Below, one piece after another: positions 1 to 51,659 of a stretch of DNA of 51,659 nt. The notes beneath the pieces were generated by a model that had not been told where the DNA came from, did not search any database, and saw only the letters and a program-made list of their open reading frames with translations. The stretch is taken from positions 1,769,592-1,821,250 of the forward strand of contig NZ_KE150421.1 of NCBI RefSeq assembly GCF_000411295.1. Reading direction: 5' to 3'. The stretch is from Paenisporosarcina sp. HGH0030 (GTDB lineage Bacteria; Bacillota; Bacilli; Bacillales_A; Planococcaceae). Made by a program: the position numbers and the translations under genes. Positions within the stretch are counted from its first letter, which is position 1, and each line of letters opens with the position of its first letter.

Positions 1-77
1 GTTACTCGTCGCAAAGGTAATGCTCCTGCGGTTACTCGTCGCAAAGGTAATGCTCCCGCGGTTACTCGTCGCAAAGG
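1..77. repeat. 30-bp tandem minisatellite at left window edge
   Basis: Two full copies and one partial copy of a 30-bp unit that begins gttactcgtcgcaaag and ends ctcctgcg or ctcccgcg. The first two copies differ at one base. The same unit reappears, partly degenerate, at the right edge of the window, so both ends lie in the same repeat family. The unit length is a multiple of three and frame 1 stays open as a repeated decapeptide until a stop near position 105, but no start or ribosome binding site is visible, so I do not call a gene. Confidence 0.85.
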
Positions 78-140
78 GAACCGTGCCTTCCAGCGCCGGT
101 GTTGAGCTAGAGTGGTGCTTTCAGCTTTTCTATGTACAAG

Positions 141-165
141 ACCGACCGTGCTTCACGCGGCCGGT
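141..165 (-). terminator. GC-rich hairpin downstream of small ORF
   Basis: Read on the minus strand, ACCGGCCG pairs with CGGTCGGT across a 9-nt loop, with one G-U pair. It lies 28 bases after the stop of the 47-residue ORF. There is no clean U tract after it (TCTTGTAC), so it is a weak terminator candidate. Confidence 0.4.
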
Positions 166-192
166 TTCCTCTCTTGCCAATCTAGTAAAATC

Positions 193-336
193 TTATTTGC
201 CCACTACGCGTAATGCGGGTTCGGTTAATTTGTGTTCGAGCACTTGAATCCGCTCATTCAAATTCGCAATCATACGAATTAGTTGTTCCATATGTAGTTC
301 CATTCGAATGAGATGATCAGATGATGAAGCTTTCAT
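193..336 (-). CDS. Small coiled-coil-like protein, 47 residues, unknown
   Basis: An ATG preceded by AAAGGAAT opens a 47-residue frame beginning MKASSSDHLIRMELHMEQL and ending in RVVGK. The middle is a continuous amphipathic helix with leucine and isoleucine every three to four residues (ELHMEQLIRMIANLNERIQVLEHKL), typical of a short coiled coil. It follows ssbB on the same strand with a 77-base gap and is followed by a GC-rich hairpin. I recognise no family. It could be a downstream member of the ssbB transcript. The ribosome binding site and helix pattern support a real gene, but it is short. Confidence 0.55.
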   Translation of the reverse strand: MKASSSDHLIRMELHMEQLIRMIANLNERIQVLEHKLTEPALRVVGK

Positions 337-413
337 ATTGGGTGAATTCCTTTCTCTTGGATTGGGAAATCTTGTGTACTAACCAACGGTGCGGTCTACC
401 GTGGAAAACATAG

Positions 414-833
414 TTACACAACCGGTAATTCTTTATGCTCTTCCTCAGAGAATATAAAGTCTTCTTTCGCTTGCGATTCTTTTTTCATATGAGGAATTTC
501 TGAAGATTGTCCTGCTTTCGGTTTCGTTTGTAAGAATTGAACTTCTTCAACGATGACTTCGGTCACGAAGACACGATTGCCATCTTCTTTTTGGTAGGAT
601 CTCGAGTGGATATGTCCACTGATTCCTACAAGCGAGCCTTTTCCACAATACTTTACTGTGTGTTCAGCAAGTTTCCCCCATACAGTGCACAATACAAAAT
701 CTGCTTCATCCGCTTTTGCACTTTTGTAAGTACGTTGTACAGCCAACACGAAACTTGCTTGCACCCTTCCTTCAGACAATTGCCGAAATACTGGATCTTT
801 TGTCATGCGGCCAATCATCCCGATTTGATTCAT
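414..833 (-). CDS. ssbB: Single-stranded DNA-binding protein, SsbB type
   Basis: The 139-residue product has an OB fold typical of bacterial SSB, with MIGRMTKDPVFR near the N terminus, FVLCTVWGKLAE around residue 46-57 and GKGSLVGISGHIHSRSY around 64-80. SSB coats single strands in replication, repair and uptake. The C terminus (SEEEHKELPVV) lacks the usual acidic DDDLPF-type tip that recruits partner proteins, and the neighbour ywpF matches the B. subtilis ssbB locus rather than ssbA (between rpsF and rpsR). Both points favour the competence-associated paralogue. The start is ATG behind AAAGGAGGTG. Its promoter has an upstream ComK-like box pair, consistent with competence control, which is inference. 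Confidence 0.9.
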   Translation of the reverse strand: MNQIGMIGRMTKDPVFRQLSEGRVQASFVLAVQRTYKSAKADEADFVLCTVWGKLAEHTVKYCGKGSLVGISGHIHSRSYQKEDGNRVFVTEVIVEEVQFLQTKPKAGQSSEIPHMKKESQAKEDFIFSEEEHKELPVV

Positions 834-863
834 TTATTCACCTCCTTTCAGGTTACTGAATTT

Positions 864-893
864 ATTGTACAAAGCACATTTAATTGTGTGCAA
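864..893 (-). promoter_or_regulatory. Sigma-A-like promoter of ssbB
   Basis: On the minus strand TTGCAC (888-893) and TACAAT (864-869) are 18 bases apart, ending about 30 bases before the ssbB start. Confidence 0.6.
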
Positions 894-899
894 AGGACC

Positions 900-944
900 A
901 AAAATTAATTTTGCCCTCTTTTGAGCCTGTAAAAATTTAATTTT
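900..944. promoter_or_regulatory. Paired AT boxes resembling a ComK K-box
   Basis: Two AAAA-N5-TTTT boxes lie at 900-912 and 932-944, separated by 19 bases and placed just upstream of the ssbB -35 element. ComK of B. subtilis binds pairs of such AT boxes with spacers of 8, 18 or 31 bases; 19 is one base off the middle class. B. subtilis ssbB is a ComK target, so function fits the context. Confidence 0.55.
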
Positions 945-1051
945 GCAAGTACCACATATTAACAAAGTTCTTCTTATACCATGTGGCTCTAAGTGTGAAG
1001 CATTTCTTTAAAATGCGGTTTTGGCTAGTTCTCTAAGATTTTTGAAGTCTA

Positions 1052-1060
1052 TGATATAAT
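1052..1060 (+). promoter_or_regulatory. Extended -10 promoter of ywpF
   Basis: TGATATAAT carries the TGn extension followed by a perfect TATAAT (1055-1060), about 30-40 bases before the ywpF start. No good -35 element is placed at the right distance, as is common for extended -10 promoters. Confidence 0.55.
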
Positions 1061-1097
1061 AGAGTCAATTAAACTTTGCGGAAAGGCTGTGAGCTTA

Positions 1098-1535
1098 TTG
1101 AAAACCTTTAAAATGTTGTCTATGACATTGGTTCAAGGGGACCAAACCATTGCGATTCCTCTCGTAGATGGCATCATCATCAATCAAGAAAACAGCCACC
1201 GATCATGGATATTAGAAATGTATGTCGATAAAAAAGACAGTACGATATTTGAGCAATACAATGGTTCTGGGGAATTGGTTGAAGTGAAAGTCGTCATTTC
1301 GTATCCTGAAAATGAACCTGCAAGCTTTGAAGTTGCAGTATATGCTGTCAAAGAAATTGGTGATTATGTTTCGGTACTGTTGAAAGGGATGTTAATTCGC
1401 ACCCGTCGTAAGTATGCCTTGCAACTTTTGACAGAACTCGTCCAAGATGGATTAACAGGTGAAAAGCTTATTACTCGCTTTGAAAACGATATGCGACAAC
1501 GACCTCATTTAAAAAAAGACTCGGCTGAAATTTAG
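1098..1535 (+). CDS. ywpF: YwpF-like family protein
   Basis: The product is a small soluble protein of the YwpF-like family, whose role is not known to me. Recognition rests on the N-terminal KTFK start, the block SIPL/AIPLVDGIIINQENSHRSWILEMY around residue 20-43 and the mid-protein VSVLLKGMLIRTRRKYA, together with its position beside ssbB. I chose TTG at 1098 because family members begin MKTFK and because GGAAAGG then sits 11 bases upstream. A GTG at 1089 is in frame but only two bases from that site. The stop codon lies in the loop of its terminator. It is divergent from ssbB. Confidence 0.8.
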   Translation: MKTFKMLSMTLVQGDQTIAIPLVDGIIINQENSHRSWILEMYVDKKDSTIFEQYNGSGELVEVKVVISYPENEPASFEVAVYAVKEIGDYVSVLLKGMLIRTRRKYALQLLTELVQDGLTGEKLITRFENDMRQRPHLKKDSAEI

Positions 1536-1548
1536 CCGAGTCTTTTTT
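1518..1548 (+). terminator. Intrinsic terminator of ywpF
   Basis: GACTCGGCT pairs perfectly with AGCCGAGTC around a 7-base loop and is followed by six T. The ywpF stop codon lies in the hairpin loop. Confidence 0.9.
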
Positions 1549-1650
1549 GTATTAAAGCGAGCCCAATTCGCGTCTTAGCTTCAGAAACTCAATCAAATTT
1601 TCGATTCATTTCGTCCAGAAAAGACATTCGGGATTATTCATAATTCAGTA

Positions 1651-1992
1651 TTATTCGTCTTTGTTATCCGCGTCACGTCTATCCATGTCATCTTCAAGGA
1701 TTTCTTCTTCATCTGTATTCGCGTCTTTCATCATGTCTTTATCATTATCTTTGTTTTGATCTTCTTTTGTTGGATCCACATGATTTTCACCTTCAGTACC
1801 AGGCACTAAATCTTGGGTATCTTCACGTACGTCATTTACGTCGTCATTTACATTGTTTTCTACGTCATTTACATCGTTTTCTACGTCGTTTTCCATTGGG
1901 GTTTCGTTTCCTGGTACTTTGTCGTTATTCATGTTACATCCGACAAGTAAAAGTGCACTCATACCAAAGACCATCGTTGCTTTTTTCCACAT
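1651..1992 (-). CDS. Acidic lipoprotein with NDV-type repeats
   Basis: The 113-residue product begins with a lipoprotein signal: MWKKATMVFGMSALLLVGC, with lipobox LVGC and the modified cysteine at residue 19. The mature part is almost entirely hydrophilic and acidic, with a repeated N/D/V tract (NDVENDVNDVENNVNDDV) and a charged tail rich in D, E and K. No enzyme motif is visible. It should be anchored to the outer face of the membrane. The ATG at 1992 follows AAAGGAGGG; an upstream in-frame ATG at 2043 would bury the signal peptide, so I rejected it. Function unknown. Confidence 0.75.
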   Translation of the reverse strand: MWKKATMVFGMSALLLVGCNMNNDKVPGNETPMENDVENDVNDVENNVNDDVNDVREDTQDLVPGTEGENHVDPTKEDQNKDNDKDMMKDANTDEEEILEDDMDRRDADNKDE

Positions 1993-2077
1993 AAAAAATT
2001 CCCTCCTTTCCGGCAATTGTTCACCACAATTAATGTGATTCACTGTATGTTGCCCGGGAAAGGAAGGAACTATCCGA

Positions 2078-2464
2078 CTATGCGTTTAGTTTTTCTTTTA
2101 AAATGGATTCGACGTATGCCGCTTCCGCTTTACACGCATAATCATAATGAGTTTTGAGTTGTTCTTGCATGATTTCAATTTTTGCAACTTGTTCTTCAGA
2201 CGGTGGCTCATTCAAAATTTTATCAATGGCTTGATTCATTTTTTTGGCAATTTCTTCGTGAAATGCTGGATCTTGCTTACATTCTTCAGAAATCTTGTCT
2301 GTCCATGTAGCACTTTCACTTATATATATACGCCAAGCTTGAATGAAGTCTTCCATACTGAAACGATTTTCAGACCATTCAATCGAAGCCATATAATGTT
2401 CAAAAACGGTTTTGATGGAGCGTGTAATGCTACTTTTTACTCCGGTTGGTAATTCTTTATACAT
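2078..2464 (-). CDS. Conserved-looking hypothetical protein, 128 residues
   Basis: A soluble, mostly helical 128-residue product (MYKELPTGVKSSITRSIKTV at the start, YVESILKEKLNA at the end), with no signal peptide or membrane segment. The AGGAGG site is well placed before the ATG. It lies downstream of fabZ in the same direction with a 95-base gap. I do not recognise the family and see no catalytic motif; several W and Y residues (SIEWSENRFSMEDFIQAW) suggest a folded domain. Confidence 0.7.
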   Translation of the reverse strand: MYKELPTGVKSSITRSIKTVFEHYMASIEWSENRFSMEDFIQAWRIYISESATWTDKISEECKQDPAFHEEIAKKMNQAIDKILNEPPSEEQVAKIEIMQEQLKTHYDYACKAEAAYVESILKEKLNA

Positions 2465-2559
2465 GAAGCGGAAAACCTCCTACTTGAAAGGCTACACCGT
2501 CTGCTTTATTATTCCCTCAGACGATTAGCATTAAACAACTTTTACTTGTTGAATAGTGA

Positions 2560-3003
2560 TTATTCTTTTTCAACAATTGGTCCGAGAGCAAATAAAATAT
2601 CTGTTTCGCACGCGATTTCGCCGTCTACTGTCGCGATGGCATGACCTTTGCCCATTGCCCCGCGAAGTTTTACGAATTCCACTTCCAAGCGAAGTTGATC
2701 GCCAGGCACGACTTGTCGTTTGAAACGGCAGTTATCTACACCAGTCAAAAATGCAAGACGTCCTTTGTTTTCTTCTTTGTTCAATAACGCTACTCCACCA
2801 ACTTGTGCCAATGCTTCGATAATTAAAACACCTGGCATTACAGGATATCCTGGGAAATGCCCATTGAAGAAATCTTCGTTGATTGAAACGTTTTTCAAAC
2901 CAACTGCACGTTTGCCGTCTTCAATTTCAGTAATTCGATCGACCAATAAAAATGGATAACGATGTGGTAAAATTGCTTGAATTTGTTGAGCTGATAATGT
3001 CAC
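2560..3003 (-). CDS. fabZ: 3-hydroxyacyl-ACP dehydratase FabZ
   Basis: FabZ removes water from 3-hydroxyacyl-ACP in type II fatty acid synthesis in the cytoplasm. The hot-dog fold signature [16 protein letters not shown] is present, giving catalytic His49 and Glu63, and [13 protein letters not shown] at the N terminus is typical. The length of 147 residues is normal for the family. The start is GTG, supported by GGAGG seven bases before it. In B. subtilis fabZ also lies near ywpF and mbl, so synteny agrees. A repeat-like element fills the upstream gap. Confidence 0.96.
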
Positions 3004-3018
3004 TGTAAAACCTCCATA

Positions 3019-3208
3019 AGAAAAGCGTAAAGCGCCACTTCAGATCGACTCCGATGGTGGAAGAAACGAATCGAAAATCTGTTTTCGAATTGTTTCGATA
3101 TGAAGGCTAGTGTCCCGAAATCGTGTCGGAACGCCTTCATGACCCACATCCTATGGACCTAACCGGAGGTGCGAGCTGGCGCTTGTAGCTAGACAATATT
3201 TTTACTAA
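3019..3208. repeat. Candidate dispersed intergenic element
   Basis: The gap between the EpuA-like gene and fabZ begins with AAAGCGTAAAGCGCC and ends with CGAGCTGGCGCTTGTAGC, so GCGCC and GGCGC can pair across about 150 bases. Internal inverted segments (gaaggcnagtgtc.. / ..gaacgccttc) add further pairing. Similar GCGCC-bounded spacers are common in Bacillales intergenic regions, from memory; no second complete copy is in this window. Confidence 0.4.
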
Positions 3209-3227
3209 AGACGTGCAAAGAGTCGAT

Positions 3228-3527
3228 TTACTTCACTTTCCCGTTTAAAATGTCCAAAATGTGTTGCCATGTTTCCCACTTAAGTGCATCTTTTGGTTCA
3301 CCATCTCCGATGTAACCATAGCCAATAACTAATCCTGCTGCAATTGCAGCAACGACAAGAGCTAAAACCAAAATAATACGAAGCCAAATCGGGAAAAGAC
3401 GTATTTGAACCCACCAAGTTTTCTTTTGACCCTTAGCTTCGGCTTTTTCAGCTTTGTGCTGTTTTCGGTTAGAAGCAACTGGCTGTGTTTTTACCTGTAG
3501 TTGTTCGTCTTTTACTTCATTCGTCAT
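3228..3527 (-). CDS. EpuA-like small membrane protein
   Basis: The 99-residue product has a basic, alanine- and lysine-rich cytoplasmic N terminus (residues 1-40), a WWVQIRLFPIWLR motif, one membrane span (about 51-72, IILVLALVVAAIAAGLVIGYGY) and a short C-terminal outside segment with W-rich LKWETWQHIL. This layout matches the EpuA family, often labelled DNA-directed RNA polymerase subunit beta because of an old annotation; that label should not be read as function. The ATG follows AGGAGAAC. It lies 53 bases after mbl on the same strand and may share its transcript. Confidence 0.75.
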   Translation of the reverse strand: MTNEVKDEQLQVKTQPVASNRKQHKAEKAEAKGQKKTWWVQIRLFPIWLRIILVLALVVAAIAAGLVIGYGYIGDGEPKDALKWETWQHILDILNGKVK

Positions 3528-3580
3528 TCGCCGTTCTCCTTATCGTCCATCAATTGTGCATGTATATTTGTTGGTGATCT

Positions 3581-4576
3581 CTACAGTCGAGTGGAAGCTT
3601 TGCCAATATTATTAAGCAAAATACCTGTACCGATGGCTACACAGTCCATTGGGTTTTCGGCTATTAAAACCGGTACTTTCAATTCCTGTGCAAGCAAGAA
3701 ATCAATGCCGTGCATCAGTGCGCCGCCACCTGTTAAAATCACGCCACGGTCGATAATATCTGCAGATAATTCTGGAGGTGTCTTTTCCAGAACATTTTTC
3801 GAAGCCTGCACGATCATGGCAATGGATTCTCGCAAACATTTTTCGATTTCTTCAGAAGTGATTAGAATAGTTCGTGGCAAGCCTGTAACCATATCTCGGC
3901 CGCGGATTTCCATTTCTTCTTTGCGTCCACCAGCGAATACCGTACCGATTCTTATTTTAATATCTTCAGACGTACGTTCGCCAATCAATAACTTATATTC
4001 GCGTTTTATGTACTGTAAAATATCATTATCAAACACATCGCCGGCTACTTTAATCGATTCGGACGTTACAATGTCGCCCATCGAAAGGACCGCGATATCT
4101 GTTGTTCCCCCACCAATATCAACGACCATATTTCCGCTTGGCTGGAAAATATCCATGCCCGCTCCAATCGCCGCCACTTTTGGTTCTTCTTCGAGGAAAA
4201 CTTTTTTGCCGCCAGATTTCTCCGCCGCTTCACGAATCGCTTTTTGTTCCACACTTGTGATATTCGTTGGGCAACAAATTAAGATACGTGGCTTTGATAA
4301 AAATCCTTTTACATCCAGTTTATTAATAAAGTGTTTCAGCATCGCTTCAGTCACATCAAAATCAGCGATTACTCCGTCTTTTAGCGGACGAATCGCCACT
4401 ATATTTCCAGGAGTACGCCCTACCATTTTACGTGCTTCTTCGCCTACTGCCAACACACGTTTCGTTTTGCGATCCATTGCTACTACTGAAGGCTCGTTTA
4501 ATACAATGCCTTTACCTTTTACATGTATTAAAACGTTAGCCGTTCCAAGGTCAATTCCAATATCTTTAGCAAACAT
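3581..4576 (-). CDS. mbl: Rod-shape actin-like protein Mbl
   Basis: Mbl is an MreB-class bacterial actin that organises lateral wall synthesis on the inner membrane face. The actin phosphate and adenosine motifs are visible: GIDLGTANVLIH at 7-18, MVVDIGGGTTDIAVLS around 152-167 and GVILTGGGALMHGID near residue 285. The length of 331 residues is usual. The neighbour spoIIID identifies it as mbl rather than mreB, which normally sits with mreC and mreD. The ATG follows GGAAGGGGAAACAAGG. It has its own promoter candidate after the spoIIID terminator. Confidence 0.95.
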   Translation of the reverse strand: MFAKDIGIDLGTANVLIHVKGKGIVLNEPSVVAMDRKTKRVLAVGEEARKMVGRTPGNIVAIRPLKDGVIADFDVTEAMLKHFINKLDVKGFLSKPRILICCPTNITSVEQKAIREAAEKSGGKKVFLEEEPKVAAIGAGMDIFQPSGNMVVDIGGGTTDIAVLSMGDIVTSESIKVAGDVFDNDILQYIKREYKLLIGERTSEDIKIRIGTVFAGGRKEEMEIRGRDMVTGLPRTILITSEEIEKCLRESIAMIVQASKNVLEKTPPELSADIIDRGVILTGGGALMHGIDFLLAQELKVPVLIAENPMDCVAIGTGILLNNIGKASTRL

Positions 4577-4647
4577 GAACCTTGTTTCCCCTTCCTACAA
4601 ATCCCATAATAGTTGACTTTCTCTATCTTTGTCTCTACTAACTGACT

Positions 4648-4656
4648 ATTCTATCA
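4648..4656 (-). promoter_or_regulatory. Extended -10 promoter of mbl
   Basis: On the minus strand TGATAGAAT has the TGn extension and a TAGAAT -10 box, 72 bases before the mbl start and after the spoIIID terminator. The -35 region is weak. Confidence 0.5.
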
Positions 4657-4734
4657 TAGAGAGCAAATAATTACATCTTTTTTAGTAAATAGTCCTGTTC
4701 TGAAAACGAAGCTTCGGTGTTCTTTTACCACATG

Positions 4735-4767
4735 AAAAAACGCCATGACGAGTAATCGTCATGACGT
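4735..4767 (-). terminator. Intrinsic terminator of spoIIID
   Basis: On the minus strand CGTCATGACGA pairs with TCGTCATGGCG around TTAC with one G-U pair, then runs into six T. The upstream arm overlaps the last codons and the stop of spoIIID. Confidence 0.9.
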
Positions 4768-5031
4768 TTCTTCTGTGTGTTCCTCTTTAAGTTTCCACAT
4801 CTGTTTCGTTGCTTCCCCGCCCCGGATATGCCGAATCGACTTATGATAGGCAAGGATTTCACTAACTTCTTTGGCCAGTGCTTCATTTACTAGTTTTAAA
4901 CGTTCTGTTAAATCTTTGTGCACCGTGCTTTTCGAGTAGCCCGTTTTCTTTGCAACCGCGCGTACCGTTAAGCCCGTTTCATGCACCAATACGCCAAGCT
5001 CTAGGCAACGTTTCCGGATCTGTTCGTGCAA
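4759..5031 (-). CDS. spoIIID: Sporulation transcription regulator SpoIIID
   Basis: SpoIIID is a mother-cell DNA-binding protein that activates and represses sigma-E and sigma-K genes. The helix-turn-helix lies in TVRAVAKKTGYSKSTVHKDLTERL (about 22-45), and the basic C-terminal HKSIRHIRGGEATK (about 63-76) matches the second DNA contact region of the family. The length of 90 residues is typical. The start is TTG, supported by GGAAGG eight bases upstream and by alignment to the family N terminus (MH-x-x-I). The gene end is folded into its own terminator. Sigma-E control is expected, and a CATACGGT element lies upstream. Confidence 0.95.
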   Translation of the reverse strand: MHEQIRKRCLELGVLVHETGLTVRAVAKKTGYSKSTVHKDLTERLKLVNEALAKEVSEILAYHKSIRHIRGGEATKQMWKLKEEHTEETS

Positions 5032-5063
5032 GACCGCATCCTTCCGTACCGAACGTTTCCTAT

Positions 5064-5071
5064 ACCGTATG
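5064..5071 (-). promoter_or_regulatory. Possible sigma-E -10 of spoIIID
   Basis: CATACGGT resembles the sigma-E -10 consensus CATACAnT and lies 33 bases before the spoIIID start. The -35 region (CTAATT, 13 bases upstream) overlaps the spoIIQ stop and is a poor match. Confidence 0.4.
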
Positions 5072-5086
5072 CCTTAAAGTTGGGAA

Positions 5087-5740
5087 TTAGAACGCTAAGT
5101 ACGTACGTGGATTAATTGCTTCTCCCTTGTCATACACTTCAAACTGTAAATGAACGCCAGCTGTTGGGTTGAATTCATTTTCAGTAGCAGTTGCCATAGG
5201 TTGACCTTGTTGTACATGGTCACCGGCTTTCACTGAAATTTCTTTTACGGAACGGTATTGTGTAAGTAGGCCGTCTTCATGTTCTAGAACGATTTCGTCC
5301 CCAAGGAATGGATCAAGATTTACTTCTTTTACTGTACCACTCATTGCAGCTAAAATTTCAAACGGTTCGCCTTCAATTGAGATGGTCACACCGCTACTTG
5401 TTTCGTAAGTTTGGTTGAATACAAGAAGAGAATTTTCTTGTGATTCGTCCGTTGCAGTAGGATCATAGAAATCTTGCAGAATTGTCATTTGGTCAAGCAT
5501 CGCTTCGTCAAATGGGAATTTCATTGACTCTTTTTGAGACGTTACAGCAACTTCTTTTGCTCCCGTGTCTTCAGTTCGTGGACCTTTTGCGACATTATCA
5601 GAATCAATAAACGCATTGTACCCCCAGATCATGCCGACAAATAGCAGCGAAAACCCTACGTAAATCGCTGGCCATAGCCACGTTTGTTTTTTACTTGGTT
5701 TTTTTGGTAGAGAAGGATTATTAGATTTTTCCTCTCGCAT
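5087..5740 (-). CDS. spoIIQ: Engulfment protein SpoIIQ, degenerate M23 domain
   Basis: SpoIIQ is a forespore membrane protein that binds SpoIIIAH across the intermembrane space during engulfment. The 217-residue product has a cytoplasmic tail of about 25 residues, one membrane span (PAIYVGFSLLFVGMIWGYNAF) and a C-terminal LytM/M23-like domain. The metal site is lost: the first His-Asp motif reads YETSSGVTIS and the HxH motif reads HLQFEV, so one of the two histidines is Gln. It cannot be a normal metalloendopeptidase. The start is ATG at 5740 with AGAGG eight bases upstream; in-frame GTG and ATG codons sit 9 and 6 bases before. A sigma-F promoter precedes it. Confidence 0.92.
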   Translation of the reverse strand: MREEKSNNPSLPKKPSKKQTWLWPAIYVGFSLLFVGMIWGYNAFIDSDNVAKGPRTEDTGAKEVAVTSQKESMKFPFDEAMLDQMTILQDFYDPTATDESQENSLLVFNQTYETSSGVTISIEGEPFEILAAMSGTVKEVNLDPFLGDEIVLEHEDGLLTQYRSVKEISVKAGDHVQQGQPMATATENEFNPTAGVHLQFEVYDKGEAINPRTYLAF

Positions 5741-5758
5741 ATTCATCACCTCTGATGC

Positions 5759-5788
5759 TAGTGTTGTCAGCGATTCAAGGTTTTAAAC
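5759..5788 (-). promoter_or_regulatory. Sigma-F promoter of spoIIQ
   Basis: On the minus strand GTTTA (5784-5788) and GACAACACTA (5759-5768) are exactly 15 bases apart. The sigma-F consensus is GywTA-N15-GgnrAnAnTw; the only deviation is the second, weakly conserved G of the -10. B. subtilis spoIIQ is a known sigma-F gene. The promoter overlaps the spoIID stop. Confidence 0.75.
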
Positions 5789-6704
5789 ATCCTGGTTGAA
5801 TAGATTGGAAATTTTTTATTTCCGTCTTCGGATAGTAGTGTTTCAAAATCTCCTCTACCTTACTCCCTTCCTGCGCCATAGCGTTTGCTCCGTATTGACT
5901 CATCCCGACTCCATGCCCGTATCCTTTCGTTGATACGGTGATAAGATTTGGATTGGATGCATCAATTTCGAAATCCGTGGAGGGGAGCCCTAAAATATCC
6001 CGTATTTCACGGCCTGTCCATTCGTGCTGAGTGGTCGTCATTTGTTTGACTCGTTGTGATTCATTTGGCGTCAGCACCAGTGTCTTGAAGTGATCGGCTG
6101 TCCAATTAAAGCCGAATGCCTCGTTCCATTCTTTCAGGCTGAATGTTTTCGTGTTGTTGAACTTCGGAGATATGGTATCCCCCAGGCTATCCGTGATGAC
6201 TAAATATGGAATGTCGTTGCCACTATACCCTTTCGCGCTTTCCGTTTTCCCATTGCTCGTGGAGAAAAACATGGCTGTGATGAGTTCATTATTATAGGTA
6301 AGAATTTGTGAGGCAGTTTCCGTGATTGCTTGTGCGATGTTTGGAGGGGATATGCGTTCACTCGGTGAGATGAACGCTTGGTGTGAAGTAGTTGGTTTAA
6401 TAGATTTTGAACCAAAATTGGTTGTTTTGAGTGCGAATGTTCGTGCGGCAATTGCTTGCGCTTTTAAGGCCTCTAGCTTGAACGTAGCTGGCATTTCTGC
6501 TTGCACGACACCTTTGACATAGTCCTCTAATGGAAACGGCTCAGCATGCCCTTCCACGCGAATTAGTATAGGTTCACAAGCTACAACATTGTCGGTTTCG
6601 GGTTCGGGTGCTGACACTTGCCCTTGTTGCGGTAGTTTCTTAATTATTTGCAGTGGCAGGAGGAATAAACAGAGACAGGTGATGACAATGGCTAAGTATC
6701 TCAT
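5775..6704 (-). CDS. spoIID: Stage II sporulation protein D (lytic transglycosylase)
   Basis: SpoIID cuts glycan strands between forespore and mother cell membranes and works with SpoIIM and SpoIIP in engulfment. The product has an N-terminal membrane anchor (YLAIVITCLCLFLLPL), the SpoIID block LEDYVKGVVQAEMPATFKLEALKAQAIAARTFAL with the catalytic Glu in QAEMP, and the C-terminal KGYGHGVGMSQYGANAMA signature. Length is near 310 residues. I chose ATG at 6704 because the anchor then starts directly at the N terminus as in B. subtilis; ATG at 6752 is an alternative, and neither has a strong ribosome binding site. Confidence 0.93.
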   Translation of the reverse strand: MRYLAIVITCLCLFLLPLQIIKKLPQQGQVSAPEPETDNVVACEPILIRVEGHAEPFPLEDYVKGVVQAEMPATFKLEALKAQAIAARTFALKTTNFGSKSIKPTTSHQAFISPSERISPPNIAQAITETASQILTYNNELITAMFFSTSNGKTESAKGYSGNDIPYLVITDSLGDTISPKFNNTKTFSLKEWNEAFGFNWTADHFKTLVLTPNESQRVKQMTTTQHEWTGREIRDILGLPSTDFEIDASNPNLITVSTKGYGHGVGMSQYGANAMAQEGSKVEEILKHYYPKTEIKNFQSIQPGCLKP

Positions 6705-6808
6705 GGTGGAATATATGATGATAGAGTAAAGAATATGAATTACAGAGAGCATTAGAATTTATCTGGATTTAATGCGAGTAAATCTAGATTTCAAATGGGT
6801 TTCTTCAT

Positions 6809-6816
6809 ATCGTATG
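6809..6816 (-). promoter_or_regulatory. Possible sigma-E -10 of spoIID
   Basis: CATACGAT on the minus strand fits the sigma-E -10 consensus CATACAnT with one mismatch, about 105 bases before the chosen spoIID start. No convincing -35 was found. B. subtilis spoIID is sigma-E dependent. Confidence 0.4.
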
Positions 6817-6880
6817 TCGAGACCTCTTATCAGCATCGCAACTGAAACAAAACCATTTTACACTTCTATGGATATTTTTT

Positions 6881-7022
6881 GGAAGTAACTGGGCGAACGG
6901 GAATAGTGCGAACGGGAATAAAGTACTCGCGAGAGGGATTAAACGTATCCTTAATAGGAACAAATCTTGAAAGGGAATAAAAATTCCCTCCCGTTAATAT
7001 TGCCACACTTCTAACAGGAGTA
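6881..7022. repeat. Degenerate ~21-bp phased repeats (GGGAATA type)
   Basis: The 506-base gap between spoIID and murAA (6753-7259) has no gene. It holds units of the type GGGAATA or AGGAACA at 6899, 6914, 6935, 6956, 6973 and AGGAGTA at 7016; several intervals are exactly 21 bases. Read on the minus strand the unit is TTTATTCCC, the same word as in the arrays at 18.86 and 42.69 kb. Confidence 0.5.
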
Positions 7023-7202
7023 AAGCGTAAACAAACCAACTTGCCCCCTCCCACTTCATTCTGAGGGGTATTACTGTTACGGATTAATATAAACAAAGTG
7101 AGCTTTCCGAATAGGAACAAATAAAAAGGAAATGGCATAAACTAAATATCCCCCTACCCCCTCTTCCCAAAACTGAGTATTAACGGGAATAAAATTTTCC
7201 AC

Positions 7203-7239
7203 AAAAAACCGACATCTTGGGTATAAGATGTCGGTTTTT
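7203..7239 (-). terminator. Terminator of murAA
   Basis: AACCGACATCTT pairs with AAGATGTCGGTT across 6 bases, with a T run on the minus-strand side and a shorter one on the plus side, so it may stop transcription in both directions. It lies 21 bases after the murAA stop. Confidence 0.9.
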
Positions 7240-7259
7240 GGAATAGGATAGGATATGGA

Positions 7260-8561
7260 TTAAACGGTTTGTTGCATTACTTTTTCATCAGAAGACTCAG
7301 ATGAAACGCGTTCAATGTCTGCTCCAAGTGCCTGTAGTTTCAAGTGGAAGTTCACGTATCCACGGTCAAGATGGTAAAGTTCAGTAACGCGTGTTACGCC
7401 TTCTGAAGCCAAGCCCGCTAAAATTAATGCTGCAGCTGCACGTAGATCAGTTGCTGCCACTTCTGCGCCTTGAAGTTCAGATGGTCCTTGCATAATAACC
7501 GAGCGACCTTCAATTTTTACATTCCCGTTCATGCGACGGAATTCTTCTACGTGCATAAAGCGGTTTTCAAATACCGTTTCAGTCAACATTCCCGTGCCAG
7601 TTGCCGTTAACATCAATGCCATCATTTGTGATTGCATGTCAGTCGGGAAGCCAGGATGCGGCATTGTTTTAATATCCACTGATTTCAATGTTTCAGTTGC
7701 ACGGATACGAAGTCCGTCTTCTTCTTCATTGATATGAACGCCCATTTCTTCCATTTTGGAAATTAACGCTGCCATATGCTCAGGAACTGCGTTTTCGATT
7801 GTTACATCACCTTTTGTGATGGCAGCTGCCACCATGAATGTACCTGCTTCAATACGGTCAGGAATGATATGGTGAAGTGTACCTTCTAATTCTTCTACAC
7901 CCTCGATGCGAATCGTGTCGGTACCAGCCCCGATAACACGTCCACCCATTTCGTTGATGAAGTTCGCCAAATCTACAATTTCCGGCTCTCTTGCAGCATT
8001 TTCAAGAATTGTCGTTCCTTCTGCCAATGCTGCTGCCGTCATGATGTTTTCAGTTGCCCCAACACTTGGGAAGTCCATATAAATTTTAGCACCTTTTAAG
8101 CGACCTTCTGTTCTTGCCTCAACAAATCCATGACCAAATGAGATTTCAGCGCCCATCGCTTCAAAACCTTTTAAATGCTGATCGATTGGACGAGAACCGA
8201 TTGCACAGCCCCCTGGAAGTGCTACACGCGCAAAGCCGTTACGAGCTAAAATCGGTCCCATTACTAAGATCGATGCACGCATTTTACGAACGTATTCGAA
8301 TTGAGCTTCACTTGATAATGTAGCTGAAGAATCGATAATGACTTCGTTTTGTTTTGGGAAATATTGCACTGATGCACCTAAACTTTTCAATACTTCATTT
8401 ATCGTGTAAACATCTGCTAAGTTCGCTACGTCACGAATGATGTTTTTTCCTTTTGATGCTAAAAGAGCTGCTGCCAATACCGGTAGTACCGCATTTTTTG
8501 CACCCTCTACTCTTACTTTCCCTGTTAACTTATGGCCGCCTCTTACAATAATTTTATCCAA
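7260..8561 (-). CDS. murAA: UDP-GlcNAc 1-carboxyvinyltransferase MurAA
   Basis: MurA transfers enolpyruvate from PEP to UDP-GlcNAc, the first committed step of peptidoglycan synthesis. The active-site loop [15 protein letters not shown] carries the fosfomycin-reactive Cys, and the [14 protein letters not shown] motif and C-terminal [16 protein letters not shown] are typical. The length of 433 residues matches the family. The start is TTG at 8561 with GGAGGG six bases upstream; the longer in-frame extension lacks such a site. Synteny with spoIID and the atp operon marks it as murAA; a second copy, murAB, lies at 34.3-35.6 kb. Confidence 0.95.
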
Positions 8562-8931
8562 TGTTGACCCTCCATGTTTTATATAATGATTTTTCTCTAT
8601 GTGTCGATTAAACTCGTATGATGTCATTTATTAGGAATAAAAACATTACTCATATTACAGACATTTCTCGTATAACACAAGTACCCATTCCCTCATTTTT
8701 TGTGAACTTTTTGACAAGTAACTGTTTTATATGATACGTAAGTCACAAGTTCTTTGTGTCGGTCAAAATGGAACTCTTTTAAACTCTTTTTTGTTAAGTT
8801 ATTCTACCTACTAATTCCCTTCGACACTAGGATTAAACCATCCTTCGACAATTTATTTCCCGGGTAATATTTGTTCTCTCCATGGCCATAGCTACGAAAC
8901 TCGTTCATCTTTATGGACATAAAGAGACTCT
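8562..8931. other. Gene-poor gap upstream of murAA
   Basis: No gene of the ywmB type, which sits here in B. subtilis, is present. A possible promoter TTGTGT-N17-TAATAT reads toward murAA. I see no other convincing element. Confidence 0.4.
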
Positions 8932-9168
8932 TTATGAAAAGAGGAACGGAATCTGTTTCGACCAAGTCGACATGTGCAGAAAGAAGTTCGACACTGAAGA
9001 ACCGATTGCAATGCTCAAAAGAATGTATAGTAGTTGCACTTGAAAAACATGTTGCTTTTTGACAACTTTTTCGATCATGACAGCACGAAGTGCAAAAAAT
9101 GTAATTCCGATAAAAAATGTATGCGATAAAATGCCAAGGATTGCTTGTTGCCCAATTTGTGTATACAT
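8932..9168 (-). CDS. ywzB: DUF1146 family membrane protein YwzB
   Basis: The 78-residue product has two membrane spans (about 10-30, LGILSHTFFIGITFFALRAV, and 45-62, LLYILLSIAIGSSVSNFFL), a basic loop between them and the pattern GQQAxLGIxSH near the start, which match DUF1146 proteins such as B. subtilis YwzB. The ATG follows AAGGAGCAATCACC. It lies downstream of the atp operon as in B. subtilis but behind its own gap after the atp terminator. The function is unknown; location suggests nothing more than conserved gene order. Confidence 0.8.
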   Translation of the reverse strand: MYTQIGQQAILGILSHTFFIGITFFALRAVMIEKVVKKQHVFQVQLLYILLSIAIGSSVSNFFLHMSTWSKQIPFLFS

Positions 9169-9440
9169 GGTGATTGCTCCTTTTTGTATGAAAAGTGGTC
9201 GAATTAAGTAAGGAAAACACTTTTGTTAAGATGTTGTCTGGCAGCATACGTACGAATGTGAAAAATTAAGTTAATAAACTTATCACGTTACGAATTGTGT
9301 TGAAAAATGAAATTGGAGATTGAAAACTCATTTCCAGAAATACATTCATTACATTCAGATATAACATTGCGCATTGTAAATAAACAACAGTGAATCCTCT
9401 ATATCGATCTGTGAAATAGAGAGACCCCCACCTATCAAAT
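9169..9440. other. Intergenic gap between atp terminator and ywzB
   Basis: AT-rich sequence without a supported gene. I found no clear promoter or structured element apart from the terminator that closes the atp operon at its left edge in transcription order. Confidence 0.4.
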
Positions 9441-9478
9441 AAAAAAACGAGTCGAGGAGAATACTACTCCTCGACTCG
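9441..9478 (-). terminator. Terminator of the atp operon
   Basis: A perfect 12-base stem, CGAGTCGAGGAG with CTCCTCGACTCG, a 7-base loop and seven T on the minus strand, 10 bases after the atpC stop. Confidence 0.95.
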
Positions 9479-9488
9479 CCATCTTTTA

Positions 9489-9896
9489 TTAGATGTTACC
9501 CTCATTAACGTTGATACGATTCATTGCGCGTTTCAATGATAGTTCCGCACGTTTGAAATCGACGTCGTCTTGTTTTGATAAGTTCAGACGTTCTTCAGCA
9601 CGTTTCATTGCTTCTTTCGCACGATTGATATCAATTGTGCTAGCTACTTCAGCTGATGGAGCTAGAATGGATACTTGGTCAGGTCGGACTTCCAAGAAAC
9701 CGCCGCTTACTGCAACGATTTCAGTTGTTCCTTCCTTTTTCAGACGAATGGCACCCACTTTAAGTGGAGCAACCATTGGAATGTGTCCAGGTAGCACACC
9801 AATTTCACCAGTTGTTGTAGAGGCAATGATCATGTTGACTTCAGAATCGTATACCGGGCCGTCGGGAGTGACAATATTGACTTTGATGGTCTTCAT
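9489..9896 (-). CDS. atpC: ATP synthase F1 epsilon subunit
   Basis: AtpC is the epsilon subunit of the F1 stalk and regulates rotation. The N-terminal beta sandwich ([36 protein letters not shown]) and the C-terminal helical pair ([26 protein letters not shown]) are both present. Length is 135 residues, as usual. The ATG follows GGAGGGGAAAAA. It is the last gene of the operon, 24 bases after atpD. Confidence 0.97.
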
Positions 9897-9920
9897 TTTT
9901 TCCCCTCCTGGTCCCTGTTA

Positions 9921-11357
<1,437 letters not shown>

Positions 11358-11366
11358 TTACTTCTT

Positions 11367-12239
<873 letters not shown>

Positions 12240-12266
12240 TTATCGTTTTTTATTCATCCAAAAAGA

Positions 12267-13802
<1,536 letters not shown>

Positions 13803-14339
13803 TTAACCAATAAGTTGTTTTTTCAAGCGGTCTAGCTTAGCGCTTACGCTGCTATCGAAAATACGATTCCCGATTTGAAGACGAATGCCACCAATCAATG
13901 ATGGATCAATTTCGTTTTCAATGCGTAAAGAGTTCACCCCTACTTTGTGTGCAAATGCAGACGAAATCGCCGCACGCTCATCATCAGTCAAAGGACGTGT
14001 AGAGAATACTTTCGCGTCAGCAATACCTTGTGCTTCGTTTGAAAGTGTTTCAAATTCAGTAGCTACTGCCACTACTTCATTGATTCGTTTACGGTCAATC
14101 AACACTTGCAGTGTATTCACTACGAAAGGATTAGCTTTACCGAATAACTCACGAATCAACTCTTTTTTACGGTCTAAAGAAAGCTTTGGAGAAGCAAGCA
14201 TAACCTGCAATTCACGATTTTCTTTAAATACCACTTTCACTTCACGGAAATCTTCTTCCACGTGAGCTAGTTGGTTATGTTGTTGTGCTAGTTGAAACAA
14301 TGCTAGGGCATAACGTTTCGCTGCAGTTGATTGACTCAC
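13803..14339 (-). CDS. atpH: ATP synthase delta subunit
   Basis: AtpH (delta) joins the top of F1 to the peripheral stalk. The N-terminal [16 protein letters not shown] helix and the C-terminal [26 protein letters not shown] signature (here EIDPSLIGG) are present. Length is 178 residues. The GTG start overlaps the atpF stop in a GTGA quartet, so translation is probably coupled. Confidence 0.97.
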
Positions 14340-14869
14340 ACTACATCGCCTGCCTTCGCAATCGTTTCTTCGATTAACGCACGGTTATCTTCTTCAGAAA
14401 TTTGTTTTCCAAGAACTTTAGATGCTGCAAGAACAGATAGAGATACAACTTCTTCGCGTACTGCTGCGATAGCTTTTTCTTTTTCTGTTTCAATCTCACG
14501 GACAGCTGATTCTTTCAAACGGCCTGCTTCAGCGCGTGCAGTTGTGATGATTTCTTCACGTTGTGCATCGCCTTGTTGCTTCGCGTTTTCAACAATCGCT
14601 TGTGCTTCTGTGCGTGCTTCTTTTAATAAGGCACGTTGTTCTTCAAGTAATTGATGTGATTCTTGGCGGCTTTTTTCAGCTGCTTCGATTTCACTAACAA
14701 TTAACTCTTCACGTTGCTTCATTACTCCCATCAACGGACCCCATGCGAATTTCTTCAATAGGACCATTAAAAGGATGAAAACGATTAAAGTAGCAAAAAT
14801 GTCACCAGTGTTAAGTGCTTTTACAGCATGTTCTGTAGTGGCATTTAGGACGAGGTAATCCAAAAACAC
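14336..14869 (-). CDS. atpF: ATP synthase Fo b subunit
   Basis: AtpF is the peripheral stalk b subunit. It has an N-terminal membrane span ([17 protein letters not shown], about 27-43), then a long charged coiled coil from about residue 50 to 150 that dimerises and binds delta. Length is 177 residues. The start is GTG with GGGAGTGA seven bases upstream. It is separated from atpE by 150 bases that include a small hairpin. Confidence 0.97.
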
Positions 14870-14963
14870 GATTGTTTCACTCCCTTCAAGAGCTTCAAGT
14901 CTTTATCTGAATCTAAACAGATGGATTTTCTATGTTTAAAAACGATCAATATTCATAAGAGAA

Positions 14964-14979
14964 TGACGAAGAATCGTCA
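14964..14979. other. Small hairpin between atpE and atpF
   Basis: TGACGA and TCGTCA pair around a 4-base loop in the 150-base gap between atpE and atpF. There is no U tract, so it is not a terminator; it may protect or balance the atpE message. The gap also carries a TATATATATA run just after the atpE stop. Confidence 0.4.
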
Positions 14980-15019
14980 AAGATCAACTTCGCCATTACC
15001 ATTTGTGAGTATATATATA

Positions 15020-16020
<1,001 letters not shown>

Positions 16021-16069
16021 TCACCTCTCTTTCACAATTCGGTATAGAGTTTTTCATGTATATAATCCT

Positions 16070-16089
16070 GTCTACTATTAATAGAAGAC
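16070..16089. promoter_or_regulatory. 20-bp near-perfect palindrome upstream of atpB
   Basis: GTCTACTATTAATAGAAGAC is a palindrome with one mismatched pair, 50 bases before the atpB start, inside a 234-base gap where many Firmicutes carry the larger atpI gene. It overlaps a weak promoter-like TTGTCT..GATTAT arrangement. Confidence 0.4.
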
Positions 16090-16254
16090 AATCGAGATTA
16101 CTGAATTCATGCTTCTTCCTGATTTCGACATTCTTCATGTCAAACCGAAAGAAATTCTTGCAAAGGGTGTTTAAACGGAAAGTAGTTTCTATGTATGGTC
16201 TTACTGTTGAAACTGTTAAATGAGTTTCTTCCTATACATAAATAACGGTCTAAA

Positions 16255-16467
16255 TCATGATTCACTCTTTCGAATGGTCAAGATCATGGCTGTTACACCG
16301 ACTGCAAGGCCAATGAACAGAAAAAGCACTAAAAATAACGGGGTGGTGTCTATTTTGTCATCGAGCCACATTCCAGTGAAAACTCCTATTAAAATAGAAC
16401 CAACAAGTTGTGAGAGAATAGCCGAATAAAGGGCCATTTCTTGTAAAGGACGTCTCGTTTGACGCAT
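16255..16467 (-). CDS. atpI: AtpZ/AtpI family protein, first gene of atp operon
   Basis: The 70-residue product has a basic N terminus (MRQTRRPLQEMALYSAILSQ) and two membrane spans (about 18-36 and 46-65). This is the short AtpZ-like form that often precedes atpB and helps assemble or supply ions to the c ring. The larger four-span AtpI protein is absent: the next 234 bases before atpB hold no frame. The ATG at 16467 follows GAGGATCACC; the much longer upstream extension crosses the promoter and is not coding. Confidence 0.85.
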   Translation of the reverse strand: MRQTRRPLQEMALYSAILSQLVGSILIGVFTGMWLDDKIDTTPLFLVLFLFIGLAVGVTAMILTIRKSES

Positions 16468-16585
16468 GGTGATCCTCACGTTTTTGCATGACTTTGTAAA
16501 AATCGCGAATCTGATAGAAAGTAGATACGACAAGGTTTCAACGTGAATTATACACATGAAAGCCCTCTCATTCATACCCTTTGTA

Positions 16586-16614
16586 AGCATACAATAGGGG
16601 TAAAATGATGTCAA
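16586..16614 (-). promoter_or_regulatory. Sigma-A promoter of the atp operon
   Basis: On the minus strand a perfect TTGACA (16609-16614) and TATGCT (16586-16591) are 17 bases apart. The 5' leader to the atpI start is about 110 bases. Confidence 0.85.
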
Positions 16615-16730
16615 TTGATTCCCGTGAAAAACTTCACAAAGTCGCCTCAATCGACATATTGTCGACAAATTTGCAAACAGCAGGCTGAGTTGTTATGAAA
16701 TAACTCTTTTTTGGTGCTGATGCAGATTGG

Positions 16731-16877
16731 TTAGTAGTGGTTATCTCGAGTTTATCTCGTATTCGAAGAAGGTTATTTGCATTTTGTGTGGTGATATCTT
16801 CAATTCGTGCAGCGTTATCTAGATTTCACCTACGTTTATCTAGAATTCGGACAACTATATCTAAAATTCACGTTTTC
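16731..16877. repeat. Exact 21-bp-period degenerate repeat array
   Basis: The word TTATCT, ATATCT or TTATTT recurs at 16752, 16773, 16794, 16815, 16836 and 16857, each exactly 21 bases apart, with a weaker unit at 16731. Most units continue with an ATTCG or ATTCA core. The array fills the gap between the wecB hairpin and the atp promoter; no gene is present there. Confidence 0.8.
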
Positions 16878-16906
16878 TAATACAATTCCCTAACAATCTC
16901 ATAGTG

Positions 16907-16932
16907 AAAGGGACTGCCGAGGCTGTCCCTTT
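16907..16932 (-). terminator. Hairpin after wecB
   Basis: AAAGGGACaGCC pairs with GGCaGTCCCTTT around a 2-base loop, 10 bases after the wecB stop. The minus-strand tail is only TTTCAC, so termination strength is uncertain. Confidence 0.55.
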
Positions 16933-16941
16933 TCCTTTTTT

Positions 16942-18063
16942 CTACTTATTTAAATAGTCTTTCAGCGCTTCAACGATTCGTCTTGATGCTTCACCGTCAC
17001 CATACGGGTTGGATGCATGAGACATTGATGCATAAGCTTCATCGTTCGTCAGCAATTCTTTTGCTAAACCATAAATTGTTTCTTCGTCCGTACCCGCTAG
17101 CTTCAATGTTCCTGCCGCGATTCCTTCTGGACGTTCAGTCGTATCGCGCAATACAAGAACCGGTTTCCCTAAAGAAGGTGCTTCTTCCTGCACGCCGCCT
17201 GAATCAGTCAATATAATGAAAGAACGTGCTGCGAAGTTATGGAAATCGAGTACTTCTAGAGGCTCGATCAAGTGAATGCGTGGATCATTTCCAAGGATTT
17301 CACTAGCTATTTCACGTACAGCAGGATTCATATGAACTGGGTAGACAACTTGTACGTCGTCATGTTCTTCAATCAAACGTTTGATTGCACGGAACATGTT
17401 GCGCATCGGTTCACCCAAGTTTTCACGACGGTGTGCCGTCAATAAAATCATTCGGTCTGAGCCGATTTGTTCCAGTACAGGATGCGAGTACTCTTCGCGA
17501 ACCGTTGTTTTCAACGCGTCAATCGCCGTGTTGCCTGTTACGACAATGCGATCTTCCGGTTTGTTTTCACGGCGAAGGTTATCTGCAGACACTTCCGTTG
17601 GTGAGAAATGCAGGTCTGCCATAACACCAGTTAATTGGCGGTTCATTTCCTCAGGGTATGGTGAGTATTTATTAAATGTACGAAGTCCCGCTTCTACGTG
17701 ACCAACTGCGATTTGGTTATAGAAAGCCGCTAAGCTTGCAATGAAAGTCGTTGTCGTATCGCCATGTACCAAGACGATGTCGGGCTTCGATTCTTTCATG
17801 ACTGCATCCAATCCTTCAAGTCCACGTGTTGTCACGTCGATTAAAGTCTGGCGGTCTTTCATAATGTTCAAATCGAAGTCAGGTGTAATGCCGAATGTGT
17901 CCAACACTTGGTCAAGCATTTGGCGATGTTGCGCCGTTACGGTCACGATGGATTCGATTTCGTCTGTATGTTTTTCCAATTCCAATACGAGTGGTGCCAT
18001 TTTAATTGCTTCTGGGCGTGTCCCAAAAATCGTCATGACTTTCCATTTTTTCGTCAAGGTCAA
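16942..18063 (-). CDS. mnaA: UDP-N-acetylglucosamine 2-epimerase
   Basis: This enzyme interconverts UDP-GlcNAc and UDP-ManNAc, feeding teichoic acid linkage-unit synthesis. FGTRPEAIKMAPLVLEL at the N terminus, LVHGDTTTTF, GHVEAGLRT, TAHRRENLGEP and LTDSGGVQEEAPSLGKP are the family blocks. Length is 373 residues. The start is TTG at 18063 with AGGAAG close by; a second TTG at 18057 is possible. It lies 13 bases after upp, so the two are probably co-transcribed, an arrangement also seen in B. subtilis. Confidence 0.95.
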   Translation of the reverse strand: MTLTKKWKVMTIFGTRPEAIKMAPLVLELEKHTDEIESIVTVTAQHRQMLDQVLDTFGITPDFDLNIMKDRQTLIDVTTRGLEGLDAVMKESKPDIVLVHGDTTTTFIASLAAFYNQIAVGHVEAGLRTFNKYSPYPEEMNRQLTGVMADLHFSPTEVSADNLRRENKPEDRIVVTGNTAIDALKTTVREEYSHPVLEQIGSDRMILLTAHRRENLGEPMRNMFRAIKRLIEEHDDVQVVYPVHMNPAVREIASEILGNDPRIHLIEPLEVLDFHNFAARSFIILTDSGGVQEEAPSLGKPVLVLRDTTERPEGIAAGTLKLAGTDEETIYGLAKELLTNDEAYASMSHASNPYGDGEASRRIVEALKDYLNK

Positions 18064-18076
18064 AGCACTTCCTTAC

Positions 18077-18706
18077 TTATTTTGTTCCGAACAAACGGTC
18101 ACCAGCATCGCCAAGTCCTGGCACGATGTAACCGTGGTCGTCCAATTTTTCGTCAAGGGCAGCAATGTAGATATCAACATCAGGGTGTGCTTGTTGAAGA
18201 ACCTCTACACCTTCTGGAGCAGCGATTAAGCACATAAATTTAATGCTTTTTGCACCGCGGTTTTTCAAAGCATTGATTGCAACAAGTGCAGATCCACCCG
18301 TTGCAAGCATTGGATCAACTAATATAAAATCACGCTCTTCAACGTCCGCTGGGAGCTTCACATAATATTCGATAGGCTGTAAAGTTTCTGGATCACGGTA
18401 TAAGCCGATATGTCCGACTTTAGCCGCTGGGATTAATGTTAAAATACCGTCTACCATACCGATACCGGCACGCAAAATTGGCACGATGCCTAATTTTTTA
18501 CCAGATAAAACTTTTGCTTTAGCTGTTGTTACTGGCGTTTCTACTTCAACATCATCAAGAGGCATATCGCGTGTAATTTCAAAAGCCATCAATGTTGCTA
18601 CTTCATCTACCAATTCGCGAAATTCTTTCGTACCCGTCTTCTTGTCACGGATGTATGTTAATTTATGTTGGATCAATGGATGATCAAATACGTATACTTT
18701 TCCCAT
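18077..18706 (-). CDS. upp: Uracil phosphoribosyltransferase
   Basis: Upp makes UMP from uracil and PRPP in pyrimidine salvage. The PRPP loop [12 protein letters not shown] (about 128-139) and the C-terminal uracil-binding [17 protein letters not shown] are present. The length of 209 residues equals B. subtilis Upp. The ATG at 18706 follows AGGAGAGGACAAA; the frame extends eight codons upstream but without support. It is first in a two-gene unit with mnaA. Confidence 0.97.
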
Positions 18707-18739
18707 TTTGTCCTCTCCTTTAACGTTCAAACTTTATCT

Positions 18740-18748
18740 ATTATAGCA
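18740..18748 (-). promoter_or_regulatory. Extended -10 promoter of upp
   Basis: On the minus strand TGCTATAAT combines the TGn extension with a perfect TATAAT (18740-18745), 34 bases before the upp start. Confidence 0.6.
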
Positions 18749-18857
18749 GAAAAAAACGGTTACGCTCGACTCCCTTCATATTTACATTTTTAAGAAAGTT
18801 TCGTTTATATGACAAGATGATTGATTGAAAGGTTCCTTTCTGATTGGAGAGGAGTGT

Positions 18858-18907
18858 TTATTCCCTCTCTTATTTTGATTTGTTCCCTTTCGCGAATGTT
18901 TATTCCT
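18858..18907. repeat. TATTCCC-type phased repeats
   Basis: The words TATTCCC, TGTTCCC and TATTCCT occur at 18859, 18881 and 18901 (intervals 22 and 20). This lies in the 370-base gap between the permease and upp, which otherwise holds only the upp promoter and permease terminator. Confidence 0.5.
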
Positions 18908-19021
18908 TTTATATAATTTATTTGAATTCTCAATACAAGCACACCAAGTTTTCCCTTATGGAAATTACCTTATAATGTTTTAACCTATTTTTATCCTTTC
19001 AAATCATGTCTGTCGAAAAAA

Positions 19022-19056
19022 CAAGAAAAGCACCACAGACTAATCGTCCATGGTGC
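19022..19056 (-). terminator. Terminator of amino-acid permease
   Basis: On the minus strand GCACCA-GGAC pairs with GTC-TGGTGC with small internal mismatches, then TTTTCTTGT. It starts 20 bases after the permease stop. Confidence 0.75.
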
Positions 19057-19075
19057 CTTAAAATTCCACACTATT

Positions 19076-20461
19076 TTACTTCGAGTGATGGGCTCGGTTC
19101 TTTTTGTGGAACCCTTTTCCATAATAATAAACTGTTAAGAAAACTAGCCATAGTGGCCCAACAACAAGTGCGATTCTTGTATCCGGGGAATATGCCATTA
19201 CAACGATAACAAACACTAGGAAAGCAAGTGCAATATAAGATGTGATCGGGAAGAAAGGAACTTTGTATTTCAGTTTTGCTTTCTCCGCAGGTTTTAGTTT
19301 CTTACGGAATTGGATTTGAGAAACCAAAATAATCCCCCACGTCCAGATTGCACCGAAAGTTGCGATGCTCGTTACCCATGTAAATACTTTAGCCGGCACT
19401 ATATAATTCAAAATTACCCCAACCAGTAAAACTATTGCTGTTGCAATAACGGCTTTTCCTGGAACACCGTTTCTTGTCAGGTTTGCAAATTTCTTTGGAG
19501 CTTCACCGTGTTCTGCTAAGTTAAACAACATTCTTCCAGTACTGAAAATCCCACTGTTACAAGAAGATAGTGCTGCTGTCAAAATAACGAAGTTGATGAT
19601 ACCAGCTGCGCCAGGAATACCGATTTGTTCAAATGCCATTACAAACGGACTTCCTTTTGATCCGATTTCCTCCCATGGATAAATGGACATGATGACAAAT
19701 AGTGCCCCTACGTAGAAAATCAGAATGCGCCAGAAAACCGAATCAATCGCTTTTGCAAGCGATTTCTCTGGATTTTTGACTTCTCCAGCTGTTACACCGA
19801 TCATTTCAATACCAAGGAAAGCAAACATAACCATTTGCAGAGATAATAAAAGCCCTTCAATTCCGTTCGGGAAGAAGCCCCCGTGTTCCCATAAATTACT
19901 GATACCGGTTGCGATGCCCCCGTTACCAATACCAAATACAATCATGCCTGCCCCAATAAAGATCATCGCGATAATTGTGACGATTTTAATTAAAGCAAAC
20001 CAGAACTCCAATTCACCATACGCTTTGACTGCTAAAAAGTTAATCGAAGCCATTGCAACTAATGCTGCTAAAGCCCAAATCCAGCGCGGCGTGTCTGGAT
20101 ACCAGTATTCCATATAAATACCAACAGCCGTGATTTCGGCCATACAAGTTACGACCCATAAGAACCAATAATTCCATCCAGTTATGTATCCTGCCAACGG
20201 TCCTAAGTAATCACGTGCGTATTTACTAAACGAACCCGCTACTGGTTTGTGAATAGCCATTTCCCCAAGTGCTCTCATAATAAAGAACATCATCATCCCG
20301 GCGAATGCATATCCAAATAAAATACTCGGTCCTGCTAACTTTATTGCCGTTGCAGATCCAAGAAACAGTCCTACTCCGATGGCTGCTCCTAAAGACATCA
20401 GTGTTATATGCCTTTCTTCAAGCCCCCGTTGAAGACCTTTTGGTTGCGTCTTGCCCTTCAT
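19076..20461 (-). CDS. APC superfamily amino-acid permease
   Basis: A 461-residue, 12-span transporter of the amino-acid/polyamine/organocation family, AAT branch (GabP, ProY, AapA, AlaP relatives). The family signatures are GAAIGVGLFLGSATAIKLAGPS in the first span, MRALGEMA, the GxxGY-WNYWFLWV loop and FLGIEMIGVTAGEVKNPEKSLAKAI. Substrate cannot be set from sequence; a neutral amino acid such as alanine, proline or GABA by proton symport is a fair guess. The ATG follows AGGGGGATTTAAAT. It is a single gene bounded by terminators, with unusual palindromes upstream. Confidence 0.9.
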   Translation of the reverse strand: MKGKTQPKGLQRGLEERHITLMSLGAAIGVGLFLGSATAIKLAGPSILFGYAFAGMMMFFIMRALGEMAIHKPVAGSFSKYARDYLGPLAGYITGWNYWFLWVVTCMAEITAVGIYMEYWYPDTPRWIWALAALVAMASINFLAVKAYGELEFWFALIKIVTIIAMIFIGAGMIVFGIGNGGIATGISNLWEHGGFFPNGIEGLLLSLQMVMFAFLGIEMIGVTAGEVKNPEKSLAKAIDSVFWRILIFYVGALFVIMSIYPWEEIGSKGSPFVMAFEQIGIPGAAGIINFVILTAALSSCNSGIFSTGRMLFNLAEHGEAPKKFANLTRNGVPGKAVIATAIVLLVGVILNYIVPAKVFTWVTSIATFGAIWTWGIILVSQIQFRKKLKPAEKAKLKYKVPFFPITSYIALAFLVFVIVVMAYSPDTRIALVVGPLWLVFLTVYYYGKGFHKKNRAHHSK

Positions 20462-20647
20462 ATTTAAATCCCCCTTAGTTCTTCTGTTCTTCGTGATGAA
20501 AAATAGTTTTTCAATTTATAATACTCTTTTAAAATAAGTATTATATAAATATAAAACATTTATAATAGTTTGACTAGTTACATATGTGCTAGTAGCAAGC
20601 GACGATTTTACTATTCAAAATAGATGAATATGCCTCCCACACAATAT

Positions 20648-20667
20648 TTTGGAAATTATTTTCCAAA
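20648..20667. promoter_or_regulatory. 8-4-8 palindrome upstream of permease (1)
   Basis: TTTGGAAA-TTAT-TTTCCAAA is a perfect 8-base inverted repeat with a 4-base centre, about 190 bases upstream of the permease start. It could be an operator; it lacks a U tract. Confidence 0.5.
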
Positions 20668-20719
20668 CTTTACGGTCTTGAGGAAATGGTAGGAATACCC
20701 CAATATCACTCGGCTGAAC

Positions 20720-20739
20720 ATTATTTTAGCCAAAATAAT
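20720..20739. promoter_or_regulatory. 8-4-8 palindrome upstream of permease (2)
   Basis: ATTATTTT-AGCC-AAAATAAT is a second perfect 8-4-8 inverted repeat, 72 bases centre to centre from the first. The rest of the 20462-20859 gap is AT-rich and has no gene. Confidence 0.5.
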
Positions 20740-20807
20740 TTCTAATATTGAATTACTATTATAGTATTTCAATATTTCAAATAGAATGATTTTCCATAAA
20801 AAAGAAG

Positions 20808-20834
20808 GGCTTCTCCAAATGGGAGAAGTCCTTC
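20808..20834 (-). terminator. Terminator of glyA
   Basis: On the minus strand GAAGGaCTTCTCC pairs with GGAGAAGcCCTTC around 5-6 bases, followed by six T, 25 bases after the glyA stop. Confidence 0.92.
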
Positions 20835-20859
20835 AATACTTATGCAAAAATCAATTCTT

Positions 20860-22098
20860 CTATACCTGATAAAGAGGGAACTTAGAAGTAAGTTCTGCTA
20901 CTCGTTCAGCCGCTTCTTTATGAACTGCTTCGTCTTCGTGGTTTTTCAATAATTTCGACATGATTGACGCGATTTCTTTCATTTCTGGTTCTTTGAAACC
21001 ACGAGATGTTACAGCTGGTGTTCCAATTCGGATACCTGAAGTAACGAATGGGCTTTCTTTATCGAAAGGAATCGTATTTTTGTTCACTGTAATGCCAACC
21101 TCGTCCAATAACTTTTCTGCTACTTTACCAGTTAAGTTCAAAGACTTTAAGTTAACGAGCAGTAAGTGATTGTCCGTGCCGCCTGAAACAACATCAATGC
21201 CTTCATCAATTAAGCAGTTAGATAATGCTTTTGCATTTTTGACCACTTGTTGAATATACGTTTTGAATTCAGGTTGTTGCGCTTCTCCAAATGCTACTGC
21301 TTTCGAAGCGATTACATGCATCAATGGACCACCTTGAATCCCTGGGAAAATTGTTTTATCAATTTTCTTCGCAAATTCTTCGGTTGTAAGAATCAAGCCG
21401 CCACGTGGACCACGAAGTGTTTTGTGTGTCGTTGAGGTTACAAAGTGAGCATGAGGTACTGGATTTGGATGCTCTCCAGCTGCTACTAAGCCAGCAATGT
21501 GAGCCATATCAACCATTAAGTACGCTCCGACTTCATCTGCAATTTCACGGAATTTAGCAAAATCAAGTGTACGTGAATACGCGCTTGCTCCAGCAACAAT
21601 CATTTTTGGTTTATGTTGCAAGGCTTTTTCGCGCACATCCGAGTAATCGATTGTTTCAGTCATTTCGTCCACACCGTATTCAACGAATTTATATTGAATC
21701 CCGCTGAAGTTGACTGAAGAACCATGCGTCAAGTGACCGCCATGGGATAAATTCATTCCCAAAACCGTGTCGCCTTGCTCAAGTACAGTCATGTAAACCG
21801 CCATATTTGCTTGAGAGCCAGAATGTGGTTGCACGTTCGCATGTTCCGCTCCAAAAATTTCTTTCAAACGGTCACGCGCAATGTTTTCCACTACGTCTAC
21901 GTGTTCACAGCCACCATAATAACGTTTTCCTGGGTAGCCCTCTGCATATTTATTCGTTAATACAGATCCTTGAGCTTCCATTACTGCTTCTGAAACAAAG
22001 TTTTCAGATGCAATTAATTCGATATTCCCTTGTTGACGTGTTTTTTCAGCAGTCATTGCTTCAAAAATAGCTTTGTCTTGCTCAGCAATCTTCTTCAT
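20860..22098 (-). CDS. glyA: Serine hydroxymethyltransferase
   Basis: GlyA converts serine and tetrahydrofolate to glycine and methylene-tetrahydrofolate, using PLP. The PLP lysine lies in [15 protein letters not shown] (about residue 226), and [25 protein letters not shown] and [13 protein letters not shown] are the family blocks. Length is 412 residues. The ATG follows AAAGGGGATATGGACAC. It is the last gene after ywlG, 21 bases away, and ends in a strong terminator. Confidence 0.98.
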
Positions 22099-22119
22099 GT
22101 GTCCATATCCCCTTTATGT

Positions 22120-22671
22120 CTACTTGATTTTATATACTGCTCGCTCTCCGCCGATGAGTTTCGGACGGGTAGTAGCGAGTGTGACAACGGCTTCACCAAT
22201 TTGTTTTACAGATGTTCGGATCGGTACTGCTACAGGTTTAATGTGCATGCCGATCAAAGTTTGTCCAATATCGATGCCACCATGGGCTTTTACTTGCTCG
22301 ACCACAACCGGATCATTGAAATGTGTATAGGCGTAGGCAGACATGGAACCTCCCGCTTTTTGAACTGGAATGACATTTACCGGTTCTATACCATAGGTAT
22401 GTGCCGTTTGTCTTTCCATCGTTAGCGCTCGGTTAATATGTTCGCACCCTTGAAAAGCTAAATGAATCTCATGCTTGCTTGCAAATGCTTGCAACGGTTC
22501 GAATAAGCTTTCCGCCACTTCAAGCCCTCCTGCCGAGCCAATTCGTTTTCCAACAATCTCAGAGGTCGAGCAACCGATAACAATGATTTGCCCTGGTGTG
22601 AACGTGACTTGTGTCGCAAACTCACTGAGCAATTGTTCGAGTTGCGGCTGCCACATTGTGTGTGCATCCAT
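22120..22671 (-). CDS. ywlG: UPF0340/DUF436 family protein YwlG
   Basis: The 183-residue product belongs to the YwlG family of unknown function. Recognisable blocks are IIVIGCSTSEIVGKRIGSAGG near residue 30, LAFQGCEHINRALTMER near 73, PVQKAGGSMSAYAY near 103 and the C-terminal HIKPVAVPIRTSVKQIGEA. It is soluble. GAGGAG lies nine bases before the ATG. It sits between rpiB and glyA exactly as in B. subtilis and is probably co-transcribed. Confidence 0.92.
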   Translation of the reverse strand: MDAHTMWQPQLEQLLSEFATQVTFTPGQIIVIGCSTSEIVGKRIGSAGGLEVAESLFEPLQAFASKHEIHLAFQGCEHINRALTMERQTAHTYGIEPVNVIPVQKAGGSMSAYAYTHFNDPVVVEQVKAHGGIDIGQTLIGMHIKPVAVPIRTSVKQIGEAVVTLATTRPKLIGGERAVYKIK

Positions 22672-22685
22672 ATGACCAAACTCCT

Positions 22686-23126
22686 CTATTTGTTTTCGAG
22701 TTCTGAAAGTTTTGCGACGCGACGTTCGTGACGTCCACCTTCAAATTCGCTTTCCAACCATGTTTTTACAATTTCACGAGCCAGACCGCCACCAATTACG
22801 CGTTCGCCCATTGCTAATATATTGGAATCATTATGGCCACGTGTCGCTTTTGCGCTGAACACATCGTGAACCAATGCACAACGGATTCCTTTGATTTTAT
22901 TGGCTGCAATTGACATGCCAATACCTGTACCGCAAATTAAGATGCCTCGGTCAAATTTCCCAGTAGCAACCCCCTCTGAAACAGGTCCTGCATAGTCCGG
23001 ATAATCGACTGAATCGCTCGTTTGTGGACCGAAATCCTGATATGTGTGTCCCAGTTCGTCAAGTAAAGAAGTAATTTCTTTACGCAAAGTATTGCCCCCG
23101 TGATCGGAAGATATCGCGATATTCAT
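22686..23126 (-). CDS. rpiB: Ribose-5-phosphate isomerase B-type protein
   Basis: RpiB/LacA-family enzymes interconvert aldose and ketose phosphates; RpiB acts on ribose 5-phosphate in the pentose phosphate pathway. IAISSDHGGNTLRKEI at the N terminus and ILICGTGIGMSIAANKIKGIRCAL (anion hole and catalytic Cys) are typical, with GHNDSNILAMGERVIGGGLA near residue 98. Length is 146 residues. The ATG follows GAGGGACTGAA. B. subtilis YwlF occupies this place. Confidence 0.92.
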   Translation of the reverse strand: MNIAISSDHGGNTLRKEITSLLDELGHTYQDFGPQTSDSVDYPDYAGPVSEGVATGKFDRGILICGTGIGMSIAANKIKGIRCALVHDVFSAKATRGHNDSNILAMGERVIGGGLAREIVKTWLESEFEGGRHERRVAKLSELENK

Positions 23127-23219
23127 TTCAGTCCCTCATTTCTATTCATATTCGCTTTTATCTTACCATTTTTACTAAGAAAAGCGCAAAGTGCCTTTCT
23201 AGCCATTCTTTGATTTGGG

Positions 23220-23406
23220 TTATCTTGAATTCGTAAGTGGATATGGAGGAATCAGAGGTGGTTTTCTTTATTTCATTGGTGTATATCTCCATTTCGAAGG
23301 TGTTTATCTAGAAATGAAGCCTGCCGTCTCCTTAAGTTAACTTGCCAACGAGACTTGTTTGAGCGATAAATCTCTAGATTGATCGATAAACAAGCCAGTT
23401 TGAGCG
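23220..23406. repeat. Two opposed 21-bp-period repeat arrays
   Basis: The 450-base gap between ywlE and rpiB (23127-23578) has no gene. Units beginning TTATCT, ATATGG, TTTTCT, ATATCT and TTATCT start at 23220, 23241, 23262, 23283 and 23304, exactly 21 bases apart. From 23359 a second set, TTGAGCG, TTGATCG, TTGAGCG at 23359, 23379 and 23400, reads TTTATCGCTCAA on the other strand, so it is an opposed array. Confidence 0.75.
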
Positions 23407-23482
23407 TTAAATTTTTCACAAACGGAAAAGACAGCAACAACCTGTCTCACAAGTCTACTTGTTGTGAGATATCACTTCTTCA

Positions 23483-23529
23483 AAACAGGAGCGTAGCGAA
23501 AACAAAACTATTAAATCTTAAAACCTGAA
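23483..23529. repeat. 46-bp dispersed repeat, copy 1
   Basis: The minus strand reads TTCAGG..GATTTAAT..GTTTTCGCTACGCTCCTGTT and matches 42619-42664 on the plus strand with about four differences including one indel. Both copies are intergenic. Confidence 0.7.
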
Positions 23530-23542
23530 AATCTAGCCTTGC

Positions 23543-23579
23543 AAAAAAAAAAAAACAGCTCCCAATCATTAAGAGCCGT
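23543..23579 (-). terminator. Terminator of ywlE
   Basis: On the minus strand ACGGCTC pairs with GAGCTGT, followed by a run of 13 T. It begins at the ywlE stop. Confidence 0.75.
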
Positions 23580-24022
23580 CATTGTTCTTCGTTTAATTTT
23601 GAATGTAATTCATTCGTCAGTTGAGTGAGCTCCTGGAAAGTTTGACGGTACATGTACACGTCACCGCCAAATGGATCGGACACGTCGTGGGAACCGTATG
23701 GGCGTACGTATTCTTTCAAGGTGAATATTTTGTCTGCAGCAAAAGGAAAAGCTTGCATGATTAGTTGCTTATGTGCAGAGGTCATGGTCAATACAAGGTC
23801 TGCCCAGCGTACATCCTCTCCACTTACCTGACGGGAATAGTGTGTGAAATCAATGCCGGCTTCACGAATGACTTGTTTGGCATTTTCCGAAATGTCACCA
23901 TCGTCCATTGCATAGATTCCTGCTGAACGTACGTGCATTCCTTCTTTATTATGAGATTGGAATATTGCTTCCGCCATCGGACTGCGGCAAGTATTTCCTG
24001 TACATATGAAATAGATGTTCAC
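23579..24022 (-). CDS. ywlE: Protein arginine phosphatase YwlE
   Basis: A low-molecular-weight phosphatase fold of 147 residues. The P loop is CTGNTCRSP with nucleophile Cys7 and Arg13, and Thr11 marks the arginine-phosphate specificity known for B. subtilis YwlE, which counters McsB in protein quality control. The general-acid Asp is in HDVSDPFGGDVYMYR near residue 113. The start is GTG with GAGGGA upstream. It is 9 bases after mntP. Confidence 0.9.
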   Translation of the reverse strand: MNIYFICTGNTCRSPMAEAIFQSHNKEGMHVRSAGIYAMDDGDISENAKQVIREAGIDFTHYSRQVSGEDVRWADLVLTMTSAHKQLIMQAFPFAADKIFTLKEYVRPYGSHDVSDPFGGDVYMYRQTFQELTQLTNELHSKLNEEQ

Positions 24023-24031
24023 GTGAATCCC

Positions 24032-24523
24032 TCATTTATTTAGCAAAGTGAGCAATCCCATCAACATGAGACATACTCCTGATATGCGTGTTAGCAATGG
24101 TCCTTTGATCAGTTTGCTTTTTAGCGCAACATATGAAAACGCTAAAGCGAAAAAGCCGGCACTGAATAAGAAAAACCACTTTTGTAATTGAAGCATACCA
24201 AAAGAAAGGCTAACTGAAAAGGTATCAATGCTGACAACAATGGCAAGTAAAATGGGGGGAATGAGTGTGGATTTTGGTTTTTGTTGATATAAGCATAAAT
24301 GAACACCTGTAAGAAATAAAAGAATACTGGAGATGAAACGTCCACCTTCAACGATGAACGAGGTAACCCACTCTCCTGCTAGAAAACCGAGGAGCGGGAA
24401 AATCATATGTAAAATTCCTGTCCAAATGGCAAGGATGAGCGGGAAGCGGATTTTTGGTAATACACTATAAAGTGCGACGACATCCAGTGCGGTAAGTAGC
24501 CCCGCAAGCATTTCTGTAGGCAA
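24032..24523 (-). CDS. mntP: MntP-family manganese efflux protein, divergent
   Basis: The 163-residue protein has about six membrane spans with an internal repeat. The second half carries VVSIDTFSVSLSFG, matching the MntP acidic metal site. The first half has ALDVVALYSVLPKI, keeping the Asp but losing the small residues that normally follow (DAFAVS). Position between ywlE and ywlC matches B. subtilis ywlD/mntP. Manganese export is the likely role, but divergence of the first site leaves doubt. The start is TTG behind GGGGGGAG. Confidence 0.75.
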   Translation of the reverse strand: MPTEMLAGLLTALDVVALYSVLPKIRFPLILAIWTGILHMIFPLLGFLAGEWVTSFIVEGGRFISSILLFLTGVHLCLYQQKPKSTLIPPILLAIVVSIDTFSVSLSFGMLQLQKWFFLFSAGFFALAFSYVALKSKLIKGPLLTRISGVCLMLMGLLTLLNK

Positions 24524-24580
24524 TGAAAAAATCTCCCCCCTCTATTGCATTGCTTCTAGCATATGCAAAAAAGGAAGAGA

Positions 24581-25615
24581 TTAGGAGTGCCACCAGTTGC
24601 CATCGGCTGCTTTTTCCAGACGATTGAAAATGGCTGCACCAACACCTGTTTTTTCAGGTACCGTAACGAGTATCATATCAGCCGTTGTTTCATCGCACGA
24701 ACGTAAATGCGCGTATAAATGTTGTGCAGAAGTTTCGAGATTTTGTTGATTGCCGAGTGAAAAGAACCAGTCTGCCCCGCCTTGACTGAATTCATCTGTA
24801 GCGAGTAAAGCAACTTTTTGATGGTTCATATGTATTGTCTGAATGGCTTTCTTTACCGAGTTCACATCTGGTTGAATTAAATACACTGGCGCATCAGGTG
24901 CGTAATGTGCATATTTCATGCCAGGTGCCCGTGGTACGGATGCTTCATCCACTTTGGTTGTTTCTGGTTCAATTACTTTGCCAATAACTTCTTGTAGCAT
25001 GTTCGCTGTAACGCCGCCTGGACGCAGGATCACGGGTGGATCAACAGTAAAATCCACAACGGTTGATTCAAGTCCGATTCCGGTAGCCCCGCCATCTAAG
25101 ATGAGAGGAATTCGTCCGTTCAAATCTTTTTCCACATGCAGAGCAGTTGTTGGGCTTGGTTTGCCACTGCGGTTTGCACTTGGTGCGGCAACGGGGTGAT
25201 TAAGCATGGTCAGTAATTCCAGTGCAACTGGATGATCAGGCATGCGTAACCCTACTGTTGATAAGCCAGCGGTTACATTCGGAGCGAAAGTATTCGGTTT
25301 TGCGTCTAAAATCAGTGTTAATGGACCTGGCCAAAACGCTTTGATGCACGCATCTGCTTTTTCTGGAACAGAAGTGACGTATTTTACGATGTCGTGAGCT
25401 TTACCAACATGAACAATCAATGGGTTATCGGAAGGTCTACCTTTTGCCTCGAAGATTTTCGCGACTGCTTGTTCATTCGTAGCGATTGCTCCCAAACCGT
25501 AAACTGTTTCAGTCGGAAATGCGACAACTTCACCAGACATTAATTTTTCCACAGCTTGTGAATAAACTTCGATTTTATTCACACCGTTATCCACAATGAG
25601 TTTTTTCGTTTTCAT
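24581..25615 (-). CDS. ywlC: L-threonylcarbamoyladenylate synthase YwlC
   Basis: This Sua5/YrdC-family enzyme makes threonylcarbamoyl-AMP from threonine, bicarbonate and ATP for the t6A37 modification of tRNAs. The YrdC domain (about 15-205) has VVAFPTETVYGLGAIA, KGRPSDNPLIVHV and HPVAAPSANRSGKPSPT. A C-terminal Sua5 domain follows linker APGMKYAHYAPDAP near residue 230. At 344 residues it is the long Sua5 form. The ATG follows GAAAGGAGAAATATCGC. Confidence 0.95.
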   Translation of the reverse strand: MKTKKLIVDNGVNKIEVYSQAVEKLMSGEVVAFPTETVYGLGAIATNEQAVAKIFEAKGRPSDNPLIVHVGKAHDIVKYVTSVPEKADACIKAFWPGPLTLILDAKPNTFAPNVTAGLSTVGLRMPDHPVALELLTMLNHPVAAPSANRSGKPSPTTALHVEKDLNGRIPLILDGGATGIGLESTVVDFTVDPPVILRPGGVTANMLQEVIGKVIEPETTKVDEASVPRAPGMKYAHYAPDAPVYLIQPDVNSVKKAIQTIHMNHQKVALLATDEFSQGGADWFFSLGNQQNLETSAQHLYAHLRSCDETTADMILVTVPEKTGVGAAIFNRLEKAADGNWWHS

Positions 25616-25697
25616 GCGATATTTCTCCTTTCTATTAGGGTAATGTGTTAGTTATGCACATGTTGTTGATAACTAGGTGTGTAAATGTGTATAACTC

Positions 25698-26273
25698 TTA
25701 CCAAAACTTGCTTTTTATCCACTCCCATGTCCAAAACTTCACAGGCTCTTCTTCTATCACTTCTTCTTCTTCTTCTTGATAACATACCTTTGGAAATAAT
25801 GCGCACCACCAGTTGTCACCTTTGCCACTTCCGATTGTCACAACAAGTGATTGGTGAAAATCTTGTGCATAAAAGTAAGTGCCATCTGTTTTTGGTGGAA
25901 TCAATGCTTTTGCCAAGCTGATCTGGATTGCCTGTTTTGTGATAGCTTGTGCTTTTAACGTGATTTCCGTAGATAGCGCATTCAATTCTTTTTCAAGTTG
26001 TGCCGTTGTTTGAACGCTGGCAGCTGCTTTTTCAAGAAGTGGTTGAATTTCTTGCTGAATTAACGATTTAATTTGCTGATCTTCGCTAGTGTTGCTGTTT
26101 GCAACAATTCTTATTTGAATAGCGTCTGCTGGTACTGCCTCGGCTGCACCGCTAATAACTGGCAATAAAAATAGTAATGTTTGAATGAGTAAGAGCGACA
26201 GGATGAGTTCAATCCATGGAGACCGCTTCGTTTGCTGTTCTTCGTTTCTGAAAATCTCGTAATCTTGTATCAC
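25698..26273 (-). CDS. spoIIR: Stage II sporulation protein R
   Basis: SpoIIR is secreted from the forespore and triggers SpoIIGA to process pro-sigma-E in the mother cell. The product has an N-terminal membrane segment (LILSLLLIQTLLFLLPVI, about 23-40) and the family block IQIRIVANSNTSEDQQIKSLIQ near residue 53. A Cys-containing, Glu-rich tail (CYQEEEEEVIEEEPVKFW) ends the 191-residue protein. The start is GTG with GGGGGAAT upstream. It lies between prmC and ywlC as in B. subtilis. I looked for a sigma-F promoter and found no clean match. Confidence 0.92.
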   Translation of the reverse strand: MIQDYEIFRNEEQQTKRSPWIELILSLLLIQTLLFLLPVISGAAEAVPADAIQIRIVANSNTSEDQQIKSLIQQEIQPLLEKAAASVQTTAQLEKELNALSTEITLKAQAITKQAIQISLAKALIPPKTDGTYFYAQDFHQSLVVTIGSGKGDNWWCALFPKVCYQEEEEEVIEEEPVKFWTWEWIKSKFW

Positions 26274-26317
26274 TGTTCATTCCCCCTTGACATCATTGTG
26301 GACAAGGTGTTGATAGT

Positions 26318-27184
26318 TTATTCACGAATCTCACAAAAAATCATTCTTTCTTTTCCGTTTATATCTTTTACTATATCAACTTGAGCAGTTGGGAACGATT
26401 TTTGGAAGAAAGATTGGACAGCGGGACCTTGCGCATAGCCGATTTCCAGACCAATCAGTGCAGGTCGATTCAAGATTGCAGGGAGTTCTACAGCTAACCT
26501 TTTATATAACTGAAGTCCCTCTTCATCAGCAAAAAGAGCACTATGAGGTTCATAGTTTAATACAGTATCTGATAGAGTCGTAGCTTCTTCGTGTGCAATA
26601 TAGGGAGGGTTCGATAATACGATATCCCACTTTTCATTTGCAATAGGAGCGGTTAAATCACCAAGCTTGAATGTGATGTCTGCATCAAGTTCAGCTGCGT
26701 TTGCTTGTGCCACTTTCAGTGCCTGTGGGGATAAATCGGTTGCTGTGACTTGTAAAGCAGGAACTTCAGCCTTCATTGTAATGGCGATTGCCCCACTGCC
26801 TGTCCCAATATCCGCAAGATTTAACTCCGTTTTATTGTTGAACAAATGCTTTATACGGGCAGTCGTTTCCACAATAAGTTCTTCCGTCTCAGGGCGAGGA
26901 ATAAGAACATGTTCATTGACAGTGAACGTTCGACCATAAAATTCTTCCGACCCGATAATGTATTGAACAGGCTTTCCGTCTTTGTGCTGTTCAATGAGTG
27001 ACCAATACTGATTGAATTGGCTGTCTGAAATTTCTTCACGCATATCCATGAGTAACTGGACGTGTGTTTTATTTAAAACATGTTGTAGCAACATACGCGC
27101 GACAGGTTCTTCTCGACCGTTTTCTATTAAAAAAGACGAGGCTCGCGCGAGAGCCTCGTATACATATTTACACATTGGTTTCAT
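26318..27184 (-). CDS. prmC: Release factor glutamine methyltransferase PrmC
   Basis: PrmC methylates the Gln of the GGQ motif in release factors RF1 and RF2. The SAM-binding [15 protein letters not shown] (near residue 124) and catalytic [11 protein letters not shown] (near 193) are clear. Length is 288 residues from ATG 27184; ATG 27175 is an alternative that fits the family N terminus better. The start overlaps the prfA stop by 17 bases. Codons about 9 to 18 form a perfect terminator hairpin with a T tract, so expression is probably reduced relative to prfA. Confidence 0.95.
27129..27159 (-). terminator. Intrinsic terminator inside prmC 5' coding region
   Basis: On the minus strand ACGAGGCTC pairs perfectly with GAGCCTCGT across TCGCGC, then C and six T. 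It starts 9 bases after the prfA stop and lies wholly inside the first codons of prmC. Confidence 0.85.
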
Positions 27185-28247
27185 TCATGCGCTCAAGTCT
27201 TTCGGATTGGTCCGTCATTATGAGAACATTCACGATTTCATCGAGTTTACCTTCCATGATTTGATCCAATTTTTGAATGGTCAATCCAACGCGGTGGTCA
27301 GTCACGCGATTTTGTGGATAGTTGTATGTGCGAATTCGTTCTGAACGGTCTCCTGAACCTACTGCAGATTTACGGACAGCGTCATACTCAGCTTGTGCTT
27401 CTTGACGGAATTTATCTGCAACACGTGCGCGAAGAACCGTCATGGCTTTAGCTTTGTTTTTAATTTGTGATTTTTCATCTTGGCAAGTTACTACCGTGCC
27501 AGTCGGAATATGTGTTAGACGAACAGCTGACATTGTTGTATTAACGGACTGACCGCCGGCACCTGAAGATGCATACGTATCTGTACGAATATCATTTTCA
27601 TGAATTTCTACATCTACCTCTTCCACTTCTGGAAGACATGCAACGGTTGCTGTCGACGTATGAATGCGTCCACCAGACTCCGTTTCAGGAACACGTTGAA
27701 CACGGTGAGCACCGTTTTCATATTTCATTTTCGAGTACGCTCCGTTACCGTTAATCATGAAGATCACTTCTTTATAGCCACCAATTCCAGTAGGAGAAGC
27801 ATCCATAATTTCAATTTTCCAGCCTTGCGTGTCTGCGTAGCGGCTGTACATGCGGAATAAGTTCCCTGCAAATAGAGCAGCTTCGTCTCCACCGGCAGCT
27901 CCACGAATTTCCATGATTACGTTCTTTTCATCATTCGGGTCTTTCGGAATCAATAACAGTTTCAAACGTTCTTCCAGCTCTTCAATTTGAGCCGCCAAGT
28001 CGTTCATTTCTTCTTTCACCATTTCACGCATATCTGCATCGAGCTTATCGTCAAGCATGGCTCTCGCATCAGCATGCTGCTCTTTTACTTGTTTGTATTC
28101 ACGGTATGCATTGACCGTATCTTGTAAGTCCGACTGTTCTTTCGAAAGCGTACGTAGTTTATTCATATCATTAACAATCTCAGGGTCACTGAGCAATTCA
28201 TTTAAGCGGTCATATCGGTCTTCTACCGATTGTAAGCGATCAAACAT
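27168..28247 (-). CDS. prfA: Peptide chain release factor 1
   Basis: RF1 reads UAA and UAG and releases the peptide. The catalytic GGQ lies in [12 protein letters not shown] (near residue 230), the target of PrmC encoded next. The PxT codon-recognition region is represented by [21 protein letters not shown] upstream of [14 protein letters not shown]. Length is 359 residues. The ATG follows GATGAGGTGAAAGT. Its stop falls inside the prmC start region. Confidence 0.97.
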
Positions 28248-28339
28248 ACTTTCACCTCATCCGTTCATGTGATTAACAGTATAATTATATAGAAAAAGAG
28301 GCGAAATTGCCACTACAGCTTAGCTGGATATAACGTAAA

Positions 28340-28367
28340 GGAATCTGCTCCCTTTCCGCAGACGAAC
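28340..28367. repeat. Fragment of the 172-bp intergenic element
   Basis: GGAATCTGCTCCCTTTCCGC and the following GAC-GAAC match 47954-47981 at 27 of 28 bases. Only this end of the element is present in the prfA-tdk gap. Confidence 0.7.
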
Positions 28368-28451
28368 CGGCAAAGAGTGCTGTTGAAATTGAAAATCAAA
28401 CGAAAGAGTACATTTTCGTCTAGCAAAAGAACAGTATTGTTTTACAAAGCC

Positions 28452-28483
28452 AAAAAGAAAAAGAGCAGCAATCGCTACTCTTT
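28452..28483 (-). terminator. Terminator overlapping the tdk stop
   Basis: On the minus strand AAAGAGTAGC pairs with GCTGCTCTTT (one U-G pair) around GATT, followed by TTCTTTTT. The upstream arm includes the last tdk codons. Confidence 0.85.
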
Positions 28484-29089
28484 CTCGTACACTAATGAAG
28501 TTTGATGAGTAACGCCTGCTGGTACTTCGTGATGGTGACGGCAACGAGGTTCGTAAGCTTCTGTTGCTCCAATCAAAATAATTGGATCCTCATAGCCAGC
28601 TGGCTCTCCGTTAATAAGTCGTTGCGTTCGACTTGCAGGTGAACCGCACACTTGGCAAACAGCCTGTAATTTCGTTACTTGTTCAGCACCTGCCATTAGT
28701 TTTGGCATTGGTCCAAATGGTTCCCCTCGGAAATCTTGATCCAGACCAGCAACAATAACGCGGAATCCATGATTCGCTAGACGTTCCACGACATCCACAA
28801 TTCCTTCGTCAAAGAATTGGGCTTCATCGATTCCAATGACATCATATTCATCCGAAATATACGCCCATATATCTTTTGCGCGCTCAACTGGCATCGCAAT
28901 CACTTTCGTGCCATTATGGCTTACAACTTCTTCTTCACTGTAACGATTATCTATACGTGGTTTGAACACGGCAATTTTTTGTTTCGCAAATTGCACGCGT
29001 CGTACACGACGAATTAATTCTTCTGATTTCCCAGAAAACATACTTCCGCAAATGACTTCTACCCAGCCAGTTTGTGACATCACGTACAT
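28475..29089 (-). CDS. tdk: Thymidine kinase
   Basis: Tdk phosphorylates thymidine with ATP in pyrimidine salvage. The type II enzyme is recognised by P loop [16 protein letters not shown] (about 13-28), Walker [11 protein letters not shown], lasso [12 protein letters not shown] and the zinc cysteines CQVCG with C-RHHH near the C terminus. Length is 204 residues from ATG 29089 with GGAGTGACTTCC upstream; the six-codon extension is not supported. Confidence 0.96.
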
Positions 29090-29423
29090 GGAAGTCACTC
29101 CTTTCAAAACTCTCTATTCCCTATCATACAGAAAATTATGTTGCATTTCCCGTCTTTTCTTTCATAAAGTTATGTGATATAGAGGAAAATATTTATTCTA
29201 GAATATCAGTCATCATTCTATCAATTGTCTTCTCAAATAGAAACACCACTAAACATCCGTGTGTGGCGCAATTCAAAGGTTTTAATAACAGGGCTATTCG
29301 CTTTGCTCGGCAGCCTTTTGCTTAACTTTTAATACATACAGTAAGAATTACACTCCACTTAAATAAAAAAAGTATCAGTCACCTCAAATTTGCTAATAAT
29401 AACAAAATAGGAGGTGTGATACT
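29090..29423. other. Divergent gap between tdk and DUF1540 gene
   Basis: No gene seen. A perfect 12-base palindrome TATTCTAGAATA is at 29194-29205. CATACAGT at 29335-29342 matches the sigma-E -10 consensus on the plus strand and could serve the DUF1540 gene, but no -35 supports it. Confidence 0.4.
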
Positions 29424-29579
29424 ATGGCTCAAGATGTTCTGTGTGAAGTGAATAACTGTAAGTATTGGGACTCCGGAAACAAATGTAAAGCGGATTCTAT
29501 TTATGTAGTCAGTCATAAGGGCAAAAAGGCATCCAATAGTGAAGAAACGGATTGCAAAACATTTGTAACAAAAGCTTAA
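29424..29579 (+). CDS. DUF1540 Cys-containing small protein
   Basis: A 51-residue plus-strand protein, MAQDVLCEVNNCKYWDSGNK at the start, with four cysteines in the pattern C-x5-C-x8-C-x22-C typical of DUF1540, which probably binds metal or forms disulfides. The ATG follows GGAGGTGTGATACT, an ideal site, and a terminator follows. A CATACAGT element upstream hints at mother-cell sigma-E expression, which is weak inference. The function is unknown. Confidence 0.85.
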   Translation: MAQDVLCEVNNCKYWDSGNKCKADSIYVVSHKGKKASNSEETDCKTFVTKA

Positions 29580-29587
29580 ACTTTTGA

Positions 29588-29620
29588 GGGTAACCATCAT
29601 TTTGGTTGCCCTTTATTATT
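29588..29620 (+). terminator. Terminator of DUF1540 gene
   Basis: GGGTAACCA pairs with TGGTTGCCC with one G-U type mismatch around TCATTTT, followed by TTTATTATTT, eight bases after the stop. Confidence 0.85.
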
Positions 29621-29753
29621 TATAGTAATGATGATAATTATCTTTTTCATTCAAGTTTATGAATTCATTTTATTTTTTCTATCCGCTTTGAAAAAGGAAT
29701 GGAGTAAAAATATTTTATACCAGCTGTGTTATGCTGAGGTACCCCAAGTGGAG

Positions 29754-29999
29754 TTAAGGATGAAAGTGTATGTTTTTTTCAGTTTTAAATAGCAGGCAAT
29801 GTGCATTTCCCACTTTTTCTTCTAAATAGTCAAGTGAATAATTACCCAATGGATCTGATAAATCGCCGATTGCCCGGGATAGATTATCAATCACAAGTCT
29901 TGTATCAAATCGTCTTAGCTCTTTCCTTACATTCATCTCATCCATAATTTCATGAGCAAGATGTTGGATTCGACGTAAGCGCATTTCTTTTGTTTGCAT
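29754..29999 (-). CDS. Small hypothetical protein, 81 residues
   Basis: An 81-residue soluble protein rich in Arg and Leu in its first half (MQTKEMRLRRIQHLAHEIMD) with the later segment LSDPLGNYSLDYLEEKVG. GGAGGATGAGTAGATC precedes the ATG. It is convergent with the DUF1540 gene and downstream of a transporter gene on the same strand. I do not recognise the family; a helical DNA- or protein-binding role would be a guess. Confidence 0.65.
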   Translation of the reverse strand: MQTKEMRLRRIQHLAHEIMDEMNVRKELRRFDTRLVIDNLSRAIGDLSDPLGNYSLDYLEEKVGNAHCLLFKTEKNIHFHP

Positions 30000-30087
30000 G
30001 ATCTACTCATCCTCCTATATCCCAACTTATATTGTTTAAATATATGGCTAACAATAAGGATTCATGAGACGTTTTTTTATGTGAAGC

Positions 30088-31089
30088 TTACAATAAAATA
30101 AAAATCAATAATAGAGCAAATACAATCTGGAATAGACCGATTCCCCCGGCATAAGCTGATAACTTCCAGCCGTGCAGTGTAAGGTCTTTTATTTTCACAC
30201 TCATTCCAATCCCCGCCAAAGCGATGATTTCCAAATAGTTTCCGAACCCCTTGATTGAATGTGTAACTGTTGCAGGGAAATATAAAATACTATTCAAACA
30301 ACATAGTATGAAAAAGCCCCCGACATACCATGGAACGATTGTACGCCATTGAAATGACTCCTGCGTTTTTGGCTGTTCTCCATTATTAAGTTTGATCTGT
30401 TTCAAAACAAAAACAACAGCTACCAGAAAGATAATTCGACTGATTTTAAAGACGGCTGCTTGATCCTTTACCGCTTCACCAACAATGCTACCACTAGCTA
30501 CTACTTGTCCAACAGATTGTAATGTTCCACCTATTAATGCAGACGACTGCAATACATCGTTTTGAAAAATCGCACTTGTTATCACTGGTAACAAGATCAT
30601 CAAAACCGTACCCAACAGATTGACAATCGTAATAGAAACGGCCACATCAGATTCTTTAGCCTGGATAGCTGGTGCAGTCGACGCAATCGCAGATGAACCA
30701 CAGACCGCATTTCCACTTGCCATCAGCAAACCAAAATCTTCACCGAATCGCAGTTTCTTTCCTAACCAAATAACAAACAAAATCGTTCCTGCCATTTGAA
30801 TGAGAATATAAGCAAGACCTAACATTCCAATTTCAAATAATGAATTGAATGTTAAGGTTGCTCCTAATAAAACAATGGAAAAGTACAGTAAAGTACTTCC
30901 CGAAAACTTTTCCCCCGGCTTTAATATGGAATAAGAACCTATTTTTAAATTACCAATTAATATACCAATTAGAATTGCAAATAAACCACTCCCTAAATTA
31001 GGGAAAAATCTTCCGAGTGCTATACCTATCATTGCAATTGCAATACAAACCAGTAGTCCAGGTAAAATGTATACAACTTTTCTCGTCAT
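30088..31089 (-). CDS. YeiH/UPF0324 family putative sulfate exporter
   Basis: A 333-residue membrane protein with about ten spans. Family marks are LGRFFPNLGSGLFAILIGILIGN near residue 26, KPGEKFSGSTLLYFSIVLLGATL near 57, LLMASGNAVCGSSAIASTAPAI near 121 and GTLQSVGQVVASGSIVGE near 187, which carries the conserved polar core. Relatives are annotated as sulfate or anion exporters; the substrate is unproven. No LysR regulator sits beside it. The ATG follows GTGAGGTAGAGAA, and an extended -10 TGTTAAAAT lies at 31136-31144. Confidence 0.85.
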   Translation of the reverse strand: MTRKVVYILPGLLVCIAIAMIGIALGRFFPNLGSGLFAILIGILIGNLKIGSYSILKPGEKFSGSTLLYFSIVLLGATLTFNSLFEIGMLGLAYILIQMAGTILFVIWLGKKLRFGEDFGLLMASGNAVCGSSAIASTAPAIQAKESDVAVSITIVNLLGTVLMILLPVITSAIFQNDVLQSSALIGGTLQSVGQVVASGSIVGEAVKDQAAVFKISRIIFLVAVVFVLKQIKLNNGEQPKTQESFQWRTIVPWYVGGFFILCCLNSILYFPATVTHSIKGFGNYLEIIALAGIGMSVKIKDLTLHGWKLSAYAGGIGLFQIVFALLLIFILL

Positions 31090-31380
31090 TTCTCTACCTC
31101 ACTAAATAGTTTTCTTTCGCTCACGCCCAAAGATTATTTTAACATATATTACACTTTATCTATTTTGGGAACCGTCTAGAATAATACCAACAACAGGAAG
31201 ATTTCATTTATCAACTAAGGAGTGCTTAGTTGAAGAACCGACTGCCTTTACAGGGTAGCTTTTCTATTTGTGATGAGATTAAGAGTTCACTTCCATTATT
31301 TATTCAATTCAATCAAATTTCTCTTTTTACAACTAAACTCCCCAGAATTCAACTAACTGACCGCTCACCTTAAATAAAAT
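31090..31380. other. Gap upstream of YeiH gene
   Basis: No gene seen. A perfect 9-base hairpin, TCAACTAAG with CTTAGTTGA around GAGTG, is at 31211-31233, about 120 bases upstream of the transporter start and without a U tract. An extended -10 (TGTTAAAAT, minus strand) is at 31136-31144. Confidence 0.4.
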
Positions 31381-31422
31381 AAAAAATACCCGCATAGAGT
31401 CGAAACTCTAAGCGGGTATTTT
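31381..31422 (-). terminator. Terminator of rpmE
   Basis: On the minus strand AATACCCGCtTAGAGT pairs with ACTCTAtGCGGGTATT around TTCG, then TTTT. It lies 5 bases after the rpmE stop. Confidence 0.92.
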
Positions 31423-31426
31423 GTGA

Positions 31427-31642
31427 TTATTCGTTGATTTCTTCTTTAAGACCGTATTTTTTGTTGAAACGATCAACACGGCCATCCGCTGCTGCGAATT
31501 TCTGACGGCCAGTATAGAATGGATGACATTCTGAGCAAAACTCAACTTTGATGTCTTCTTTTACTGATCCTGTTTCGAACGAGTTACCACATGAACATGT
31601 AACTGTAGCTGTTTTGTAATCGGGATGAATTCCTGGTTTCAT
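31427..31642 (-). CDS. rpmE: Ribosomal protein bL31, zinc type
   Basis: Protein L31 of the large ribosomal subunit. The 71-residue product has four zinc ligands, Cys16, Cys18, Cys36 and Cys39 (CSCGN and [10 protein letters not shown]), so it is the zinc-binding C+ form rather than the zinc-independent paralogue. The ATG at 31642 follows AGAGGAGATTTAAG; the nine-codon upstream extension lies in the leader. It stands alone behind a strong promoter and ends in a terminator. Confidence 0.97.
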
Positions 31643-31761
31643 CTTAAATCTCCTCTCGCCCTGAACCATCTGGAACAGAGTGGGTTATTTAACTGTCACC
31701 TTACACGACCCGTTCAGTTCAGCCGTATATGTCACAGAGTATGGTAAATCTACCGAACTAA

Positions 31762-31790
31762 ATTATAGCAAAAAGGACTTACGAAATCAA
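31762..31790 (-). promoter_or_regulatory. Sigma-A promoter of rpmE
   Basis: On the minus strand TTGATT (31785-31790) and TATAAT (31762-31767) are 17 bases apart, with TGC giving an extended -10. The leader to rpmE is about 115 bases and could hold an autoregulatory L31 leader RNA, which I could not confirm by eye. Confidence 0.8.
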
Positions 31791-31823
31791 CCCTTTTGTT
31801 TAAATAAGGAACTACAATTTATC

Positions 31824-33107
31824 TTATAGCAGTCCCTTGCCACCACGATGAGCTTTCATATCGTCATTGAGCTGGTTGAAGAAATCTTCGTTTGATTTCG
31901 ATTGACGCAATTTTTTTAGGAAGCGTTCGCCGAAATCGTGCGAATCCGAGAATGTTTTGCGAATTGCCCATAGTTTTTCGAGTTGATTTGAAGGAATAAG
32001 TAGTTCTTCTTTTCGTGTTCCCGAGCGACGGATGTCGAGTGCCGGGAAAATACGACGCTCTGCCAAATTGCGGTCTAGGTGAAGCTCCAAGTTTCCTGTT
32101 CCTTTAAATTCTTCGTAAATCACTTCATCCATACGTGATCCTGTATCAACTAGAGCTGTTGCAAGAATTGTTAAGCTTCCGCCTTCTTCAATGTTACGTG
32201 CTGCACCGAAGAAACGTTTTGGACGATGGAATGCAGCAGGGTCAATACCACCAGATAATGTACGACCACTTGGTGGAATCACTAAGTTGTACGCACGTGC
32301 CAGTCGTGTAATGGAGTCCATCAGGATGATGACGTCACGTTTGTGTTCAACTAAACGCATCGCACGATCAAGAACCAATTCCGCAACTTTTACGTGATTT
32401 TCTGGTACTTCGTCAAACGTTGAGCTTACAACATCGGCATTCACAGAACGCTCGATATCCGTAACTTCCTCTGGACGTTCGTCAATTAGCAAGACAATCA
32501 GTTCTGCATCCGGATAGTTTGTCGTAATCGAGTTTGCCACTTCTTTTAGTAACATCGTTTTACCCGCTTTTGGCGGTGCCACGATTAAGCCACGTTGACC
32601 GAATCCGACAGGTGCTACTAAATCCATGATGCGGGTTGATAGTTTGTTTGACTCTGTTTCAAGCTTGATGTGACGATCTGGATATAACGGTGTGAGTGCC
32701 GGGAAATGCACGCGTTCTTTTGCAGAATCCGGGTCTTCACCATTTACTAATTCTACGTGCAATAGGCCGTAGTATCGTTCATTTTCTTTTGGTGGGCGTA
32801 CTTTTCCTGTTACTTTATCTCCGTTACGTAAGTCGAAACGGCGAATTTGAGATGCGGAAATATAGATATCTTCTGAACTTGGAGAATAGTTGATGGGGCG
32901 CAAGAAACCGAACCCTTCAGATTGAATAATTTCCAGGACACCTTCCATGAAGAAGTAGCCTTCTTGTTCTGCGCGTGTTTTTAATATCGCAAAAATAAGT
33001 TCTTTTTTCGTTAGTTTGCTGTAGTACGAGATTTTGAACTGGCGTGCAAGTGCATACAGTTCTTTTAACGTCATACTTTCTAGTTCAGCAATCTTTAAGG
33101 TTGTCAT
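31824..33107 (-). CDS. rho: Transcription termination factor Rho
   Basis: Rho is the hexameric RNA helicase that terminates transcription. The N-terminal helix bundle (LKELYALARQFKISYYSKLTKKELIFAIL), the cold-shock RNA-binding fold GFGFLRPINYSPSSEDIYIS near 65-84 and Walker A APPKAGKT at 177-184 are present, with the R-loop IPPSGRTLSGG later. Length is 427 residues. The ATG has only a weak GTGGTG site upstream, which fits a gene often controlled at its leader. Confidence 0.97.
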   Translation of the reverse strand: MTTLKIAELESMTLKELYALARQFKISYYSKLTKKELIFAILKTRAEQEGYFFMEGVLEIIQSEGFGFLRPINYSPSSEDIYISASQIRRFDLRNGDKVTGKVRPPKENERYYGLLHVELVNGEDPDSAKERVHFPALTPLYPDRHIKLETESNKLSTRIMDLVAPVGFGQRGLIVAPPKAGKTMLLKEVANSITTNYPDAELIVLLIDERPEEVTDIERSVNADVVSSTFDEVPENHVKVAELVLDRAMRLVEHKRDVIILMDSITRLARAYNLVIPPSGRTLSGGIDPAAFHRPKRFFGAARNIEEGGSLTILATALVDTGSRMDEVIYEEFKGTGNLELHLDRNLAERRIFPALDIRRSGTRKEELLIPSNQLEKLWAIRKTFSDSHDFGERFLKKLRQSKSNEDFFNQLNDDMKAHRGGKGLL

Positions 33108-33196
33108 AAAATGGCACCACTCTTTTACATATTTTGTTGTGTCGATTCAAGTTGAAGGTAGGATTGGTTCTGCAATGAATTGATTTTAGTAGAAGA

Positions 33197-33221
33197 TGCC
33201 CGGCCAAGTTATGGCCAGGCA
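33197..33221 (-). other. Strong hairpin between glpX and rho
   Basis: On the minus strand TGCCtGGCC pairs with GGCCgGGCA around ATAACTT, 14 bases after the glpX stop. The following TCTTCTAC is not a U tract, so it is either a weak terminator or a rho leader structure. Confidence 0.5.
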
Positions 33222-33234
33222 CATATTTTTGAAG

Positions 33235-34203
33235 TTAGTCTTCCATCATAAGATGAGGTTTTTTCTTCAAGCTGTGACGCCCTTCTACGAAACGGACTGT
33301 GCCTGATTTCGCACGCATAACTAATGAATGAGACTCTGCATATGATCCCTTGAATTGTACACCACGCAGAAGTTCTCCATCCGTTACACCCGTTGCCGCA
33401 AAGATTGCGTCGTCACCTTTTACAAGGTCTTCCATACGGAATACACGGTTTACATCAAGTCCCATACGAATACAACGTTGTAATTCTTGTTCGTTGGTAG
33501 GAACTAATTTACCTTGTATTTCGCCACCTAGACATTTCAAGCCAACTGCAGCAATAACGCCCTCTGGCGCGCCACCCAGTCCAAATAAAATATCTACGCC
33601 TGTTTCATCGAATGCTGTGTTGATTGCACCTGCAACGTCGCCATCATTGATCAATTTAATTCGAGCACCTGATGCACGAATCTCATCAATAATTTTTTGG
33701 TGACGTGGGCGGTTTAAAATTGTTGCCACAACGTCTTCGATGTCTTTGTTTTTAGCACGGGCAACCGCACGTAAGTTATCTGTTACAGAAGCGTTGATGT
33801 CCACTTGGCCTCTTGCTTCAGGTCCTACTGCCAATTTGTCCATATACATATCCGGTGCATTCAGCAGGTTGCCTCTGTCTGCGATTGCAAGAACTGCAAG
33901 CGCATTCCATCCGCCTGAAGCCACGATATTTGTTCCCTCGAGAGGGTCAACTGCGATATCCACTTCCGGACCGCCAATGCCAAGACCTAGTTCTTCACCG
34001 ATATATAGCATCGGTGCTTCGTCCATTTCACCTTCGCCTATTACGACGACCCCTTGCATCGGGATAGAGTTAAAAACGTTTCGCATAGCTGTAGTCGCTG
34101 CGTCATCCGCTTCATTTTTCAAACCTCGGCCCATCCAACGTGCCGAAGCGATTGCTGCTGCTTCTGTTACACGCACTAACTCCATTGATAAACTGCGTTC
34201 CAT
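33235..34203 (-). CDS. glpX: Class II fructose-1,6-bisphosphatase GlpX
   Basis: GlpX hydrolyses fructose 1,6-bisphosphate in gluconeogenesis with Mn. Motifs are [15 protein letters not shown] near residue 55, the metal and phosphate site VDPLEGTN near 83 and [14 protein letters not shown] near 185. Length is 322 residues from ATG 34203, which follows GGGAGGAACACACAAA; the upstream in-frame extension is not conserved. It lies between murAB and rho, as in B. subtilis, and the local cluster with fbaA suggests sugar-phosphate metabolism. Confidence 0.95.
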
Positions 34204-34289
34204 TTTGTGTGTTCCTCCCGTTATCCGGTCATTTATTTGCGTCATTCTTCCACCTGTCATTGTACCATACGTGACAAGTGGTCAGATTT

Positions 34290-35585
34290 TTATTTTTCGT
34301 TGTCTTCTGTGCTCGAATGTTCGTGTTCATCTTCGATAGTTTCGCGGCGAATATCTGCACCGAGCCCATGCAATTTATCAATTAACGAGCTGTAGCCTCG
34401 TTCGATATGATAAATATCGCGAATTTCAGTTTCTCCTTCGGCAATCAATCCAGCCAATACCAAGGCTGCTCCTGCACGCAAATCTGATGCACGAACTGAA
34501 GCGGATTCCAATTTCGTCGGACCTGAAATAATCGCTGTACGCCCTTCTACACGTGCACTGGCATTCATACGTTTCAACTCATCGATATGTTTGAAACGGG
34601 CTGAATAAATGGTGTCTGTAATGACCGATGAACCTTTGGCCTGGGTCATTAAAAGAGAGAACGGTTGCTGTAAATCCGTTGGGAAACCAGGATACACCAG
34701 TGTTTTCACATCCACTGCCTGCAAGTTCTCTGATTTCGGAATGAAGATACTTTCTTCGCCTTCTTCGATCTTAACGCCCATTTCGCGCAGTTTTGCAGTC
34801 AGCGCTTCAACATGGAATGGGATGACATTGTCAATTGTAACACCGTCACCAGCCACTGCAGCCATTATCATGAATGTTCCTGCTTCAATTCGATCGGGGA
34901 TAATCGTGTGGTTCGTCCCATGTAGTTCATCAACTCCATCGATTCGAATGACGTTCGTTCCTGCACCCTTGATTTTCGCTCCCATGTTTGTTAACAAAGT
35001 CGCTACATCAATGATTTCAGGTTCTTTCGCGGCATTTTCAATGGTCGTTTGCCCTTTAGCCATTACGGCAGCCAGCATGATGTTGATGGTGGCACCAACA
35101 CTGACAACGTCTAAATAAATTTTAGCTCCACGCAATTCATCCGCACGCAAATAAATGGCACCATGTTCGTTCGTCACTTTGGCACCAAGCGCCTCAAAGC
35201 CTTTGATGTGTTGATCGATCGGACGAGGTCCTAAGAAACAGCCTCCTGGCAAGCCAATGACCGCTTTTTTAAAGCGACCTAGCATGGCACCCATCAAATA
35301 ATAGGATGCTCGAAGTTTTTTAACGTTGCCGTTTGGCAAAGGCATGCCTTGCATTTTAGTAGGATCAATGTTCATAGTGCCGTCGTCGAAAGATACATCC
35401 CCACCGATTTCCTCTAGCAACTCTTTCAGTGTCCAAGCATCCGAGATTTCCGGTAATCCTTCAATCGTGACAGGAGAATTGGCTAAAATGGATGCCGGGA
35501 TTAAAGCAACTGCGCTGTTTTTGGCACCGCTCACTTTAATTGTTCCTTGTAAACGTTTTTGCCCATTAATTTTATACACTTCCAT
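34290..35585 (-). CDS. murAB: UDP-GlcNAc 1-carboxyvinyltransferase MurAB
   Basis: Second MurA enzyme of the window, same reaction as murAA. Active-site [15 protein letters not shown] keeps the Cys, and [14 protein letters not shown] and [14 protein letters not shown] are family blocks. It has an acidic tail ([18 protein letters not shown]) not seen in murAA. Length is 431 residues from ATG 35585 with TAGGTGAATTAC upstream; a GTG three codons earlier is less well spaced. Low-G+C Firmicutes usually carry both copies; position with the transaldolase and rho marks murAB. Confidence 0.94.
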
Positions 35586-35617
35586 GTAATTCACCTACAA
35601 TCAATTCAAGAGTTAAC

Positions 35618-36268
35618 TTATTCTGCACTTAAACGGTTATTCCAATCCGCTAAAAATGCTTCAATTCCTTTATCCGTTAATGGATGTTTGAACATTTGTT
35701 TCATTACGTTTATCGGCATTGTTCCAATGTGTGCTCCGTGAAGCGCTGCGTCTGTCACGTGTTGTGGATGACGAATTGATGCAGCAATGATTTCTGTATC
35801 AATATTGTGCAATTCAAAAATTTGTGCAATCGTACCGACTAAATCCATGCCGTTGTGACCGATATCGTCCAAACGCCCAAGGAATGGTGATACATAAGTT
35901 GCTCCAGCACGTGCTGCAAGCAAAGCTTGGTTTGCGCTGAAAATCAACGTGATATTTGTTTTAATGCCTTCTTTTGAAAATACTGAACATGCTGCCAGAC
36001 CGTCTGGTGTCATTGGTAATTTCACTGTGATATTTGGTGCAATTGCCGCTAGTTCACGACCTTCTTTAATCATTCCTTCAGCATCCAAAGCAATTACTTC
36101 TGCACTGACTGAACCTTCTACTAGTGAAGTGATTTCACGTAAACGATCGTGGAAAGAAATATTTTCTTTTGCCACAAGTGATGGATTTGTAGTTACGCCT
36201 GACAAAATACCCCAAGCGTGTGCTTCTTTAATTTCTTCAAAGTTTGCTGTATCGATAAAAAATTTCAT
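35618..36268 (-). CDS. tal: Transaldolase-like / fructose-6-phosphate aldolase
   Basis: A small transaldolase-family enzyme (216 residues). [16 protein letters not shown] starts the fold, [30 protein letters not shown] (about 83-112) holds the Schiff-base lysine in VKLP, and [14 protein letters not shown] follows. B. subtilis YwjH, with transaldolase activity, is the match by synteny. The ATG follows AATGGAGGCAACTAAAA. It is between murAB and fbaA in the same direction. Confidence 0.92.
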
Positions 36269-36359
36269 TTTTAGTTGCCTCCATTTGATGGAAAAAGAGG
36301 AGAAGGCCGTATTCCGACACTTCTCCTTACATTCTCTTGTTTTATTTATGCTATTTTAT

Positions 36360-37217
36360 TTATGCTTTTCCAGAACTTCCGAAATCGCGCATTTTTCCTT
36401 GTACAGTGTTTTTGATTGCGTCACGAGCAGGAATTAAGTATTTACGTGGATCGTAAACATCCGCATCGCTATTCAAGAAATCACGAATTGCTTTTGTAGC
36501 TGCAATTTGATTTTCAGTATTAACATTGATTTTCGCTGTTCCCAGTGAAATCGAACGTTGAATATCTTTTACAGGAATTCCGGTTCCACCGTGCAATACA
36601 AGTGGAAGATCTGATAATTTCGAGATTTCTTCCATTTCAGCAAAACCTAAATTCGGTTCTCCTTTGTAAGGACCATGAACAGAACCCAGTGCAGGTGCCA
36701 AGCAATCGATATCAGTGCGTGAAACCAGTTCAGCACATTCTTTTGGATCTGCATAAATGACGCCTTCTGCGATAATGTCATCTTCTTGTCCACCCACAGT
36801 TCCAAGCTCAGCTTCAACAGACACGCCATGAGCGTGTGCATATTCCACTACTTGAGACGTGGTTGAAATGTTTTCTTCCAATGGATGATGTGATGCATCA
36901 ATCATGACTGATGTGAATCCAGCATCAATTGCTTCTTTACATTTTTCAAAACTTGAACCATGGTCTAAATGAATCGCTACAGGAACCGTAATTTTATAGT
37001 CGTGCATCAATCCTTTAACCATGTGAACAACGGTTGTGAAACCGCCCATATATTTAGCTGCCCCTTCAGAAACGCCTAAGATTACTGGGGATTTTTCTGC
37101 TTCTGCTGCTTGTAAAATGGCTTGCGTGAACTCCAAGTTGTTGATATTGAATTGTCCGATTGCATAGCCTTCTTTTTTCCCTTTGATCATCATGTCTTTC
37201 ATCGATACTAAAGCCAT
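36360..37217 (-). CDS. fbaA: Class II fructose-bisphosphate aldolase
   Basis: FbaA cleaves fructose 1,6-bisphosphate to triose phosphates using zinc. Zinc ligands lie in [12 protein letters not shown] (near 84), [27 protein letters not shown] and LHGGTGIP. Length is 285 residues from ATG 37217, with GGAGGATTCCTCA upstream; a 27-codon upstream extension runs through the spo0F terminator and is rejected. It follows spo0F. Confidence 0.97.
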
Positions 37218-37276
37218 TGAGGAATCCTCCGTTTCATGAATAGGAAATATTGCTTTTAACCATCTTTTATAATAAC

Positions 37277-37304
37277 AAAAACAGGCAGTGTTTGCCACTG
37301 CCTG
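37277..37304 (-). terminator. Terminator of spo0F
   Basis: On the minus strand CAGGCAGTG pairs perfectly with CACTGCCTG around GCAAA, followed by five T, seven bases after the spo0F stop. Confidence 0.9.
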
Positions 37305-37310
37305 CTTATG

Positions 37311-37670
37311 TCAGTCTTTTAACATTCCGTTTACAGCATCGCGCACTTCATAAATATCAAAGGGCTTTGTGAAATAATGTGAAGCGCCCAAATCCATTGC
37401 TTCTTTGATTAAATCAAGTTCTCCATATGCCGTCATCATGACGACCGGCAAGTCAGGAGTACGCGCTTTGATACGTTTCAAAATTTCTATTCCATCCATC
37501 CCCGGTATCTTCATATCTAGGAGCACACCGTCTGGCTTAACTCTCTCAGCTAGTTCTAATGCTTCAATTCCATTCGCAGCCAAAAATGTCGTGTAACCTT
37601 CACGTTTAAACACTTCATTTAATAACAAACGAATCCCCTGTTGATCATCCACAATCAGTAACTGTTTCAT
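37311..37670 (-). CDS. spo0F: Sporulation phosphorelay response regulator Spo0F
   Basis: Spo0F is the single-domain receiver that passes phosphate from sensor kinases to Spo0B and then Spo0A. The acidic pocket Asp8-Asp9, phosphoacceptor Asp52 (LLDMKIPG), Thr80 (MMTAYG) and Lys102 (YFTKPF) are all present. Length is 119 residues with no output domain. The ATG at 37670 follows AAGGGGAACGTTTTC; the 20-codon extension lies in the leader and promoter region. A sigma-H promoter precedes it. Confidence 0.95.
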
Positions 37671-37709
37671 GAAAACGTTCCCCTTTGCTTGCACTGGTAC
37701 TATTTCTAA

Positions 37710-37738
37710 TAATTCTACAATCTTTTCCATAATCCTGC
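37710..37738 (-). promoter_or_regulatory. Sigma-H promoter of spo0F
   Basis: On the minus strand GCAGGATTA (37730-37738) and GTAGAATTA (37710-37718) are 11 bases apart. Both halves match the sigma-H consensus RnAGGAwWW-N11/12-RnnGAATww at every fixed position. B. subtilis spo0F has a sigma-H promoter. Confidence 0.85.
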
Positions 37739-37874
37739 ATAAAAAAGATATTTTTCAATAATAATTTGCTTTTATGAAGGAGAAAATGTAATCCCTTTAT
37801 TATAATACAGGATATTCCATACCTGTAGTGCATTTTTAAAAAAAATATCTAATTTTATCCATAAATAGTATAAC

Positions 37875-37912
37875 AAAAGCCCGTTCCTTCATTTTCAAAG
37901 GAACGGGCTTTT
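37875..37912 (-). terminator. Terminator of pyrG
   Basis: A 15-base perfect stem, AAAAGCCCGTTCCTT with AAGGAACGGGCTTTT, 8-base loop, ending in T residues on both strands, 7 bases after the pyrG stop. Confidence 0.93.
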
Positions 37913-37919
37913 GGTTAAA

Positions 37920-39527
<1,608 letters not shown>

Positions 39528-39692
39528 CTATTATGGTGTATTTGAAATGAAGTTGGGTGAGGCGTGCTGTTAAAAAGTTCAAGATCGTTTCAAGCTTCGG
39601 CTCGATTGTAAGTTTTGAAACTTAGTAAAAACGAGTTTTCATGCTATTTTCGACAACTCTGAACTAATGTTGCGCTTTACACTTGTAAAAAC

Positions 39693-39732
39693 AAAAAAAG
39701 CGCCCTCCCTGCAGTGTTTGCAGGGGGAGCGC
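39693..39732 (-). terminator. pyrG leader attenuator
   Basis: On the minus strand GCGCtCCCCCTGCA pairs with TGCAGGGaGGGCGC around AACAC, then seven T, in the pyrG leader between rpoE and pyrG. Its 5' arm carries the C-rich segment that, in B. subtilis, pairs with added G residues when CTP is scarce. Confidence 0.88.
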
Positions 39733-39767
39733 ATTATATAAGCGTTCAATCTCCCTTTTAGGGAGCC

Positions 39768-39804
39768 CAAGTAAAAGATTAATCTGAATGAACTAAGAAG
39801 TCAA
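39768..39804 (-). promoter_or_regulatory. pyrG promoter starting at GGGCTC
   Basis: On the minus strand TTGACT (39799-39804) and TAATCT (39776-39781) are 17 bases apart, and the likely start, seven bases after the -10, is GGGCTCCC (first G at 39768). B. subtilis pyrG starts at GGGCUC and adds extra G residues by slippage at low CTP. Confidence 0.85.
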
Positions 39805-39810
39805 GGGTTA

Positions 39811-40362
39811 TTATACTTCGTCTTCTTCGTCTTCTTCATCTTCCTCATCTTCTTCGTCCACGATTTCGAATTCATCGTCTGTATCAAGAAGTTCTTCAGC
39901 AGCCACTTCTTCGATTTCTTCTTCATCGTCGTCCTCGTCCAAGTCGAAGTCTTCTTCGCCATCTACGTCTTCAACAAATTCATCGAAGTCCTCTTCGAAT
40001 GCGATTTCATCATCATCTGAATCATCTTCAAGATCGTCTTCATCCACATCAGCTTTTGCTTTTTTCTTGCGAACTTTTACAGTAGGCGCTGTTTCTTCTT
40101 CAATTTGTTCAACAGGGTACCACTCGCGTAGACCCCAACGGTTTTCAGAAATCGCCAGGAAGCGACCATCGATGTTCATATCTGTATAGTACTGAAGCAT
40201 ACGTTCTTTCATTTGAGCTTCAGTAAATTTATTTAATTTTTTGATCTCATCTAGTAATTCTTGTAAAGTCAGAGATTCGTGTTTTTCTTCCAATATTGCA
40301 TATCCCAAATCGATAAACGATTCTTCACTTAGTTGTTCTGTTGTCATTTCACGAAATTTCAA
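39811..40362 (-). CDS. rpoE: RNA polymerase delta subunit
   Basis: RpoE (delta) is a Gram-positive RNA polymerase subunit that promotes recycling and promoter selectivity. The N-terminal HARE-HTH domain spans about residues 5-75 (LGYAILEEKHESLTLQELLDEI, FYTD-like YYTDMNIDGRFLAISENRWGLREWYP), then a lysine patch (VRKKKAKA) and a long Asp/Glu tail. I chose TTG at 40362, ten bases after AAAGGA, aligned with the family N terminus; a GTG at 40371 is too close to that site. The length is 183 residues. pyrG follows with its own promoter. Confidence 0.93.
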   Translation of the reverse strand: MKFREMTTEQLSEESFIDLGYAILEEKHESLTLQELLDEIKKLNKFTEAQMKERMLQYYTDMNIDGRFLAISENRWGLREWYPVEQIEEETAPTVKVRKKKAKADVDEDDLEDDSDDDEIAFEEDFDEFVEDVDGEEDFDLDEDDDEEEIEEVAAEELLDTDDEFEIVDEEDEEDEEDEEDEV

Positions 40363-40428
40363 ATCGTGCACGTCCTTTCTACATACGTTGGCATAATAAC
40401 CATTATATACAAACCTCATTGAAATATG

Positions 40429-40593
40429 CTACCGTGATTTGTTGTTTTTTGTTTCCCTTATCGTAGTCCACCCGAAATAAAACAAGTAAATCGATAATAT
40501 CAGTAAGGGAATCGACCCCATTTGCTTGTTATACAAGAAAAATGTCCCGATAAGGCATGCCAAAACCACGACAATATGTATGCTGTTTTTCAT
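40429..40593 (-). CDS. Small membrane protein, 54 residues
   Basis: An ATG at 40593 follows a strong GGGAGGATGTCACA site and opens a 54-residue frame. It has two membrane spans (IHIVVVLACLIGTFFLY and SIPLLILSIYLFYFGW) with a short polar turn and a basic tail (RETKNNKSR). It lies 66 bases upstream of rpoE on the same strand, so they may share a transcript. I recognise no family. Signal strength and span pattern support a real gene. Confidence 0.75.
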   Translation of the reverse strand: MKNSIHIVVVLACLIGTFFLYNKQMGSIPLLILSIYLFYFGWTTIRETKNNKSR

Positions 40594-40946
40594 TGTGACA
40601 TCCTCCCAATTCCTCTTGTTCTATTATACCCAATTAAGTTAATAAGTTTATCTTTTTAAAATGGAATTTATGAATATTTTTAATTTTGGCATTGTAAACT
40701 TTTATTTGTACTTTTTTAATAAGAGTGGGTATCGGCTCTCATATAACATTACCTTTAAAAAAGAGTTTATGTTCATGAGACTCACAATTATACATTCTTA
40801 CTAGTTGGCTCATACGAAACCTGCGGCTCTAGCGCAAATGCATGATAAATAGTTAGATTTTTTGAATAAGCCCAATTGTTAATATTTATCCGATTGGAAA
40901 ACTATGCCATACTAGTAATAAATACATCTTTGATGCAAAGGACCCG
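40594..40946. other. Divergent AT-rich gap
   Basis: The 353 bases between the small membrane gene and the 511-residue plus-strand gene are AT-rich and hold no convincing gene, hairpin or consensus promoter. Confidence 0.4.
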
Positions 40947-42482
40947 ATGATGACCAGAAAACTCAAATTATACACCTTAGGACTCTTACTCCTATTGATA
41001 GGTTCCCAATACTGGGTTAACTTGAATGAACAAAAAGCGCCACCTTCTCCTGAATGGAGCCGATCATTTCCTACTGATGAACAGGCAAGTGATTATATAA
41101 AGCTTCAAAGTGTACCGACTAAAAATGGCTATGCAGTTAGCTTGCTTAATTTTAGACAACTAGATTTATATGAATGTTCATTGACTATGGATTGTGAGAA
41201 GGCATGGTCGAATTCAGATTTAAATGCCAAGAAAAATACATGGAGCGATGGAAAAACTTCTTATACTATCGTTGAAGATTCGCTAATCTACTCTACTGAA
41301 TACGGTAATAATGAAATGATTGCTGACCAGGTTGAGGATTTCACAAAGTCCGACGACACGCTTGTTTATTGGACAACTGATCAAAAAGTGTTCGTTCAGC
41401 AAGGTGATGGTGCGGTGATGCCTTTCACCACTGAGAAGCCAGTTTTCACAGCCAAAGTTTTGGATGATCATATTTTCATCGTGACTCGTGACATTCTCAC
41501 TAACCGGTTCACACTTTACGAAGCTGGTAGTGAATTGGAAGAATTGTTCCAGTTCACCACGAATTCAAGTGAAATCATACAATCGATGACGCTTTTCTCG
41601 AAGCCAAACAATCTTTTCGGAATGCTGTTGGATATAGAAATCAATTCCGGTGGTTCTCGACAAAAGTCTATAAGAACGGCCACGTTTGAGTTAACGGAGC
41701 AAGAGACACCTTCTTTCTCACAACTTGCTTTTTTCGATAAGAATACCGGCATCAAACTGACAGATGTCCGTTTTCCAAGTATTTTTCTGAGTGAAGCCGA
41801 TACATATATTTCTTTCACCGCTTCGCATTATGATTCAACTGGCAAAAAAGTGAATCAGGCTTATGTTGGACTTGCTGACAATGAACACATTGAAGCGGCA
41901 GCTGCAACGAAAATTGGAGATCTTTATACCAATCCAATTTTACTTAATATAGATACCCTGGCTTATTTCCAGTCAAACGGAACCGTCCAAAAACTCATGT
42001 ATTCTTCAACTACTGAAGAAAAACGCGCACAGAGTTTAGACGGTCTGGAAGGCGACAATAAAGAAGCACTTTATACCATGTTAACGATCTTGTTTAACGG
42101 TTTCGTGATGATGTTGCTGTCTTTCGCCTGGCTTGTTCCGGCACTAAGTATTGGCTATGGCGCACTTGCTTTACTTCATAAATTGCGTAGATCCAATGCC
42201 TACTTCATTGCCTTATTGGTGAATACAGTCGCTTTGGTTGTCAGCCAACTTGTCTTGTTCGCAACCGTCTTTAATCCGGAAAAAATCGTTCAGAAAGCTC
42301 CTTATTTAACGGAGCTCTGGCAAGTATCGGCAGTAATTATTGTGGCAGGAATAGTATGTTTATTGCCAGTTTTCCTTTCGCGTACAAAAGTGTCGGAAGA
42401 CAATGGTAATATGCTGATATTGTATACGACGGCTGTTAATTTCATGATTTTATTTTTCCTGATCGGTCCGTATTTTTTATAG
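40947..42482 (+). CDS. Unknown membrane protein with large outside domain
   Basis: A 511-residue protein, one of only three plus-strand genes. It has an N-terminal signal anchor (about 7-24, LYTLGLLLLLIGSQYW), a polar domain of about 350 residues that lies outside the cell if the anchor is oriented normally, with a CSLTMDC pair near residue 75-81, and about five C-terminal spans (from LTILFNGFVMMLLSFAW to MILFFLIGPYFL). Repeated short strands such as YTIVEDSLIYS, TLVYWTTDQKVFVQQ, HIFIVTRD suggest a beta-propeller-like fold. The ATG follows AAAGGACCCG. I do not recognise a family. Confidence 0.85.
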   Translation: MMTRKLKLYTLGLLLLLIGSQYWVNLNEQKAPPSPEWSRSFPTDEQASDYIKLQSVPTKNGYAVSLLNFRQLDLYECSLTMDCEKAWSNSDLNAKKNTWSDGKTSYTIVEDSLIYSTEYGNNEMIADQVEDFTKSDDTLVYWTTDQKVFVQQGDGAVMPFTTEKPVFTAKVLDDHIFIVTRDILTNRFTLYEAGSELEELFQFTTNSSEIIQSMTLFSKPNNLFGMLLDIEINSGGSRQKSIRTATFELTEQETPSFSQLAFFDKNTGIKLTDVRFPSIFLSEADTYISFTASHYDSTGKKVNQAYVGLADNEHIEAAAATKIGDLYTNPILLNIDTLAYFQSNGTVQKLMYSSTTEEKRAQSLDGLEGDNKEALYTMLTILFNGFVMMLLSFAWLVPALSIGYGALALLHKLRRSNAYFIALLVNTVALVVSQLVLFATVFNPEKIVQKAPYLTELWQVSAVIIVAGIVCLLPVFLSRTKVSEDNGNMLILYTTAVNFMILFFLIGPYFL

Positions 42483-42514
42483 GTTATAGGTATGATTTAT
42501 AAGAGTTAAATGAT

Positions 42515-42555
42515 AATCCCGCTTCCCTGGAGTTGTTCCATGGAACCGGGATTTT
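42515..42555 (+). terminator. Terminator of 511-residue membrane gene
   Basis: AATCCCG with CGGGATT, plus an inner TTCC/GGAA stem, followed by TTTC, about 33 bases after the stop. Confidence 0.7.
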
Positions 42556-42618
42556 CAAATATAGCAAGCTTCTTTCACAGAAAAGAGCCAATGCAGCGAT
42601 TTAGCGAAATTGCTCCCA

Positions 42619-42664
42619 TTCAGGTTTAAAGATTTAATGGTTTTGTTTTCGCTTCGCTCCTGTT
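42619..42664. repeat. 46-bp dispersed repeat, copy 2
   Basis: Plus-strand copy of the sequence at 23483-23529 (opposite orientation), with about four differences. Both end in a CGCTCCTGTT block. Confidence 0.7.
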
Positions 42665-42686
42665 GTGTATAACACTAGTTAGGATG

Positions 42687-42732
42687 TTTATTCCTTTACG
42701 ACGGCGGTTTATTCCCTCTCAACCATTTATCT
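42687..42732. repeat. TTTATTCC pair at 21-bp spacing
   Basis: TTTATTCC at 42687 and again at 42708, exactly 21 bases apart, followed by TTTATCTC at 42726 (18 bases). The gap 42483-42836 is convergent and has no gene. Confidence 0.5.
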
Positions 42733-42800
42733 CGACTTATACTCCTCGAAAAATAAAGTGTGAGTCGCCGTAACACCCTATTCTTCATATTCCCAAACAG

Positions 42801-42832
42801 AAAAGCGACCCACCAAAGTGGGTCGCTTTTTT
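42801..42832 (-). terminator. Terminator of icmF operon
   Basis: A perfect 13-base stem, AAAAGCGACCCAC with GTGGGTCGCTTTT, loop CAAA, with TTTT on both sides, five bases after the icmF stop. Confidence 0.92.
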
Positions 42833-42836
42833 CGGT

Positions 42837-45800
42837 TTACATATTACGACGGTATTGGCCGCCTACTTCGTATAAAGCATTAGTAATTTGACCAAGTGAG
42901 GCCACTTTTACTGTGTCCATCAGTTGTTCGAAGATGTTGCCGCCTGTTACTGCTACTTCTTTCAGGCGTTTCAGCGCAGCTTCTGCTTCTACAGAATTGA
43001 GTTGTTGGAAGGCACGCAAGTTGAGAATTTGCGTTTCTTTCTCCTCTGTTGTTGCACGTGCAATTTCCATGTTGTCAATGCTTTCCGCTGAAGGCGGGTT
43101 TGGGTTCAAGTATGTGTTCACACCGATAATCGGCAGTTCCCCCGTATGTTTCAGCATTTCGTAATGCATGGATTCTTCCTGAATTTTTCCACGTTGGTAC
43201 TGTGTTTCCATGGCACCAAGTACGCCACCACGGTCGTTGATACGATCAAATTCAGAAAGTACCGCTTCTTCCACTAAGTCGGTCATTTCTTCAATAATAA
43301 ATGCACCTTGTAGTGGGTTTTCATTTTTCGCAAGACCGTGTTCTTTTGTAATGATCATTTGAATCGCCATTGCACGACGAACGGATTCTTCCGTCGGTGT
43401 TGTAATCGCTTCGTCATAAGCATTTGTGTGAAGTGAGTTACAGTTATCCTGCAACGCCATCAATGCTTGAAGTGTTGTACGGATATCGTTGAAATCGATT
43501 TCTTGCGCATGCAAGCTTCGACCTGAAGTTTGTACATGGTACTTCAATTTTTGGCTACGGTCATTGGCACCGTATTTATCACGCATTACAACTGCCCAAA
43601 TACGACGAGCCACACGGCCGATTACTGTATATTCAGGATCCAAACCATTCGAGAAGAAGAATGATAAGTTTGGTGCGAAATCATCGATGTTCATTCCGCG
43701 GCTCAAGTAATACTCAACATATGTGAAGCCGTTTGCAAGCGTAAACGCCAATTGCGAAATCGGGTTCGCTCCAGCTTCTGCAATATGGTAACCAGAAATC
43801 GATACTGAGTAATAGTTGCGTACTTTTGAATCGATAAAGTACTGTTGGATGTCACCCATCATGCGAAGTGCGAATTCCGTTGAGAAAATACATGTATTTT
43901 GCCCTTGGTCTTCTTTTAAAATATCCGCTTGAACAGTCCCACGAACGACTTGCATCGTTTTTTCGCGTACTTCGGTGAATTCTTCAACCGTTAACGTGCG
44001 ACCCAGTTTTTCTTCGTTCAACTTCACTTGCTGGTCAATTGCCGTGTTCATAAACATCGCCAAAATGATTGGAGCAGGTCCATTGATTGTCATTGACACA
44101 GAAGTAGAAGGTGCGCATAAATCAAAGCCATCGTATAGTTTCTTCATATCATCAAGTGTACAAATGCTAACGCCTGATTCTCCGACTTTCCCGAAAATAT
44201 CCGGACGCTCATCTGGGTCTTCTCCGTAAAGAGTTACCGAATCGAAAGCTGTTGATAAACGTTTCGCATCGTCATCTTTTGATAAGTAATGGAAGCGGCG
44301 GTTTGTACGTTCCGGTGTTCCTTCACCAGCAAACTGACGTTTTGGATCTTCCCCTTCACGTTTGAATGGGAATACGCCCGCTGTATATGGGAATGAACCT
44401 GGTACGTTTTCTTTATAAACCCAGCGTAAAATTTCACCGTAGTCCACGAACTTCGGCAATACAACTTTCGGAATTTTCAGACCACTGAGACTTTCTGTAC
44501 GTAAGATCGTACGGATTTCTTTATCGCGAACTTGAGTGATGAACTCGTCGCCGGCATAAGCTTCTTTGAGCGCTTTCCAGTTGTCTAAAATGCGTTTTGA
44601 TTCCGCAGTCAATTCGTCGCGAACACCTTGTGCAAGAGAAGTCAATGACTCGACTAATGCATCGTTCGGTGCTTTTTCGTTGACTGCTACAATCGCACCT
44701 TCTAATTGGAACAAACGACGTGCAAATTCTACTTGTTGATCGGACTTTTTATGGTAGCCACGTACCGCATCCGTGATTTCGCGCAAGTAGTAACGACGGT
44801 CATTCGGAATAATAACGTTTTGCTTTTGCGTTTTCACAAATTGCTCATACGAAGTTTCCCAGTTCGTTCCGCATACTTCATTTACGCGTGCCACTAAAGC
44901 TGCGAATAATGAGTTCGTGCCTTTATCGTTGAATTGACTAGCAATCGTGCCGTAAACAGGCATTGTATCAATACTAGCATCCCATAAGCCGCGGCTGCGT
45001 TGGTATTGTTTTTGCACTTGGCGAAGCGCGTCTTCAGAACCTTTGCGCTCGTATTTATTGATGACAATCAAGTCAGCGTAATCAATCATATCGATTTTTT
45101 CAAGTTGTGAAGGAGCTCCGAATTCACTAGTCATGACGTACATAGAAACGTCTGCTACGTTTGTGATTTCTGCATCCCCTTGCCCGATTCCACTCGTTTC
45201 TACGATGATTAAATCGTAGCCAGCCACTCTGACAACATCCAGTACGTCGCCAATTGCACCTGATAATTCAGTACGAGAACCACGTGTTGCCAAACTGCGC
45301 ATGAAGACACGTTTGTTGAAGATTGCATTCATACGAATACGGTCGCCAAGCAATGCCCCACCTGTTTTTTGTTTTGTAGGATCAATAGATAGAACCGCAA
45401 TTTTTTTATCCGGTAATTCCGATAAGAAACGACGAATCAATTCATCTGTCAAAGAAGATTTACCAGCTCCACCTGTACCTGTGATCCCGAGTACTGGCGT
45501 TCCTTTAGAAAGTCCGCGTGCTTTTTCTACTAATGCTTTTGCTTCAGCATTTTCATTGTTTGCGCCATCTTCAGCCACACTGATTAAATGTGCCAACACT
45601 TCAGGATGGTCCGTATCAACTTGAGCCAATTGCTCTACAGCGTTATTTGCTTCCACAGCTTTATCACAGTCTTCTACCATGCGATTGATCATACCTTGAA
45701 GACCTAGTGTACGGCCGTCTTCTGGTGAGAAAATCCACGCGATGCCGTAATCATGAAGTTCCTTAATTTCTTTTGGAATAATTACACCACCACCACCACC

Positions 45801-46097
45801 GTAAATGCGGATATGTGGAGCTCCTCTTTCAGCAAGTAAATCGTACATGTATTTAAAGTATTCAACGTGTCCACCTTGATAAGATGAAATCGCAATACCG
45901 TGCGCATCTTCTTGAATTGCCGCGTTCACAACTTCTTCCACTGAGCGGTTGTGCCCTAAATGAATGACTTCAGCACCTGTTGATTGTAGGATGCGACGCA
46001 TAATGTTGATTGACGCATCATGCCCATCAAATAGACTTGAAGCCGTCACGAAACGTACGTGGTTTTTTGGACGATAAATTTCCACTGTTGCTGTCAT
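42837..46097 (-). CDS. icmF: Fused isobutyryl-CoA mutase IcmF
   Basis: IcmF is a coenzyme B12-dependent mutase that interconverts isobutyryl-CoA and n-butyryl-CoA, fused to its own G-protein chaperone. Domains in order: B12-binding ([21 protein letters not shown] near 24-44 and [11 protein letters not shown]), G domain with P loop GTGGAGKS at 207-214 and NKYERKG later, then the mutase barrel starting near residue 540 ([17 protein letters not shown]). The length of 1086 is full size. The start overlaps the tetR stop by four bases (ATGA). It belongs to the upstream thiolase/dehydrogenase operon. Confidence 0.97.
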
Positions 46098-46738
46098 GCT
46101 GTTCCCCCATTCCCTTGTATCCCTTGTAAGAAAAATGTTGTTTGCTGATCAATGAACTGTTCGATGGTCAGATCACGGTGGAGTCCCCAACGTCTGAAAG
46201 ACCACATCTGACCTTGAACCACGATATGGTGTGCTGCCAATTTTACGGCATCTTGAGACAGTTGAATTTCACCCGATTTGCGGCAAGCATGAAGAATGTC
46301 TTCAAAAATTGCTACCATCTCGAGTTCTTTTTTCAATACATATTGCAGTGCATCTTTTGGCAGGGATTTTGATTCCTGGTACATAACCATGAACTCATCC
46401 TGCATTTCATCAATAAGCAAGTAATAGTGACGGATGGCTGTTTTCAAGCCATCCAGTGTACCAGCTTGCGTTGGAAGAGCTGTAAGACGTTCCTGCACTT
46501 TTTCGTAAATGCTGTCACACACTAAATACAATACGTCTTCTTTCGTACGGATGTATTCATAAAGTGTGCCGATGCTGAATCCTGCTTCTTTTGCGATTTC
46601 ACGAGTCGTGGTGCGATGAAAGCCCTTTTGTTTAAAGAGCGCGACAGCCCCCTGAATCATTTGATTCCGGCGTTTAGAAATTAGGCTTTCATCTTTCACA
46701 GACGACTGGACTTCGCGCTTGGGCTTCATTTGCGTCAC
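46094..46738 (-). CDS. TetR-family regulator of acyl-CoA operon
   Basis: A 214-residue TetR/AcrR regulator. The helix-turn-helix lies in [34 protein letters not shown], near residues 41-74, and the C-terminal ligand domain ends in [15 protein letters not shown]. It follows the first acyl-CoA dehydrogenase gene by 3 bases and overlaps icmF by 4, so it probably senses an acyl-CoA and controls this operon (inference by analogy with FadR-type TetR proteins). GTG start with a weak site; ATG at 46729 is an alternative. Confidence 0.88.
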
Positions 46739-46741
46739 GAC

Positions 46742-47881
46742 TTACTTCGTCAACATACGAGAAATAACAAGACGTTGAATTTCTTGAGTTCCCTCGTAGA
46801 TTTGTGTGATTTTCGCGTCGCGCATGTAACGTTCCACTGGATAGTCTTTCGTATATCCGTAGCCACCGAATACTTGAACAGCTTCCACTGTTACTTTCAT
46901 CGCTGTATCCCCTGCCATTAATTTCGCCATCGCTGATTCTTTCCCGTACGAATGACCGTTTGATTCCAACCAAGCTGCTTGGTACGTCAATAAACGTGAA
47001 GCTTCGATTGATGTTGCCATGTCAGCCAATTTGAAAGATACCCCTTGGTTCGCAGCGATTGATTTACCGAATTGAACGCGTTCTTTCGCATATTCTACTG
47101 AAGCGTCGAGTGCACCTTGAGCGATACCAACAGCTTGTGCTGCAATGCCGTTACGTCCTCCATCAAGCGTCTTCATTGCGATGATGAATCCTTCGCCTTC
47201 TTCACCTAGCAAGTTTTCTTTTGGGATGCGGCAGTTGTCGAAAATGATTTCCGTTGTTGGTGATGAACGGATGCCGAGTTTCTTTTCTTTCTTCCCAACT
47301 GAGAAGCCTTCGAAATCAGCTTCAACGATGAATGCACTTGTACCTTTATGTTTTGAAGTTGGATCCGTTACTGCAAATACTACATAAATGTCAGCAATTC
47401 CACCGTTTGTGATGAAGATTTTCGAACCATTCAACACATAGTGATCGCCATCAAGTTTAGCTGTTGTTTTCATGCCGCCTGCATCAGAACCCGAACCAGC
47501 TTCTGTTAAACCGTAGCCACCAATTTTTGTTCCTTCAGCCATTGGACGAAGGTATTTTTGTTTTTGTTCTTCGTTACCGTATTTGAAAATCGGCCATCCA
47601 GCTAAAGATGTATGAGCTGAAAGTGTTACACCCGTTGATGCACAAACGCGTGAAAGTTCTTCTACTGCGATACAGTAAGCAAGGTAATCTGAACCGATTC
47701 CTCCGTACTCTTCAGGCCAAGGAATCCCTGTTAATCCTAGCTCTGCCATTTTATCGAAAATTTCACGGTCAAAGCGTTCTTCTTCATCACGCTCTGCAGC
47801 AGTTGGTGCTACTTCTTTCGTCGCGAAGTCACGCACCATTTTACGAATCATTTCATGTTCTTCTGTTAGTTTGAAGTTCAT
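46742..47881 (-). CDS. Acyl-CoA dehydrogenase, short/branched chain
   Basis: A 379-residue FAD enzyme of the acyl-CoA dehydrogenase family. [15 protein letters not shown]-like [19 protein letters not shown] binds [28 protein letters not shown] is the mid-domain, and the catalytic Glu is in [15 protein letters not shown] near the C terminus. Closest functional analogue is MmgC or BCD. The ATG follows AAAGGGGAATAGAAA. The gap upstream to the second dehydrogenase holds the 172-bp element. Confidence 0.93.
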
Positions 47882-47953
47882 TTTCTATTCCCCTTTTAAG
47901 TGAAATTAATATATAAGATTTGTTAACTATAAGTTGATTTTTATCAAAACGAG

Positions 47954-48125
47954 GGAATCTGCTCCCTTTCCGCGGACGAACTTCCTTGCCTCCTCGGGCC
48001 AACAGGATGTTGGTCACAAAGGCGTTGCCACACGAGGTGGCGTTCTTAGCCTTCGTTCCTTTGTCTTCGCTGTAGGGTCTTGGCAGTCCGTTTTCCCGCA
48101 GGAGCACAAGCTTGTCGCAGATTCC
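47954..48125. repeat. 172-bp MITE-like intergenic element
   Basis: Bounded by perfect 9-base inverted ends GGAATCTGC and GCAGATTCC, with subterminal CTCC/GGAG and GGAC/GTCC pairing and internal inverted segments. It fills most of the 284-base gap between the two acyl-CoA dehydrogenase genes. One end (28 bases) recurs at 28340-28367. It has no transposase; a short frame inside is a translation of the repeat. Confidence 0.7.
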
Positions 48126-48165
48126 TTTACTATCAACAAAATAATCGCCAATATTTTAGTAGTCT

Positions 48166-49302
48166 TTATTTCAGTAAGTGTTTCCCGATTACTAGTCGCT
48201 GGATTTCAGATGTGCCTTCGTAAATTTCGGTAACTTTCGCGTCACGGAAATAGCGTTCTACTGGATAGTCTTCTGTGTAGCCATAACCACCAAATACTTG
48301 AACTGCTTCGATGGATGTTTCCACTGCGGTTTTAGAAGCGAATAGTTTTGCCATTGACGCTTCTTTTCCACAATTTATGCCGCGTGAACGTAAATCTGCC
48401 GCGCGATAAACCAATAATTTAGATGCTTCGACAGCTGTAGCCATGTCCGCGATTTTAAAGCCTACACCTTGTTGTGCTGCAATCGGTTTACCAAATTGAA
48501 CGCGCTCTTTTGCATATCCAACTGCAGCCTCGTATGCTGCTTCCGCAATTCCTAAAGCCTGTGCTGCAATTCCGATTCGACCAACATCCAAGTTTGCCAA
48601 GGCAATTTTAAAGCCTTCGCCTTCTTGACCTAATAAGTTTTCAACCGGAACTCTCATATCTTCAAATGTTAGCTGAACTGTACGTGAACCGTGCAAGCCC
48701 ATTTTGTGTTCATCTTTACCGATAATCAAGCCCGGTGTGTCTTTATCGACGATGAAAGCAGATATCCCTCTCGAACCTTGCGTCGCATCCGTTGAAGCAA
48801 ACACAATATAAACGTCAGCTTCTCCACCGTTTGTGATGAAAACTTTTGAACCGTTAATTTTATAATGTTCCCCGTCTTTAACTGCTTTTGTTTTCATAGA
48901 GCCTACGTCTGATCCTGCTGATGGTTCAGTTAAGCAAAATGCTCCTAAATATTCTCCAGCCGCTAATTTCGGAATATACTTTTGTTTTTGCTCTTCGTTT
49001 CCGAAATACAAAATCGGATTCGTCCCAACAGATGTATGTACTGATAAGATAACGCCAACTACAGCACTCACTTTTGATAATTCATGAATCGCAATTATGT
49101 AGCTTGTGAAGTCCATTTCAGATCCACCGTACTGCTCTGGAATGGTGATTCCCATCAAGCCTAACTCCGCCATTTTATTTAAAACTTCACGTGGAAATTC
49201 ACCTTGTTCCATTCTTTCAATGAATGGTTCAATTTCCGTTTTTGCAAAGTCACGTACCATATTGCGCATCATTAATTGTTCTTCTGTAAATTTCAATTCC
49301 AT
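48166..49302 (-). CDS. Acyl-CoA dehydrogenase, second copy
   Basis: A 378-residue paralogue of the previous enzyme with the same blocks: LTEPSAGSDVGSMKTKA for FAD, LGLHGSRTVQLTFEDM-type middle and IYEGTSEIQRLVIGKHLLK with the catalytic Glu. MELKFTEEQLMMRNMVRDFA at the start is typical of butyryl-CoA dehydrogenases. The ATG follows AGGGGGTTTCATCA. It lies 12 bases after hbd. Two paralogues suggest different chain or branch preferences. Confidence 0.93.
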   Translation of the reverse strand: MELKFTEEQLMMRNMVRDFAKTEIEPFIERMEQGEFPREVLNKMAELGLMGITIPEQYGGSEMDFTSYIIAIHELSKVSAVVGVILSVHTSVGTNPILYFGNEEQKQKYIPKLAAGEYLGAFCLTEPSAGSDVGSMKTKAVKDGEHYKINGSKVFITNGGEADVYIVFASTDATQGSRGISAFIVDKDTPGLIIGKDEHKMGLHGSRTVQLTFEDMRVPVENLLGQEGEGFKIALANLDVGRIGIAAQALGIAEAAYEAAVGYAKERVQFGKPIAAQQGVGFKIADMATAVEASKLLVYRAADLRSRGINCGKEASMAKLFASKTAVETSIEAVQVFGGYGYTEDYPVERYFRDAKVTEIYEGTSEIQRLVIGKHLLK

Positions 49303-49314
49303 TGATGAAACCCC

Positions 49315-50166
49315 CTATTCGTACTCGTAAAAACCGCGACCTGTTTTCTTACCTAACCAGCCAGCTTTTACATATTTTCGAAGCAATGGACACGGACGAT
49401 ATTTGCTGTCGCCGAAGCCGTCATGCAGGATTTCCATAATGTACAAACAAGTATCCAGACCAATGAAATCAGCTAATTGCAGAGGTCCCATTGGATGATT
49501 CATTCCAAGTTTCATGACATCGTCAATGGCTTCTTTCGTAGCCACACCTTCGTACAATGTATAAATCGCTTCGTTGATCATTGGCATAAGAATGCGGTTA
49601 GAAACGAATCCTGGGAAGTCGTTTACTTCAACAGGCACTTTATTAAGTTTTTTCGTCATTTCTTCGATGCTTGTGTAAACTTCGTCCGTAGTTGCAAGTC
49701 CACGAATGATTTCAACCAGTTTCATAACTGGTACCGGATTCATGAAGTGCATGCCGATTACTTGTGCCGGACGGTTTGTCGCTGCAGCGATTTCCGTGAT
49801 TGGTAGAGATGATGTATTTGAAGCCAAAATTGTATGCTTCGGTGTAATTTCATCAAGTTGTTTGAAAATCTTTTGTTTGATTTCCATGTTTTCGACTGCC
49901 GCTTCAATCACTAAGTCAACGTCCGATGCATCGTTTAAGTCTAGTGACTTTGTGATGCGAGAAAGTACTTGCTCCTTCTCACCTTCTGTCATGCGTCCTT
50001 TTTCAACATTGCGTGATAAGTTTTTCGTGATTGTCATAAGACCGCGTTGGAAAAATTCTTCTTTCATGTCATTCAGTTTTACGTCGAAGCCAGCTTGTGC
50101 ACACACTTGTGCAATTCCTGACCCCATTTGACCTGCTCCGATTACGAGTACTTTTTGAATTGTCAT
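49315..50166 (-). CDS. hbd: 3-hydroxybutyryl-CoA dehydrogenase
   Basis: An NAD(P)-dependent enzyme that oxidises 3-hydroxybutyryl-CoA. The Rossmann motif [19 protein letters not shown] starts at residue 8, catalytic His lies in [15 protein letters not shown] and the CoA site in [11 protein letters not shown]. The C-terminal [13 protein letters not shown] is typical. Length is 283 residues. The ATG follows GAGGAGGACAACAAG. It is between thiolase and the dehydrogenases and acts in beta-oxidation. Confidence 0.95.
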
Positions 50167-50202
50167 CTTGTTGTCCTCCTCTATACGTTCACACTGTTTA
50201 AA

Positions 50203-51396
50203 TTAAGCTTTAGGCACTTCAATCATGATGGCATCGCCTTGACCGCCACCAGAACAGATAGCTGCGATTCCGATTCCGCCACCGCGGCGTTTCAACTCGT
50301 AAGCCAAAGTTAAGATAATACGAGCTCCACTCGCTCCGATTGGGTGTCCAAGTGCTACTGCTCCACCATTTACATTGACTTTCGTTTCATCCAGGTTCGC
50401 GATTTGTGCAGATGCCAAAGCTACTGCTGCAAATGCTTCGTTGATTTCGAACAAGTCGATGTCTTCTAATGTTTTGCCTGTTTTTTCTAAGATTGCATTG
50501 ATAACAAGACCCGGTGTTTGTGGGAAGTTTTCTGGCTCAATTGCAACTTCCGCGTGACCGATGACATAAGCAAGAGGTGTCTTGCCTTCTGCCTTCGCTT
50601 TATCTTCGCTCATCAACACAAGTGCCGCAGCTCCATCATTTACACCAGGTGCGTTACCTGCTGTGATGCTACCCTCTTTGCCAAATACCGGTCTTAATTT
50701 TGATAAAGATTCGACTGATGTATCACGACGGGGTGCTTCGTCTTGTTCAATTTTCAATGTGTCACCTTTACGTTGTGGAACTTCCACTGGCGTAATTTCT
50801 TCAGCGAATGTTCCGTTGTCGATTGCTTTCAACGCTAAATCATGACTGCGGAATGACCATGCATCTTGCGCTTCGCGAGACAACGCGAATTGCTCAGCTG
50901 TTGTATTGCCGTAGGTGCCCATGTGTACACGTTTCGGGTTGAATGAACATGAAAGTCCGTCATAAATCATGCCGTCTATCATTTGTGCATCGCCCATGCG
51001 TAACCCGAATCGACCTTTAGGCAAATAATACGGAGCGTTTGACATGGATTCCATGCCGCCTGCAACGATTGTTTCTTCTTCACCTAAACGGATTAATTGA
51101 TCTGCTAACGTTACTGCGCGCATACCTGATGCACACACTTTGTTGATTGTTTCTGTTTTAACGCTCCAAGGAAGGCCTGCTTTTGTAGCTGCCTGACGAG
51201 AAGGAATTTGCCCTTGCCCAGCTTGCAAAACCGTACCCATGATGACTTCATCCACTGATTCTGGTGCAACGCCTGCACGGTTCAATGCTTCTTTGATGGC
51301 TACTCCACCTAAATCGCTTGCAGTAAGTGAAGAGAGTGCACCTCCCATTTTCCCGAATGCTGTACGTGCGCCATCTAAAATAACTGTTTTTGTCAT
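50203..51396 (-). CDS. thl: Acetyl-CoA C-acetyltransferase (thiolase)
   Basis: Thiolase cleaves or condenses acetoacetyl-CoA. Catalytic residues are the Cys in KVCASGMRAV (near residue 88), the His in ALGHPIGASGARI and the Cys in AAICSGGGQGDA. Length is 397 residues. I placed the start at ATG 51396 (MTKTVILDGARTAFG), seven bases after AGGAGG; a 55-codon in-frame extension would translate the 21-bp repeats and is rejected. It is the first gene of the operon; a cre-like site lies 20-33 bases upstream. Confidence 0.96.
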   Translation of the reverse strand: MTKTVILDGARTAFGKMGGALSSLTASDLGGVAIKEALNRAGVAPESVDEVIMGTVLQAGQGQIPSRQAATKAGLPWSVKTETINKVCASGMRAVTLADQLIRLGEEETIVAGGMESMSNAPYYLPKGRFGLRMGDAQMIDGMIYDGLSCSFNPKRVHMGTYGNTTAEQFALSREAQDAWSFRSHDLALKAIDNGTFAEEITPVEVPQRKGDTLKIEQDEAPRRDTSVESLSKLRPVFGKEGSITAGNAPGVNDGAAALVLMSEDKAKAEGKTPLAYVIGHAEVAIEPENFPQTPGLVINAILEKTGKTLEDIDLFEINEAFAAVALASAQIANLDETKVNVNGGAVALGHPIGASGARIILTLAYELKRRGGGIGIAAICSGGGQGDAIMIEVPKA

Positions 51397-51415
51397 GATT
51401 GTTGCCTCCTTTGAA

Positions 51416-51429
51416 TGTATACGCTTACA
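51416..51429. promoter_or_regulatory. cre-like CcpA site upstream of thl
   Basis: TGTAAGCGTATACA (minus strand) matches the cre consensus TGWAANCGNTNWCA at all positions but one. It lies between the presumed promoter and the ribosome binding site. The related B. subtilis mmg operon is catabolite repressed. Confidence 0.6.
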
Positions 51430-51493
51430 GTTTTGTTTTTTTAAAGAATTGCGACAATTTATTATGTGGATCTGTTGGTTATTTTTGGTTTCG

Positions 51494-51606
51494 TCCACTC
51501 GTGATGAGTTTCTGTCCATTCGTTGAGTGTTTTCGTCCACTCGTGATGATTTTTTGATCACTCACGGAGTGTTTATGACCGTTCGCGATCGGTTTCTATC
51601 CATTCG
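51494..51606. repeat. Exact 21-bp-period repeat array upstream of thl
   Basis: Units of the form TCCACTCG, TCCATTCG, ATCACTCA or ACCGTTCG start at 51494, 51515, 51536, 51557, 51578 and 51599, each exactly 21 bases apart. The 21 bases equal seven codons, so frames run through without stops. Confidence 0.85.
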
Positions 51607-51633
51607 GCTTTTTCTGGTATTGTCGCAGTAACT

Positions 51634-51659
51634 ATTTGCTCCTGCGGTTACTCGTCGCA
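51634..51659. repeat. 30-bp minisatellite at right window edge
   Basis: GCTCCTGCG followed by GTTACTCGTCGCA repeats the unit of the left edge. A diverged copy (TCGCAGTAACTATT) lies just before. The window breaks inside the unit. Confidence 0.8.

Follow-up and report, generated by a model that had tools for sequence, protein, structure and literature searches.

Intrinsic (Rho-independent) terminators combine a GC-rich perfect stem, a short loop and a T tract directly after it, and the element described here, in prmC, has the same parts; unlike the usual intrinsic terminator, it is made up entirely of codons from the 5' part of the downstream gene, an arrangement found in many families. In the ABC-importer operons of Ruminiclostridium, as presented in the available text of PMC9045158, a stem is likewise found between a gene of high need and a gene of lower need, but those terminators are intergenic and their transcript levels were measured, whereas the prmC element is built from codons and is known from sequence. 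The partial terminator of Bacillus subtilis secA-prfB (available sections of PMC8073009) is likewise a read-through terminator next to a release-factor gene, but it precedes the release-factor gene itself, while the prmC element precedes the gene of a modifying enzyme. The ORF-internal 3' ends of Escherichia coli (excerpt of PMC7815308) resemble it in lying inside ORFs. A literature search returned no paper on a terminator inside prmC, and 3' ends at the site may be present among published data. Stoichiometry-setting terminators within operons are already known from the spaces between genes (PMC9045158, in its available text), and what would be new is a coding-embedded one conserved over much of a class.

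In the available sections of PMC8073009, prfA, prmC and ywkF of B. subtilis are described as co-transcribed, and a partial terminator is named for secA/prfB and none for prfA/prmC; termination after prfA in that species, if there is any, would therefore be partial. Removal of prmC had no measurable effect on ywkF mRNA, which argues against a strong terminator in B. subtilis, since its removal together with prmC should raise ywkF; the deletion is not stated in those sections to span the codons of the element, and no named B. subtilis sequence is among the loci examined here. According to the same sections, overexpression of PrmC is costly and natural release-factor levels lie near the fitness optimum in B. 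subtilis, the cost of excess PrmC there being traced largely to sigma-B activation, a link that may not hold in other species. RNA polymerase outruns ribosomes in B. subtilis-like bacteria, as described in an excerpt of PMC13323073.

The window, by which we mean the whole stretch of DNA that was analysed (51,659 nt of contig NZ_KE150421.1 of Paenisporosarcina sp. HGH0030), carries prfA followed by prmC on the minus strand. The features of this neighborhood are, in the direction of transcription:

28457..28486, minus strand, terminator-like site where the gene before prfA ends (consensus and strict scans)
28284..28313, minus strand, candidate sigma-70-like promoter of prfA, GTGGCA-18-TATAAT, 10/12 (consensus scan; weak)
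27168..28247, minus strand, prfA (release factor 1), ORF of 359 aa, stop TAA at 27170-27168
26318..27184, minus strand, prmC (release factor glutamine methyltransferase), TIGR03534 at 279.6 bits, cut-off 199.1
27151..27159, minus strand, 5' arm of the putative terminator hairpin, ACGAGGCTC (sequence reading, consensus scan, fold)
27145..27150, minus strand, hairpin loop TCGCGC, 6 nt (sequence reading, consensus scan, fold)
27136..27144, minus strand, 3' arm of the putative terminator hairpin, GAGCCTCGT (sequence reading, consensus scan, fold)
27129..27135, minus strand, C + T6 tract, with C at 27135 and TTTTTT at 27134-27129 (sequence reading, consensus scan)
25698..26273, minus strand, spoIIR-like gene after prmC, ORF of 191 aa (ORF list)

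From its ORF sequence we take the first gene of the pair to be prfA; the gene upstream of it (28475-29107) is presumably a thymidine kinase gene, judging by its sequence, and the name spoIIR is our assumption from position and sequence. The longest prmC ORF starts at 27184, and the likely start is the ATG at 27175-27173, which lies within the end of prfA and matches the aligned start in many relatives. The two genes are functionally linked and co-directional, with overlapping ends. The prfA promoter candidate is a weak one, because the scan gave fewer such sites (37) than shuffled sequence did (46.4), so that promoter-like sites as a class are no commoner than expected. The prfA unit could be bounded by this candidate promoter in front and by the putative prmC terminator hairpin behind.

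The minus strand reads ACGAGGCTC-TCGCGC-GAGCCTCGT from 27159 to 27136, giving nine perfect pairs, of which six are G-C, around a loop of six. The C + T6 tract that follows is part of the Ser, Phe and Leu codons TCT TTT TTA, and the entire hairpin and tract are prmC coding sequence, with the prmC frame open throughout. Counted from the ATG at 27184 the element occupies codons 9-19, and from the ATG at 27175 codons 6-16; the stem starts at +26 and +17 from these, respectively. A 61-nt segment folds at -16.3 kcal/mol (z -3.1), and 3 of 200 shuffles folded as well. A GC-rich stem, a short loop and a T-rich tract directly after it, the anatomy of an intrinsic terminator, are thus present here. An earlier note on this DNA, made from the letters and their open reading frames, had described a 9-base perfect stem, a C and six T at 27129-27159 inside prmC, and the sequence bears this out; its placement within prmC codons stands as well, but the stem begins 8 bases after the prfA stop TAA and not 9.

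The window was scanned on both strands with a strict definition (stem of at least 6 bp with at least 4 G-C pairs, loop of 3-8, at least six T in the next nine bases), by which mismatched stems and weak tracts are missed. This gave 15 hits at 12 places, three of which score on both strands, and the prmC site is the only hit in the window that lies wholly inside a same-strand ORF of at least 100 aa. Among the others, the hit at +44494 falls within an ORF but on its opposite strand, and hits at three places run into an ORF at its start or end. Terminator-like hairpins readable on both strands lie at 1515-1545, 37878-37909 and 42802-42829, and could serve convergent genes. With a looser consensus scan, 17500-37400 yielded 29 terminator-like sites, compared with 17.1 (sd 5.4) in shuffles. 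When the prmC codons of the window were recoded synonymously 1000 times, with codon usage drawn mainly from the locus itself, a strict site of any kind arose in 30 recodings and one of equal score in none. Rfam gave no match up to E 10 for 26800-27600. A covariance model, searched against its own genome, returned the prmC site as the top match, with the next two at E 0.46 and 0.56, and among 81 class genomes it matched in 52 at E <= 0.01; these matches are not independent evidence, because coding sequence is also part of the model.

Relatives of prmC turned up in 9/9 genomes of the genus, 200/200 of the family sample, 160/160 of the order sample, 156/161 of the class sample and 112/119 of the phylum sample, and those with names put the window close to Paenisporosarcina. 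The junction was compared in 254 Bacilli genomes, namely those with a prfA end located just upstream of prmC (one locus, L249, was excluded as no prfA was found upstream), and a stem with a T tract in the first prmC codons occurs in 202 of them, from 27 of 39 families; since the genomes are related, such fractions are no count of independent events. The remaining genomes comprise 2 with a hairpin in the gap between the genes, 3 with a stem and a weak tract, and 47 with neither. While the terminators of PMC9045158 are intergenic in its available text, the position here is inside prmC in the window and in these 202 of 254, and in the gap only in the two loci L305 and L306. From the same family, 178 of 211 genomes were examined, picked from the more window-like rows, and the 154/178 carriers found there are a figure that leans high owing to this sampling; from the other families of the class sample, 77 of 148 genomes were taken. 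The element is kept in all nine genomes of the genus, so that loss of the stem in close relatives, which the earlier note had named as evidence against its reading, was not found. Elsewhere within the family the carriers number 0/4 in g4, 7/20 in g3, 1/3 in g7 and 19/24 in g8, and among named species Sporosarcina luteola (L028) and S. aquimarina (L030) have lost the element. Solibacillus faecavium, two Psychrobacillus and two Planococcus are among the named genomes that carry it. The T tract of some lineages is weaker (TTCTTATTT and similar), or is gone together with the stem. At the prmC start of L298 and L302, long GC-rich hairpins with a weak tract or one mismatch can be seen by eye, and the figure of 202/254 may be low because the strict scan missed them.

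Outside Bacilli, the strict scan found none at 20 junctions, taken from 108 non-Bacilli prmC matches. At about this position, two loci of family f83, also outside Bacilli (L277 and L280), have a different, long stem, AACCGCC/GGCGGTT, with TTTCTTTTT or TTTCTTTCT after it, which is possibly an independent or rebuilt coding-embedded terminator. Among carriers the distance from prfA stop to stem ranges from 7 to 71 nt, 10 nt being the commonest (123 of 197 element-bearing genomes), and a geometry tied to the prfA stop was rejected as a general rule on account of this range. The prfA stops of the 254 Bacilli are TAA in 193, TGA in 53 and TAG in 8. In other words, prfA, the gene of RF1, is closed by UGA, a stop for RF2 alone, in 53 genomes and by the RF1-only UAG in 8; autoregulation of RF1 through a UAG stop of prfA was rejected on the latter count.

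Two loci of family f30, L305 and L306, have a terminator-like hairpin in the likely prfA-prmC gap (for example, GGGCGGC-GTG-GCCGCCC followed by TTTTTT) and neither a strict nor a looser site at the prmC start, while a third f30 genome has the element inside prmC. The prmC reading frame is open across both hairpins, and their assignment to the gap depends on taking a TTG in L305 and an ATG in L306, each preceded by a Shine-Dalgarno-like sequence, as the likely prmC starts. These are apparent relocations of the embedded element, and what is conserved seems, from the sequences compared, to be a terminator placed after prfA ends and before the main part of prmC, in most cases spelled out by codons.

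The codons that make up the element depart strongly from the usage of the loci themselves. The Ala after Glu is GCC in 182 of 212 loci, with 28 expected from the loci's own usage, and the next Ala is GCT in 203 of 234 (57 expected). Both Ser codons are TCT (193/209 and 189/210, 42 expected each), Phe is TTT in 165 of 166 loci (109 expected), and Leu is TTA in 193 of 235 (75 expected), or TTA or TTG in 219 of 235. In a synonymous null over 241 loci, including a few copies of one genome, 206 had the site, as against a mean of 2.2% of recodings; 5 of 246 loci had been dropped for low alignment score, among them L250, which has the site. In 87 long loci, the site was present in 79 element windows and in 0 of 49,207 other in-frame windows of prfA and prmC. 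The proposal of the earlier note that synonymous codon choice builds the stem therefore agrees with both the codon bias and the recodings of the window, none of which scored as high.

Pairing was followed over rows of up to three per genus, 9 of 101 being dropped, all of them without the element, and six without the full site being kept. In the seven core pairs of the resulting 92 sequences, 98.9% of cells are paired, a share that falls to 22-70% when the 3' partner is shifted by 1-3 columns. Thirteen cells of the core pairs are changed on both sides, compared with a mean of 1.5 in shuffles that do not keep relatedness, and none of 500 shuffles reached as high. With all 101 rows counted, every core pair forms in 91-98 of them, and the three lower pairs form in 16, 63 and 50. 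A ten-pair count gave 43 cells against 13.7 when shuffled (0/500); 30 of these 43 come from the three lower pairs, on which the figure thus depends and which are absent from many rows. Within the genus, the window species and its closest relatives have GAGGCTC/GAGCCTC and the others GAGGCCC/GGGCTTC, a silent compensating change in which the E-A-L and R-A-S residues are unchanged (for example, L001 compared with L007; L011 has W for R). That an alignment of relatives would show the stem kept by compensating synonymous changes, as the earlier note had suggested, is what was found. Different stems are found in other families (L232, L239, L262 and L303): L232 has CGGGATG...GCATCCCG, L262 has CGAGAAGCTTT...AAAGCTTCTCG, and L303, of family f42, carries the unrelated stem TCGAAGAGGC/GCCTCTTTGA with a T tract in the first prmC codons. 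The peptide also varies with the element, A-S-[SR] being present in 197 of 206 loci with it and in 2 of 35 without, and part of the PrmC sequence therefore appears to follow the element. Judged from these alignments, selection on RNA or DNA maintains the silent codon choice and, to some extent, the residues A-S-S-F.

We consider it probable that the element is an intrinsic terminator of the prfA transcript, placed inside the first prmC codons, and that PrmC is made only from read-through. The T tract is held as strictly as the arms, though no stem needs it, which favours a terminator. RNA polymerase would finish prfA and transcribe about 40 more bases, a fraction of complexes would stop on reaching the T tract, around codons 16-19 of prmC, and only read-through RNA would carry the whole of prmC. 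RF1 would then be made in excess of PrmC, which would be needed in small, well-set amounts. With polymerase ahead of the ribosome, a hairpin made of codons could take effect before translation reaches and unfolds it; it counts against termination that a ribosome translating prmC and following polymerase closely could open the hairpin. We infer termination itself, its efficiency and the RF1:PrmC stoichiometry as its benefit, and part of the messages probably end after prfA, keeping the methylase scarce. The earlier note went further in proposing that most transcripts would stop after prfA, with leaky expression of PrmC; its direction coincides with the explanation favoured here, which is itself drawn from sequence, but the word "most" goes beyond what sequence can tell.

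That protein sequence and codon usage build the stem by accident, with relatives merely inheriting it and no selection on RNA, might be argued from the recurrence of E-A-L and A-S-S in PrmC and from the relatedness of the genomes, which keeps the counts from being independent. It is effectively refuted by the codon bias, the synonymous null and the core-pair covariation, and we give it practically no probability: codon choices are far from the loci's own usage, 206 of 241 loci have the site when 2.2% of recodings do, different families have different stems, and A-S-[SR] is nearly confined to loci with the element (197/206 with, 2/35 without). Covariation shows pairing and not termination, and stable hairpins located past a start codon can alter translation, so the hairpin might instead be an element of mRNA stability, processing or translation at the prmC start; this is distinctly unlikely, as the tract outside the core stem is held just as tightly (Phe TTT in 165/166, Leu TTA or TTG in 219/235), and in L305 and L306 it is the gap that holds a terminator-like hairpin. 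A related suggestion of the earlier note, that the stem blocks the prmC start, fits poorly with a stem lying downstream of the start region (+17 or +26), and the T tract would have no role in such a block.

A conditional attenuator, in which the hairpin is held open by a ribosome starting prmC, or by one stalled at the prfA stop for want of RF1 or of its methylation, so that PrmC rises as release-factor activity falls, would suit a likely prmC start that overlaps the prfA end 17 nt before the stem in the window, and also the prevalence of the 10-nt spacing in 123 of 197 carriers. We regard it as unlikely, given that the stop-to-stem distance extends from 7 to 71 nt among carriers, that prfA does not favour an RF1-only stop (TAA in 193, TGA in 53 and TAG in 8 of 254) and that one predicted fold of the 81-nt junction, for the window only, has no helix competing with the stem. 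Polymerases that outrun ribosomes in B. subtilis-like bacteria, as the excerpt of PMC13323073 has it, also count against it. Insulation of downstream genes from vegetative prfA transcription, above all of the sporulation gene spoIIR, is highly unlikely. A spoIIR-like gene does follow prmC in the window, and tblastn gave a downstream hit in 70 of 79 element-bearing long loci, but the other 9, including two named Planococcus, have no downstream spoIIR hit, spoIIR is present in 6 of 8 long loci without the element, and a terminator placed behind prmC would give insulation and leave prmC whole.

The terminator reading can be extended to the families as a whole, an extension whose chances we put at about even: the 5' end of prmC would be under dual selection in most Bacilli families examined, with the A-S-S-F peptide following the terminator and not the reverse, an uncoupled polymerase would permit this arrangement, and the element would be lost, or found in the gap, where the need differs. 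If the element does terminate, it would explain a strong and otherwise odd codon bias, along with a peptide motif, in PrmC, and a control element could be removed when prmC is recoded for Bacillus-like hosts. It would also make it testable whether terminators can exist within genes where transcription is uncoupled. It would be a simple means of fixing RF1:PrmC ratios, and a regulatory element would lie hidden in codons between a release factor and its modifying enzyme across much of a class.
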